Translations under genes and position numbers: made by a program
Notes under the pieces: generated by a model
Told to the model about the DNA's origin: nothing
The model's input: the letters and a program-made list of their open reading frames with translations, nothing else
Database searches by the model: none
Part shown: piece after piece, positions 1-64,000 of the stretch
Layout of the letters: the number at the start of each line of letters is the position of its first letter
Numbering within the stretch: the first letter of the stretch is position 1
NCBI RefSeq assembly: GCF_018446385.1
Contig: NC_055990.1
Coordinates: forward strand, 27,613,891 to 27,677,890
DNA: 64,000 nucleotides
Direction: 5' to 3'
From: Zingiber officinale
Taxonomy: Eukaryota > Streptophyta > Magnoliopsida > Zingiberales > Zingiberaceae

Positions 1-8
1 GCAGGATC

Positions 9-441
9 CAACTATTATGGCTTTTAGTTATTATGTGTGTGATTGGACCCTTGGACATGTCAAGGGCATTTTATTGTGTGTGCATGATTGTATTATAAAA
101 TACAGCTGGAGCTGTATTTAGTTTTATTAGGATTTTATTTTTGATCTAGTTACATGTACATTCCTTTTATGGAATATAGGATCGATGGATGTAAATTTTA
201 TTTTATGTTCGATCTAGTTTACATGTACATTCCTTCGAGGAATATAGGATCAAAATGTAAAATTCTATTTATGTCGCGGATCGAATCTTGCAAAGCGTGG
301 AACCTTCTAAGGACCAGAGGTGCAGCGGAACTAGGAGCAAGATGGATGCGACAGCTAGACCCGGTGGCAGTGGCCAAATATAGCAGCAGCTTGGGATGAC
401 AACACATGGAGGACAACAAGAGATAAAAGCCATAATAGTTG
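9..441. repeat. Perfect 18-bp inverted repeat flanking about 400 bp
   Basis: Bases 9-26 and 424-441 are exact reverse complements (arm caactattatggctttta). Between them lie two direct copies of a segment of about 80 bp built around catgtacattcctt (154-250). No target repeat is visible outside the arms. It lies in the untranslated or gag-leader part of the decayed copia element and could be a foldback insertion or a structured leader. Confidence 0.6.
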
Positions 442-851
442 AAAATTAGATTTTCTATTTATTACTTTTATATTGTGCTGTGTGTGCATGTTAGTTTACA
501 TATTTAGTAGGCTAGCATAGTTAAAATTCCTCATTTATAAATAACTAAGTGGGAGAGGGATTTTTAAGTAAATCTCATGGTCTCCATTACTGGTTTGTAA
601 GTGATGCAAACAAGCTTGCGCGTTGGCTCTGAGTGCCTTCCTCCATAACGGATGAGCTTGTTTGTGGATCACTAGAACAGACTTCCATTTTTGGATGACT
701 ATAGGAAGTTAATTAAGAGCGTGTGATCTTCCCCAACGGAAGGGGCATAATCTTATTAATGGACTTAGTGTCAAGTAATGGTATACACTTAGACACATCT
801 AATAGTATCCTCCCCATCGGAGTCACTGCTATTATTTGTGTGACTAAATGA

Positions 852-1195
852 TACCAACTATTAATTTTATTTGTCAAAAAGTTAGGTTGACAAGATAATA
901 AAATTAATGGGTTAAAACCCTCCTTTTTCAAATGTTGAATTTGTATACGTCCACACTAACGTGGCATGCAAAATTCACGGTATTTGAGGTGTTGGAGAAT
1001 TTAAATAATATTGTTTGAGGAATCAATATTTTTTTATTCAAAAGTTTTTGACCAAATATTTGATCAAAGACAGATCAACTATTAATTTTATTTCGTCATA
1101 AAGTAAAGTTGACGAGATAATAAAATTAATGAATAAAATCTCCTCTTCGATTTTGTATACGTCCACACTATCGTGGCATACAAAATTCATGGGGA
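852..1195 (+). repeat. Two diverged copies of a segment of about 120 bp
   Basis: The stretch at about 852-980 and the one at about 1077-1195 share the same order of words (caactattaattttattt, gacaagataataaaattaat, gtatacgtccacacta, gtggcat). They lie upstream of the protease-like part of the decayed copia element. No coding function is visible. Confidence 0.6.
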
Positions 1196-4100
1196 TTTTT
1201 AAGGAGTTGATCTTGACCAAATATTTTTGTGATTCTTAGGATTTAAAATGTTTGTCAAATCCCTAGTAGTCATACTATAGAAAAAGACTTAGTAGTCCCA
1301 ATTGTAATGATTGGAAATAGGACTTGGACATTAAGGTAGACTGTCTTCTTAGAACTAAGAACAAATTAGGTGTATTTAATTCATTAGTTGAAACATGTCT
1401 AGTGGTGTTATCTACCAGAACCTAGAGTGTAGATACAAGATGCCATTAATCATGTCTGCAATTCATTGCAGGGTTCCAGGAAACCAGACAACTAAATGAA
1501 AGGTAAATCACCGTCCACATGGGCACTACTGTAAAAGTGGTAGCTGTTGCAGTGGGAGATGTTTATCTTTTGATAAGAATAAAATATAGATTTTAAGTAA
1601 TTGTCTTTACATACCAAGTTTAGAAAGAACCTGATTTCAGTTTCAAAACTATTATAGATATTGTGTCTATTTTGATAACAAAGTTGTTATCAAGAAAAAT
1701 AGGGAAGTTATCTGTTCTGGTACGTTGGTTGGCAATTTATAAATCCAATAACTCTCACGATGCAACAAATGGAAATTAGTAACACATCTTCTAACTTTAA
1801 GAGAAAGTAACATTCGAAAATGAACCAATTATATCTTTGACTTCTAAGGCTATGTTATATTAACTTGAGTAGGATTCATTGGTAGCTGATGAACTTTTGG
1901 GTTCATTAGTAGTGGAAATCTTTCCAACCTACGAGCCTTACTTGGAAGGAAAAATAACCAAGAAGCTTTTAAGTCTAAGGGGTATGGAGTCAAAGATATG
2001 TTGAAATTGGTTCATTTTGATCCTATGACTATCCAGACAAGAGGTAGTATTGAATATTTCATCTATTTTATAGACAACTATTCAAGATACAAATAAATTT
2101 ACTTAATGTACCGCAAGACTAAGTACTTTGATTAGTTCAAAGAGTACAAGGCTGATGCGGAGAAATGTTAAAGTAAAAGTCACTATGGTAAGATCATAGT
2201 GGCAAGTACCTCTTGGGAGAATTTAGGAGTCATTTATCAGAAGTAGGGATTCAATCCCAACTAACTGCACCTGGTATACCCCAACAGAATGGTATAGAAA
2301 AAGGAAGGTATACGACTCTTATGGAAATAAGTTGATTGATGAGTTATTTAGAATATTACCAAAATCATTTTAAGGATATACTCTGGAAACGGAAATGAAT
2401 ATAGTACCTTCCAAAGACAGAACTCTCTACTCATATAGAATTGTTGAATAGGCGTAAGCCTATTTCGAAGCATATTCGGATCCGGGTAGTCCAGCACATA
2501 TGCAGAAGAGAGACAATGATAAGTTGGACAGGAATTCACTTGTTTGTGGGTTATCCTAGAAAAATGAAAGTAGGTTTATAGTCTTAAAAATCAGAAGGTC
2601 ATTGTTAGCATCAATGACCGATTTTAGAAAAGGACTATGTAATAAACCATGTGCCCATAAGAAAATTTGTTCTTAAGGAAATAATAAAAGACATGTCTAA
2701 TCTAGTACCAACTGTACAAGATGAGATACCACAAGGAAACTGCAACACGTATCACAAATGATACACAATTGCAGAAAGTGCCTTGTCGTAGTGGGAGGGT
2801 TGTTAGGCAACCTAAAAAGATTTATGTTTTGGGAGAGTTTTTGGACTTGATCCCTGGAGGACATGAACCTGATCTCTGGACATATGACGAAACACTCCAA
2901 GATAAAGATGTAACATCTTGGCAAAGAGCAATGAATAACAGAATTAGAATATATGTATTCTAATAAAATCTGGAAGCTTGTAGAACCACCAAATGGTGTA
3001 AAAGCCTTTGGGTGTTGAAAGGTCTATAATAGGAAAAGAGGGATAGAAAGGAAGGTAGTAACTTTCAAAGCAAGGCTTGATGAAAAAGGAAACTTTTTCA
3101 CTGGTAGCCATGCTTAAGTCTACCCGGATTCTTTTATCTATTTGGCAAGTGGATGTCAAGACAGCATTCCTTAATGGAAGTCTTGATGAAAGCATCTATA
3201 TAAAGCAACCAGAAGGGTTCATTGCAAAGGGCTAAGAGCATCTTGTGTGCAAGCTCAATCAGTCTATGGACTGAGGAAAAGCTTCAAGGTCTTGAAACAT
3301 CCGGTTTATCAAAGTAATCCAGACCTATGGATTTATTGAGTAAACGAATAAGTCTTGTGTATACAAAAGGTGTGATGGGAACGTGGTGGTATTTCTTGTA
3401 CTATACGTAGATAATATTTTTGGTAGTTGAAAACAATATCAAAATGTTGTCAGAAGTAAGGGTATGGTTGTCCAAATAATTTGATATAAAGGACTTGGGA
3501 GAATGTATATATTTTTTAGATCAAAATAATAAGGGATCGAAAGAAAAAAATATATTTTACTTATTCCAAGCTTGATACATCGGAAAATCCTTGCTCGTTT
3601 TAAGCATGCAAAACTCCTAGAAAGGTATCTTACCTTTTAAAGCATGGAGTGTCTTTATCTAAAGAGATATCTTCGATGACATCAAAGGAGATTGAGGACA
3701 TGTAGGCAGTTCTTTATGCTTCGGCAGTTAGACAACCTAATGTATGCTATGCACGAGATCAGAAATCTGTTTTGCCAAGCGCATAGTTAGCAGATATCAA
3801 AGTAACCCTAGATAAGGACATTGGACTGCAGTAAAGCATATATTAAAGTACCTTAGAGGCGCTAGAGATTATATGCTAGCTTACAAGACAGTTAATTTGG
3901 TCCATGTGGGTTACACGGATTTTGACTTCCAATCGGATAGGGACAATAATAAGTCGACCTTGGGGTTTTGTGTTTACTTTAGGAGGAAAAGTCATAACTA
4001 TGGAAGAGTGATAAACGTAGGTGTTTTTCTGGACTCCACCATAGAAGCTGAGTATATGGCAAGCCTCTGAGGTAGCCATAAAAGTTGAATGACTTAATTA

Positions 4101-4396
4101 TCTCAAGATAGACTTAGATATGATTTCTAGTTTGTCCAAAGATTATTACAATTTATTGTAATAATAATGGTGCAGTAACAAACTCGAAGAAACCATGAGT
4201 CTATAAGGCAAGTAAACACAATAGAGCGCAAGTACTACCCAATACGAGAAATTGTATAAAGAGGAGAAGTGGTTGCCGCCTAGATTGCATCAGATGATAA
4301 CCTAAGATCCTTAAGGCAAGAGCTTTTTGAAAGGCATGGGAATCAGATGTATGGCAGCAGATAAGGCAGCTTAGTCTTTTAGTATAAGTGGGAGAT

Positions 4397-4528
4397 TGTT
4401 AGAATGTATACTAAAAGCCTAGCTTTTGGTATAAAACATTTATCTAGAAATAAGAATCACATTGGTCAAATGTCTACATTTGTGATAAATGTAGTTGTTC
4501 AATTAATTTATACTGTAAATAACATAGT
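4397..4528 (+). repeat. 3' LTR of the decayed copia element, segment 1 of 3
   Basis: The segment starts tgttagaatgtatac directly after the polypurine tract. It is cut by gag-only element A, whose 5-bp target atagt is 4524-4528. Confidence 0.85.
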
Positions 4529-5086
4529 TGTTAGGATCGTTCGTACTCGGCTAGAGAGGGGGGGGGTGTGAATAGCCGCCCCAAATCGTCGCGTTTCTTT
4601 CTACAAACTAGGGTTAGCGCAGCGGAAATAAGAACAAGAAACGAAAACAAGAAGATCAAACCTCAACGCGTCGATGTAACGAGGTTCGGAGATAAACTCC
4701 TACTCCTCGGCGTGTCCGTAAGGTGGACGAGCTCTATCAATCCGTCGGTGGATGAGTCCCCGGAGAACCGGCTAATACAATATACTCCTTCTGGGTGGAG
4801 AAACCTCGCCACAATGTTTCTTGCACAAGCAAGATAGGAGTACAACAGATACAAGAAAGCAAAAGACAATATGAAACACTTGCTTGCCTTTCTTGTTGAC
4901 TGGAGTGATGAAGCAGCAGCTTCACACCAGCAGCAGCTGATGAGAATCCAGTCGAGAAGCTCACGCGAAGCTTCAGCTGCGAGGAGCTCAGCAAAGCTCT
5001 GATGGCAGGTAAGAGCAGAAGCTCTAGAGCACAAGAACAGAAGTTCTAAGGAGGAAGCAATAGCAGCAACGAAACCCTGTAGCGTC

Positions 5087-5093
5087 TTTTATA
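5087..5093 (-). promoter_or_regulatory. TATA box, 3' LTR of element A
   Basis: The minus strand reads TATAAAA followed by gacgct. It sits about 60 bp downstream of the dyad array, and the same arrangement occurs in the other LTR at 10302-10308. Confidence 0.7.
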
Positions 5094-5148
5094 CCTGCGA
5101 AGAAAAACATGAAGGAATCTAGCCGTTGCGTCGCAACGGCTAGTTCCC

Positions 5149-5490
5149 TGATCGGTCCACAGACCGATCAGGAGTGTGCCTGATCGGTCCACAGACCGAT
5201 CAGCGCTTTCTCCCGAACTTCGCTAGCTACTGATCGGCTGACCGATCAGGATATCGCCTGATCGGGCCCCTGATCGATCAGTAAGCTCCCAGAATCGATG
5301 GGACCGATCAGATACACAAGCGTGTCACTGGATCGGTCTGGTGACCGATCCAGAGCTTGGTTTTTGCCCAAACCAGGTCCCGGACGTCCAAGCTTACAGA
5401 ATCTATCCGTGCCTTCGTTTGTCATCCGATCGGTCAGCAGACCGATCAAATACATAAGAGTATCACTGGATCGGTCTGCAGACCGATCGA
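5149..5490. repeat. Dyad array, 3' LTR of A (about 8 units)
   Basis: The array holds about eight imperfect palindromes of the form gatcggtc-N3-5-gaccgatc spaced 20-40 bp apart. It lies immediately upstream of the TATA box in element orientation. Confidence 0.85.
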
Positions 5491-5560
5491 GCTTGATTTT
5501 GCCCAAACCAAGTCCCAAACCTTCCAAACCAATATCCGATCAACCTTGACCTATTGGTAC

Positions 5561-6253
5561 ATCATGCTTAGCATCCGGTCACTCCCTTGACCTGCTAAGA
5601 CTCCCCACCAAGTGTCCGGTCAATTCCTTTGACCCACTTGGACTTTCCTCTTCGTGCCAAGTATCCGATCACTCCCTTGATCTACTTGGACTTCCCAACA
5701 CCAGATGTCCGATCACCCTTGATCCATCTGGATTTTCCCTTGCCCGGCTTCACTCACCAGGAGTTCCACACTGCCTAACATCCCAGTTAGGACTTTCTCA
5801 CTGCCTGGCTTCACTCACCAGGACTTTCACACTGCCTAACATCCCAGTTAGGACTTTCTCACTGCCTGGCTTCACTCACCGGGACTTTCCAACTGCCTAA
5901 CATCCCAGTTAGGACTTTCCCACTGCCTGGCTTCACTCACCAGGACTTTCCACACTGCCTAACATCCCAGTTAGGACTTTCCCACTGCCTGGCTTCACTC
6001 ACCAGGACTTTCCACACTGCCTAACATCCCAGTTAGGACTTTCCCACTGCCTAGCTCCACTCACCAGGACTTTCCACCTGCCTAACATCCCAGTTAGGAC
6101 TTTCCCTCGTGCCAAGCTCCCTGCTTGGACTTCTCCGTGCCAAGTCTCCATACTTGGACTTTTCCAGTGCCAAGTCTCCATACTTGGACTTTTCCCGTGC
6201 CAAGTTTCCGTACTTGGACTTTTCGCGTGCCAAGCTCCCTGCTTGGACTTTTC
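5561..6253 (-). repeat. Chain of short inverted repeats, 3' LTR of A
   Basis: Repeated units of about 30-60 bp each carry a short stem and a 6-9 nt loop separated by ggactttcc. The stem types are CCTGG/CCAGG, CCTAAC/GTTAGG and CCAAG/CTTGG. The middle part (5740-6070) is a near-perfect tandem repeat of the CCTGG and CCTAAC units. Confidence 0.85.
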
Positions 6254-6433
6254 CCGAATCAGATCAACCAGGTCAACCTTGACCTAAGGTTGCACCTACA
6301 ATCTCCCAAACACCTATTCTTGTCAAACATCAAGAATACAACTCTCTTCTTGTCAAACATCAAAACACAACTCGAGTCAGGTCAACTCGAGTTAGATTAA
6401 CCAGGTCAACCTTGACCTAAGGTTGCACCAACA

Positions 6434-6446
6434 ATCTCCCCCTTTT
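6434..6446 (-). other. Polypurine tract of element A
   Basis: The minus strand reads aaaaagggggagat directly before the 3' LTR terminus, as needed for plus-strand priming. Confidence 0.8.
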
Positions 6447-8214
6447 TGATGTTTGACAAAATCCAAAATCAAGTTAGGTTAACCCGATGTTCTTCCTTGA
6501 ACATTCTTCCAAAACCTACACTCTCCCCCTTTGGACATCTCTCCCCCTTTTTGACACACATCAAAAAGAGGGAATCAAGGTCAAGAGTTTCTTCCTAATG
6601 AAAGTCCCATACCTTTCATTGAAACCCTTAATTTCCCCCTTGAAACTAAATTCAACAATCAATTAGTGATAATCCCACATCACTCAAGTCTTTAGGAGTA
6701 AAAACTCCCCCTAAGAGTCAACTCCCCTTGACAATTAGGTAAAAACTCCCCCTAAAGATCAACTCCCCCTTGACCATTGCACCAACAATGTCTTGGAGAG
6801 TTTCAAACCTTTAGAAACCTGAAACTCAACTCCCAAAAAACTGAAATTTCAGACATCCAGTCGAATTTTCAGCACATTGGCACGCTATCAGACCTCACTG
6901 GATCGGTCACTAGACCGATCCACAGCACTCTGGATCGGTCCTGTGACCGATCCAGCCCTCCCTAGATCGGTCCCCAGACCGATCCAACCTTTCCTGGATC
7001 GGTCCAGTGACCGATCCAGCCTTGGACAGACTCGAGTTCTGATTTCCTTCTCCCGAAATTCAGAAACTCACAACAAATTCCAGAAAATTCCAAAAATTAT
7101 GAAATTTTGAGGATACATTCCTCATAACATATACTATCAAGGAAAAATAGTTTTCTATGAAAATAACTTCCATTTTTCAATCTTGATACAAAGTTCAAAA
7201 ACTTTGAAATAGTTCAAGTTTAACTCAACTTTGTATCACAATGTTCAATGATGAATGCAATCACTAAGATGGCTTCATCAAGGTTTTCCAAATCAATTTC
7301 AAAATGATTTTAAACCTTTTAATTTAGGACCATAATCTTAGGGCCAAATGTACATGACTTGTACACAAGCTTTCCCTATGATCCTCCATTTCTTGAATTA
7401 GGCTCATCTAGGTACAAGAACTATGCACCTTGATCCTAATTCATGATCCTAATATCTCACACACATCTAAAGTGTATCAAACACATCCATGGCAATTTTG
7501 ATGTGAGATTTGGGTTTAGGTATCTTAGACTAAGGTCTCATGCATTTTCTAAACACAAATTTGATCTCAATATCAAAATGTGTTTTTCATCCTTAAATCA
7601 ATTCAATTGATTATTAATGCAAGAGATGATGACATGGCATAAAATGGTATCATAAATGAAAACATGTGCCAATGTCATGATGTCATGGCATAAAGTTTAA
7701 AACTTAAATAAACATGACATAAAAACTAGCCTAAGCATTATCATGACATTTCAAATGATAATAAAACTAAACATGATGTCATGACATGTGAGGGCAAACA
7801 ATCATGGCAAGATTTAGCATAAATAAATATACCTAGATTACCTATCTAAGTATCCTTAACCACTTGGCTAACTTCAAATTTAATCCTAGATTGCCCCAAA
7901 ATGCCAAAATCCTAATTTTGACACTTCTTGAACTCTAGATTAATTCATGCCACTTAAAGATCAAATTTAACCTCAAAACTTGGCATGTTTCATTTTTTTT
8001 TTCCGAGAGTTCTTTAGATTTTCCCAAATTGTGCCAATTGAGATTAAAAATGAAATTTCCAATCTTTAGGCACATTTAACTCTTCAAAGGAGTAAATGAT
8101 AATTCCATTTCATTTTCAAAAGTTCTCAAAACCTTGAAAATGCTCCTTGAGTGTCAATTTCCTCAAAGTTGGGTTAACTACCCTTCTAATCGGAGTTGAC
8201 ACTCTCTAACCCAT
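6447..8214 (-). other. Non-coding internal region of element A
   Basis: This 1.77-kb stretch between the gag stop and the polypurine tract has no sizeable reading frame. It contains a second dyad array (6900-7019) and long A/T-rich tracts. The corresponding stretches in B (16184-18057) and C (21191-23346) are recognisably related, so this layout is a family trait and not a chance deletion in one copy. Confidence 0.75.
6900..7019. repeat. Internal dyad array of element A (4 units)
   Basis: Four successive ggatcggtc-N4-gaccgatcc palindromes lie in the untranslated region between gag and the polypurine tract. Confidence 0.85.
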
Positions 8215-9684
8215 CTATGGGGTAGAGAAGATGCTCCTAGGAACCCAATACCTATTAGAGCTCATTGGATTCACTAAATATTCACTAGGGATAACTTCCC
8301 TAGCAACCCTCCTAATGACCCTCTTAGGCTTTAAAGCCTTGGCCATTTGGGACTCATCAAGATCAACTCTAGGGGTGACTCCCCTTGTGACCTTGGTAAT
8401 GGTCTTCCTAGCCCTAGGTTTTGTTCCATAGTCGAATGAAACATTATGATAAGTGGGCTTGACCAATTGGGACTTAGGTTTGTGACCCAAACCTTTCTTG
8501 TCCTTGGACTTGGATTGTTGACCCCTAGACCCTAGAGTCAAATCCTTAAGAGCCTTTTCTAGAGAGTCAAGTCTTGACCTCAAGACTTGATTTTCTTTCT
8601 CTAATACCTCAAGTTTTGATTTATCATTTTTCTTTGAGGTATTCCTAGGCATGTGTCTAGATGATTTGGGATTTCTATCTAGATTTTCCTTAGCCTTAGA
8701 TGAGTTAATTCTAGGGTTAGCATTTCTAGAATTGTTCTTATCTAGGCTAACATGCTTGGCTCCTAAGCACATGTATCGATTTCTAGTGTTAACATGCTTA
8801 TCAGTATTGACAATGGCAATAAGACTACTAGCATGCATCCTACTAGAATTGCAAGAATGAGTTTTAAATGTTACGTTAGGGTTTGCCTTAGCTCCCCCTT
8901 TACACGTGTTTGACCTCTTATCCTTGTGAGGTTGCCTCCCCCCTGGACATTGACTCCTATAGTGTCCCCGTTGCTTGCATTGGAAGCACACCACGTGCTT
9001 CTTGCTCTTGCATGTCGGGACTCCGGCTTCCTTGATCTTTGGCGCTGGTGAAGTCTTCTTAGTCTTCTTTGGACATTTACTCTTGTAATGTCCAAATTCC
9101 CTACACTCAAAACACATTATATGCAATTTACTTGAACTTAAAGTGTTTGAGTTACCTAGGGTTGAGGATGGATGGATGCTCTCTTCTTCATCCCTCCCGG
9201 AGGTAGAAGCTTCTTCTTCGTGCTCCGATCTTGAAGAAGACCTCACCTCCTCTTCTTCTTTAGATGTTGAGTAGCCCTCAACTTCTAATTCCTCACCTCC
9301 ACGATGTGAGCTACTTGGCTCACTAGGCTCCTCTTCATGGCTTGAAGTGGGGCTCTCCTCATGGAGTTTGGCCAAGTTGTTCCACAACTCCTTGGCATTA
9401 TTGTATCCTCCTATCTTAGACAAAATATCATTAGGTAAAGAAAATTCAATGATTTTCGTTACCTCGTCATTGATTTCGGATTGTCGGATTTGCTCTTTCG
9501 TCCACTCCTTATTCTTGATAGGTTTTCCTTCCTCATCCATCGGAGGGGAAAACCCTTCTTGTACACAAAACCAATTTAACATATTAGTCCTAAGAAAATA
9601 CATCATCCTTACCTTCCAATATGTGAAGTTGTCGTGAGACTCGTAGAAGGGTTGAATCGTGACATCTTCTCCATAGAGATCCAT
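8215..9684 (-). CDS. Copia-type Gag with two zinc knuckles (element A)
   Basis: The protein is 489 residues from the ATG at 9684. The frame stays open up to a GTG at 9744, but that upstream part is the tRNA primer site itself, so the ATG is preferred. Residues about 10-115 form the copia Gag capsid-like region (NFTYWKVRMMYFL near the start). A serine- and glutamate-rich linker (about 120-180) follows, then two CX2CX4HX4C knuckles (CFECREFGHYKSKC and CFQCKQRGHYRSQC). A basic stretch with a short coiled coil (EKENQVLRSRLDSLEKAL) leads to a tail ending WVPRSIFSTP. Gag binds element RNA and builds the particle. No protease follows. The frame looks whole. Confidence 0.85.
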   Translation of the reverse strand: MDLYGEDVTIQPFYESHDNFTYWKVRMMYFLRTNMLNWFCVQEGFSPPMDEEGKPIKNKEWTKEQIRQSEINDEVTKIIEFSLPNDILSKIGGYNNAKELWNNLAKLHEESPTSSHEEEPSEPSSSHRGGEELEVEGYSTSKEEEEVRSSSRSEHEEEASTSGRDEEESIHPSSTLGNSNTLSSSKLHIMCFECREFGHYKSKCPKKTKKTSPAPKIKEAGVPTCKSKKHVVCFQCKQRGHYRSQCPGGRQPHKDKRSNTCKGGAKANPNVTFKTHSCNSSRMHASSLIAIVNTDKHVNTRNRYMCLGAKHVSLDKNNSRNANPRINSSKAKENLDRNPKSSRHMPRNTSKKNDKSKLEVLEKENQVLRSRLDSLEKALKDLTLGSRGQQSKSKDKKGLGHKPKSQLVKPTYHNVSFDYGTKPRARKTITKVTRGVTPRVDLDESQMAKALKPKRVIRRVAREVIPSEYLVNPMSSNRYWVPRSIFSTP

Positions 9685-9731
9685 CTCTAGCCCGTGCTCC
9701 CCCGGGTGTTGATCCGTCGAAGAGTAACCTG

Positions 9732-9743
9732 GCTCTGATACCA
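9732..9743 (-). other. Primer-binding site of element A
   Basis: The minus strand reads tggtatcagagc two bases after the 5' LTR, complementary to the 3' end of initiator methionine tRNA. This primer is typical of plant copia elements. Confidence 0.85.
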
Positions 9744-10301
9744 CTTGTTAGGATCGTTCGTACTCGGCTAGAGAGGGGGGGTGTGAATAGCCGCCCCAAA
9801 TCATCGCGTTTCTTTCTACAAACTAGGGTTAGCGCAGCGGAAATAAGAACAAGAAACGAAAACAAGAAGATCAAACCTCAACGCGTCGATGTAACGAGGT
9901 TCGGAGATAAACTCCTACTCCTCGGCGTGTCCGTAAGGTGGACGAGCCCTATCAATCCGTCGGTGGATGAGTCCCCGGAGAACCGGCTAATACAATATAC
10001 TCCTTCTGGGTGGAGAAACCTCGCCACAATGTTTCTTGCACAAGCAAGATAGGAGTACAACAGATACAAGAAAGCAAAAGACAATATGAAACACTTGCTT
10101 GCCTTTCTTGTTGACAAGAGTGATGAAGCAGCAGCTTCACACCAGCAGCAGCTGACGAGAATCCAGTCGAGAAGCTCACGCGAAGCTTCAGCTGCGAGGA
10201 GCTCAGCAAAGCTCTGATGGTAGGTAAGAGCAGAAGCTCTAGAGCACAAGAACAGAAGTTCTAAGGAGGAAGCAATAGCAGCAACGAAACCCTGTAGCGT
10301 C

Positions 10302-10308
10302 TTTTATA
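10302..10308 (-). promoter_or_regulatory. TATA box, 5' LTR of element A
   Basis: TATAAAA on the minus strand, placed 56 bp downstream of the dyad array. This would be the promoter that transcribes the element. Confidence 0.7.
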
Positions 10309-10363
10309 CCTGCGAAGAAAAACATGAAGGAATCTAGCCGTTGCGTCGCAACGGCTAGTTCCC

Positions 10364-10728
10364 TGATCGGTCCACAGACCGATCAAGAGTGTGCCTGATC
10401 GGTCCACAGACCGATCAGCGCTTTCTCCCGAACCGCTGGCTGCGATCGTGCTCGATCGGTCTGGCGCCGATCGGTATACGATCGGTCCGTGACCGATCGG
10501 TATCTTTGATCGGTCCGCGATCGATCGGGGCTTATTAATCGGTTCCTCGCACTCTTGAGATGTCACGATCGGTGGCGGACCGATCGAGATATCTGATCGA
10601 TGCGGACCGATCGGGCTCCATCTTGTCGGTCCCGGCCGATCGATGCTTCCAATCGATCCGTGCCTTGTTTGTCATCGATCGGTCGGCCGATCATCAATAC
10701 ACAGATATCATCGGTCAGACCGATCGAG
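10364..10728. repeat. Dyad array, 5' LTR of A (about 10 units)
   Basis: About ten GATCGGTC-type palindromes are present, denser and more altered than in the other LTR. The first two are identical to those at 5149-5204. Confidence 0.8.
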
Positions 10729-10799
10729 CTTGGTTTTGCCCAAACCAAGTCCCAAACCTTCAAACCAATATCCGATCAACCTTGACCTATTGGTACATC

Positions 10800-11397
10800 A
10801 TGCTTAGCATCCGGTCACTCCTTGACTGCTAAGACTCCCACCAAGTGTCCGGTCAATTCCTTTGACCCACTTGGACTTTTCTCTTCGTGCAGTATCCGAT
10901 CACTCCCTTGATCACTCGATAGACTTCTCACTTGCCTAACCTCCAATCAGGATTTCCCGTTGCCTAACTTCCACTTAGGACTTTCCGTTACCTAACCTTA
11001 GTTAGGACAACTCACTAGGTAGATTTCTCACCTGCCTAACATCCAGTTAGGACTTTCTCCTAATCTACACTTAGGGCTTCCTCTTAACATCCAATTAGGA
11101 CTTTTCGCTGCCTAACCTCCAGTTATTGCTTAACCTACTAAAGGATAGAAAACACAATAGACTCAAATATCCTAGTCAAACATCTTTTCCCTTGCCTGGC
11201 TCCACTCACCAGGACTTTCCACCTGCCTAACATCCCAGTTAGGACTTTCCCTTGTGCCAAGCTCCCTGCTTGGACTTCTCCGTGCCAAGTCTTCATACTT
11301 GGACTTTTCCAGTGCCAAGTCTCCATACTTGGACTTTTCCCATGCCAAGTTTCCGTACTTGGACTTTTCGCGTGCCAAGCTCCCTGCTTGGACTTTT
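10800..11397 (-). repeat. Chain of short inverted repeats, 5' LTR of A
   Basis: The architecture matches 5561-6253, with stems such as CCTAAC/GTTAGG and CCAAG/CTTGG and ggactt spacers. The regular CCTGG/CCTAAC tandem block of the other LTR is here replaced by irregular units (10920-11130). Confidence 0.75.
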
Positions 11398-11588
11398 CCC
11401 GAATCAGGTCAACCAGGTCAACCTTGACCTAAGGTTGCACCTACAATCTCCCAAACACCTATTCTTGTCAAACATCAAGAATACAACTCTCTTCTCGTCA
11501 AACATCGTCAAACATCAAAACACAACTCGAGTCAGGTCAACTCGAGTTAGATTAACCAGGTCAACCTTGACCTAAGGTTGCACCAACA

Positions 11589-12988
11589 ATAGTATGTGGT
11601 GCCACATGCAGAAGATGATGTTATCAGTACCTTATAAATTATAAACAGTAGCTCACGACCAAAATGGAAAGGAACAAACCATTAGAAGGTCGTAGTGTAA
11701 TTAGGTATCAGTTTATCTTGACTGTATAATTACACTAGTACACTTAGAGTATATTGAGTAGGACCATTTGAGGTCGTTTCTTTTATACTGATTTTATAAA
11801 GAAACAAAGACCTCGGTTATTATGGAAGTGTGTGCTCTTAATCCTAATATAATAACAAGCACATATATTTGATATTTATTTCTTTAATTTATCAATGGGT
11901 GAGATTTAGTTCGATGAATCAATAAGCCCGATAAGTTGGGAAATGGTATCACTTATAGTGTGTGTTGTTGATTATAGAAGGAAACTGTGTCCTAGAGATA
12001 CTAGGTTGATAATGTCCTCAAGAGGAGCTCATAAGAATTGTCATGTTAAACCCTGCAGGTGGACCTAGTCCGACATGATGATAAGGTTGAGTGGTACTAC
12101 TCTTGGACTAAGATATTAATTAAATGAGTTGTCAGTAACTCACTTAATTAGTGGACATTCGATATCTTAAACACAGGGAGACTAACACACTCATAATAAG
12201 AAGGAGCCCAAAAATGTAATTTGGGATTGGTGCGGTAGTTCAATAATAGTTCTCTAGTGGAATGAATTATTATTGATAAAATTAAGTTGTGTGTTCGGGG
12301 CGAACACGGGATGCTTAATTTTATCGGGAGACCAAAACAAATTCCTCCTCTCGGTCCCTATCGTAGCCTCTTATTTATAGAGTACTATACCCACCTATAC
12401 CCACCTTCTATACCCACGAATAGGGGTCCGGCCAAGCTAGCTTGGGAACCAAGCTAGGGCCGACCTAGGTATAAATTGGGGTGGCCGGCCCTAGCTTGAA
12501 CCCAAGCTAGTGGGGGCCGGCCAAATTAAATTAAAAAAGAATTTTAATTTTAATTTTTATTATGTGGAAGAAATAATTTATTAAAGAGAATTAAAATTAA
12601 AATATCTCTCTTGTAAAAGATCTACAATAGATTAAAGAAAGAGATTAGATCTCTTTCCTTATTTGTAGATTGGTGAGATATTTTATTTTCTCTTTAAAAA
12701 TATTCACATGTTGTAAAATTAAAATTATAGAAATTTCCTTTTTATCAACCATGAAGAGATTTTGAAGAGAAATTTTATTTTTTAAAATTTCCGGAAACAA
12801 ATTAGGAAGTTTTAATTGTTGATTGAAACTTGTCCAATTTGATTTCATTAATGTGGCCGGCCATAAGATTTCAATTGGGGAAATTTTAGTTTATTTTTCT
12901 CAATTAAATCATGTCAAGGAAATTGAGAAAATTTTATTGTAATTAAATTTCCTAATTTGCCTAGGCCAAGGAATATAAAAGAAGGGGT
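11589..12988 (+). repeat. 3' LTR of the decayed copia element, segment 2 of 3
   Basis: This stretch continues the LTR after element A (its target copy atagt is 11589-11593) and runs to element B, whose target ggggt is 12984-12988. It contains GGCCGG-rich repeats (12420-12530) and A/T-rich sequence with no gene. Confidence 0.8.
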
Positions 12989-13235
12989 TGTTGGTGCAAC
13001 CTTAGGTCAAGGTTGACCTGGTTGACCCGACTCGAGTTGACGTGACTCGAGTTGTATTTTGATGTTTGACTTGGGGAGATTGTCGGTGCAACCTTAGGTC
13101 AAGGTTGACCTAGTTGTGTTGCATGTTGATGTTTGACACTCGTGAGAGAGTTCTATTCTTGATGTGGGACAAGAATAGATGTTTGGGAGATTATTGGTGC
13201 AACCGTAGGTCAGGGTTGACCTGGTTGACCTGATT

Positions 13236-13735
13236 CGGGAAAAGTCCAAGTAGGGAGCTTGGCACTGGAAAAGTCCAAGTATGGAGACTTGGCACGGAAA
13301 AGTCCAAGCAGGGAGCTTGGCACGCGAAAAGTCCAAGTATGGAGACTTGGCAAGTATGAAGACTTGGCACTGGAAAAGTCCAAGTATGGAGACTTGGCAC
13401 GGGGAAAGTCCTGTGAGTAAGGCAGTGGGAAAGTCCTAACTGGATGTTAGGCGGTTGGAAAGTCCGGTGAGTGAAGCAGTGGGAAAGTCTGGATGTTGGC
13501 GTGTGAAATCTGGTGAGTGAAGCGTGGAAAGTCTGGTGAGTAAAGCCGGCAAGGAAAATCCAGATGGATCGGGGATGATCGGACTCTGGTGTTGGAAAGT
13601 CAAGTAGGTCAAAGGTTGACGGACACTTGGCGAGGAGTTCTAGCAGTCGAGGGTGACGGATGCTAGGGATGAAGTACCAATAGGTCAAGGTTGACGGATA
13701 TTGGTTTGAAGTCTTGTGACTTGGTTTGGGCAAAA
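13236..13735 (+). repeat. Chain of short inverted repeats, 5' LTR of B
   Basis: Units of the type aaagtCCAAGTatggagACTTGG are followed by CCTAAC/GTTAGG units and then longer stems (ctagca...tgctag; accaat...attggt) that enclose a gtcaaggttgac core. Several units have shortened stems compared with element C. Confidence 0.8.
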
Positions 13736-13744
13736 ACCAAGCTC

Positions 13745-14079
13745 GGATCGGTCACGGGACCGATCGGTGATCTGTTTGCTCGATCGGTGCGGTGACCGAT
13801 CGGATCAACGAAACTCTGTTGATTCTTGTCGATGCGGTGGCCGATCAGCAACAGGCGAAAAGAAAGGTAGGCGATCGGTCCAGGCCGATCGGGCCGTATC
13901 TGATCGATGCGGGGACCGATCGGAGACGATGTCGCGAAGCACGGCCGGAGTTGGGATCGATGCGTGGACCGACCCGGTGTAACTGATCGGTCCGCAGACC
14001 GATCATGCGAAGGTTACGTGCACTAGCGTCGATGCGGGGACCCGATCGGCCGAAACTGATCGGTCCGTAGGCCGTCGGG
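13745..14079. repeat. Dyad array, 5' LTR of B
   Basis: About eight to ten GATCGGTC/GACCGATC dyads are present, many altered, ending some 40 bp before the TATA box. Confidence 0.8.
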
Positions 14080-14121
14080 GTTCTGACATAGCGGCTAGTT
14101 TCTTCATTGTCTTCTTCGCGG

Positions 14122-14127
14122 TATAAA
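14122..14127 (+). promoter_or_regulatory. TATA box, 5' LTR of B
   Basis: tataaagggg follows the dyad array. The same word and spacing recur in the 3' LTR at 19191. Confidence 0.7.
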
Positions 14128-14672
14128 GGGGTCGGGGCTGCTGCGACAACTTCTTCCTCTTCTCTTCTGCTACAGAGCTGCTGTTCTGGTGCTTGAGCTT
14201 TGTTGAGCTCTTCTTCGCAAGCTTCGCGTGAGCTTCTCGACTAGGATATCCTGCTGTTGTAGGTGTTCTGAGGAGCTGCTGCTTCAACGAAATCCAGTCG
14301 GCGAGGAGGCAAGAAAACCTGTGTTTTTACATTCATTGTTCTTGTCTTCTTGTATTTCTTGTTGTATTCCTTTCTTGCTGTTGCAAGAATATTGTGGCGA
14401 GGTTTCTCCACCCACAAGGAGTATATTGTATTAGCCGGTTTTCCGGGGACTCATCCACCGACGGATTGATAGGCTTCGTCCACCTTACGGACACGCCGAG
14501 GAGTAGGAGTTTCATTTCCGAACCTCGTTACATCCTTGTGTTAAGGTTTGGTATTCTTCCTTTCGTTTCTATTTGTATTTTCCGCTGTGCTAACAAATTG
14601 TAGGAAGAAACGAGCGATTTGGGGCGGTTATTCACACCCCCCTCTCTAGCCGAGTACGAAGGATCCTAACAA

Positions 14673-14685
14673 GTGGTATCAGAGC
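14673..14685 (+). other. Primer-binding site of element B
   Basis: tggtatcagagc starts three bases after the 5' LTR end and is complementary to initiator methionine tRNA. Confidence 0.85.
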
Positions 14686-14732
14686 GAGGCCGCTCTTCAT
14701 CGGATTCACACCCGTGGGAGCACAATCTAGAG

Positions 14733-16183
14733 ATGGATCAATTTGGAGAAGACATCACCATTCCACCCTTCTACAACGACAACTTCACATATTGGAAGGT
14801 AAGGATGATGTATTTTCTTAGGACTAATATGTGGAACTGGTTTTGTGTACAAGAAGGGTTTACTCCTCCAATGGATAAAGAAGGAGAGCCTCTAGAGAAG
14901 AACAAGTGGACGAAGGAACAAGTCCACCAATCCACGATCAACAATGAGGTAACTAAAACAATTGAATTTTCATTACCTACTAGTGTTTTGTGTAAGATAG
15001 GTAAATACAACAATGCCAAGGAGTTGTGGGATAACTTGGCCAAGTACCATGAGGAGAGCTCCACTTCAAGCCATGAAGAGGAGCCTAGTGAGCCAAGTAG
15101 CTCACATCATGGAGGGAGCGAATTGGGAGTTGAGGGCTACTCAACATCCAAGGAAGAAGAGGAGGAGAGCTCTTGTTCAAGATCGGAGCAAGAAGAGGCA
15201 TCTACCTCCGGAAGGGATGAAGAAGAAAGCTCATCTACATCCACAACCCTAGGTAACTCAAACACTGTGATTTCAAGCAAATTACACATAATGTGTTTTG
15301 AGTGTAGGAAGTTTGGGCACTACAAGAGTAAGTGTCCAAAGAGGGTTAGAAAGACTCCACCGGCGCCAAAGATCAAGGAAGTCGGAGTCCCAACACGCAA
15401 GGGCAAGGAGCACGTGGTGTGCTTCCAATGCAAGCGAAGGGGACATTATCGGAGTCAATGTCCAAGGACAAGAGACCGAGCACGTCGATAGGGGGAGCTA
15501 AGGCAAACCCTAAGGTAACATTTAAGGCACACTCTTGCAATAATAATAAGACTCATGCTAGTAGTTTTATTGCAATTGTCAAGAATGATAAGCATGATAA
15601 TTCTAGGAACCAATATATGTGCTTAGGTGCCAAAGATGTTAGTCTAGATAAGGATAACACTAGGAAAGCCAACCCTAGGATTAACTCATCTAAGGTTAAG
15701 GGAAACCTAGATAGAAATCCCAAATCATCTAGACATATGCCTAGGAATACCTCAAAGAAAAATGAAAAATTAAAAATTGAGGTATTAGAGAAGGAGAATC
15801 AAGTCTTGAGGTCAAGACTTGATACTTTGGAAAAGGCTCTTAAGAACTTGGAGAAGTCATCTCTAGGGTTTAAGGGTCAAAAACCAATGTCCAAGGACAA
15901 GAAAGGTTTGAGTCACAAACCTAAGTCCCAAATGGTCAAGCCCACATATCATGATGTTCCATTCGATTATGGAACAAAACCTAGGGCTAGGAAGACCAAC
16001 ACCAAGGTCACAAGGGGAGTCACCCCTAGAGTTGATCTTGATGAGTCCCAAATGGCCAAGGCTTTAAAGCCTAAGAGGGTCATTAGGAGGGTTGCTAGGG
16101 AAGTTATCCCTAGTGAATATTTAGTGAACCCAATGAGCTCAAGTAGGTATTGGGTTCCTAGGAGCATTTTCTCTACCCCATAG
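14733..16183 (+). pseudogene. Copia-type gag of element B, broken
   Basis: The region begins MDQFGEDITIPPF at the first ATG after the primer site and ends WVPRSIFSTP. It is the counterpart of the gag in A and shows the capsid-like part, the acidic linker, both CCHC knuckles, the coiled coil and the basic tail. It carries about one break. No pol sequence follows. Confidence 0.85.
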
Positions 16184-18069
16184 ATGGGTTAGAGAGTGTC
16201 AACTCCAATAAGAGGGGTAGTTAACCCAACTTTGAGGAAATTGACACTCAAGGAGCATTTTCAAGGTTTTGATAACCTTTGAAAATGAAAAAGAATTATT
16301 ATTTACTCCTTAAAGAGTAAATTGTGCCATATTTGAAAAATATCGATTTCAATCTTATTTGGCACAATTTAAGAAAACCTAGAGAAATACCATAATTGGG
16401 ATTTTGGTTTTCTCTAAGGGATATATGGGCAATCTAGGGTTAGATTCTAAGTTAGCTAAGGCTAAGGATACTTAGATAGGGAATTTAGGCATTTTATTTG
16501 TGCTAACTTCCCATGATTGGTTGCCATATGCCATGCCATGACATCATACTTATTTTATTATCATTTGAAATGTCATGATAATGCTTAGGTTATCTATATG
16601 TCATGTGTTAGTTTCGTTTCAAACTTTATGCCATGACATCATGACATTGGCACATGTTTTCATTTATGTTATTTATTTATGCCATGTCATCATCTCTTGC
16701 ATTAAGAATCAATGAAATTGATTTAAGGATAAAAACACATTTTGGTATTGAGATCAAAGTGTAGTTTAGAAAATGCATGAGAACTTAGCCTAAGTTGACC
16801 TTAACCCATATCTCACATCAAATTGACTTGAATGTGGTTTGATACACCTTAGATGTGTGTGAGATATTAGGATCATGAGTTAGGATCAAGGTGCATAGTT
16901 TTTGTACCTAGATGAGCCTAATTCAAGAAAAGGAGGATCATAGGGAAAGCTTGTGTACAAGTCATGTACATATAGCCCTAAGATTGTGGTCCCAAATTAA
17001 AGGGTTTGAAATCATTTCAAAATTGTTTTGAAAAACCTTGATGAAGCTTTCCTAGTGATAGCATTCATCATTGAACATTGTGATACAAAGTTGACTTAAC
17101 TTTGAATTATTTCAAAGTTTTTGAATTTTGTATCAAGATTTGAAAATGGAAGTTATTCTCATAGAAAACTATTTTTCCATGATAGTATATGTTATGAGGA
17201 ATGTATCCTCAAAATTTCACATTTTTTCGAATTTTCTGGAATTTTTTTGGAGTTTCTGAATTTCCGGGAAGGGAAATCAGAAATCTCTGATTTCAGAGTG
17301 TGGATCGGTCACCGGACCGATCCAGGGAAGTTCTGATCGGTCCGGTGACCGATCGGTGACGATCCAGTGCGATCGTGAGCGTGGATCGGTGCGGGGACCG
17401 ATCCGAGGATTCGATCGATGCGGGACCGATCGATGCGTGCGGTTTCGATTTTTCATTTGTTGGTGCGAAATTTCAGGTGGAAGTTGGGTTTTGTGGATTT
17501 CTAAGGTTTGGAACTCTCAAAGACATTGTTGGTGCAATGGTCAAGGGGAGTTGACCTCTAGGGGAGTCTTACCTAATTGTCAAGAGGAGTTGACTTTTAG
17601 GGGAGTTTGTACTCCTTAAGACTCTTGAGGATTAGTGATATGGGATTATCACTAAGTTGATTGTTGAGTTTAGTATCAAGGGAAATTAAGAGTTTCAATG
17701 AAAGGTATGGGACTTTCATTGGGAAGAAACTCTTGACCTTGATACTTCTTTTTCCTTTTGATGTATGTCAAAAAGGGAGAGTATTCATTGGAGAATTATT
17801 GGAGAACCCAAGTTAGGTTATCGGGTTAACCTAAGCTAGGAAAGAATGTCAAGGAATGTTCAAGGAAGAACATTGGAATTCTTTTGATGTGTGTCAAGGG
17901 GAGAATTATTGGAGAGCCCAAGTTAGGTTATTGGGTTAACCTAAGGGAGAATGTCCAGAGAATGTTCAAGGAAAGAACATTGGACATTGGAAGATGATTG
18001 AAAACCTAAGTTAGGTTATCGGGTTAACCTAACTTGATTATGGTTTTGTCAAACATCAAAAAGGGAGAT
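16184..18069 (+). other. Non-coding internal region of element B
   Basis: No sizeable frame occurs here. The stretch matches the antisense of 6434-8214 in A, contains a dyad array (17302-17434) and ends in the polypurine tract (aaaaagggagat, up to 18069). Confidence 0.75.
17302..17434. repeat. Internal dyad array of element B
   Basis: Four or five GATCGGTC-type dyads lie in the same position as in A, about 0.6 kb before the polypurine tract. Confidence 0.8.
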
Positions 18070-19739
18070 TGTTGGTGCAACCTTAGGTCAAGGTTGACCT
18101 GGTTGACCCGACTCGAGTTGGCGTGACTCGAGTTGTATTTTGATGTTTGACTTGGGAGATTGTCGGTGCAACCTTAGGTCGAGGTTGACCTAGTTGTGTT
18201 GCATGTTGATGTTTGACACTCGTGAGAGAGTTCTATTCTTGATGTGGGACAAGAATAGATGTTTGGGAGATTATTGGTGCAATAGTGGGGTTGACGTTGA
18301 CTTGGACAGGAAAAGTCCAAGTAGGGAGCTTGGCTGGAAAAGTCCAAGTATGGAGACTTGGCGCGGAAAAGCAGGAGCTTGGCACGCGAAAAGTCCAAGT
18401 ATGGAGACTTGGCAAGTATGAAGACTCGGGAAAAGTCAAGTATGGAGACTTGGCGGGGAAAGTCCCAGTGGAGCAGGCGGTGGGAAAGTCCTAACTGGGA
18501 TGTTAGGCGGTTGGAAAGTCCTGGTGAGTGAAGCCGGTGGTGGGAAAGTCCTAACTGGGATGTTAGGCGGTGTGGAAATCTGGTGAGTGAAGCGGTGGAA
18601 AGTCCGGTGAGTAAAGCGGGCAAGGAAAATCCGGATGGATCGGGGATGATCGGACTTCGGTGTTGGAAAGTCAAGTAGGTCAAAGGTTGACCGGACACTT
18701 GGCGAGGAGTTCTAGCAGTCAAGGGAGTGACCGGATGCTAGGGATGAAGTACCAATAGGTCAAGGTTGACCGGATATTGGTTTGAAGTCTTGGGACTTGG
18801 TTTGGGCAAAACCAAGCTCGGATCGGTCACCGACCGATCCGGTGATCTGTTTGCTACGATCGGTCGGTGACCGATCGATCAACGAAACTCTGTTCGATTC
18901 TTGATCGATCGGTGACCGATCGCAACAGGCGAAAAGAAAGGTAGGTGATCGGTCCGCGGGCCGTCGGCCATCTGATCGGTGCGGGGCGATCGGAGGCGAT
19001 GTCGCGGAAGCACGGCCGAGTTGGGATCGATGCGTGGACCGACCAGTGCTGATCGGTCCAGGCCGATCGAATGCCTGAAGGTTACGTGCACTAAGCGTCG
19101 ATGCGGGGACCGATCGGCCCTGATCGGTCCGTAGGCCGATCGGTCTAGCGTTTGACATAGCGGCTAGTTTCTTCATTGTCTTCTTCGCGGTATAAAGGGG
19201 TGAGGCTGCTGGCTGCGACAACTTCTTCCTCTTCTCTTCTGCTACTGAGCTGCTGTTACGGTGCTTGAGCTTTGTTGAGCTCTTCTTCACTTCGCGTGAG
19301 CTTCTCGACTAGGATATCCTGCTGTTGTAGGTGTTCTGAGGAGCTGCTGCTTCAACGAAATCCAGTCGGCGAGGAGGCAAGAAAACCTGTGTTTTTACAT
19401 TCATTGTTCTTGTCTTCTTGTATTTCTTGTTGTATTCCTTTCTTGCTGTTGCAAGAATATTGTGGCGAGGTTTCTCCACCCACAAGGAGTATATTGTATT
19501 AGCCGGTTTTCCGGGGACTCATCCACCGACGGATTGATAGGCTTCGTCCACCTTACGGACACGCCGAGGAGTAGGAGTTTCATCTCCGAACCTCGTTACA
19601 TCCTTGTGTTAAGGTTTGGTATTCTTCCTTTCGTTTCTATTTGTATTTTCCGCTGTGCTAACAAATTGTAGGAAGAAACGAGCGATTTGGGGCGGCTATT
19701 CACACCCCCCTCTTTAGCCGAGTACGAAGGATCCTAACA
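18070..19739 (+). repeat. 3' LTR of gag-only element B
   Basis: This 1670-bp LTR directly follows the polypurine tract. It has three terminus-like starts near 18070, 18164 and 18273, as in the 5' LTR, a hairpin chain (18305-18815), a dyad array (18820-19143), a TATA box (19191-19196) and R/U5. Confidence 0.85.
18820..19143. repeat. Dyad array, 3' LTR of B
   Basis: GATCGGTC/GACCGATC dyads end about 50 bp before tataaagggg. The unit order matches the 5' LTR but several units differ. Confidence 0.8.
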
Positions 19740-20633
19740 GGGGTGAGGGTGCTTTCATTGAATAACCTCTATTATTTTCTCTCCCTCTTTTGTTCCTTGG
19801 TGTGGCCGGCCATCCTTTCCCTCTCTTCCTCTTGTGGTGGCCGAACCCCTCTCTTTCCTTGGAGCTCTTGTGGTGGCCGGATACTACTTGGAGAAGAAGA
19901 AGAAGAAGGAGAGGAAGCGAGCATCTCTTGGAGCTTGGTTAGTGTTTTGATTTTCTTCCTTGGTGAAGCTTCTTTCTTTGTGGCCGAACCTAGCTAGGAG
20001 GAGAAGAAGGTGGTTGGTGGTTTCTCATCTCGGAAGATCGTTGCCCACACAACGTCCGAGGTTAGAAGAGGAATACGATAGAAGATCAAGAGGTCTTTCT
20101 AGAAGGTATAACTAGTAGTTTTTCCTTTTCCGCATCATACTAGTTATTTATGGAAATAATACCAAATACAAGAGGCTTACGTTCTAGTATTTCGAATATG
20201 TTTTTTCGATGTTGTGTTCTTTTGTTTTATTTATCCTTGTGATTTGATTTTTCTTTTCGGTTAACCTAAAGTTATTTTAGGAAATTAAATATTAGCTTTC
20301 TATAAAAGGTTTTGTCTAGTCGGTGATGGTTGCTCCCATATCCAAGAAGGCCATGTGCCTCGCCATGTCATTACTGGGAACCAATTATGGAAATTAATAT
20401 TTAATGGAATTAATAACTTAAGGTGATTTGGGTCGAACGTGTTAAGTTCCGCAGGAGACCCAAGTCAAAACCTAAAAGAACGAATAGATTAAGTTTTGGA
20501 TCAAACGTGTTAAGTTCCGCAGGCGATCCAAAATTTAATTTAAAAGAACACATGGTAGCTAGGAAAAGGTTCAGACCTTTGTACAAAATTTTTGTACAGT
20601 GGAACCTCTAGGTTTTCCGAGTAGCAACCAACA
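19740..20633 (+). repeat. 3' LTR of the decayed copia element, segment 3 of 3
   Basis: This is the last LTR segment after element B, starting with the target copy ggggt and ending caaccaaca. It includes purine-rich stretches (19888-19920) and two copies of a cgtgttaagttccgcagg motif (20439, 20506). No gene is present. Confidence 0.8.
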
Positions 20634-21190
20634 GTTATAAGCCTAGAAATAAAAATGCTCAAGGATTTAATGAAAAATCTAAGGTTGAGGAGTTATGGAG
20701 AGAAAATCAAGTCTTGAGGTCAAGACTTGATAAATTAGAGAGGACTCTTAGAAAAATCACAAATAATACACAAGGGTCAAAGAGTCAAAACCTAGGTCTA
20801 GGAGGACAAAAACCATCCAATGGTTATAGAGGTTTGGGATACAAACCTAAAACCAAAAAGAATGTGCCTTCTTACCATAGAGTTCTATATAGTTATGGAA
20901 CTAACCCTAGGCTTAGTGGTCAAGTTAAAAATACAAGGGAAGTTATCCCTAGAAGTATATTTGCAACAACAAACATGACTAAGACTTCTAAGAAGTCTAA
21001 GAAAGTCACAAAGAAGGTCACAAGGGAAGAAATCCCTAGAGTTGACCTAGAAAAGATGATCAAGGGCTCTAAGAAGCCTAACAAGGTCACTAGGAAGGTA
21101 TCTAGGGAAGTTATCCCTAGTGAATACCTAGAGCATCCAAGGAGCACCAATAGGTTTTGGGTTCCTAGGAGCATTTTCTCTACCCCTTAG
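20634..21190 (+). pseudogene. Gag C-terminal part of element C
   Basis: The remnant starts in mid-gag where the copia LTR ends and includes the coiled-coil segment (ENQVLRSRLDKLERTL) and the basic tail. The tail has repeated motifs of the form TREVIPR, TREEIPRVDL and SREVIPSEYL and ends WVPRSIFSTP, as in A and B. The N-terminal half and the zinc knuckles are not in this window. Confidence 0.8.
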
Positions 21191-23346
21191 ATGGATTAGA
21201 GAGTGTCAATTTCGATTAGAAGGGTAGTTAACCTAACTTTGATGAAGTTGACACTCAAAGAGCATTTTTAAGGTTATTGTTAACCTTTGAAAATGAAAAG
21301 GATTTTGATTTACTCTTGAAATGAGTAAAATTACCATGAATTGAGAAAATTGATTTTAAATTAAATTGGCATAAGTGAGAGAATCGTAAAAAAATGTCAA
21401 GTTGGGATTTTGGCATTTTATTGGGAAGTTAAAGGAAAATCTAAGCCTTATTTTAATTTGTTACTCTTTAAAAGAGTAATCTGTGCCAAAATTTGAGGAA
21501 TATGCTTAATTTATATTGGCACAATGTAGGAAAAGCAAAGGAAATGTCAAAATTGGGTGTTGACATTTTCTTGGGAAATATTGGGCAATCTAGGTTTAAA
21601 CTCTAAGTCAGCTAAGGCTTTAGGATACTTATATAGGTAACCTAGGTATATTTTATTTATGCTAAAATTTGTCATGCTTTGTTTACCCATCATATGTCAT
21701 GACATCATATTTATTCTTGCACTCATGGCTTATTATGAAAAACATTAAAATACCATGTCATGTCATATATACATCATATAGTCATAAGAAATTTTCTTTT
21801 GAAAATTATTTATCTTTGATGTATGCCATAACATATCATGCATTATGTTTAATTCCTCGTAATTAAGGACAAATGACATTTATTAACAAATAACATCCTT
21901 GGTGGTTGTTCCTAATCTCAAAATGCCTAGATAGATATGCATGATCCCTAGATTAGAGCAAAACCAAACTTTACATCTCATAAAAGAACTATAAGATGAC
22001 TTGTATGTGTTAGTGCACATTAGATACAAGTGAGATGTTAGGATGATGAACAAAACTCAATATGTTGATTTAGTGTATTCTTTTGAGTTTTAAGTTCATC
22101 AAAACACATAGGTATGTATTTTTCAATCATTGGGAAAGCTAATGTACAAGTCATGTGCATTGAGCCCAAAGAACATTCTTGGATATTGGTTTTGAAAATC
22201 ATTTAAAATGCTTTTAGAAAACCTTGATGAAGACTATCTTTTGATAGTAATCATCATTGAAATGTTAGACACAAACTAGAAGAAAACACTAAAGTTTTTA
22301 CAAGTTTTCAAATTTATGTCAATCTTGGAAAATAGAAAGTATTTTCATAGAAAACTATTTTTCCTTGATATTATATCCCCTAAGTAGTGTCTACATGAAT
22401 TTTCACAATTTTTAGAATTTTGTAGAATTTTTGGGGAGTTTCTGAAGTTGACTGAAATGGAATTTCAGTAATTTTAAAGCTTCAATCGATCACCCGATCG
22501 ATTGGAGTGCCTCAATCGATCGAGCGATCGATTGAGAAGGCATTTCTCACGAGCAGAAGCTCGCTGGATCGATCCACCGATCGATCCACACTAGCTGAAT
22601 CGATCGGTGGATCGATTCAAGCAGGTTCAATCGATTGGGGATGCTGATTTTGGTTGGGAAAGCTTGTTTTTAGCATTCTAAATCATTTTTAGTCTATAAA
22701 ATCATTCCTAACCCCTTGGAACACATTTTCACTCATTTAGGGGGAGTTTTTATAAAAAACTAGGATGGATTGGTTGAGGAAGACTAAGTAGAGGTTTAGG
22801 TTGGGGTTTGGTTTCAATATGGACTTTTTGAACCTTAAAACTTCTAAATTTGGGTTTCCTAAATATTTAGGAGTTTCAAGTCATTGTTAGTGCAATGACA
22901 GAAATTACGTGCATGTCTTTAGGGGGAGTTACTTTTTAAGGACATGAAAATTTATTTTTCATACACCTTGCAAGGTGGTTAATCTTCTTTCGTGAAAATG
23001 CTCAAGGTTGGGTATTTGAATACAATGGAGAGTGGATATCTTCATTGTTCAAGTGGTAATGCTCAAGGGTGAGCATTAAGGAAAATGAAAGGTATGGGAC
23101 TTTCATTATCCTGTTGTGAGCCACGAGTGAAGTTGTGAACAACGTTGGGTAACTCTTCAAGGGGAGAGTTTTTTATGTATGCCAATAGGGGGAGAATGTG
23201 CGGTTAAGTTAGGCCTTCATTACCTAAAGAGGGAGTTTGCCCTCTAGGAAAGGGGGAGAATGAAGGAAACCATCATTCATACATTGGCATGAAGGAAGTT
23301 GAGGCTATGAGATTAGCTTAACTTAAAGGAGGTATTGTCAAACATC
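21191..23346 (+). other. Non-coding internal region of element C
   Basis: No gene is present. The layout matches A and B: A/T-rich sequence, then a dyad array at 22483-22640, then purine-rich gggggag stretches before the polypurine tract. Confidence 0.7.
22483..22640. repeat. Internal dyad array of element C
   Basis: Four full dyads and one half of the type caatcgatc-N3-gatcgattg or ggatcgatc-N3-gatcgatcc are present. The position equals that of the arrays in A and B, but the arm sequence is different. Confidence 0.85.
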
Positions 23347-23544
23347 AAAAAGGAGGAGATTGTTGGTGCAATATTCCCTAGGTCAAGGTTGACCTGGTTG
23401 ACTGAGCTTGAATTGGGTCAAGCTTGAGTCTTGATGTTTGGATTTTGATATTTGACAATACGTGGAGACAAGACATGGAGATTGTAGGCAATTGTTCATG
23501 TGAGGAGATTATGAAGAAGAGTCAAGTAGGTCAAGGTTGACTGG

Positions 23545-24190
23545 ATACTTGACTAGAAATTCCTGGTGAGAGAAGACAGGTGAAAGTCCTAATTGGGAGG
23601 TTAGGCAGACTAGAAAGTCCTAGTGAGTGAAGCCAGGCAAGTGTGAAAAATCCTGGTGAGTGAAGCCAGGCAAGTGTGAAAAATCCTGGTGAGTGAAGCC
23701 AGGTGGAAAGTCCTAGTGAGTGAAGCTAGGTAGAAGAAAATCCTGGTGAGTGAAGCAGGTGAAAGACCTAATGAGTGAAGCTAGGTAGAAGAAAATCCTG
23801 GTGAGTGAAGTCAGGTGAAAGTCCTAGTGAGTGAAGCTAGGCAGTAAGGAAAGTCCTAGTGAGTGAAGTCAGACAGAGGAGAAGTCCTAGTGAGTGAAGC
23901 TAGGCAGAAGGGAAGTCCTTGTGAGTGAAGCCAGGCAAGGAAAATCCAGATGGATCAAGGTTGATCGGACATCTGGTGTTGGGAAGTCTAAGTAGGTCAA
24001 AGGGATTGACCGAATACTTGGCACGAGAAAATCCAGATGGGTCAAGGTTGACCAGACATCTGGTGAAAGTCTAAGTGGGTCAAAGGGATTGACCGGACAC
24101 TTGATGAGGGAGTCCTAGCAGGTCAAGGGTGACCGGATGCTAGGCATGATGAACCAACAGGTCATGGTTGATCGGATGTTGGTGTAGGGG
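23545..24190 (+). repeat. Chain of short inverted repeats with covarying stems, LTR of C
   Basis: About seventeen units occur. Short ones have the loop tgagtgaag with stems CCTGG/CCAGG (for example 23652-23670) or CCTAG/CTAGG (23712-23730). Longer ones enclose an inner GGTCA/TGACC or GATCAA/TTGATC dyad (for example CCAGATG 23946-23952 with CATCTGG 23970-23976). This is the best-preserved chain in the window. Confidence 0.85.
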
Positions 24191-24224
24191 ACTTTAGACT
24201 TATTTTTAGGCAAAAATAGGAGCT

Positions 24225-24552
24225 GAATCGATCAGCCGATCGATTAGCTCATGCCCAATCGATCGGCTGATCGATTGGGTGAGTCCCCGCGACAAGGCTC
24301 CTCCCAATCAATCAGTGGATTGATTGGGGAGAAGTGTCGTGCGAATAGAAAGCCTCCCAATCGATCGACCGATTGATTAGGAGCCTCCAATCGATCGGGC
24401 AATTGATTGGGAGCTGCGATTTTACGCTATAAGCCCTAGATCGATCAGCCGATCGATCCAGGCAATTCCCAGGAGCACAGAGGCGCTCTGGATCGATCAG
24501 TCGATCGATCCAAAGCCTCCCCAATCGATTGGGTGCAATCCGATCGATTGGG
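24225..24552. repeat. Dyad array, LTR of C (8 units)
   Basis: Eight dyads of the type aatcgatc-N3-gatcgatt or ggatcgatc-N3-gatcgatcc end just upstream of a TATA-like sequence. Confidence 0.85.
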
Positions 24553-25061
24553 ATTTGACCGTTGGCGCAGGATATAACTGTTAGCGAGCATTTCCCACAG
24601 CACGACTTCCTCTCTTCTCCACAGGCGATCACATCAAACCTCCATAGCGATCTTTTCTTCCTCACCGCCAGTTATTGAAGGTTCTTGAAGGCTCATCCAA
24701 GTCAAGAGGCGAGTTGCAATAAGAAGAAGAAGAAGCTAGGGTTTTCATTGTAATCTTGTAAGATTTATTTGTATTTTGCTTCTTTCTTTCTCATTGTTGT
24801 ATTGTGAGGTTGTAAGGCTTCTCCGCCTTTGATAGTTACCGAGAAGGAGTGTTTTCATAATGGAGGGTGCGTGAGTGTGTGGATCCTTGGTTTAGTCACC
24901 TCTTGTTGAGGTGGGTACCAAGTAAATCCTAGAGTTAGCGTTGTGTGTTTGTTTCTTTGTATTTTTCGCTGCATATCTTTGAAGAAACAAGCAACGACGA
25001 GCACGAGATCGCGCCGAGCTATTCATCCTCCACCCCTCTAGCTCCATTTTTGGTCCCAACA

Positions 25062-25845
25062 TTGATTTGTGTGCCAAATAGCCACAAAAGTATCGGACAT
25101 AGCCATGCCCTCAGACCAAAACTATCGAAGTGTTAGGATATTATATTTTTTAGACTATCCTAATAAAATACACTATCTTTAAATCAAAATCTTACCCCTA
25201 ACAAGTCTTGGGCGAACGTATCCACCAGGTTGAATGGCGTTTTACGCTTTGATCTTTCTAAGCCTTCTTTCCAAGCCTGATCAATCGTGTTGATCAACCT
25301 TATGGCATGACTAAGCTTTGATGGCGGGCCTTGAGCTAACATTAGAGGTTCTTTATGCGAAGGAACCCCAAAAGATGCACTTAATGGTGGGGTGATAATC
25401 ATCATTTTGTCACATTATTTAGGATCTTATACTAATGTTTTGAGTTGATAGTGTATTTAAATCTATATTTATATCACATGTTAAGAGTTATATCCATTTT
25501 TAGGTTTTAATGCAAATTATCTCTTATTTGTGGAATTATGGCTACCATTTGAATGTGGTATTTGTAGGTGATCAAAGGGGTCAAGGACTCGATCAGATCA
25601 AATCAAATTTGGGCTCAAATCTAGGGTTGATTGAAGAGATCAAGCTCTGAAGCAATTTGAACCATCAAGTTAAGATCAGGAGAGATCTAAGCCATCTATT
25701 GAAGATATAGTTCATCCAAGTTAAGGGAGAGCAGATCATAGCCATTGATCAAGATCTAGAATTTCAGATCCCAGATCTGAACTAATCCAACCGTTGGATC
25801 ATATTTAAAGCTTCTCATCCGTCCATTCAGATCTGAAACTGATTT
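25062..25845. other. Intergenic, no gene recognised
   Basis: This is A/T-rich sequence after element C. A 73-codon minus-strand frame at 25184-25405 has no recognisable family. From about 25432 the sequence resembles the start of the LTR-like repeat listed next. Confidence 0.5.
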
Positions 25846-27345
25846 TTAAAAAAAAGGATTAACCAAGCTGGGTAACGTCGAGCCTGGGGTGATCGGTCCG
25901 GCCCCACGAAAGTTTTCTACTGGCTACCAAGGTAAATTGGGAAGCGCTCGCAGTGGGTAGCCCAGGAGTCTAGCATCTTTTAGTTGCGTGCCCCATTTGG
26001 AGGAAAATTTTTTACAAATTCGCCATAGCTGGGGCTCAAACGCGAGCGGGCAGCCCAGGAGCCCTGCATCATTTAGTTGCGTGCCCCATTTGGAGAAATT
26101 TTTTTACAAATTCGCCATAGCTGGGGCTCGAACCGCGGATGCCTGGGTGATAACCTGAATGCCCTGCCACCGCACCATAGCCCCGGGGGCAATCTGAAAT
26201 TGATTTAAATTCCATGAGAAGGTGGATGATGCCTTCGTCAATTTGCTATAATGCAATCATGTCAAAAACAGAGGGCGCGATGTCTTCTTACACTTTTGCA
26301 CCATCGATCATCGCTGGAGCTCCATCCACCACCTTGGAGTTAAGGGCTTCTCCTTCCCTATTCACTCCATCTAGCTCCGGTGTTCCATCATCTTCATTGG
26401 GATCACATTTTTGGGAGAAGTAGCGACACGAGGAAGCAGAGGATGGCTAATCACTTCTACCGCCAACCACCACTGGCGATTTCTTCGTCGGCGTTCATTT
26501 CCCACCACCAATCCAACTCCGATGATTCTATTGTTTCTAGAGGTAGGGTTTTCCCTTTACTTCTGACAATTTCACTGTCTTCATCACTTCCGCCGAAGAT
26601 GTGCCATCGTTAGATGCATCCAGATCCGGTGAGTCCTTAGGCTTTTCCCAGTTCGCCGAAACCCTAAATTCATATCTCCATAACCTGGATGACAATCAAT
26701 GTCATCTCCACATTTTCTAATTAGTCACCATCAGTTCATCTTGATCTCCTCCAAGCAGTGCTTCTCCATACAGATTCGATCCGATCTGAGCTAGGGGATT
26801 CCTTAACTCGGGTTGTACCATTATCTTATTTGTTGAGTGTAATTTTCTTAGTGTGATTCAATCTAATGAATGTGTTCAATTTCTGCATACATTTAGTAGG
26901 ACTTTGAATTGGTTCTTGATTAGTTAATCAATTGCTATGCTACTGTTTTGGTTCCATTCAGTTCGGTAGGTTAAGCTAGGTTAGATTACTTGCTTTCCAA
27001 TTTCATAAGTTGATTGCATTCCTAGTTTAGCTTCCTTGATTTTCTATCCAATGCAAGTAGGTGTTAGATTTCATTAATTGCTTTAGTTTTATTAATTACT
27101 TTGTTCTTCTTTAATATGTTGCAATTGTAAGAGATTAGGTTGTCTTTCATTAATCACCTTAGCATTAGTACTAAAATCTAAAACCCTGAATCAATAACAA
27201 TTCAATCCTAAGATTAGAAGTCATTGTCTACATTTCTTGTGAGAGACGATCCGGACTACTCCCTATGCTATATTAGTATAGAGAGGGGGTTCGGTACTTT
27301 ACTATTTGATACTCAATTCACAATAAAATTAGATTTATCAGGAGG
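25432..27345 (+). repeat. LTR-like non-coding repeat (possible solo or decayed LTR)
   Basis: The stretch has no gene. It ends in a G/A-rich segment with gagagacgatccgg and gagagggggttcgg near 27240-27290, a style seen at the ends of some plant Ty3/gypsy LTRs. No clear primer site, partner LTR or target repeat is visible, so the assignment is weak. A SINE is inserted at 25846-26191. Confidence 0.3.
25846..26191 (-). mobile_element. tRNA-derived SINE with internal duplication
   Basis: Read on the minus strand it begins gcccccggggctatgg and has a box-A-like tggtgcggtgg, a box B ggttcgagccc, a body, and an A/T-rich 3' end at 25846-25856. Imperfect 15-bp target repeats flank it (25831-25845 and 26192-26206, one mismatch). 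A block of about 90 bp is duplicated in tandem (about 25950-26043 and 26044-26133), including the cgccatagctggggctc part, so box-B-like sequence appears twice. The body is related to the SINE at 32066. Confidence 0.75.
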
Positions 27346-27362
27346 TCCTATAAGAAGAGATT

Positions 27363-27886
27363 GAATTAGTTAGCTATCATATTAATTGGAAGGTAGAATT
27401 TGGTGGTTGAGTCGTAGACGGATCGATCGACGATGGACTCTATTCCCTCGATCGTTGTTCATCTTGTGTAGTCATGTGTAATTACTTGGGAGCTGATTGA
27501 GAAGACTCTGAAATTTTGATTGGGGTAGCACACTTTGTTGGAGTGGCCGATCAATGTCTTTTTCGTGAGATTCTCATAGGTTCTTTTAATTCCTATGAAG
27601 TTATCCCCACTTGCCTCATCAAAAGTTGGGGTGGTAGCATCTCCCCAATGTTGACTACTGCATCACTACCAGCTGCCTCACTGGCAGCAGCATCACTAGT
27701 AGCAATTGCATCCTTTGATGAGTCGGTCGGAAGACCACCACAATTTTCTAGCTCGGTTTCGCCTTGCATATTCAGTTCGGCTTTATCCAAATTCAAAACC
27801 TTGATTAATGAAGTCTTCAACATTATCTAAGTTGCAGAAGAAAAGAATGAATCAGTTAACTATCATATTAATTGAAGGTAGAATTT
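27363..27886 (+). repeat. Direct repeat of 38-39 bp, 486 bp apart
   Basis: 27363-27401 and 27849-27886 are about 92 percent identical (both contain ctatcatattaatt and gaaggtagaattt). The second copy adjoins the start of the decayed gypsy-type frame. Confidence 0.65.
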
Positions 27887-28569
27887 CATACCGAAGGTAA
27901 ATTGCAATCCGATTTTAATCGGGCTCAATCCAAATATGTATAGAATGCTCTCCTCAAATAGCTTATTGATGCTAAACTTCTGATCGGCCAAAGTCTCAAT
28001 AGTTGCTATGAAAGTGGGTTCCAAGTGATGATTATGCAGATTAGGAGCTTTGGACAATTCTATCTGCCAATCGGTTGGACATAAAAGCAGAGGTTCCGAT
28101 CGGATATAGATGTAATGAGATTTCCACCCCCTATTAGGAGTCCACATCTCATCAAAATAGATGCTCTTGGGTCAAGCCTGGAAAAAGAAGACCCCCACAT
28201 TCATCTTCTTTGGATAATAAAAATAGTTAAAGACACGGGACTAAGAAGGATTCAATATAAACAAAAAGCGGATAACTACCCAGAATAGCAGTTGCAAAGA
28301 ATTTTGGACTAATTATTGAAGGGGGATACAAAAATATTCAGAGACCTCCGAAACAATAGAGGAATGTGGAATCGAAGACTACCTAGCATTTGGTCCTTAA
28401 AGAAGGTGATGTGCTCTCAAGGTGGGAGGTGCGTTCTATCAAAAGAGTTGGGAATAATTATGCGATGATCAACAGGAATCTCAAAAGACAACCTAATCTA
28501 ATTTATGTCTCCGCTGTTGAGACTCGACTCGGTCATAGTATACCATAGGATGGGGACATCAGAGGCCAT
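27593..28569 (-). pseudogene. Decayed frame of the plant 'putative gypsy type transposon' kind
   Basis: On the minus strand the region starts MASDVPILWYTM at 28569. It shows the order typical of this plant retroelement family: IPVDHRIIIPNSFDRTHLPP, then LRFHIPLLFRR, then MWTPNRGWKSHYIYIR (28147), then LFEESILYIFGLSPI, and an alanine/serine-rich stretch towards 27593. It has several breaks. No integrase or reverse transcriptase is seen nearby. The family name is recalled, not searched. Confidence 0.5.
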
Positions 28570-30230
28570 GACTCAAAGATGAAACAACCGAGAAGAGCGA
28601 ACAAGAAAACTCAAGGAACTTACACTTAAAAAGATCGAAAGGGAAGGAAGAAATCGCCACAGACACTACAAGGAGGAGGACGAAGGTTTGCATTCTCTTC
28701 ATCGCCTTTATAAAAACCATGAATCCTTGAATCTTAGCTGTCTGATCCTAAATACGAAAAGACAGGAAAATCACAAGGACCGTCAGATCAAAAGATCAAG
28801 TGTCATAACTTCAACAGTCATCTCGAAAAGACAACCTAGACATAGTGGTGCCATGTTGAGATCCTTCACGAGTTTGCATTTATAATAGATTTGATAGGTC
28901 AATCTTCATGTAGATACGCCATCATGTGTGTCATTTGTATTATGACACTATTGCTCGTCTATTTTTGAGGTGCTAACAGTATATTCACAAAGTTACCAGA
29001 TGAGTCAATACTAGGAATTATAGCCGATCGACAAAACTAGACCACGCCATTGTCTAGTCAATCGGACTTAAGCCTCCTTCGACTAAACTTGAAGGGAAGA
29101 CGTATGATACAGGTAATAGATAGCCTCCAAGTAGGATCAATGGTCAACCATTTTGCTGACAAGCAATCAAAGCTAGGTCTGGTCAATGCGTCCATATAGC
29201 TGATCGAACTTTATAGACTCCTAAAGATGGTGACTCACTAAAGTTCCTTCAAGATGAAGAGAGTTGTTGCCTATCAGATTATGGTGACCTAAGTGTCTCG
29301 GCTCCATCTTCCTTAGTGAGTCCCAATTCGATTATCCGGTTGATTTTTACTGATTCCCAAGAGCTATGTTTCATCTAAATCAAGGGTCTACTCTGTTAAC
29401 TTGGAGATTTCTATCGATCTGACTTCCTCGACCACTAGCTCAGAGACGATCTGCTGATTGGGCTCTCTTGACTCTACGGGTAACATTCTCTAAAACAGGA
29501 CCCACTCATTTAGCTCAGGGATTCTCTGTTGATCGAACTTTCCCCATTCCAAGAGATAGTACTATTGGAAACAACACCCTCAATTAACTCAGAAGTGTTC
29601 TTCCGATCGGGTTCCCCTGATCCGGTGGACCATGCTTCCCCGATTTCATCAGCTGATCGACTCATTTTATCACACTCTGATGGGATTTCTTCGATTCTAG
29701 TGAGTCAACTCCTCTCCAAACCTTATAGATGAATAGACACCATCATGACCCAATGCTGGGTCCTTGTATCTCGCATTAGCCCATTGGGCCCTCATTAGAT
29801 TCCCCTATTGAAGATTAAGCCTAGAAAGGCCAATAGGCTCTGAAGTTTACAGGCCTAATCACGTTAAATGCTTTATCACTGTAGCATATAGATACATATC
29901 ATATGGGAGATGAGAGAGCTCAATAGAATAAAAATATAGTGATTTGATATTTCCATCATAATAAGATACACTATTAATGAAAAATATTATAAGGAGAAAA
30001 ATTAGAGAGACGTTATAAAAGGTCCCTGTCTTTACGGGCACAGGTAGGTTTTGAAATTAAAGGCGCACAATTTGTATTTATTCTTTCCACTAATTATCTT
30101 TTATTTTTTCCATTTACTTCAGCGTCGGAGTAGTTATGTCGGAGTACCCTGACCTACTTGCTGATAATACCTTTCTCCCTTCTTCTTTGTGAGCTTGTAG
30201 GTGTCCTTTGCTTCGAGGTTTTCTTCCATC
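28570..30230. other. Intergenic, no gene recognised
   Basis: Several short stop-rich frames occur. Recurrent gatcg-containing phrases (28990-29700) suggest a decayed non-coding part of a retroelement, probably upstream of the gypsy-type frame, but I find no LTR ends. Confidence 0.4.
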
Positions 30231-30268
30231 CGGTCAACTTTGAAGTCCGTTCATCGGTGTTCTAGTTT

Positions 30269-30586
30269 TCATCGATTTACGATCACCATTGAAGAACCTT
30301 TTGGCAAGATGTCGAGCTTCGGGAGGAAGCGGAAGATCTTGACGGCCTCCTTGGGGATGCTTGCGCGGCCGTAACCGTCGATGAAGGTGGCGGCGAACAT
30401 GTCCTCGTCTGGCCGGAGGCGATCGGGCATGTCGTCGAGGAGGATGCAGAGAGCGTGGTTGAGCATGGAGTTGTGGACGAGGGACCGGACGGAGATCTGG
30501 AGCCGAGTAGTCCATGGTCGGCGAGCCATCATGTGGCAGATGATCTCGTGGAGCTCGATCTATTTGCTGCCTTGTCGTCGCTTTTT
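30269..30586 (-). pseudogene. Internally deleted N-terminal fragment of a PPR protein gene
   Basis: On the minus strand the fragment reads ELHEIICHMMARRPWTTRLQ and then ISVRSLV. It next jumps to MLNHALCILLDDMPDRLRPDEDMFAATFIDGYGRAS and EAVKIFRFLPKLDI. Both halves are typical of one plant pentatricopeptide repeat protein (At2g37230-like as I recall it), but about 60-70 residues normally between them are missing. The frame ends soon after one PPR motif at 30269, and the many further repeats of a real PPR protein are absent. Intact family members bind organelle RNA. This copy is a dead fragment 0.6 kb upstream of CASPL5A. Confidence 0.65.
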
Positions 30587-30689
30587 TGCTCGCCGACGAC
30601 TACCCGCGACCGTGATCCTCAACTTTCCAAGACTTCCTCAGCCATTTGGACCCAAAAACTTACCCGTACTATGATTCAACATTGAAAAG

Positions 30690-31196
30690 GGGCCCAGAGG
30701 GAGACTGCCACATCCATTGTTGATGAACTGCACCTTCTAAATCACGATTTGAGTCACCATTCCTCCAAGCTCAGTGCTAGTCGGCAAGGTCGTGACTCAG
30801 GCCGGGATTTAAGTGGTGCTCTTCGCCGTAACCTTTTGGCGTTCGTGATCTCTTTAATAATATTTCTCGTGTCTTACTTTTCATTTTTAATAATTACTTT
30901 ATCCTTTTATTTATCTTGGCGCTGCCGATCGTCTCTTTCTCCTCCCTTCGGAGCTCGAATCGATCGATTCCTTTCGAACATTGTAGTTCTGATAGGGATT
31001 CCTCTCGAGATTGTTCCCTCTCTGCCAGAATTGGATCTCTTGTCTGTGTTCGGTGACAGATCTCGGTCGTCGGAGTTTCGAATCGCACGATTTCGAGGCG
31101 GCAGCGGCCGCGAGTGATGAGGTGGTGTGATTCCTCCGAGCTGACGCCTTAGATCTTGCTCGGGTTCGGCTGATCTCAGGGTTGGTGGCGGGGCAG
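30690..31196 (+). promoter_or_regulatory. Upstream region and 5' UTR of CASPL5A
   Basis: The stretch has no gene. C/T-rich sequence (tctctttctcctccc at 30932) precedes a G/C-rich leader up to the ATG at 31197. No convincing TATA box is seen. Confidence 0.4.
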
Positions 31197-33423
31197 ATGT
31201 TCGTGAGCCGGCCGACGGTGCACCCCGTGGAGGCACCGCCCCTCACGGATGCGGCTGAGAACCCGCTCAGGGTGAGGATGAAGGACGTACAGGGGATGCC
31301 GGGGACGCACGGAGGTCTGGCGCTTCGTCTCCTCCAGTTCGCGTTTGCGGTCGCGGCTCTCGGCGTCATGGTCTCCACCAACGATTTCCCATCTGTAACT
31401 GCCTTCTGGTAACTATAGGCCTGATGTTTATCTGTGGAAAACTTATTATCTCCCCATTTTAACTACTTATGTTGCACATTATTCGTTTCTTACTGTAAAA
31501 AATGGTTCCTTTTAACAACTTTCTGTAACAGGCAGTGTTTCCTTTCCTACTCTTGGATTTGTAGACTATTTGGTAAGCTAAATATTTTCTATACAAGAAT
31601 GGTTTTGAAATTAAGGTACAGTTGCCAAACTGTATCGAACAGGGCGCTCGTTTTCATATTGAGTATTGACCTTGACACTGCCATGGTTATTTTTGAAGAT
31701 ATGCACAAAGAATATTAGTTTTTTGAAAGATGGAGCTTAAACTTGAGCATGATTTATGATGGGAGCTCCTTTTCTTGGAGAAATGTGTAAGAATTAAATG
31801 TAGCAAACTGGGAACTCCTAATGATTATTTGCATCTTCTGAATTGTCCTTGCTGATTAGGCCTTCTTGCAGTGTCAATTAGATTTCTTTAGCTTAAATTT
31901 AGTAATCACCGTATGTGCTAAGTCCAGCTGAGTATTGCTTGGATGTAGTTAGAACCGTTCAGTATCATACATGACAAAGGAATCAGGGGAAATAAGGAAA
32001 GAAATTTGTGCAAATTATGGGTGGGAACGTGGAGTTTCAAAAGATAATAGACTTGAGAACAACAGATTTTTTTTTTTTTTGGGTAATCCAGATATTTAAC
32101 ACTTCGAACCTACTAATTTGAGAGGTGAACGGCTTGGTCTCACGAAAGTTTCTCACATCAGGGTAAATCGGGAAGTGCTCGTGGAAGCCCATCCAAGCGG
32201 CTAACTTTCTTAGGTTTGTTGTCCCACCAGATGAAAATCCCTTGCGCTAGATGTCTGGTTAATCACTTGGAGTGCCTAACCGCTACACGGTAGTCCTGGA
32301 GGACGGTTGTGAATTGTGATTCATATTATTAGTTAATTGGAATGATTTTAATAGGTTCAACTTGTGGGTAGGAGATGACTCTGTGAGTGACGACAATTAT
32401 GGCAAGCAGTGTGGTCCTGTGCACTGCCTTTATAGTTAAGTCCTTTTAGACATCCATATCCCTGCTGAGATTTTGATCCATGGCTGATGCTTAAAATTTT
32501 TATCTTCTGAAACACTTAAAGGTTTGTGAATTTGCATCTCTTTATCAGTTTCTCAGAAGAAATATCTGCACATCATAAGTGTAGCCCATCAGGCAGGGTT
32601 TCTGAAACAGTTTAAGGTTGTATAATTCAAGTTCTTATTATCGAGCTTAATAATGTCATACCTTATTGGCTGAGTTTGTGAGATTGTAGGGTTTGTTGTC
32701 CCTCAGTTGTTTGCAAATTATCACCTAAATTCTTCTTAATGAGCATCCTTTGTCTGAAATATGAGTGACAATACCAGTACAAGATGAAGTAATCTTTTTT
32801 TTATTATTCTGTCATGCAGCTATCTGGTTGCAGTGACCATCTTACAGAGCCTTTGGAGCATCTCTTTGGCCGTGCTTGACTTATATGCTATTCTTGTTAA
32901 ACGCTCCTTGCAGAACCCTAAAGCTCTCTGTTTCTTTACTATCGGTGATGGGGTAAGACAATTTGTAAGAGACATGCTCAATAAGAGTTGACTGCATTCA
33001 TTTTTTTTAAAGTTTTAGTGGCCCTTTCCATGCACATAGTTTGATTACTTATGCTACTATGCTTCCTCTACCAGTAGATTTGTATGTAAAAATGTATTGT
33101 CTCGACAGTGTGGTTGTAAGTTCGGAATCTTTTTTTCCAACGTAATCAATCATTTATCCCAAACATAATCATCAGGCTTGATTTTCCTTCTTATTATGAC
33201 CTTTGGCTAACATTTTGATTTCTTTCTATAGATCACATCTACACTGACATTTGCTGCAGCTTGTGCATCTGCCGGCATTACAGTCCTGATCGGTAATGAT
33301 CTAAACCTATGCTCACAGAACCACTGCACGAGCTTTGAGACTGCCACAGCCATGGCCTTCATCAGTTGGTTTGCAGTCTCTCCATCATTCCTCTTGAACT
33401 TTTGGTCGTTGGCATCTAGATGA
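31197..33423 (+). CDS. CASPL5A: CASP-like membrane protein, 5A type
   Basis: Three coding exons (31197-31408, 32820-32952, 33232-33423) with GT/AG borders give 178 residues, normal for the family. The start [12 protein letters not shown] is followed by the 5A signature [13 protein letters not shown]. Four membrane helices follow at about 45-67, 72-97, 112-138 and 153-175. The third and fourth enclose a loop with two cysteines (NLCSQNHC), and the protein ends in the conserved [12 protein letters not shown]-like proteins share the MARVEL-type fold of the Casparian strip membrane scaffolds and sit in the plasma membrane; the precise role of group 5 is not settled. Intron 1 (1.4 kb) holds a SINE. 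The gene converges on HDS. Confidence 0.93.
32066..32306 (-). mobile_element. tRNA-derived SINE in CASPL5A intron 1
   Basis: On the minus strand the body (gtcctccaggactaccgtgt...) leads into gcacttcccgatttaccctg and ctttcgtgagacc and ends in a pure A tract (T14 on the plus strand at 32067-32080). The 3' half is clearly related to the SINE at 25846. The tRNA-like head is more decayed, and no clean target repeat was found. Confidence 0.65.
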
Positions 33424-34055
33424 AGAATAAGAATGCAACCTTCCTGTGTGATTTCTTGCGTCTTAAGTCTCTTTTTCTGTTTATAGTATGATGCCACACT
33501 GATAGAACAGATCAAATATATGAGTTTAGTGTACTCTCGAAGGGTTGCTTCATGGACGTTTGCATTTTTGCGTCTCGGCCGTGTACCTGAGTGTGGTTTT
33601 TGAACTTGGTCATATATTTAAGGTCATGTTGCCTGTCTGCACTTGCTTAATCGATGATGATTCTTTTTCGATATTGCTATCTATGTTAGAGTAACACTTC
33701 CAAATGGTGAATGTAGATTTCCTTTTAGTTTTGGGCACGGAATGTGTTATGTTTTTTTAAGTTGGAACGAAACTTGTTCTGTGAGGTTTTGAACCATGTG
33801 AACCCTGAAGAGTTTTGATCAAGACAGGAAACTTTGGACAGATTTCTCAATGACAATGAGCATGAACAACATTTTCCTCTGCCCATGGTTGAAGATTCAC
33901 ACACAATAACCTTTCTCATTCACTCATAATATACTAGTACACTAATTTATTTTCCAACAAGGAAATTCTGTCGACTGATGTCTGAGATTCTGATAAATTA
34001 CAAAGAAGAAAAAAGAAAAATCCTTATGTCTTAAGATAGTAAAGCTGTTAGAAGC
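33424..34055. other. Convergent 3' flanks of CASPL5A and HDS
   Basis: No gene is present. It should hold both 3' UTRs. For HDS, an aataaa-like signal may lie in the T-rich stretch near 33940-33950 (read antisense). Confidence 0.5.
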
Positions 34056-37000
34056 CTACTCTTCGGCTGGGGGGTCGACCCAGCGGCCATTGTCCTTGAT
34101 GAGCTGAATTAGAGCGTCAGTCGCATACTCCATTTCGATACCTCTCTTCAGCACAGTCTGAAGCAACATAACCATGATGTTGGATTCAGCAAAACATATT
34201 TCACAAAGGTACTGATGATAATTCTAAGAATTCTGTAGGAAAATGCTTCAAGAAATTACCTTCCCGACGTAAAGATCAATCTTTCCCGGCGCACCACCAA
34301 CATAGCCAAAATCTGCATCAGCCATTTCTCCGGGTCCATTCACTATACAGCCCATGATTGCAATCTGCAAGAGTGTTGAGGTGAGTGTTAGTTCATAAGA
34401 AAAAACAAAATGTAGCATGATTGCTCAAGCAAAGTTACTGAATTTACCGAAACACCGGGGAGATGCGAAGTCTTTGTTCTAATCTCAGCACTTATATCTT
34501 GGAGATCGAAGAGTGTCCGTCCGCAAGATGGGCAAGAGACATACTCCTGCAATGTAGTTGCACACAGATGAGCAAAGACAAGAAATAGGAAGCCATTGGA
34601 TTAATGAGAGATTTGTGTATCAATCACTCACAGTTTTTGTGTTGCGCATTCTGCAACCTTGAAGTAAGTTGAAGGATGTATTCCGCAGAAATTCAAAGTC
34701 CTGCTCGGGTGCCTCGAGTAGGATACCGTCTCCGAGGCCATCGACTAAAAGAGAACCAGCATTGCTCCCAGCAGTGATCACCAGATCATCTCTGTCAATT
34801 TCAGGACCAGAAATGAGAATGAAAATAACATTTTTCAGCAGTAATCACAATTGTACCTGTGGATCTCTTTAGGAAATTGGATATGGTGGATGACAGGGAA
34901 GTTAAGAGAACTTTCTTCTAGATACTCAAACAATCTGAAAAAGAATAAAGAAAGAGCACAATCGATGAGAGTTTCTGTATTGTTATGTTTGAATGCATCA
35001 CAATGACAGTCACTATGATCGTTTACCTCCTTGCAGCATGAACTCTGCTGAGCTTTTCTTCACTCAATGGAAGATCATGCAGCAACATGGTGATATCGTC
35101 GACGTTCTTGAGGACGTCTAGTTCCTCAGAAGGTTCATCCCCGCGAACATTTACAGCTAATCGGGTGCCTGAAAACAAGCACTTTAAATCAGTACAGCCC
35201 TAAAAAGAAAGAAGCAAAATAGAGTCGGTTGATAAAATTTTTATGTCACCTTTTGGCAAAAGCTTGTGAGCGCCGGTTGAAAGTTCATTGAGGTTAACAA
35301 GCACAATCGCATTCGGGAGTGGTTTTGCGAGCTGTTCGGATAATGGAACTATAACACCCATGCTTATATCGATCAACCTTTTGAGAGCTAACCTCTGATC
35401 AAAGATAACAAACACAATCAGTTTTTTTTTTAAAAAAAAAACAAACTGTAACTTTTAATGTTCTACATCTCAAGTAGAAAAGAACAAATAGGTGATAGCT
35501 TACCGATTCATCGTCTTCCAAAGGAGGAAGTTCTCTCAGAAGAATAGAGTCAACTGTTGCCAGATCCTGAAAGTTTCTAAAGGTTCAGAAAGGTACTAAC
35601 AGGAAATCTGGACTAGTCTAATTTCGAGGGTAGAAATTTGAGAAATACAAACCTTGAAAGGCATTCCAACCACAAGCTTGGCTGCAAGAGACTTGTAAAG
35701 AAGTTCTGGTGTCTGACAGAACAAAATTGCAACATCTTATAAAGCGAAAAGTGGGTGCAAATGAAACAAACAATCGAGATGATGATGAATGAAGCTACTG
35801 AGCATTAAATCTGAACAACAATCGAAACTGGTTGATAGATCTAGACCTTAAATCAGCTTGAGCAAATGTCTACAAAATGATTTCTTTATTTCTTGAACAA
35901 TGAAATTCACTTTCTAACCAAATAACATCCACTACCTACCTTGAGCATGTCCAAGGACACTGGCATGAGGACAGAACCATCGCGGTGAAGAACACCTCGG
36001 TAATCCACTTCTTCACCCTACAAAAGAAGTGGCAAAAGTTAGAAATTTTCTATAGATGATGCAAAGGAAAGTAAAACAAACAAAAATCTAACCTCTTTCT
36101 GCACTGGAAGTTGACCAGTTCTACGCTGGAAGTCCCAATATCGTCTATGTTTGTCCTCAAATGGTACCTAAATAGTTGTGTTTAGAGATACAAATTAGGT
36201 TATAAAGGCAAAAAGTAATTGATAATATATATAGTCCTTGCTGCAGCAGTTAGCATTTAATCAAGGATTGGCAGAAAATGACAAGATTGAAAGAGCCTTA
36301 CTGTTCCTTTCTGGAGATTGGAAGCTTGCATGCCAAGGTTAGCCAACCGCTTACAAGGATCGATCTCTTTCTCTGGTGGTTCAGTCAGAGACACCCTGAT
36401 CGTATCGCCCAAACCATCCTGTTGAGCAGCATTATACATGTAATACATCGAGTTCAACAATCGAAAAAAATGTGTTTGAAACTCGCAAGTATTGTTCCGT
36501 CGCTTACAAATATCAATAAAGGATTCAGTACAGCTCTATAAAGAATATATCTAAGATTCAATGAGCTGCAAGTCTGGACATTTAGGTGACTGAAAGGTGC
36601 ATAGATTTTGCTTACTATATTTAGTAGATCCTTTAAGTTTGCATGATAGTTTAAATGGTCATACAGCTTTGATCAGACAATGTATCAAACATACTATTGA
36701 ATCATGAAACATGTTTCAAACATGAATTGCTAGGTGTGTGTTGTTAAAGATATCACATAGAGTGAGTATCATACATGAATTGGAAAAAACAATGGTGGAA
36801 AAAACATATTCAAAGAGTACAAACCTGAAGAAGGGTCCCAATACCAATTGCAGATTTCATCCTTCCATCTTCTCCCTCTCCAGCTTCAGTAACTCCTAAG
36901 TGCAGAGGATAATCCCAACCTAGTGCATACATCTCAGCAACAAGCAAACGATAGGCTTGAACCATGATGACTGGGTTGCTTGCTTTCATCGAGAAGACAA

Positions 37001-38550
37001 AGTTATGAAAGTCTAGCTTCCGGCATATCCTTGCAAATTCAAAGGCAGATTCAACCTGTTGCAGGAACAGCAAACCTTTCAGCATTGATTCTCATCTGAA
37101 ACAAATTCAAGGTGTAGCCTATGAACAGTACAGACCATTCCTCTAGGAGAATCTCCATAGTAGCTCATAATTCGATCGGAAAGACTTCCGTGATTGGTCC
37201 CGATTCGGATTGCCCTTCCATACTTCTTGCATTTCTCAACCAAAGGAGTGAAGACCTGAACACGAAGATGAACGATCATAAGATCAAAAGGAATAGAGAA
37301 AAATATAGATATTCATCATCGGTACCTTTTCAATATGTTCAAGCTCTTTCTGATACTCATCATCACTATACTCTAACTGCTCAAATTGGGCTCTCCTATC
37401 AGCTGCAAGGAAATGTTCCAGCTTCATTGGTTAGACTAAACAAGTAGCTTCATACTCTGAATGAAAAATTGTAGAATGCCTGACCGAAATTTCCAGGGTT
37501 GACACGGATCTTGTCAAAACATTCAGCTACTCTCATTGCAATTGCAGGTGCAAAATGAATGTCAGCCACAAGAGGGATATTGTAACTGCTCATTTGCAAA
37601 GAGAAAAATTATGCTGGTGTGAGAAAGTTTTCAATTGAGTAAAGTTGTCAAATAAATTGCAAGACCTACTTTTTCTGAACAAGTGTGTTCTTGATTTCAA
37701 AACATGAATCAGCTTCTCGCTTCCCTTGGACTGTTATCCTGACCAAGTCTGCTCCTTTATCGGCAATTCTCATAACCTGCCAAATCCCAACATTGTTAAA
37801 TTTCTGCCTTACTGCAGAAAGAATCACTTGGGAACCAAAAGTCACAAGGTATTGAATCAATCTTCAATTTTAACAGTTTGTTGATAAGTTTATCCTAAAA
37901 TTTTTAAGGCATTTCTTGGTATCAATTACAAGAATAAAGTTATCTAAGCATACCTCCTCAACAGTCTTGTTGACATCCTTGGTGTCTGAAGTGGTCATAG
38001 TCTGAACTCGTATCGGATGCTCGCTACCAAGGGCCACATTCCCTACCATCACAGTCCGAGTCTTTCGCCTCACGGTCTTGTGTACAGATTCACAATACTT
38101 CTGCCTGGGAACTATGGAAGCAGAAAAGAGTTATAAGGATATAGGTTTTCTATTCATACTTCCATTGATCATTATCTTACTTGCTTAACGACCTCAATTG
38201 ATGACTGACAATTTTAAGTATCTACAGTTCGTAACTCAATTGAAGATAGAATTCACGTATCAAATTACAAGAGTTTTGGACAATTTCACAGGATGAAAGA
38301 GCAGGAATCATATTGTTGTACCTAGGAGAGGACTTCCTTCTGAAGCAGGCTCCAGTTCCACAATCTCAGAGCCAGATTTGGAAGAGTTTCTGATCACAGA
38401 TGCAATTCTTCTCTGAGACTTCATTCTTTGTTGCTCAGGAGCACAAGCGATCTTCGCAAAATCGACGTTCTTCACAAAGCCGAAGCTGCGGTCGCTGGTC
38501 CGCAGACCAGCCATACCAGTCATCGATGAAGGAACTGTTCCAGTTGCCAT
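34056..38550 (-). CDS. HDS: 4-hydroxy-3-methylbut-2-enyl diphosphate synthase, plastid
   Basis: It turns MEcPP into HMBPP in the plastid MEP isoprenoid pathway, using a [4Fe-4S] cluster and reduced ferredoxin. Nineteen coding exons keep frame and give 748 residues (Arabidopsis 741): 38322-38550, 37954-38111, 37670-37776, 37485-37585, 37326-37402, 37136-37255, 36825-37055, 36302-36418, 36093-36167, 35940-36017, 35653-35712, 35504-35566, 35250-35394, 35027-35168, 34857-34934, 34632-34791, 34448-34546, 34260-34364, 34056-34157. A serine/arginine-rich transit peptide (about 1-75) precedes the conserved [18 protein letters not shown]. The TIM-barrel part follows ([15 protein letters not shown]), then the plant-specific central insert. 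The C-terminal cluster domain has [13 protein letters not shown] and [20 protein letters not shown], with the ligand cysteines and glutamate present. Confidence 0.96.
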
Positions 38551-38581
38551 GGTACCCTACCCTGCTCCTGCCTTACCAAAC

Positions 38582-38713
38582 CTGTGAAAAGAATGAATTG
38601 CTTGTTAAGATCAAGAAAGAATAGCAACTGCAGAAGAAGGTGGCCAAAAACAACACCGAACTATATGTGACGACAGGAAGATCAAAACACAAGGATCAGA
38701 TGGCGCTTCTCAC
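38582..38713 (-). other. Probable 5' UTR intron of HDS
   Basis: On the minus strand a gtgagaag donor (38713) and a ttttcacag acceptor (38582) lie between the TATA box and the start codon, leaving a short leader before the ATG. No transcript evidence was available. Confidence 0.5.
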
Positions 38714-38776
38714 CCTCGTTTTCCTTCTCCTCCTCTGCGCACTTAGAGTTAGAGTTTGGCCCTTGCGTTCTTCGCA

Positions 38777-38786
38777 TTTTTTTATA
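38777..38786 (-). promoter_or_regulatory. TATA box of HDS
   Basis: The minus strand reads tataaaaaaa about 70 bp upstream of the proposed leader donor, a plausible position for the core promoter. Confidence 0.5.
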
Positions 38787-39276
38787 CCCAAACTAAACGC
38801 CGTAGGAATTCTGGCATGAAGGGATTGAATTGGGATACTTGGCGTTGACCGAAGACAAGCCCAACATGGTCAAATCACAGGTCAAATTACGCTTGAAGCT
38901 TTTATACGCAGCCTGGTTACGAGATTACATCTCAAGACAAGACTTGTGATTAATTATATGAGCACGCAATGGTTGACTCGCACCAAAAGTTGGATCTTTT
39001 GATCTGCAACAGGCAGCGTGGTTTATCCGGCAATGTAAATAAATAAATTGAATCACGACACCAAATAGAGTATTGAATCTATTGGTAGGTGAGACATTCA
39101 AATCTTAGTGGAACATCTTATAATGTAAATAAAGGCAACACAATGTAGTAGGACTATATATAAGAGTTCGACAAGATTACACCCAATTAAAACAGTAAAT
39201 GTGGATTCATCCATCCATTGCATTGATTGCATCTCAGTCGATACAAAACTGGAGGCGCAGCCCACGTCCGACCGAT
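38787..39276. other. Spacer between HDS and PSB27
   Basis: No gene is present. It contains the HDS promoter upstream part and the 3' flank of PSB27, both on the minus strand. Confidence 0.5.
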
Positions 39277-39822
39277 CTACCTTCCCCGGAGCAGCGCCTT
39301 CTCGGCGGTGTCGACCTCTTCCAAGATGCGGGCCTTGCGCTTGGCGGGGATGGGCGCCGTGGGGCCGAAGCTGATGTAGTGGCCGGAGACGGCGTTAAGG
39401 GCGGAGTATATGTCCCTGAACGACGCCCGCCCCAGCAGCGCCTTCTCCCGCCGGTACTTCGCCACCCACGTGTTCGACGCCTCCCGCAGCTCCGACACCG
39501 CCGTCGCCACGTTCGGGTCCTGCTTGTCCATGTTGATCGTGCTCCGCAGCTTGTTAATCATCTCCGTCGTCTCCTTCACGTATTCCTCGTCGTCTGACGC
39601 CAGGGCCGGCGCCGGAGGGAGGACCAGCAGCGCTGACGTCGGAGAGAGGATCGCCGCCGCGAGGAGTTCCCGGCGGCAGAGTATGGCCGCTCGGGCGCAG
39701 CACGGAGCCGCATTGGCGGTGGCGAAAGAGGACGGAGCGGCCGCGGGTCGAGCGGAGAGAGATGTGAGCGACGGCGATGGCTTCGAGGTCGGCGGCGTCA
39801 AGAAAGGAGAAGAAGAAGCCAT
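39277..39822 (-). CDS. PSB27: Photosystem II assembly/repair protein Psb27
   Basis: This intronless gene encodes 181 residues (Arabidopsis PSB27-H1 is 174). A plastid transit peptide rich in Ser, Thr, Pro and Ala (about 1-45) is followed by a thylakoid-lumen signal with an Arg pair and hydrophobic core (CRRELLAAAILSPTSALLVL) and the cleavage site ALAS/DDEEY at about residue 77. The mature four-helix protein has YVKETTEMINKLRSTINM, VAELREASNTWVAKYRRE-type helices, and the conserved SFRDIYSALNAVSGHYISFG. Psb27 binds the lumenal side of CP43 in photosystem II intermediates and keeps the manganese cluster from assembling too early. The coding sequence is very G/C-rich, usual for monocot intronless genes. 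Confidence 0.95.
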   Translation of the reverse strand: MASSSPFLTPPTSKPSPSLTSLSARPAAAPSSFATANAAPCCARAAILCRRELLAAAILSPTSALLVLPPAPALASDDEEYVKETTEMINKLRSTINMDKQDPNVATAVSELREASNTWVAKYRREKALLGRASFRDIYSALNAVSGHYISFGPTAPIPAKRKARILEEVDTAEKALLRGR

Positions 39823-40194
39823 GGTGGTTTAACTTTTGCGCCAATAATAAATCAAGAACAAGGGAAGAAGAAGGCGGAGGGAATTCGGAGAAGATAAGGG
39901 AAGAGATAAGGAAGACGGTTTAAACGTGACACGTTGGCACATCTCCTTATCCATATTTCCTAAGATCCTGTTTACTCCAGGGGACGGATTGGGGGAACAA
40001 AGAGAAAAGGGGAAGGAGAGAAACGCACATGGACACCGTTCCTTCTCTCCACCATGAGTCTTCTTTCTAGTGGAAGTAACAACATCAAACTGGCGTCTAC
40101 TTCATGACACCACTCCTTTAGGCATTGGTTCATCCAGAAATATTAACTAATGTCAATAACTACATAGCATGAGTGTACATGGAGGAAGGTACAC
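39823..40194. other. PSB27 promoter and CCDC97-gene 3' flank
   Basis: No gene is present. A G-box-like cacgttgg (39931) about 110 bp upstream of the PSB27 start would fit a light-regulated gene. No clear TATA box is seen. Confidence 0.4.
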
Positions 40195-43100
40195 TTAATC
40201 ATCCTCAAAGTATTTCTCTTCGGCATCGTAATTAGCTTCCTTGAACCAATGGTCGTCCAGCCTCTCGTCATTGTCTATCATGGAGTAATCGAGATAAGCG
40301 GAGTCTTCTCCGGCCAGGAACTTCTGCTGCATTTTGAGTGTGAACTGATCCAGTTGATCTTGCATCTCTTCTGCAGACAGTGTTTGCTCAAAGGGGCATC
40401 CAACTGTCGATGAAGAAGGGCCATAGGAGGAATTATGGTTAACCGTCTGCACATAGAAATGCATGGATCAATTCAAGAACATCATGGAAATGTAGATAAA
40501 AATAAACAAAAGAAAGGCACGACGATAAACAGACAGGAAAACAAAAATAAGTTCCTACAAGAAAGCTAGATCAAAGAAATACAAATTGAAAATTGTTGTT
40601 CATTGAAATCTATAATCTTGACCTGCGAATTGATTAAGTTGAACCTCCCAAAATAACCCAGACTTGGCTCTTCTATTGTGGTTATCCATGAAACATTCAA
40701 TCAGGCCTTCATCTAACTCTTGATATTAGTAGAGATTATTGATTATACTTTGACCTCAATGGTATTTGTTTTCTCTATGATCTAGACTTGGCTTTAACCG
40801 ATTACGATATCACTGGATGTACTCAAATCGTAGCCTAACTAGTAATTTTACCATGGATTTCTGTACAATACTCATTTGCTTGGATTAACTTGCATAAGAC
40901 TATGTGCTTGGTTCCAATTTTTGATATCTCATGACCTAATTTAAGAATCTTCTGATTAAAAAAAGTGCTAATTGCATCCTTGATTTATAAGTGGGATTGC
41001 GGTGGACTTTAGTTTAATTTTGACCAAGACTTATCCTTTTAAGATCAATGTGGTCAATTTGAGTTGATTATAAAAATTGTAATCTCAGTCAGACTCCTTA
41101 TCTTGACCATGATTGTTTATTTGATCTAAATTACTTGTTCAACCTAGATTTCGTCAATCACACCTATTCGAATAGATGTTTCATGACAATACCTTGAACT
41201 TGAATGTAATTATTTGATTGGTATTTGATCCTAACAATGAAGTATAAAGAATATGATTACCATGGTAAATCCATGACTTAACTAAATTTGTGATGTTAAG
41301 CTTGCATGACCATGTGATAAGAAATTGTATGAATCATGGTTGGTACTAGTATGCTGCCTTATTTTTAATACATGCATAAAAATTCATGTCAACAGTAAAC
41401 CATTTACATCTAGTTTTGGTAAGGAACCATATAGAGAATCAGACAACAAACAACTCAAAAGGCCTCTGATTTTCTAACAATTCAAGAAATCCACCAGATT
41501 CTGTGTTGTTCTTGAGCTGCGCTTGGTGACAAAATCATTATGTTGTAACTTGTATGACCTAATCAAGATCTAAGCTAGAACCTAATCAAAATCCAAAGCA
41601 TACCACATGAAAGTCAAAATCACTAAGAATATCATCATCATTATCTGATTTAGTCCCATGGCAATATAAATATTTTCTCTCTGTTGAACTTTATACAAGA
41701 CTATATTACTAAAAGTATTCAAATCAATTAAACTCTTAAATCTTTGATAAAATTAGCTCGCCTTTGAACATATATATGCATCTCAACCACCTTTCTCTCA
41801 TTTTATTTATTGATGTTAAGCTCAATTGCTCTAAAAAATATTAGTTTATTTTAACCTTTCTAGTAATATTCCTCATACATCTCAGTATTCTCATCTTTGC
41901 TACCTTTATTTTCTTGGTATATGCTACTTTCTAACATCTGAACACAATCAACTATAAAGTATGATTGATCATATGACAGTATTATGAAGTAGTTCTTTTA
42001 AACTAGGGGTGCACAGTGGTCACGCACAAGTCCAAAAGCTTCACTCCATTTCAACCATCCATGGACTTCACTATCATATTGAATTAGTATAGGTCCGGCA
42101 AAATCAATTGTGCTCAAACTTCTGTCTTATATACAGTTTAGGTGGTTTTAACTTGAACCTCCTGCTCAAGCTTGTTTACAAAATATCTCTCAAGGAGTTA
42201 CAACTGTAACACTAAATATTCAAGATAAAATTATCAAGACAACTTTAATATGAAACTATCTGAGATTTGAAAGATATTTGATCTTATATAACAAAATTGA
42301 GGTCTATGGTGCCATGCTTATTCTTCCCTGTCAACCAATCTGTGTTTTTTTTTCTCTTACAACTACAATGACAACAAATAAGCAATGAATCCCAACTATA
42401 TGGGGAGAAAATCAACAAATACCCAAGAGATAACTCCGTTAAAGTGTGACTGGTCATACCTTTGGTGAAGTCGATTTGTGTTTGCCGTCCTCAAGCTCTC
42501 CAAATCTCTTTTCCACCTCAACCATATCATGTTCGCCATCATCAACATTTTTCTGTTCAGAAAATTATTTAGCAAAATTAGCACACGTGATCAACAATAT
42601 GAACGCCATATGAAGACCAGCCCCCTGTTCTTCAACACAAAGTTATACCTTCGAAGAATTTGATTTACTTTCACATTCCTCGAATGCTACGTCCTTATGT
42701 TCTTGTGTAACCATATCATCAGCATCATCCATATCTTCTTCTTCTTCTTCTTCTTCTTCCTCCTCCTCCTCCTCCTCCTCTTCTTCCTCTTCTTCTTCCT
42801 CAGATACTTCTTCCTCTTTTCCTCCACCGCCAACCCATTCCTTCTCGTCAACCCCTAATCTCTGCTGCTCCCCTCTGATCTTCTCCACCAGCATAGCTTC
42901 CTCACATCGCCTCATCAACGTCTCAGACCAGCGCTCACCAGGCCTGGAGAGGCTCCTCCCAGCAGGGTCCTGAAACTTGCCCAAGTACTCGTGGTGAAGA
43001 TAAGGTTCCCGCTCCCTCATCGCATCCTCGGAGAAGTACTCCCCACCCTTGATCAGCCGTTCCATGTAGGCCCTCCGGCGGTTCTTGACCGCTACCGACT

Positions 43101-43468
43101 TCGCCCGTGCGTCCTCCGCAGAGGGGCTCCGACGGCGACGGAGGCGGTCGAGGTGCCACTCCACCTCGTAATCCTGCTTCAACTTGTCGAACTCGAGGAT
43201 CTCATCGGGCGTGAGCTCGGCGCCGTACCGCTCTGAAAGGGCGAAAACTAGGGTTACGGATCGCCAGCACAAATATGCGGAAGGAATAGGCGGGCCATGT
43301 GATGATTAACATACCGAGGAAGATAGAGGCATCGCGAGAGAGGAGGTCGAGGAGGGAGGACTTGCGTTGAGCCGGATCGGGGGTCTCCCGGTGCATGGCG
43401 CCAGGGAAGTAGAGGCCGTCGAGGGAAGCGAGGCGCTCGGAGATGCCTTCCATGGCCGAGCGCTCCAT
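40195..43468 (-). CDS. CCDC97-domain protein (coiled-coil domain-containing 97-like)
   Basis: Four coding exons (43315-43468, 42649-43232, 42460-42552, 40195-40446) give 360 residues. The first exon (MERSAMEGISERLASLDGLYF) leads to FLERYGAELTPDEILEFDKL and then the CCDC97 core: VEWHLDRLRRRRSP, KNRRRAYMERLIKGGEYFSEDAMREREPYLHHEYLGKF and the mid-domain WSETLMRRCEEAMLVEKIR. An almost pure glutamate run (about 27 residues) lies near residues 200-230. The acidic tail (DQFTLKMQQKFLAGED, YLDYSMIDNDERLDD) closes the family pattern. In animals CCDC97 associates with the SF3B part of the spliceosome; a splicing role here is inference from the family. Intron 3 is 2.0 kb and holds nothing recognised. Confidence 0.9.
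42735..42799. repeat. CTT/CTC trinucleotide tract coding for polyglutamate
   Basis: The plus strand is a (ctt)n(cct)n(ctt)n run. On the coding strand it reads GAA/GAG and encodes the glutamate run of the CCDC97-type protein. The mix of two codons in blocks suggests expansion by slippage; the length should vary between individuals. Confidence 0.9.
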
Positions 43469-44252
43469 GGCGGTATAGTTTACCCGGCGATGTGGTCCCT
43501 GCCTATGTAGCAGTCCGAGTCGGCGACGGTGCCCGGCGTTGGAGAAACGGCGGCCGTTTGATGCTCTTATAGTCGTCCGGTAGGCGCCGTCACTTGGCAC
43601 CCTTTTCTAGAGACGATGGGTTGGACTGGACCGGATCGGGCCTCCAAAATGGTTCGGAGCCGATATAGAACGGGCCCCACATCCGGCCCGTTCAATAAAA
43701 TAAATCCCAATCCAACCATCTGATGCCACTCAAAAATACCATTTTTTATGGCCACAAAAAATGATTCATACACAGTTAGTATTTTTTAAATTAATAATTT
43801 ATAAAAATAGAAAATTATATATATTTCTGATGAGGATTTATTTGAGTTTTAAAAATTATATCGTGAAATATTGCATTTTGTAAAGAACAACTGGCGATTG
43901 GTGGTCGATTTGAATTTCGTATCTTGAAGATGCGTGTTTGGTGTCTGCAATAAAGCAGGTGTTTGAAGTCGTTTGAAATTCCCTCTCCTCCTTTTTGTAC
44001 GGCAGACAACGAAACTGCGTGTCCGTTGATGGATGGAATTCTAAGACGCTCTCCGTCAACATCCCTCGCACGAGAACCAGACAAAGTAACTAATAAAAGT
44101 AGGAGGCGGAGCAGTCATGCTGTTGCTCTGCCTTCCGACCCATTCTTCTGCGTCTTCCTTCGGCGGTCCTACTTCCAGTAGATTGAGCTCGATAGCGTCG
44201 CACTGCGTCTTGAAGCACCAGATCGAGCTGGCCGAGAGATCTGGAAAAAGGG
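43469..44252. promoter_or_regulatory. Shared divergent promoter, CCDC97-type gene and KTN80
   Basis: A spacer of 784 bp separates the two start codons. It is G/C-rich at the CCDC97 side and A/T-rich in the middle (43740-43860, with ttataaaaatag at 43799). The last 200 bp are probably the KTN80 leader. No other gene is visible. Confidence 0.5.
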
Positions 44253-47200
44253 ATGGCGTTGAATCGCGGCTACAAGCTCCGTATCCTTCTTATCTTCTCA
44301 CTTCGAATTCGAAAATTTTGGATTGCATCTCATTCCTCACGCGCGAATTCTTTTGTCCTAAAAATGTTCGTGAATTGGAATCTGTGGCTTGAAGTTAGGA
44401 TTTTTCTGTCGTTTGTACTGAAATTAATTGATTATGATGCTTCTTTGGTGTTATTGGGTTGATACTTGATTGCAGTGGTATTTAAATTTTGTTCGAAGTT
44501 CATGCGTCTCATTCACAATCGCATCCGGACAAAAAATTAAGCTAAAAAGAAGAAGCAATTTTTATGCGGTGTTGTTATGTTTGCTTACTCACTGTTTTCT
44601 TCGTTTTCCAGAAAGAAAAGGATGCTTCAAAAGCATAGTGAACCATAATTTTGTTTATTTTGAATTTTCCTTGATCTTTGTAACTAGAGGAGATTGTAGC
44701 ACACGCTTCTGATGTGAAGTGTGTGTCAATTGGGAAGAAATCGAACAGAATTTTTGTCACGGGTGGTGAAGATCGCAAAGTTAACCTATGGGCAATTGGT
44801 AAGCCAAATCCACTATTGGTGAGTCCCATCCTTGTCTTTTTCTTCCATGTGAGTCTTCATAATCATATACGGCTTGATATACATTTCCTAGTCCAAGCTC
44901 CAAAATAATGAATATTCAATTCTCTTTCACTAGTTGGTTCCTTTTTTTTTCTTTTTTATATTGTATGCTTGAGTTTCTGGCTGATTGAAGGTAATTTAAC
45001 ATGACATTGAGCAAGTCACCAGGCCTCTTTGTGCGTCCATTAGCATGAATCCAAGTCAAAAACTTATCTCTATGCTGCTTCTTTCAATGTTCAAGGAGTC
45101 AGGTCATGGCATTTCATTGTTCATACTGATTGAATTGGATTGATACATCATACAACTTATTTTTGAAAACGACCATTAGGAAAACTATGATCCAATTCAA
45201 CCAATACTATTCACCTTGATTTTTCACTTAGTTTGATCAACTCTTGACTTTCTGGGTCTTGACCTTTAACCTGACTGGATTAAAAATTAGCCAAACTAAT
45301 TGAACCAGCCAATCTGGTTCACTTTGCATACCGTGTTAGATCAAAAAGAAGGCCTTAAAACAATTATCACTACTTTTTTCTGCATGCTTAGTGGATGAAA
45401 ATACTGGCTACCCAAACCACTATCGCTTTACCTTTATTTTGTCTGATAGTTCATTCAAATAAGAACAGTTTTTAGCTAAAAACCTCTTTGATTATCTGCA
45501 GAGTCTATCAGGCCATATGAATTCTGTAGAGTCAGTGGTGTTTGACTCAGCAGAGGTCTTGGTTCTTGGAGGATCATCAAATGGCATAATTAAGCTTTGG
45601 GATCTGGAAGAGGCAAAGAGTAAATTATGTTAACCTAGTTTACCTGCAACAATTGTGAGACTACTTGTTAAAATTTGCCTGCAACTTGGGTCAGTTCAAA
45701 GTACAAGGCTACTTAATCCAACTGAAGTTAATTTTCCTTTTATTTTCTAGCAATACATTGTTTTAACTGGCACAAATTCACTTATAATCATCTTTCTAAG
45801 GGCCAACTAGATAATCTGTTACTCACATACACTTGTCAGGAAGTATTTAGCTACATTGTCTCTTTCCCAACAAATGAACAACCACATTCCTTAAAAGTGT
45901 TATAGCTACATAGAAAGAACATAATCAATCCAACTCAAAGTTTTGAGCTAAGTGTCATGAAAATTCTTGAGAACTTTTACATGTGGTATTTCTCAATTGG
46001 ACATAGAGACTTAGGATCAACTATAGTCAGGCCCTAATTCTTGCAGAATTGGAGAAGGACACCATAGCCAAAAAGACAGTTAAGAAGCAACAAAAACCAT
46101 TAAAGTCAATCAAAGTGACGAGGAGAGGGAGTGATGCCCCAATAACAGACATTTTGGGCCTCGGTATTGTGAATGAGAACTTATCCAGCCATTTGCTTAT
46201 TTGAACCATACAAATTGTGGGCAATTCAGTTCCCAACAATGATTGATCTAAATAATGGGCATTAGAACTGACATGCTGACTCTCCCGCTAAAATCAAAGA
46301 GAATAAGACTCTTTTCTGGTTCAAATACATTTGGGCACTGGTTGACTTCAAATACATTAGTCATGTTTTTGCAGACTGTATTTTAATTTTCTGATTTGTC
46401 TTTTGGTGTCAAAGTGTAGTTATTCGGACACTTACTGGGCACAGATCAAATTGCACTTCTGTTGAATTCCATCCATTTGGTGAATTCTTTGCTTCTGGTT
46501 CTTTGGATGCTGATCTTAGGATATGGGATATTAGAAAGAAGGGATGCATTCATACTTACAAGGGCCACACTGGGGGAATTAGAAAAATTAGATTTACACC
46601 AGATGGACGATGGGTTGTTACAGGAGGAGCAGATAACGTGGTGAAGGTAATTATGGACGTTGGCTCTGGATGGATGGCATTTGGTTCTTCCAGGATAGGG
46701 CAGCTAAAACTTTTTTTTGGTTTTTTAACAGCTGTGGGATTTAACAGCAGGAAAGCTTCTGCATGATTTTAAGTTCCATAATGGACCAATTAGGTGTATT
46801 GATTTCCATCCTCATGAGTTTCTACTTGCAACAGGTATGCTCTTCATTGTCTTCGTAGTTTGTTCCTTAATTTCCATAGTTTTAATTATAGCTAGGCATT
46901 GACCTTGACCAACAATTTTTATTATAGATTTATTTTACTTGCTGCAAACTTCTGACTTTTAGTGGCCCTAAACTTCCTGTGCCTGTTTTCAACATCAAAC
47001 TATTCTTTTGATTATTCTGAACTTTGGTTTATGATTTAGGGCAATAGACGTTGTTACTAAATGTGAAATGATTTGATGGAAATCTCACATAGTTTCATTT
47101 TTATCATAAGAACCAGATCTTAGCATTTTAAAGCCCAATGTAATTTGTCTGATCAAGGACAATGTTTTACAGTAGAGAAAGTGTATGAGCGCAAATGAAA

Positions 47201-50200
47201 ATAGATTTGAAGCATGATTTTCAAGTTTGTCTTGTGATCGATTTAGATCCCACTATACACAAAAGATGCCTACTTTCTACTTCCTAGTCATTAAAGTTTC
47301 TATGTTTTTGTAGTGTTCTCATTCTATCTACTATACTTCTGGTAAATCTCATACAAATGACTTTCAGGTTCTGCTGATCGAACTGTGAACTTCTGGGACC
47401 TAGAGACCTTTGAATTAATAGGCTCTGCAGGGCCTGAGGTTTGCCGATTTGCAAGTCTTTTGTATCTAAACTTAAGGCACAATTCCCATTGGGCTTGCAC
47501 TTTTAAATTTATAAGACCCATCTTGACTATTGGCAAATTGCCTCTATTTATACTATAATTCTGACCTTATACTTTCCAATTTTAGGTGATGGTCTCATAA
47601 TTCCATCACTGGATAGATTTTTTAGCTTATAGTTATAGGAGATATTGGCGGATTCTTTTTTCCATTTTTGTATGCTTCCATGTGCTGTCGACTTCCCTAC
47701 CCATGTGAAGTTGACATCAGCAACCTTCTACCATTCATTCTTATTCTGGACAATTTAAGTAGAGGCTGAAACTTCGTTGCAGATCAGCTAATCATGAGGC
47801 AGTTTCCATTTCTGTTTTGTCCCTGAATTCACTTTTCACTCAAGTTCCTTAGACTTGGCATGGATGATCAGAACCATGCAAAGAGTTTTCATGGTTGGGT
47901 TTGACAGCTGAACCAAATTTCTTCCATATGCTTCAGTTGTTTTTTTTGTTCATCTAGCAACAAACTAGACCGAAGAGAAAGGCTAAGTTTAAAATGTACC
48001 TTATATGTTTGGTCTTATTTTCATTTTGAAATCTCGGACCCATAAAAAATATATGAAGGTAAAACAATGATGTGCTCAGTACACTCAATAAGTTTTGGGA
48101 AGCTACTCCACATATGCTTCTTGAGTATAATTTCCTTTTTTTAGCAAGTTTCCTTTCACAAATTACTTATACTCAAAGATAGCAAGAGGCTCTAGCTGCA
48201 CATAAAAGATTGCAAGAGGCTCTAGCTGCAAATTTCATAACTAAAGGTGTAAGGCTGTTTCTAAATGTCTGTGTCAATGGTAGCTCTGACATACACATGT
48301 AGGATTTTCGAATACTTCAACTATGGGAAAAATATTTCTGAGATTTATTTCAGGGATCCTAAATATTGTGTCCACTCTAACATCAATTTTCAGAATTAGT
48401 TAGATGCTAAAACTAGCCCATGGTTGCATCCATTGGTTCAAATGCTTAATCTCAAGTTAGTGGTTTTTCACTCATTTAAGCCTATAAACTCGCTCATAAC
48501 TCCACAACCTCCCATGTGAGAATGAATCTTAGATGTTATATTGTAGGTCCTGTTTTCACATTAGTCATCATTTCTTTTCATGTGGTATTGAAGGCTACAT
48601 TTTGGAGAGTCTCAAGAACTAAACCAATCTATCCTCTTTTTTACATTACACTTCTTTTTTGTACTTTTTTGTACTCAGGCTACATACTGGTACTTGAAAA
48701 TATGTTAGCTTAACTAGAAATGTACCTTCCGAATTCTCGAGCAGCAAGATATTAGTTTCAGTTATGGAGTTATATTTGGATCTTTATCTTGTTTTTCTCA
48801 TTTCTCAGGTTACCAGGGTATGCTCAATGATCTTTCACCCAGATGGAAAATCTCTCTTCTGTGGGTTGGATGCAGCCTTAAAGGTACCTCTTTCAATGAA
48901 ATTATTTCTTTATATCAGACAGTGAATCTTCTGCTGCTCATCTGATGTAAAATGCAAATACCAGGTTTTCTCTTGGGAACCAATAAGATGCCATGATGCT
49001 GTTGATATGGGGTGGTCCACTTTGGCTGATCTCAGTGTTTATGAAGGAAAACTTTTAGGATGTTCCTACCATGAAAATTGCATTGGACTTTGGCTAGCTG
49101 ATATATCAGTAATTACTATATTTGCGATATGATATTCTGATAATGTGTAGATTGGTTTGATAATAAAATCCACCTTAAAAAGTTTGACAAAAGTAATTGT
49201 CTTTTTCTTTCAGCTCATTGCTCCATATGCTCTTGGAGTGGTTCCAAAAGTAAATGTGACTGTTGAACCTACTTATGTTCAAGGAGAAATCCATTCCCTG
49301 GAATTGACCGATATCAGCAAGAAATCTAATACAACACCTACCTCTGAGTATCAAGAAATTGGAGTTAAAACTAAGGAGACCAAAAAAGGATCATTCTTAA
49401 CCTGTAAGTGAAATGATTTAATATTATTAATTCGATTTCAATCTTCATTTTTGAAAGGCCAAGTATCAGGATATTCTATTTAGCTTTTCTTGTTCTTGAT
49501 TTGAAACAGCTGATGATTTTCTGCCAAGTATAACACCTGTATCTAATTCAGATTATGCATCCACTACCCCATCAGTGATTTTGAGTAGAGTTATAAGGGA
49601 TAAAACCTCTTCCGGTGGCATCACTGGTCCACAAAAAATTGATTCTAGGATTACTTCGGAAGCATCAATCAGAAGTGCTGCCACATCCAAAGTTGTACGA
49701 GGTTCTCTTAATTCCTCAAATAGAAGTTCACAAATTTTGCCTTCAAAGAGTACTATGTTGACTTCTATTTCTACTAGTGCAAAAGAAATTAGTTTGGTTA
49801 ATGCAAAGCAACGCCCGATGGTGCAAGCATCTTTGGGAACACATTCTCCAGTGTCCATGTCGGTTGTTGTACCTAGAGACAACAGAGATCTGGACAGTTT
49901 CAAAGTTAAAAACATCACTCCTGAGACAATTTCCCATAATTTAAGATTGAACAGACCTGCTCATAAGCATAAGCCATCATTTGCTTCTGGAGATAGCAAG
50001 GGCCAACTGGTAGAGAAAGCATCTGTGAACATGAGTGAGAGATGTGATTCAGATATTAATTTAAGACTGTTCTCTGGTGTTGCTGGGAACCATGATGCTG
50101 CAGAAACTGATAAAAGAGAACATGACAAAACCAGAGACATTGCCAGAGATTTTGAAAGAGTAGTATCACTAGAGCAGCCTGTACACTCTCAGAATGACCA

Positions 50201-53200
50201 TTGTATGGTTATTCCTCCTGGTTAATAAAGAGAAAAATAATTTACCCTGTTAATTCTCTTTGTATTTCTTTCAGGTGAGGAGTTGACATGCTCGAGCAGT
50301 GAAACAAAATCAGTGACATATGTTAGGGGAGGTAATATTGCTATAGGCATTTCATGTCTCAAACTATCGCCAATTAAATTTTCTGCCTAATGATGTTTTT
50401 TTGTCTCTCTTTGTAGTTGCTGTTCAACTTGGGAAGACGCGGACTCTAGTTGAATGCTGGGAGAAAAGAGAGAGATCTAGTAGTGGGAACAGGGTGAGTA
50501 TTTCTTCCACTTTCTGTATCTTGTAGCCTGTCACTCAAATTGCAATGGCATTCATGATGTTCTTAGCTATATATTGTGTTTCTGATGTGATTTACTCTAT
50601 TTTTTACTAATACAATATTTACTTCTTTATCCATACTAAGCATTGTTATTTATTATTAGGATCGCTCTGTAATTTGTCAGTAAATAGAGGCATTATGAAC
50701 TCACCTTCTTGAAAACTTGTCTATCTTTACTTTTATGTGAAATTATAGAATATTCTTGGCTTCAACTAATGATACAATCAAGTTTTGAATGATTTTCTAT
50801 TCTTTCAAACAAAAAGGAAAAAGGATAGCATTCGCTAAAGTTTCAATCTTACACTTCAATACAATTCTACTGGCAAAAGCAGAGGTGGCAAAAAAATTTA
50901 AGCCTGCACCCAACACAAATAATTAGCTGCACTCTTGAGAACTGCAATTTGGTGTTCACATGTAATCAGATAACATATAATAGAGTTAAATCTGTGTTTC
51001 CAAGATTTCTTTCTTGGTTGGCTAAATTATTCACATCGTGTTGACCTGAGGGCTATTGTGCTATTGTGATCTTACAAATACATCAAAGCATGTGTTCCTC
51101 TTCCCTTCAAATCAAGCTGTAATTTTAATTATTGATGGCCATTTTAGACGCTTGGCATCCATGATACAGATCCTTATTCGCATGCAACTGCCATCTGTGT
51201 CATGTAACATGTTGCTTTCACCAAATCTAATTTCATACTAAATGACCGAGTTGTCTTATGTTAAAAAGAGTTGGAAAAATTATTCTGTTTTCTTGCAGTA
51301 TGTTGTTTCATTATGTTATTTAAATCAAACATAGAATTAACTTTGGATCCAAAATGTTTGAAACCTATGATAATCTAGGTTCATTTATGTGATTCATCTT
51401 TGTATGTTCTAGAATATTTGTTATGTTTTAGGGTTTATTTTATTTTTATTAATTAATCCAACTTGTCCCAGTTGGTCAAGTCCCAGTCAATTACAAAATT
51501 GATCCTGATCATCTAAGTGTTTTGCTGTTTTGGTCCAATAGAAACGTAAACGACCATTGTGTCTTCATTTAGACAGTCCTATTCATGTGCTATTTAGACA
51601 CTTTATTATGATTCTTACTAAGTACACATGTCCAAATTGTGAAGAGACAATTGGAATTTTACAATTAACCAGTTAATGGTCACTCAGTGCAATTAAAATA
51701 TTTGAGATTTTTTTTTCAAATTTTGTTTTCACTTGTTAGAGAGAAAGTCGGAGTTGCATCTATTGAGGAAAAACTCCGAAAGACACGTTTAAGATGGTAC
51801 GGACATGTACTTAGACGACCAATAAATTCTCCAGTTAGGCGATGTGAAACTATGATAAACATACATATCAAACGAGGAAGAGGAAGACCAAAAAAAGACT
51901 TGGTTAGCAACAATAAAACAAGATAAAATTTATTTAAATATAGATGAAAATATAATAGGAGATAGAGCTTAATGCATAAAAGGATTTATACAGCCGTGTT
52001 GGAAATGGAGATAGTGGGGAACGTGGCCCATGTTCCCCACTACACATAATGGAAAAGTCCATTATGCCCCTAGTGTATTTCCCCATATAAAGGGGGTCCG
52101 TCCAAGGCTCAGGGGGTGTGAAATTGCTAGTGTGCAATGACGAGAGTAAGAGGAGAACATCCAAGGTGGCGGGATTTGGTTTGTGGAATTGCGGAGGGCT
52201 TTCCGATCCTGTGATCGCTCTTCCGACAGCAAGGTTCGTCATTGCCGATTGCGGATCTGCGGGAGATCGCTGTAAGTTTTTATCGCATTTAATTAATTCG
52301 TCTATCATGCATTTAGATTATAAAATCTACATTGGTATCAGAGCGCGTAATTCGTTCTAAATGCATGATAAATCCTAAAACCTTACCCCTTCGTTGAATC
52401 AAAATTATGACTTGGTTCTGTTCGTTTTTACTGGGCGAAATCACGACTAAGTCCTGATCAGTGATAATAATCGCTGCCCTGAATGGAGTTTGTCTCCGTC
52501 TAGTTTTGCTGTAGCCGAGTGAAATTGTGACGCAGTATGCCTTGAGGAACATCCACGGAGTTTGTCTCCGATGGTGGATGGCCGGCGGAGTGCTCCTGGA
52601 CACCTCTGTAATTCGTGTTCGTCGCGAATAAGGTGGCGTGCACAGTGTGCATGATGTGCGCAGCGTGCGTGCAGAAGATCGAGGTGGCATCTTGCAGTTT
52701 CTTCCCAGTGTTTGTCGCTGTGAGGCTGGCTACAACGACATGGTCGGCGTGCAATCTGCAGCATGCATCGTGGAATCGTGCAACAGAAAAGATAAAATAT
52801 GAAAGTTTCTGTTTTTGACTTTTTCAAATTAAAAAACGGACTGTGATATATTCACAGAATAAGGTGGAAGGAAATAGGATTAAATTGCATTAAATAATTT
52901 AAAATTTCACATTAATTCATGTATGATTTAAATGTGAACATGCATGTTTAGTTAATTTTATTTAATGCAATTAAATCTGTTTGCATGCGTTAATTAATTG
53001 AAATTGAGTTCAATTAATTCACTATTTATGATAAATGATCCAGAGTAATTTTGGTCCACTTAGATTTGGTTCAGATTTAAATCATTAGTTGGTTTAATTG
53101 AACCAATTTGATCCAAACCCGAAATTAATTTGGGTTAAGTAATTGGACTTGGACCAAATATGATCAAATGACTAGATTTGTTCTAATGAGTCAGATTTGA

Positions 53201-56200
53201 TCAAAACAATTAAATTTGTTCTAATTGGTCGGACTTAAACCAATGGGCATTAATTTGATTAAACGGACCTGAGTTTGATCAATAAGTCTGAAATTGGTAG
53301 AAATGGACTTAGAGAAAAAGTAACAGAACATAGGCACAAAATCCCTGTCCAATTAGATTAGTTCTAATTAAGGACAATGGACCAAGCTTAGGATCTGGAT
53401 CCCTAATCAACCGATCCAATGGGTCTGACCAATTAGATTAGTTCTAATTGTCGAGTTAAACTCCTGAAAATCGAGAAGATTTGTTTTTCTTGATTTATTA
53501 TGTTGGTACTATGCCTGTATAAATTGAAATAAGCCGGTTTTGTACTGGTTAGTCGGTTTTATCGACTTATTTATTTTCAATTTTCGGATGGCACGACGAT
53601 TACACATTGACTCGTCGCGACGAAATCATTCGAGGAGGAGATTCGGAGATGAGTACAACTCGCTATGGAGTCGGCGACACGTTGACGGCGACTTGATGAG
53701 CTTTTGGAAACTTGAGCGAGAAGAGTTTCCAGTACTGGACAGTTATAGGATTTGGGCTTTGATGCAATCATTGCCAGAAAATCCTAAGATGACTATATTT
53801 GGGGGCGTCATCAAGGACGTATCACATATTCAGAGTTATGTGAGGAGCTACTTCATCATATGACTCAAGAGGATCCGGAAGAGTTCAAGAGGACCCGGAA
53901 ATGATCGAGGAGGATCCAGAAGAGGATCCAATCAGAACCTTGAAGCTGTCCTGCCTGTGTTTACCCCAAATGAGTTCAGGCTGAGAGGGATTATATTAGC
54001 CACTGCACTAGTGTCTGTCCTAGTGGGAGTGGTAGTTGCCTATCTAGTTTATTAGAGTTTTGTTATTTTTATTGTCGTTTTGTATGAACAATAGTTAGTT
54101 CATTTCATTCATGTCAGTTGGTTATATGTTAACAATTTGCAGCATAATTTTATATTAATGATATGTTCATTTATTTATGTTGTTTGCTTGACATGATGCA
54201 TGATTAGTTCATGATGTATTAAATGATTAGTTCATTTAATTTTTTTTAAAAAAAACATGATACATTAAATGATTAGTTCATTTAATTAATGAATTCATGA
54301 TATTATAAATGATTAGTTCATTTGTTGGGATGTATGTAATAGAATTGATTAATATTAATTTGATTGGTCATACGGATGATGAGTGAAAACATAGTTGTCA
54401 CTTGATTTTGTAAACCAACTCAAAGTAATATTAAGTCAATCATAAATTGCATACATATGATATACACTGAATACTAAATAATTTGTTTATTTATGATAGA
54501 TTATGACAACCAAAAACATAATAGCTGAACTCAACAAAGGTGAAAAACTTAATGGGGATAACTACAAGATCTGGCACCTCAAGATACAATATGTACTTGA
54601 GGAACAAGAAGTTCTAGAGGCTGTAAATTAGGTTATGGAAGTACCTGTAGATGGTCCCACTGCACAACACAGACGAGATCTTGATGCCTATAAGGCATAG
54701 AAGAAAAAGGACTCCACTGCAAAGGGTATATTGATTAGTTCAATGGTAGACGACCTAGCTTTTGAATATGAGTCATATCTTACGGCTCATGAAGTCTGGG
54801 TTGCCCTTAAAGAAAAATACAGTGGAGTAAGTCTGAGCAAGCTTCGACAGCTGACAATTAAATTTGACAGCTACAAAAAGCGTCCGAATGTGTCAATGGT
54901 TCAACACCTCAGGGAGATGTCGAACATGATTCGGGAGCTTAAAACTGCTGGTCATGAGTTGACTGATGAACAACAGGTTCAAGCAGTTATTCGTTCACTT
55001 CCAGATTCTTGGGAGACCATGAAGCATACCTTAACTCATAGTGAGAGTATCAAGGCTTTCACTGATGTCTCACGCCATGTAGAATTGGAGGCGGAGAGAG
55101 TTGAATCCGCAAGGATTTCTGGACAAGCCTATGTGGCTGTAAGTTCTGCTGGATCATATGGATCCAAGAAAAAAAAATGGTTCAAAAAAGGGAAGGGAAA
55201 GAAGAGGGAAGCTGCTGTTGTGGGACAAGGCTCAATCAAGAAGATAGTCAAGAAGACTGGAAAGAAACCTAAAAACAAGTTGACTTGTTTTAATTGTGGC
55301 AAAAAGGGTCACTTTGCTCGGGAGTGCACTGAGCCGGAAAAGGTAAATCCAAGTGTGTCTTCTTTTCAAGAGCATTTTGTTGCTAGTTCAGTGTTGTTAG
55401 CTGATTCTTATCCTTTGTGGATTATAGATTCGGGAGCAACCAACCATGTAGCTCGGGAACGAGTTACATTTGTTGAGTACCGTCGGGTACCAGCTGGCAA
55501 CAAGTGGATCTATGCAGGAAATAATGCAAGAGTTGAAGTCAAAGGAGTCGGCACTTGCAAACTCAACCTACATGGTGGTAGAGTTTTATTTCTACATGAT
55601 GTCTTGTATGCTCCTGAAATTCGACGGAATCTTGTTTCCGTTACGTGTCTTCTTGATTTAGGGTATTGTATTAATTTTTACAGTCGGTCTGTTGAACTTA
55701 AGATTGACTCAGTGTCTATCGGATATGGTTTTTTAACAAATGGTTTTATGGTTCTTGATGTAGAACCAGATGTCAATTATGCTATTGATGGTTGTTTTTC
55801 AAACATTGCTTTAACTAGTGATGCAGATATAACTGATGAAGTTTGGCATGCTAGATTAGGACACATAGGACAAGAACGTATGAATCGATTAGCTAGAGAG
55901 GGTCTATTGGGCACTCGAGCTAAGATTCAATTGTCTATATGTGAGCATTGTCTTGCTGGAAAAGTAACTAGGAAACCATTTGGTAAGGCTATTAGATCTG
56001 AATCGACATTGCAGTTAATTCATTCGGACATTTGTGGTCCAATGAATGTGAAGGCTAGACATGGAGCTTCCTATTTCATTACATTTATTGATGATTTCTC
56101 TAGGTTCGGTCATGTGTATTTGATTTCTCACAAATCTGAAGCATTAGATTGCTTCATTCGTTATATGAACGAAGTTGAGAATCAAACAGAACGTAAAGTT

Positions 56201-59200
56201 AAGGCTTTACGCACTGACCGTGGAGGGGAGTATTTGTCTGATATGTTCAAGACAATATGTAATGATAGAGGGATTATTAGACAGTTAACAATCCCTGGAA
56301 CTCCACAGCAAAATGGGGTAGCTGAAAGAAGAAATAGGACTCTTCTTGAAATGGTTAGGTCTATGATGGCGCAAGCTAATTTGCCAATCTCCTATTGGGG
56401 AGATGCATTATTAACTGCAGCCTATATACTTAACAAAGTGCCTTCAAAGTCAGTTCCATCTACCCCATATGAACGTTGGACAGGCAGAAAACCAGATTTG
56501 AGTAATCTGAGACCTTGGGGGTCAGCTGCTTATGTTCATGATAGTTCTCACAAGTATGGAAAACTAGGGCCTAGAGGTAAGAAATGTATCTTTATAAGAT
56601 ATCATGAGACCTCCAAAGGTTATGTTTTCATAGGTGAGCAACTAGATGGAACCATCTCCGAAATAGACTCGAGAGATGTGACTTTTCTCGAAACAGAGTT
56701 CCCAATCAGAGGTGATGTTGATAAAAATGTTCCTCTATTTGAGGAGGATGAGATATTATCAACAAGAGAGGTGTCAAAGTCTAGTCAACCGAGTGGGAGT
56801 GATATGCCGAGTCATGAGTTGACTTCTCAACAGCCCAACTTACGGAGAAGTGTTCGTAAGATCAAACCTAAGAAGAGGTTTGATATTGAGAATGAGGCAT
56901 TGGTTACACTTCCAATTGACGACGACGAGCCTCAATCCATTGAGGAAGCATTGGGATGTAGAGTTAGAGAAAAATGGAAAGCTGCAATGGTTGAAGAGAT
57001 GGAGTCCATGATTCAAAATTATGTTTGGGACTTAGTTGATCTTCCTCCGGGCCGAAGGGCTATTGGGAATAAATGGATTCTCAAAATAAAAAGGAAAGCA
57101 GATGGATCGATTAGCAGATACAAAGCTCGTTTAGTTGCAAAAGGATATACCCAAATGGAGGGTATTGACTTTGAAGAGACATTTTCTCCCGTAGTGAAAT
57201 TTGTATCAATAAGAGTTATTTTGGCCTTTGTGGCATATTATGACTTAGAATTACATCAAATGGATGTAAAAATCGCTTTCCTTAACGGTGATCTTGACGA
57301 AGAAATCTATATGGTTCAACCGTAAGGTTTTATTCTTTGAAGGCCAAGAGCAAAAGTATGTAGACTTAAAAGTCTATATATGGGCTAAAGCAAGCGTCAA
57401 GACAATGGAACATAAGATTTAACGAAGTCGTTTTATCTTATGGTTTTGAAATGATCAATGAGGATCAGTTTTCCTGAACAGGGAAAAAGGAAAGTATGTC
57501 ATTTTATCATTATATGTTGATGATATCTGATAGTTGGAAATGACATAGGATATGTGAATGAAGTCAAGAAGTAACTGTCATCGAATTTGATACAACAGAT
57601 ATGGGAGAAGTTGAATACATCTTAGGGGTGAAGATCATAAGAGATCGTCCTAAAAGATTTTTGGGTCTATCACAAGAGTCTTATATAAATAAGATGTTAC
57701 ATCATTTCGGCATATCTAATTGCAACATAGAACGTACACCTATTGTGAAAGGTACTGTTTTAAGCAAGAATATGTGTCCTAAAACTCCAGAAGAAATAAC
57801 TGAAATGAATAAAAAATCATATACCAGTGCTATTGGTAGTTTGATGTACACTATCTTGTGTACATGTCCCGATATCAGCTATGCTACTGGCTTAGTTAGT
57901 CGCTTCCAGTCAAACCTAGGACTGAGATACTAGAAGACAGTAAAAAGAATATTTAGATATTTGAAGGTGACAACAGATTATTGTCTCTGTTTCCAAGGAT
58001 CATATATGAGTCTGAAAATTTATTCAGATGCAGATTGGGCTAGGGACCTGGATGATAGAAAATCCACATTAGACTATGCATTCTTGTTGAATGGTGACGC
58101 CATCTCATGGAATAGTAAGAAACAAGCTTGTGTAGCTTTATCGACTATGGAAGCTGAATATGTGGCATGTTCAGCGACTGTGCAAGAAGCAGTCTGGTTG
58201 AGAAGGTTACAGTTAAGTTACAATAGCTTTTTCCAAGGATCCCAAATATCATAGCAAAGGCAAGCATATAGAAATTAAATATAATTTTGTAAGGGATATT
58301 GTGGCTAAAAGAAAAGTCATTCTTGAGTATGTCCCTACACGTGTTATGCTTGCAAATCCTTTTACTAAGCCAATGACTAAAGAGTCATTTAAAGAACATG
58401 TAAAGTCTTTGGGACTTCGTAGAATGTAACAATATTGAAATAACAATCAAACTTTATGTTATGATTGTGTAATTTGCCATAATTTATTCAGTGTATATGT
58501 TGTATTTGTTACATTCATGTAAGATCTCGGTGAGCATGTTGGCAAGTGGAGATTGGTCCACTCACATGGACAGTCATCTCTGTTTGTTAAGTACAAATAG
58601 GGGTAAGACCGTTACTTATGAAACAGCTTACGTAGCTGAAATTATGAAATTAGAGACAGATTCATAAGTTGAGGTCGCCTTGATAATTGTATCAAGATGA
58701 GATCATTTATATGTAAATAATGATCGAAGTAAATGAACCCACCATTTACTGAACCTGTTGAAAGCCAGATTAGAATTCATATGTTGAATTCAGGATTAAA
58801 CGTTAGGTATGTCTAGATCGAAATCTGTACGATGTTAAATTTGAAGACAACATGCACTCTTTTTAGTAAAGAGAATAACATCGTAGCATGTGATTCATAC
58901 CACATGTGCTATTGCGACAATAAAGGTAGTAGGAGAATGAATCCCCATTTCTCTACTATGTGAGACCTTTGAGATTATATGTTAATCTCAATTTTTGCCT
59001 TAGTGACTATTTAGCTGTCTACTTGAAGTTTTAATCAGTGTCTGCTACTTTAGCGTGTATCCTATGGCTATGGATGATTCGGTCTATGGAACATAACTAG
59101 GAAAGCGACTGATTAAAATGAATTGATTCTAGCTAAAAAGGAAGATTAAATATATTTACATCTTTTGTTGTTATTCACTGGTCGACCCATTTCTGTTATG

Positions 59201-62200
59201 TACAGAAATGAATGTGAATATTGGATATGGAACATGCTCATGACATAATGGTCATTATAAGGGATTAGAGATGTTCATATCGATGTAAATGAAAATTATT
59301 TAATCTGGGTAAATAGCAAGACATAGATATCTTCAAGATAATGGCTGTGTGTCACTTGAAGATTGGATGGATTCTGGATAAAGGCTATGTGCCACCAGGA
59401 AAAAGGCTATGTGCTATGAAGAGTGTGTCTCTAATTTATTTGAGCAGCTAAGTAAAGTGTAACAACTTTATTAGCATTGATTGCTCAAAGAGCGGCTAAG
59501 TCAAGGTGTAACAATCTTCTTAGCAACTATCGCTCAGTGTGTTTGCTGTCGCACGAACCATTTTCTCTAAGTATGGATTGGATGTTCTCATATGGTCTAT
59601 GTGACCAAACTCTCTAATAGTTTATGTGACTTATTAAGTCTTTGTGACTTACCTGAATGAACTAGTCTTAGTGACTTACCTTGGACGAGTGGGAGATGTT
59701 GGAAATGGGGATAGTGGGGAACGTGGCCCATGTTCCCCACTACACATAATGGAAAAGTCCATTATGCCCCTAGTGTATTTCCCTATATAAAGGGGGTCCG
59801 TCCAAGGCTCAGGGGGTGTGAAATTGCTAGTGTGCAACGATGAGAGTAAGAGGAGAACATCCAAGGCGGCGGGATTTGGTTTGTGGAATTGCAGAGGGCT
59901 TTCCGATCCTGTGATCGCTCTTCCGACAGCAAGGTTCGTCATTGCCGATTGCGGATCTGCGGGAGATCGCTGTAAGTTTTTATCACATTTAATTAATTCG
60001 TCTATCATGCATTTAGATTATAAAATCTACAAGCCGACCCCACCTAGTGGAAAAAGGCTTGGTTGTTGTTGTTGTTTTCACTTGTTAGTTTTCTAGTTGG
60101 ACATGATTTTGTGCTCAGATGTAAACCTGGATTTATAATTTTTGTCACGGATTGGCATGTTACTTCTCAATTGAGATGCTGTAGTTATAAAAGTATAGAT
60201 AAGATTGATCATCTCAGAAAACACAACATTTCACATGTTTATTTTGGAATGCTTCTTAAGTTTTCTAATCACCTCATTCCATACTACCACATGATGAACA
60301 GAAAGGATTGCTGCTACATGACGAACAGAAAGAATCAGAGCAGAGTTCTGAAAGACACTTGTCAATATCAGAAGTTGATTTCAGTCCAGAGACATTCGTT
60401 CAAAATCATGATGCATTTGTAAATTCTTTGAAATCTCGCCTAATGAAGTTACAGGTATTGTCTCTTCTTGAGATGATAATTGATGTTAAAATGTTTTCTG
60501 GATACCATCCATGATATGGAAGCTCATTTCATTAAACTGCAAAATGTATTAGTGAACGGGGTGTGAACCACTCCAAGGCTGCTTAATTCATTTAAAAAAT
60601 GGTGCTACAAAAATCTATTCGTTTTAATTTTGATTCTTCAAACAAAGCAGGGCTCAGGCTACTTTGCTATTAATACTATTTTTGATATGTGATGCTATTA
60701 ACTTAAGATTCTTATCCTGATCAGTTCTTTGGACAATCTGAGTAAAAATATCACGTTATTTTGTTAACTGATGAAAATTCATTTTCTCTTTGCACCTAGT
60801 CATTTAATGGTCCTCAATATGAATGCACAAAAATATTCTTTTACATTCAAACATTGGTTGGGACCTCAGAATTTTTTTTCTCTTTAATCTCTTTCGTGCC
60901 TTCCTTGACTTTCCTACTTTTTGTAGTAATAAATTTCATCTTTGGTAGAAGAACTCTACCAAAACAAATATTGTCTATTGGAGGTCAACCCCTACTGTAT
61001 GTTTATAAAACCTTTATTCATTTTCTTCTAGTGTTTGCCTCAAATATCAGTTAATGTCCCTGTGTGCGCTGATGTTTGTAAAGCATGTATCTAATTTTCT
61101 CGTGTTTGCCTCAAATATCAATGTTCTTGTTGTAATGCATTTGTGCTCATCTCATGTGCTGATGGTTTGTGCTTGTGATAAGATATTTTACAGACAATTA
61201 TTCAACTTCTATATATGTCGTTATTAGTTTCAAACACCAAGTTCCTAATAGCAACACCATACCAACTCAAATTTCCAGATGGTGAAACATTTTTGGGAAC
61301 AAAACGGCATTAAAGGTGCAATAGGTGCAATGGCCAAGTTGCTTGACTATTCTGTAAGTGTTTAGTTTAAGCCAGTAACTTCTTGGCCGTTGACTTTATA
61401 TTTTTTCAACTAGCACTGAAAAAGGATTTTCTTCCCTCCTTTTCCTTCATGCCTTTTTGGATTAGTAATTTCTTAAGTTCAAATGCAGGTCCAGATTGAT
61501 GTGATCAACATTCTCAAGGAGAAAATTGATCTTTTTACCCTTGATCTATTCTCACTCTTGTTGCCTCTTTTTGTTAGTTTACTTAGCAGCAACATTGAGA
61601 GGTATAAATTCACTTATAAAGATGAATGCTAGTAAATAGAGAAGTAGGATCTGATAAGGAATGATAAATGTTTTTCAGGCATATTATTGTTGCCTTGAGT
61701 CTGCTGTTAGAGCTCGTTAAGTCATTCAAACCAGTTATTACTTCAACAATAACCGCATCTTCAACTGTGGGGGTTGATATTCAAGCAGAACAGAGGTAAC
61801 TTTCCTTAAATTCATTGGTTGTTGTCTTTTGGTCGAGTTGTTTCATTTCTTAACAAATGAACCCTCGGTTGGTTACTTCAATACAATTGGTTCTTATCTT
61901 ATTCATCGGGCATTATTATGTTTGGAGCAGGCTGGAGCGTTGCATCCATTGTTTCAACCATTTGGAAAAGATAAAGCAACTTCTTCCTCCATTAATTAGG
62001 TAAGAAAATAAAAAGTCAGATATGCAAGCACAAATTACATTTCAGATTTTTCTCTTTTCCAGTTTAGATGACTTGCCCTTGTTCCTCTCTTCTTTTCTGG
62101 CTAGCTGATCAAAATAGGGGCAGATAATCATCATTTCCTTAAACATGATAGGAATACATAGCTCAAGTCTTCAAAATTTGATTCCTCATCGCTCCAAATT

Positions 62201-62300
62201 GGATACCTTTCACACAGTTGCATTCCCTACTTTGTGCAGGAGAGGAAGGGGAGTAGCAAAGCATGCTGGAGAACTCAACATAGTTTTACACAGCTCATGA
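44253..62300 (+). CDS. KTN80: Katanin p80 WD40 subunit B1 homologue
   Basis: The p80 subunit guides the katanin AAA ATPase to microtubule crossovers and branch points. Eighteen coding exons keep frame and give 839 residues: 44253-44280, 44688-44818, 45502-45619, 46420-46646, 46732-46834, 47368-47438, 48809-48883, 48965-49108, 49214-49403, 49510-50220, 50275-50331, 50417-50493, 60302-60454, 61279-61353, 61489-61601, 61679-61795, 61931-61999, 62240-62300. Residues 1-300 form the WD40 propeller ([48 protein letters not shown]). Residues 300-645 are a Ser/Thr-rich, poorly conserved linker. About 675-839 is the con80 domain ([33 protein letters not shown]) that binds p60. Intron 12 is 9.8 kb because of nested insertions. 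Confidence 0.95.
50494..51722 (+). other. KTN80 intron 12, left part without insertion
   Basis: This A/T-rich intron sequence holds no gene and no recognised repeat before the LINE target repeat at 51723. Confidence 0.6.
51997..52331 (+). repeat. 5' LTR of the intronic copia element
   Basis: This 335-bp LTR has a TATA-like tatataaaggggg (52084 onward) and 97.9 percent identity to the 3' LTR. Confidence 0.93.
52333..52344 (+). other. Primer-binding site of the intronic copia element
   Basis: tggtatcagagc begins one base after the LTR, matching initiator methionine tRNA. Confidence 0.9.
52345..54502 (+). other. Long leader of the intronic copia element
   Basis: About 2.1 kb separate the primer site from gag, long for copia. 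The first 1.2 kb look non-coding and include repeated ggtt/gatcaaa-type phrases near 53040-53300. A small frame starts at 53588 (listed separately). Confidence 0.6.
53588..53863 (+). pseudogene. Small extra frame upstream of gag in the copia element
   Basis: The frame starts [18 protein letters not shown] and gives about 91 basic residues with no family I recognise. Shortly downstream, near 53985-54052, another stretch codes for a strongly hydrophobic segment that could span a membrane. Whether the two belong together cannot be told from this copy. It is not part of the usual gag-pol. Confidence 0.4.
54503..58430 (+). pseudogene. Gag-pol region of the intronic copia element, broken
   Basis: Gag starts [23 protein letters not shown] knuckle ([14 protein letters not shown], 55290) is followed by the protease site [11 protein letters not shown] (55422), the GAG pre-integrase motif WHARLGHI with a CEHCLAGK knuckle, and the integrase core with [16 protein letters not shown] and [13 protein letters not shown]. 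The reverse transcriptase region shows [24 protein letters not shown] and [18 protein letters not shown]. RNase H ([18 protein letters not shown]) lies at 58020-58190. The order integrase before reverse transcriptase defines Ty1/copia. The region has several breaks; I do not assign a lineage. Confidence 0.9.
58431..59683 (+). other. Non-coding region between RNase H and polypurine tract
   Basis: About 1.2 kb without a sizeable frame; no envelope-like gene. Short direct repeats occur at 59340-59550 (ggctatgtgc phrases; gctaagt...gtgtaacaa phrases). Confidence 0.7.
59684..59696 (+). other. Polypurine tract of the intronic copia element
   Basis: gacgagtgggaga lies directly before the 3' LTR. 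Confidence 0.85.
59697..60031 (+). repeat. 3' LTR of the intronic copia element
   Basis: It is 335 bp and ends ctaca, followed by the target copy agccg. Confidence 0.93.
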
Positions 62301-62342
62301 CCAAATGAACATCTGATTTCCTTATAACCTTTTTATATGCCT

Positions 62343-62982
62343 GATCAGGATTTCATGCTCAACTACACTGGCATGACATACAACAGCAATCTTCAATTCC
62401 ATCAAGTTCAGCATGGCCAATTCTATATCGTAAGCATATTGATATATCGTAATGTATCATTGTTTGTGTTTTCCTATTTTGCCGTGAGAAACTTGTAGAC
62501 TTGTGATATTATACCTTACTGGATTTTGTGAACACAAATATTATTGTATTTTACAATGAAAAGAGAAACTTGTAGACTTGTTTCACCTACGCAAGAAACA
62601 AAAAGACCCTCAAGATCGGTTCGTTTCTCTTAGCCAAACAAGGGAAAATGATTCATCTTTCTTCTTATTTTTTTTATCTATGCAAATTATTGTCCATGAA
62701 ATTGATTAAAAAGTTACATGTGCCTGATCCCAACCTCAAGACTAGATTTGTGATTGATTCTGCATCCAGCAAGATGCTCAGTTCGACGCGGATGGAGAAT
62801 ACATAATCATGGATGTTCTTCTAGACTATGGCAAGTTTAGCTGTTCGGTGTATGCAAGCTGCGGACCTTTCTGTAACTGCAATGATATGAGCAGCCCTTC
62901 TTGCAGTTGTGCCAGGGGTTACAGAGTGAGCTCCCAGACTGAGTGGGACCTTTCTTACTGTGATATTCACTACCATTCATAA
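62343..62982 (+). pseudogene. Fragment of an S-domain (G-type lectin) receptor-like kinase
   Basis: Two pieces are seen. The first is DFMLNYTGMTYNSNLQFHQ... at about 62350-62428. The second, at about 62768-62982, is QDAQFDADGEYIIMDV followed by CSVYASCGPFCNCND, SPSCSCARGYRVSSQTEWDL and a stop. The second has the cysteine pattern of the S-locus glycoprotein/EGF-like region (CGPFG.C....P.C.C..GF). About 340 bp lie between them, bounded by a gtaag-like and an ag-like end. The lectin domains, PAN domain, membrane span and kinase are all missing, so this is a truncated remnant. It begins only about 40 bp after the KTN80 stop. Confidence 0.6.
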
Positions 62983-63500
62983 CAAGAACTGGAATGTGGC
63001 CAAATCCTAGTTCTTTATGATTGAAATGCTCAACGGAAGTTTGAAGAACCAGGAGGAGATGTTACTATGACAAATAAATCTTTCCTTTGAGTCTAATACA
63101 ATACCATTTATCACTAAAACCCTAAAAAAAAGGGACCAAATTTCAAACCTCCAAGATTGGAAATTATTCACTAAATGCACACTAACATTATTTTTTCAAA
63201 AGAAAAAAAAACCCATAGCACTAGAAGAAACTTCATGCAAGGAAAGGAAAATGACTAGAGCACAAAGCAAAATGAAGCAAAGCTATGATTGCAATCTTGA
63301 TTGATCTTGGATAAACCTTTGGAATTATTATTTGGCACTTTGGATTAGTCTAATATGGTGTTGTTTGTACATGTAGAATCACTTGTATGTCGAGATGCAG
63401 AGTTGAAGATTTCCTGTGAATGAGCTTGGCAATGACTTTGCAAACTCGCATAAACCTCTCGGTCATTAAAGCCATTGTATGAGACATTGATATATGTTTG
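62983..63500. other. Spacer without recognised gene
   Basis: A/T-rich, with A-runs at 63120-63215. No feature was found. Confidence 0.5.
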
Positions 63501-63509
63501 TAGTAAGGC

Positions 63510-64000
63510 TACATTCAAGTATCACAATGAACCCAATGATGACGGAATGTTGCCTCCCAACTTGTTTATTCCAAAATGAACATCAATCAATCAATTTAAC
63601 TTGTATAAGAAATCTAGAACTCCTCCACTAAATTGATTCTGTTGCAGTATCAATCGAGAGAGACCAGATAAGTTTCCAAGGTGTGCCGGTATTGTTCTAT
63701 CATTGAATCCCAATTCTAATGCAAATAACTGTGACATTTTGATAATTCAAAAGGCAATGGACTGTACAAATTATTGTTGGACACATTCAAACGTTGAAGG
63801 TTGGCTAGGTTTCCTATTTATCGAGGTATTAGTCCATCAAAAGCTTATTCACTGACAAATTTATATCAGTGTGATTCACAATGTTCTCTACCGTTTGAGG
63901 AATTTGTCCAATGAGTTTGTTAAAACTTAAATTAGTACATGACAAATTTGAAATCATAAGAAAGTCTGGAATTGAGTCACTAAGATTATTTTGTCGAAGA
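63510..64000 (-). pseudogene. Leucine-rich-repeat receptor fragment, continues past the window end
   Basis: On the minus strand, leucine-rich-repeat units can be read in pieces: SDSIPDFLMISNLSC with LSFNKLIGQIPQTVENI, then LQRLNVSNNNLYSPLPFELSKC, then IPAHLGNLSGLSRLILQQNQFSGGVLDFL and LGGNIPS. They fit the plant LRR consensus (L..L.L..N...G.IP). The pieces fall in different frames with stops between, so the gene is decayed. Its upstream part lies beyond 64000. Confidence 0.6.

Follow-up and report, generated by a model that had tools for sequence, protein, structure and literature searches.

Results

Three gag-only elements and their surroundings

Three LTR elements, designated A, B and C, lie in the window, which is the whole stretch of 64,000 nt that was analyzed, and these three make up the family sample. 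Their features are listed in Table 1; the LTRs are referred to as A5, A3, B5, B3 and C3. Element C extends from about 20640 to 25061 on the plus strand, and its 5' LTR is absent from the window. The zinc knuckle of the A gag was detected with an E value of 4.9e-6. In Pfam comparisons, the B gag gave a copia-gag match below the cutoff (16.2 bits, cutoff 27), the A gag gave no copia-gag match, and the gag end of C gave no match of any kind. No homologue of the A gag was found at E ≤0.001 among 7992 scored candidates. An ORF scan for frames of at least 100 amino acids found no pol or env frame in the three internal regions; the sense frames of this size were gag, except for a 119-aa stop-to-stop frame running across the dyads of B. 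The LTR patterns gave 0 matches in the viral and prokaryote collections viral_contigs and genome_contigs.

Table 1. Positions of the elements and their dyad clusters in the window
Feature	Position	Strand	Remarks
Element A	4529-11588	-	both LTRs; TSD ATAGT (4524-4528 and 11589-11593)
A 3' LTR	4529-6433	-	1905 bp; array-bearing U3 at about 5097-6433
A 3' LTR GATC (RM) cluster	5150-5488	-	7 dyads, last 56 bp from TATA
A 3' LTR class II dyads	5528-5731	-	5 units; inverted G[AG]TCA/TGA[CT]C within covarying outer stem
A 3' LTR class I dyads, AGTCC..GGC	5773-6249	-	16 units, about 30 bp apart
A linker	6434-8213	-	six AGGGGGAG polypurine octamers within about 340 bp of 3' LTR
A internal (linker) cluster	6901-7016	-	four GATC dyads, 32-bp period
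A gag ORF	8215-9744	-	509 aa from tool-assigned GTG start; CCHC zinc knuckle
A 5' LTR	9746-11588	-	TSD ATAGT at 11589-11593
A 5' LTR GATC cluster	10365-10729	-	10 dyads, mixed quality
Element B	12989-19739	+	both LTRs; TSD GGGGT (12984-12988 and 19740-19744)
B 5' LTR	12989-14671	+	TSD GGGGT at 12984-12988
B 5' LTR GATC cluster	13746-14065	+	7 dyads, mixed quality
B gag	14673-16183	+	two overlapping ORFs, frame broken; CCHC in first
B internal cluster	17303-17431	+	four GATC dyads
B 3' LTR	18070-19739	+	TSD GGGGT at 19740-19744
B 3' LTR GATC cluster	18821-19141	+	7 dyads, mixed quality
C internal, gag 3' part and linker	20640-23360	+	5' part missing, left limit approximate
C internal cluster	22484-22617	+	four dyads RATCGATC-N4-GATCGATY
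C 3' LTR	23361-25061	+	
C LTR dyad cluster	24226-24549	+	8 dyads

As judged by eye, A is harbored by an apparent decayed copia remnant (1-4528 and 11589-12988), and B is embedded in another repeat (19740-20639 region) the flanks of which have GGCCGGCC-rich sequence in common. A separate copia-like element with LTRs of about 335 bp, a TSD of AGCCG and an 864-aa ORF occupies 51997-60031; each of its LTRs contains two perfect dyads between its start and a TATA-like box.

GATC dyad arrays

The GATC dyads were defined by the pattern RATCGRTC-N3..6-GAYCGATY with at most 3 mismatches in 16 positions. This pattern was matched 11 times in A5 and 9 times in each of A3, B5, B3 and C3. Some of these matches (1, 2, 2, 2 and 1 in A5, A3, B5, B3 and C3, respectively) are units of the class II type described below, and their removal leaves 10, 7, 7, 7 and 8 dyads. 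In 100 dinucleotide shuffles of each LTR, the mean was 0.13 to 0.31 matches and the maximum 3, far below the observed counts, and a chance origin was therefore rejected. In the 43.5 kb outside the elements, 10 matches were obtained on the plus strand, all with 2 to 3 mismatches, and 10 on the other strand.

The earlier note had counted about 8 to 10 palindromes in each of the five LTRs, and these numbers agree with that count. Its view that the subfamilies use different arms while retaining symmetry, number and place was likewise upheld. It had placed the end of the array some 40 to 60 bp from the TATA box, which is correct for A and B (56 bp in A5, A3 and B5 and 49 bp in B3); the distance for C is 24 bp, a value that depends on an uncertain choice of TATA, with another TATAA lying inside the C array. 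The suggested spacing of 20 to 40 bp was only partly right, as start-to-start distances ranged from 26 to 122 bp. A 3-bp spacer had been assigned to C, but 7 of its 9 LTR matches and all four internal dyads have N4, the remaining two LTR matches having N6. Across A3, the A and C internal clusters and the C LTR, the spacer is 4 bp in 22 of 23 dyads, and it varies from 3 to 6 bp in A5 and B, where the arms of several A5, B5 and B3 dyads pair at only 4 to 6 of 8 positions. Nor are the dyads, which the note placed in the LTRs, restricted to these: each internal region carries four more. In 200-bp windows, the CpG observed/expected ratio over the GATC arrays was 0.94 to 1.66 in all five LTRs, compared to 0.09 to 0.59 (A3) and 0.00 to 0.29 (C3) in U3 windows starting before position 600.

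Further dyad classes and overall dyad density

Two further classes of dyad were found in U3. The class I unit has the form AGTCC-arm-loop-arm-GGC and gave 42 matches over the five LTRs. The class II unit consists of an outer stem with inner sequences of the GGTCAA/TTGACC type and GGA at one side, and gave 15 anchor matches. The inverted TTGACC of the class II units is the W-box core of WRKY factors. Counted on both strands, TTGAC[CT] occurs 9 to 16 times per U3 against 1.0 to 1.3 in mononucleotide shuffles and 0 to 1 times per R-U5, an excess that may reflect the repeats carrying the motif.

Perfect dyads (arm of at least 8 bp, loop of 3 to 10) reached 4.1 to 7.2 per kb in the U3 regions, where shuffled totals were 0 to 0.2 per region, and 3.9 to 6.9 per kb in the linkers (0.4 to 0.6 in shuffles), and fell to 1.3 to 2.0 in the gag parts. 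There were 0 in the R-U5 of C and of both LTRs of A, and none are listed for those of B. With the arm threshold lowered to 6 bp, a setting for which there is no control, the A3 U3 (1336 bp) holds 28 non-overlapping stems. Other retroelements in the window were also enriched, with 1.55 perfect dyads per kb in the copia remnant and 1.74 in an element labeled copia D. Unlike these, the gene stretch at 31001-51700 is near the shuffled level (0.24 per kb against about 0.15 in shuffles, or 5 against 3.0 short perfect inverted repeats).

Covariation of the arms

Arm pairing was tested in units located by anchors that exclude the tested bases, with no hand choice of the 29 GATC units. Pairing was found at 147 of 168 positions for class I (shuffled mean, 89.6), at 83 of 90 for class II (50.3), and at 95 of 116 outer bases for the GATC units (69.2), none of which was reached in any of 5000 shuffles. 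The unit alignments gave the same picture. Covariation was 0.472 in class I (0.229 shuffled), 0.497 in class II (0.245 shuffled, with double changes in 7 of 7 outer pairs) and 0.377 in the GATC units (0.207 shuffled), with 0 of 500 shuffles as high in each class; these fractions are not probabilities, because the units of an array are relatives, and the shuffles leave that relatedness in place. Less notable was how many pairs had changed at both positions, which 50 (class II), 261 (class I) and 25 (GATC) of 500 shuffles equaled, and the counts of pair types did not exceed the shuffles in the three classes (261, 397 and 399 of 500 as high for class II, class I and GATC, respectively).

The alignments covered all 15 anchor matches of class II plus 2 units added by hand, 17 distinct units out of the 42 class I matches, and 26 of the 51 GATC dyads. 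The GATC percentages lean high because mostly clean dyads were taken in; those omitted were 8 of 10 in A5, 2 of 7 in A3, 5 of 7 in B5, 7 of 7 in B3, 1 of 8 in C3 and 2 of 4 in the B internal cluster. The anchor test on the GATC units agrees with their alignment. The earlier note had looked to independent change of the arms across copies as evidence against function. Run here between array units instead of genome copies, the comparison showed no such independence in any class. Deamination alone was rejected as the source of the arm changes, as transversions occur in classes I and II. A single sequence-specific homodimer for all dyads was also rejected, as the arms differ between units.

Relationship to Sireviruses

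The GATC arrays were compared to the "RM boxes" described in the LTRs of 13 Sireviruses by Bousios et al. (2010; PMC2829016). According to the passages of that paper drawn on here, RM boxes are high-copy dyad palindromes, present in at least 8 copies per element, which cluster upstream of the TATA box and again in the linker, and their CpG island ends on average 37 bp before the TATA. The arrays of A, B and C share these features: many-copy dyad palindromes, clusters in both LTR and linker, and a CpG island that precedes the TATA. The RM core is CGG-CCG in 12 of the 13 elements, and the core of A and B is common to the RMs of Osr10 (CGGTCTGACCG), Osr8 (CGGTCAGACCG) and Barbara (TCGGTCYCACCGA), while the C arms resemble the RM of the one exception, Tnd-1 (ACAATCGATTGT) (PMC2829016). 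Differences from the published boxes were also noted. The arms here are longer (8 to 11 bp), the spacer is usually N4, and the U3 regions have the two further dyad classes, which were not found in the portion of PMC2829016 covered. In that source, linker boxes were present in the 9 env-bearing elements and absent from the 4 env-less ones, a correlation and no definition. The elements A, B and C are gag-only and do not follow it, since each of the three linkers has four boxes and no linker ORF of at least 100 aa.

The other noncoding hallmarks of Sireviruses were examined as well. The junction of the 5' LTR and primer binding site has the Sirevirus form, CA followed by A(T/G)TGG-TATCAGAGC, in both A and B (CA followed by AGTGGTATCAGAGC; in A, AGTGG-TATCAGAGC). 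The terminal polypurine tract, with the octamer AGGGGGAG starting 10 bp before the 3' LTR and AT joined to TG at the boundary, is strictly present only in A. In C it is AGGAGGAG, with one substitution, and in B the AT-TG boundary is kept and the octamer is AAAGGGAG, with two differences. Of upstream copies of AGGGGGAG in the linker, A has 6 and C has 4, all exact, and B has 0 exact and four with 1 mismatch. Inverted repeats flanking the polypurine tract, for which there is no chance control, gave exact matches of 16 bp in A (LTR position 68, abutting the tract) and of 13 bp (position 136) and 12 bp (position 70) in B, also abutting; in C, where the feature is weak, the exact matches are of 11 and 10 bp, offset by 8 and 2. 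A polyC-rich integrase signal near the LTR 3' end was identified by eye (CACCCCCC..CTCTAG in A and B, CCTCCACCCCTCTAG in C). Thus, A matches every noncoding hallmark tested, and deviations were found for B and C at the terminal polypurine tract, for B in its upstream copies and for C in the inverted repeat. The genus is defined by reverse transcriptase phylogeny, and no pol ORF of at least 100 aa was seen in A, B or C on which to base one. TR-GAG elements, which are defined by structure and not as Sireviruses, likewise have LTRs and gag without pol. A large gag protein bearing a CCHC knuckle and a coiled coil is another Sirevirus trait; the A gag has the CCHC knuckle and, at 509 aa, is shorter than the average of 660 aa given for Sireviruses in PMC2829016. 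Palindromes with predicted hairpins are also described for the LTR cis-region of maize Copia Sireviruses (CACCGGACNNNGTCCGGTG; Bousios et al., 2016, by way of passages in PMC10760457), although their arm sequence is unlike that of A, B or C. A full-text literature search gave no mention of the four unit strings, and for the 8-mers the listed matches were unrelated by title.

Discussion

The most probable interpretation, to which we assign a probability of about 0.8, is that A, B and C derive from Sireviruses (Ty1/copia) as gag-only elements and that their arrays are RM boxes, which would serve as a redundant enhancer whose transcripts also face silencing. With many symmetric sites near the promoter, enhancer activity would be redundant, the sites presumably being bound by dimeric host DNA-binding proteins, and the W-box cores of class II make WRKY factors candidate readers. 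The same symmetry would allow transcripts of the array region to fold, which may expose them to small-RNA silencing, with siRNAs directed at the arrays. Sites in DNA are favored by the place of the arrays beside the TATA box, by the CpG island, and by the class II W-box cores. A homodimer with a fixed half-site would not account for outer arm positions that vary from unit to unit while agreeing inside each one.

Several alternatives were weighed against this interpretation. The arrays stand out within each LTR pair: those of A differ by 1.1% and 1.0% outside the arrays and by 25.5% inside (23 gap events), and those of B by 0.9% and 2.7% outside and 12.4% inside (26 gap events), the inside values being alignment-dependent. 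Either fast evolution or conversion, that is, hypervariability, or assembly error would account for this divergence. For A5, B5 and B3, errors of assembly or consensus may explain part of the array sequence, although this is somewhat improbable. These three LTRs have fewer CCWGG sites per U3 (4, 3 and 3, respectively, compared to 12 in A3 and 12 in C3) and more CpG, but the same dyads are clean in A3, in C3 and in the A and C internal clusters, and B variants such as GATGCGGGGACC recur, as judged by eye. Palindrome regions of maize Sireviruses are said, by Bousios in 2016, to be hotspots of sequence evolution, and this was counted against the error reading. It is A3, C3 and the internal clusters that carry most of the weight in our conclusions. 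A more doubtful proposal is that the symmetry arose by mutation and not by selection, one arm being rewritten from the other when the template is switched, either in DNA prone to hairpins or in the course of reverse transcription. The richness of the other retroelements in perfect inverted repeats relative to genes is consistent with this, as are multi-base arm differences with matching partners; yet such dyads are missing from the R-U5 of the five LTRs, a region that the same reverse transcriptase copies. The mechanism is that of PMC8794818, the covered text of which makes no mention of reverse transcription or transposition, so the extension to retroelements is our own. A further idea, which we regard as quite improbable, is that U3 from the LTR start to the TATA box is a near-continuous string of dyads in which pairing and not sequence is inherited. 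With the LTRs of one copy differing by 12 to 25%, the string would be re-made at each insertion, perhaps when the reverse transcriptase switches templates.

It also seems unlikely that what maintains the dyads is hairpin formation in the genomic RNA, serving its packaging or its binding by Gag, and not a function as DNA sites. Such a role would fit the presence of dyads in both linker and U3, which lie in the 3' part of that RNA, and the concentration of perfect dyads there, with fewer in the gag parts and genes and none in R-U5. The covarying arms, which include transversions (classes I and II), point the same way, the inner parts of class II being nearly fixed. Mismatch cells in the three unit alignments were G.T in 38 cases and A.C in 13 in the sense strand (74.7 and 49.3 expected if the arms were independent), and in 14 and 3 cases, respectively, in the A and C linkers; when each column state was counted once, however, the numbers were 14 and 11, and the G.T excess was weak against shuffles and absent in A5 and the C U3. 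Against such a role, when the A3 U3 was folded whole, more than 0.4 of the bases were paired internally in 1 of 16 class I, 2 of 5 class II and 1 of 5 GATC units in the sense strand, but in 6 of 16, 5 of 5 and 3 of 5 in the antisense strand. For C, GATC units formed locally more often in sense (3 of 6 against 1 of 6), whereas class II units did so in 3 of 6 in sense and 6 of 6 in antisense, and mean folding z-scores were lower in antisense for 5 of 5 U3 regions. The R-U5 of B also has a mean z near -2. In internal-region stems outside the GATC dyads, clear covariation was not found; double-changed pairs still pairing numbered 2 of 8, 4 of 7, 11 of 18, 21 of 39, 13 of 23 and 13 of 28 in the six directed comparisons among A, B and C. 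As a separate observation, the internal regions over their full length (6434-9745, 14672-18069 and 20640-23360), and not just at the dyad clusters, fold with greater stability than shuffled sequence (mean z of about -2.1 to -2.5, compared to -0.06 for genes).

With RM boxes as the preferred assignment, the status of the arrays changes. The earlier note knew of no described LTR enhancer of this form, but the arrays correspond to what received the name RM boxes in 2010, and the covered text of PMC2829016 reports no common factor and no functional experiment for these. Relative to that text, the boxes in linkers that have no env ORF, the two extra U3 dyad classes and the covariation of arms within a class go further; classes I and II or the covariation may be in print elsewhere. 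Three additions are testable: boxes occur in linkers even where no env ORF is seen, arms covary inside one and the same array, and the arrays have diverged much more than the remaining parts of their LTR pairs. If there is indeed selection on symmetry, the comparison of unit with unit within one LTR would provide a cheap test of covariation for any Sirevirus.
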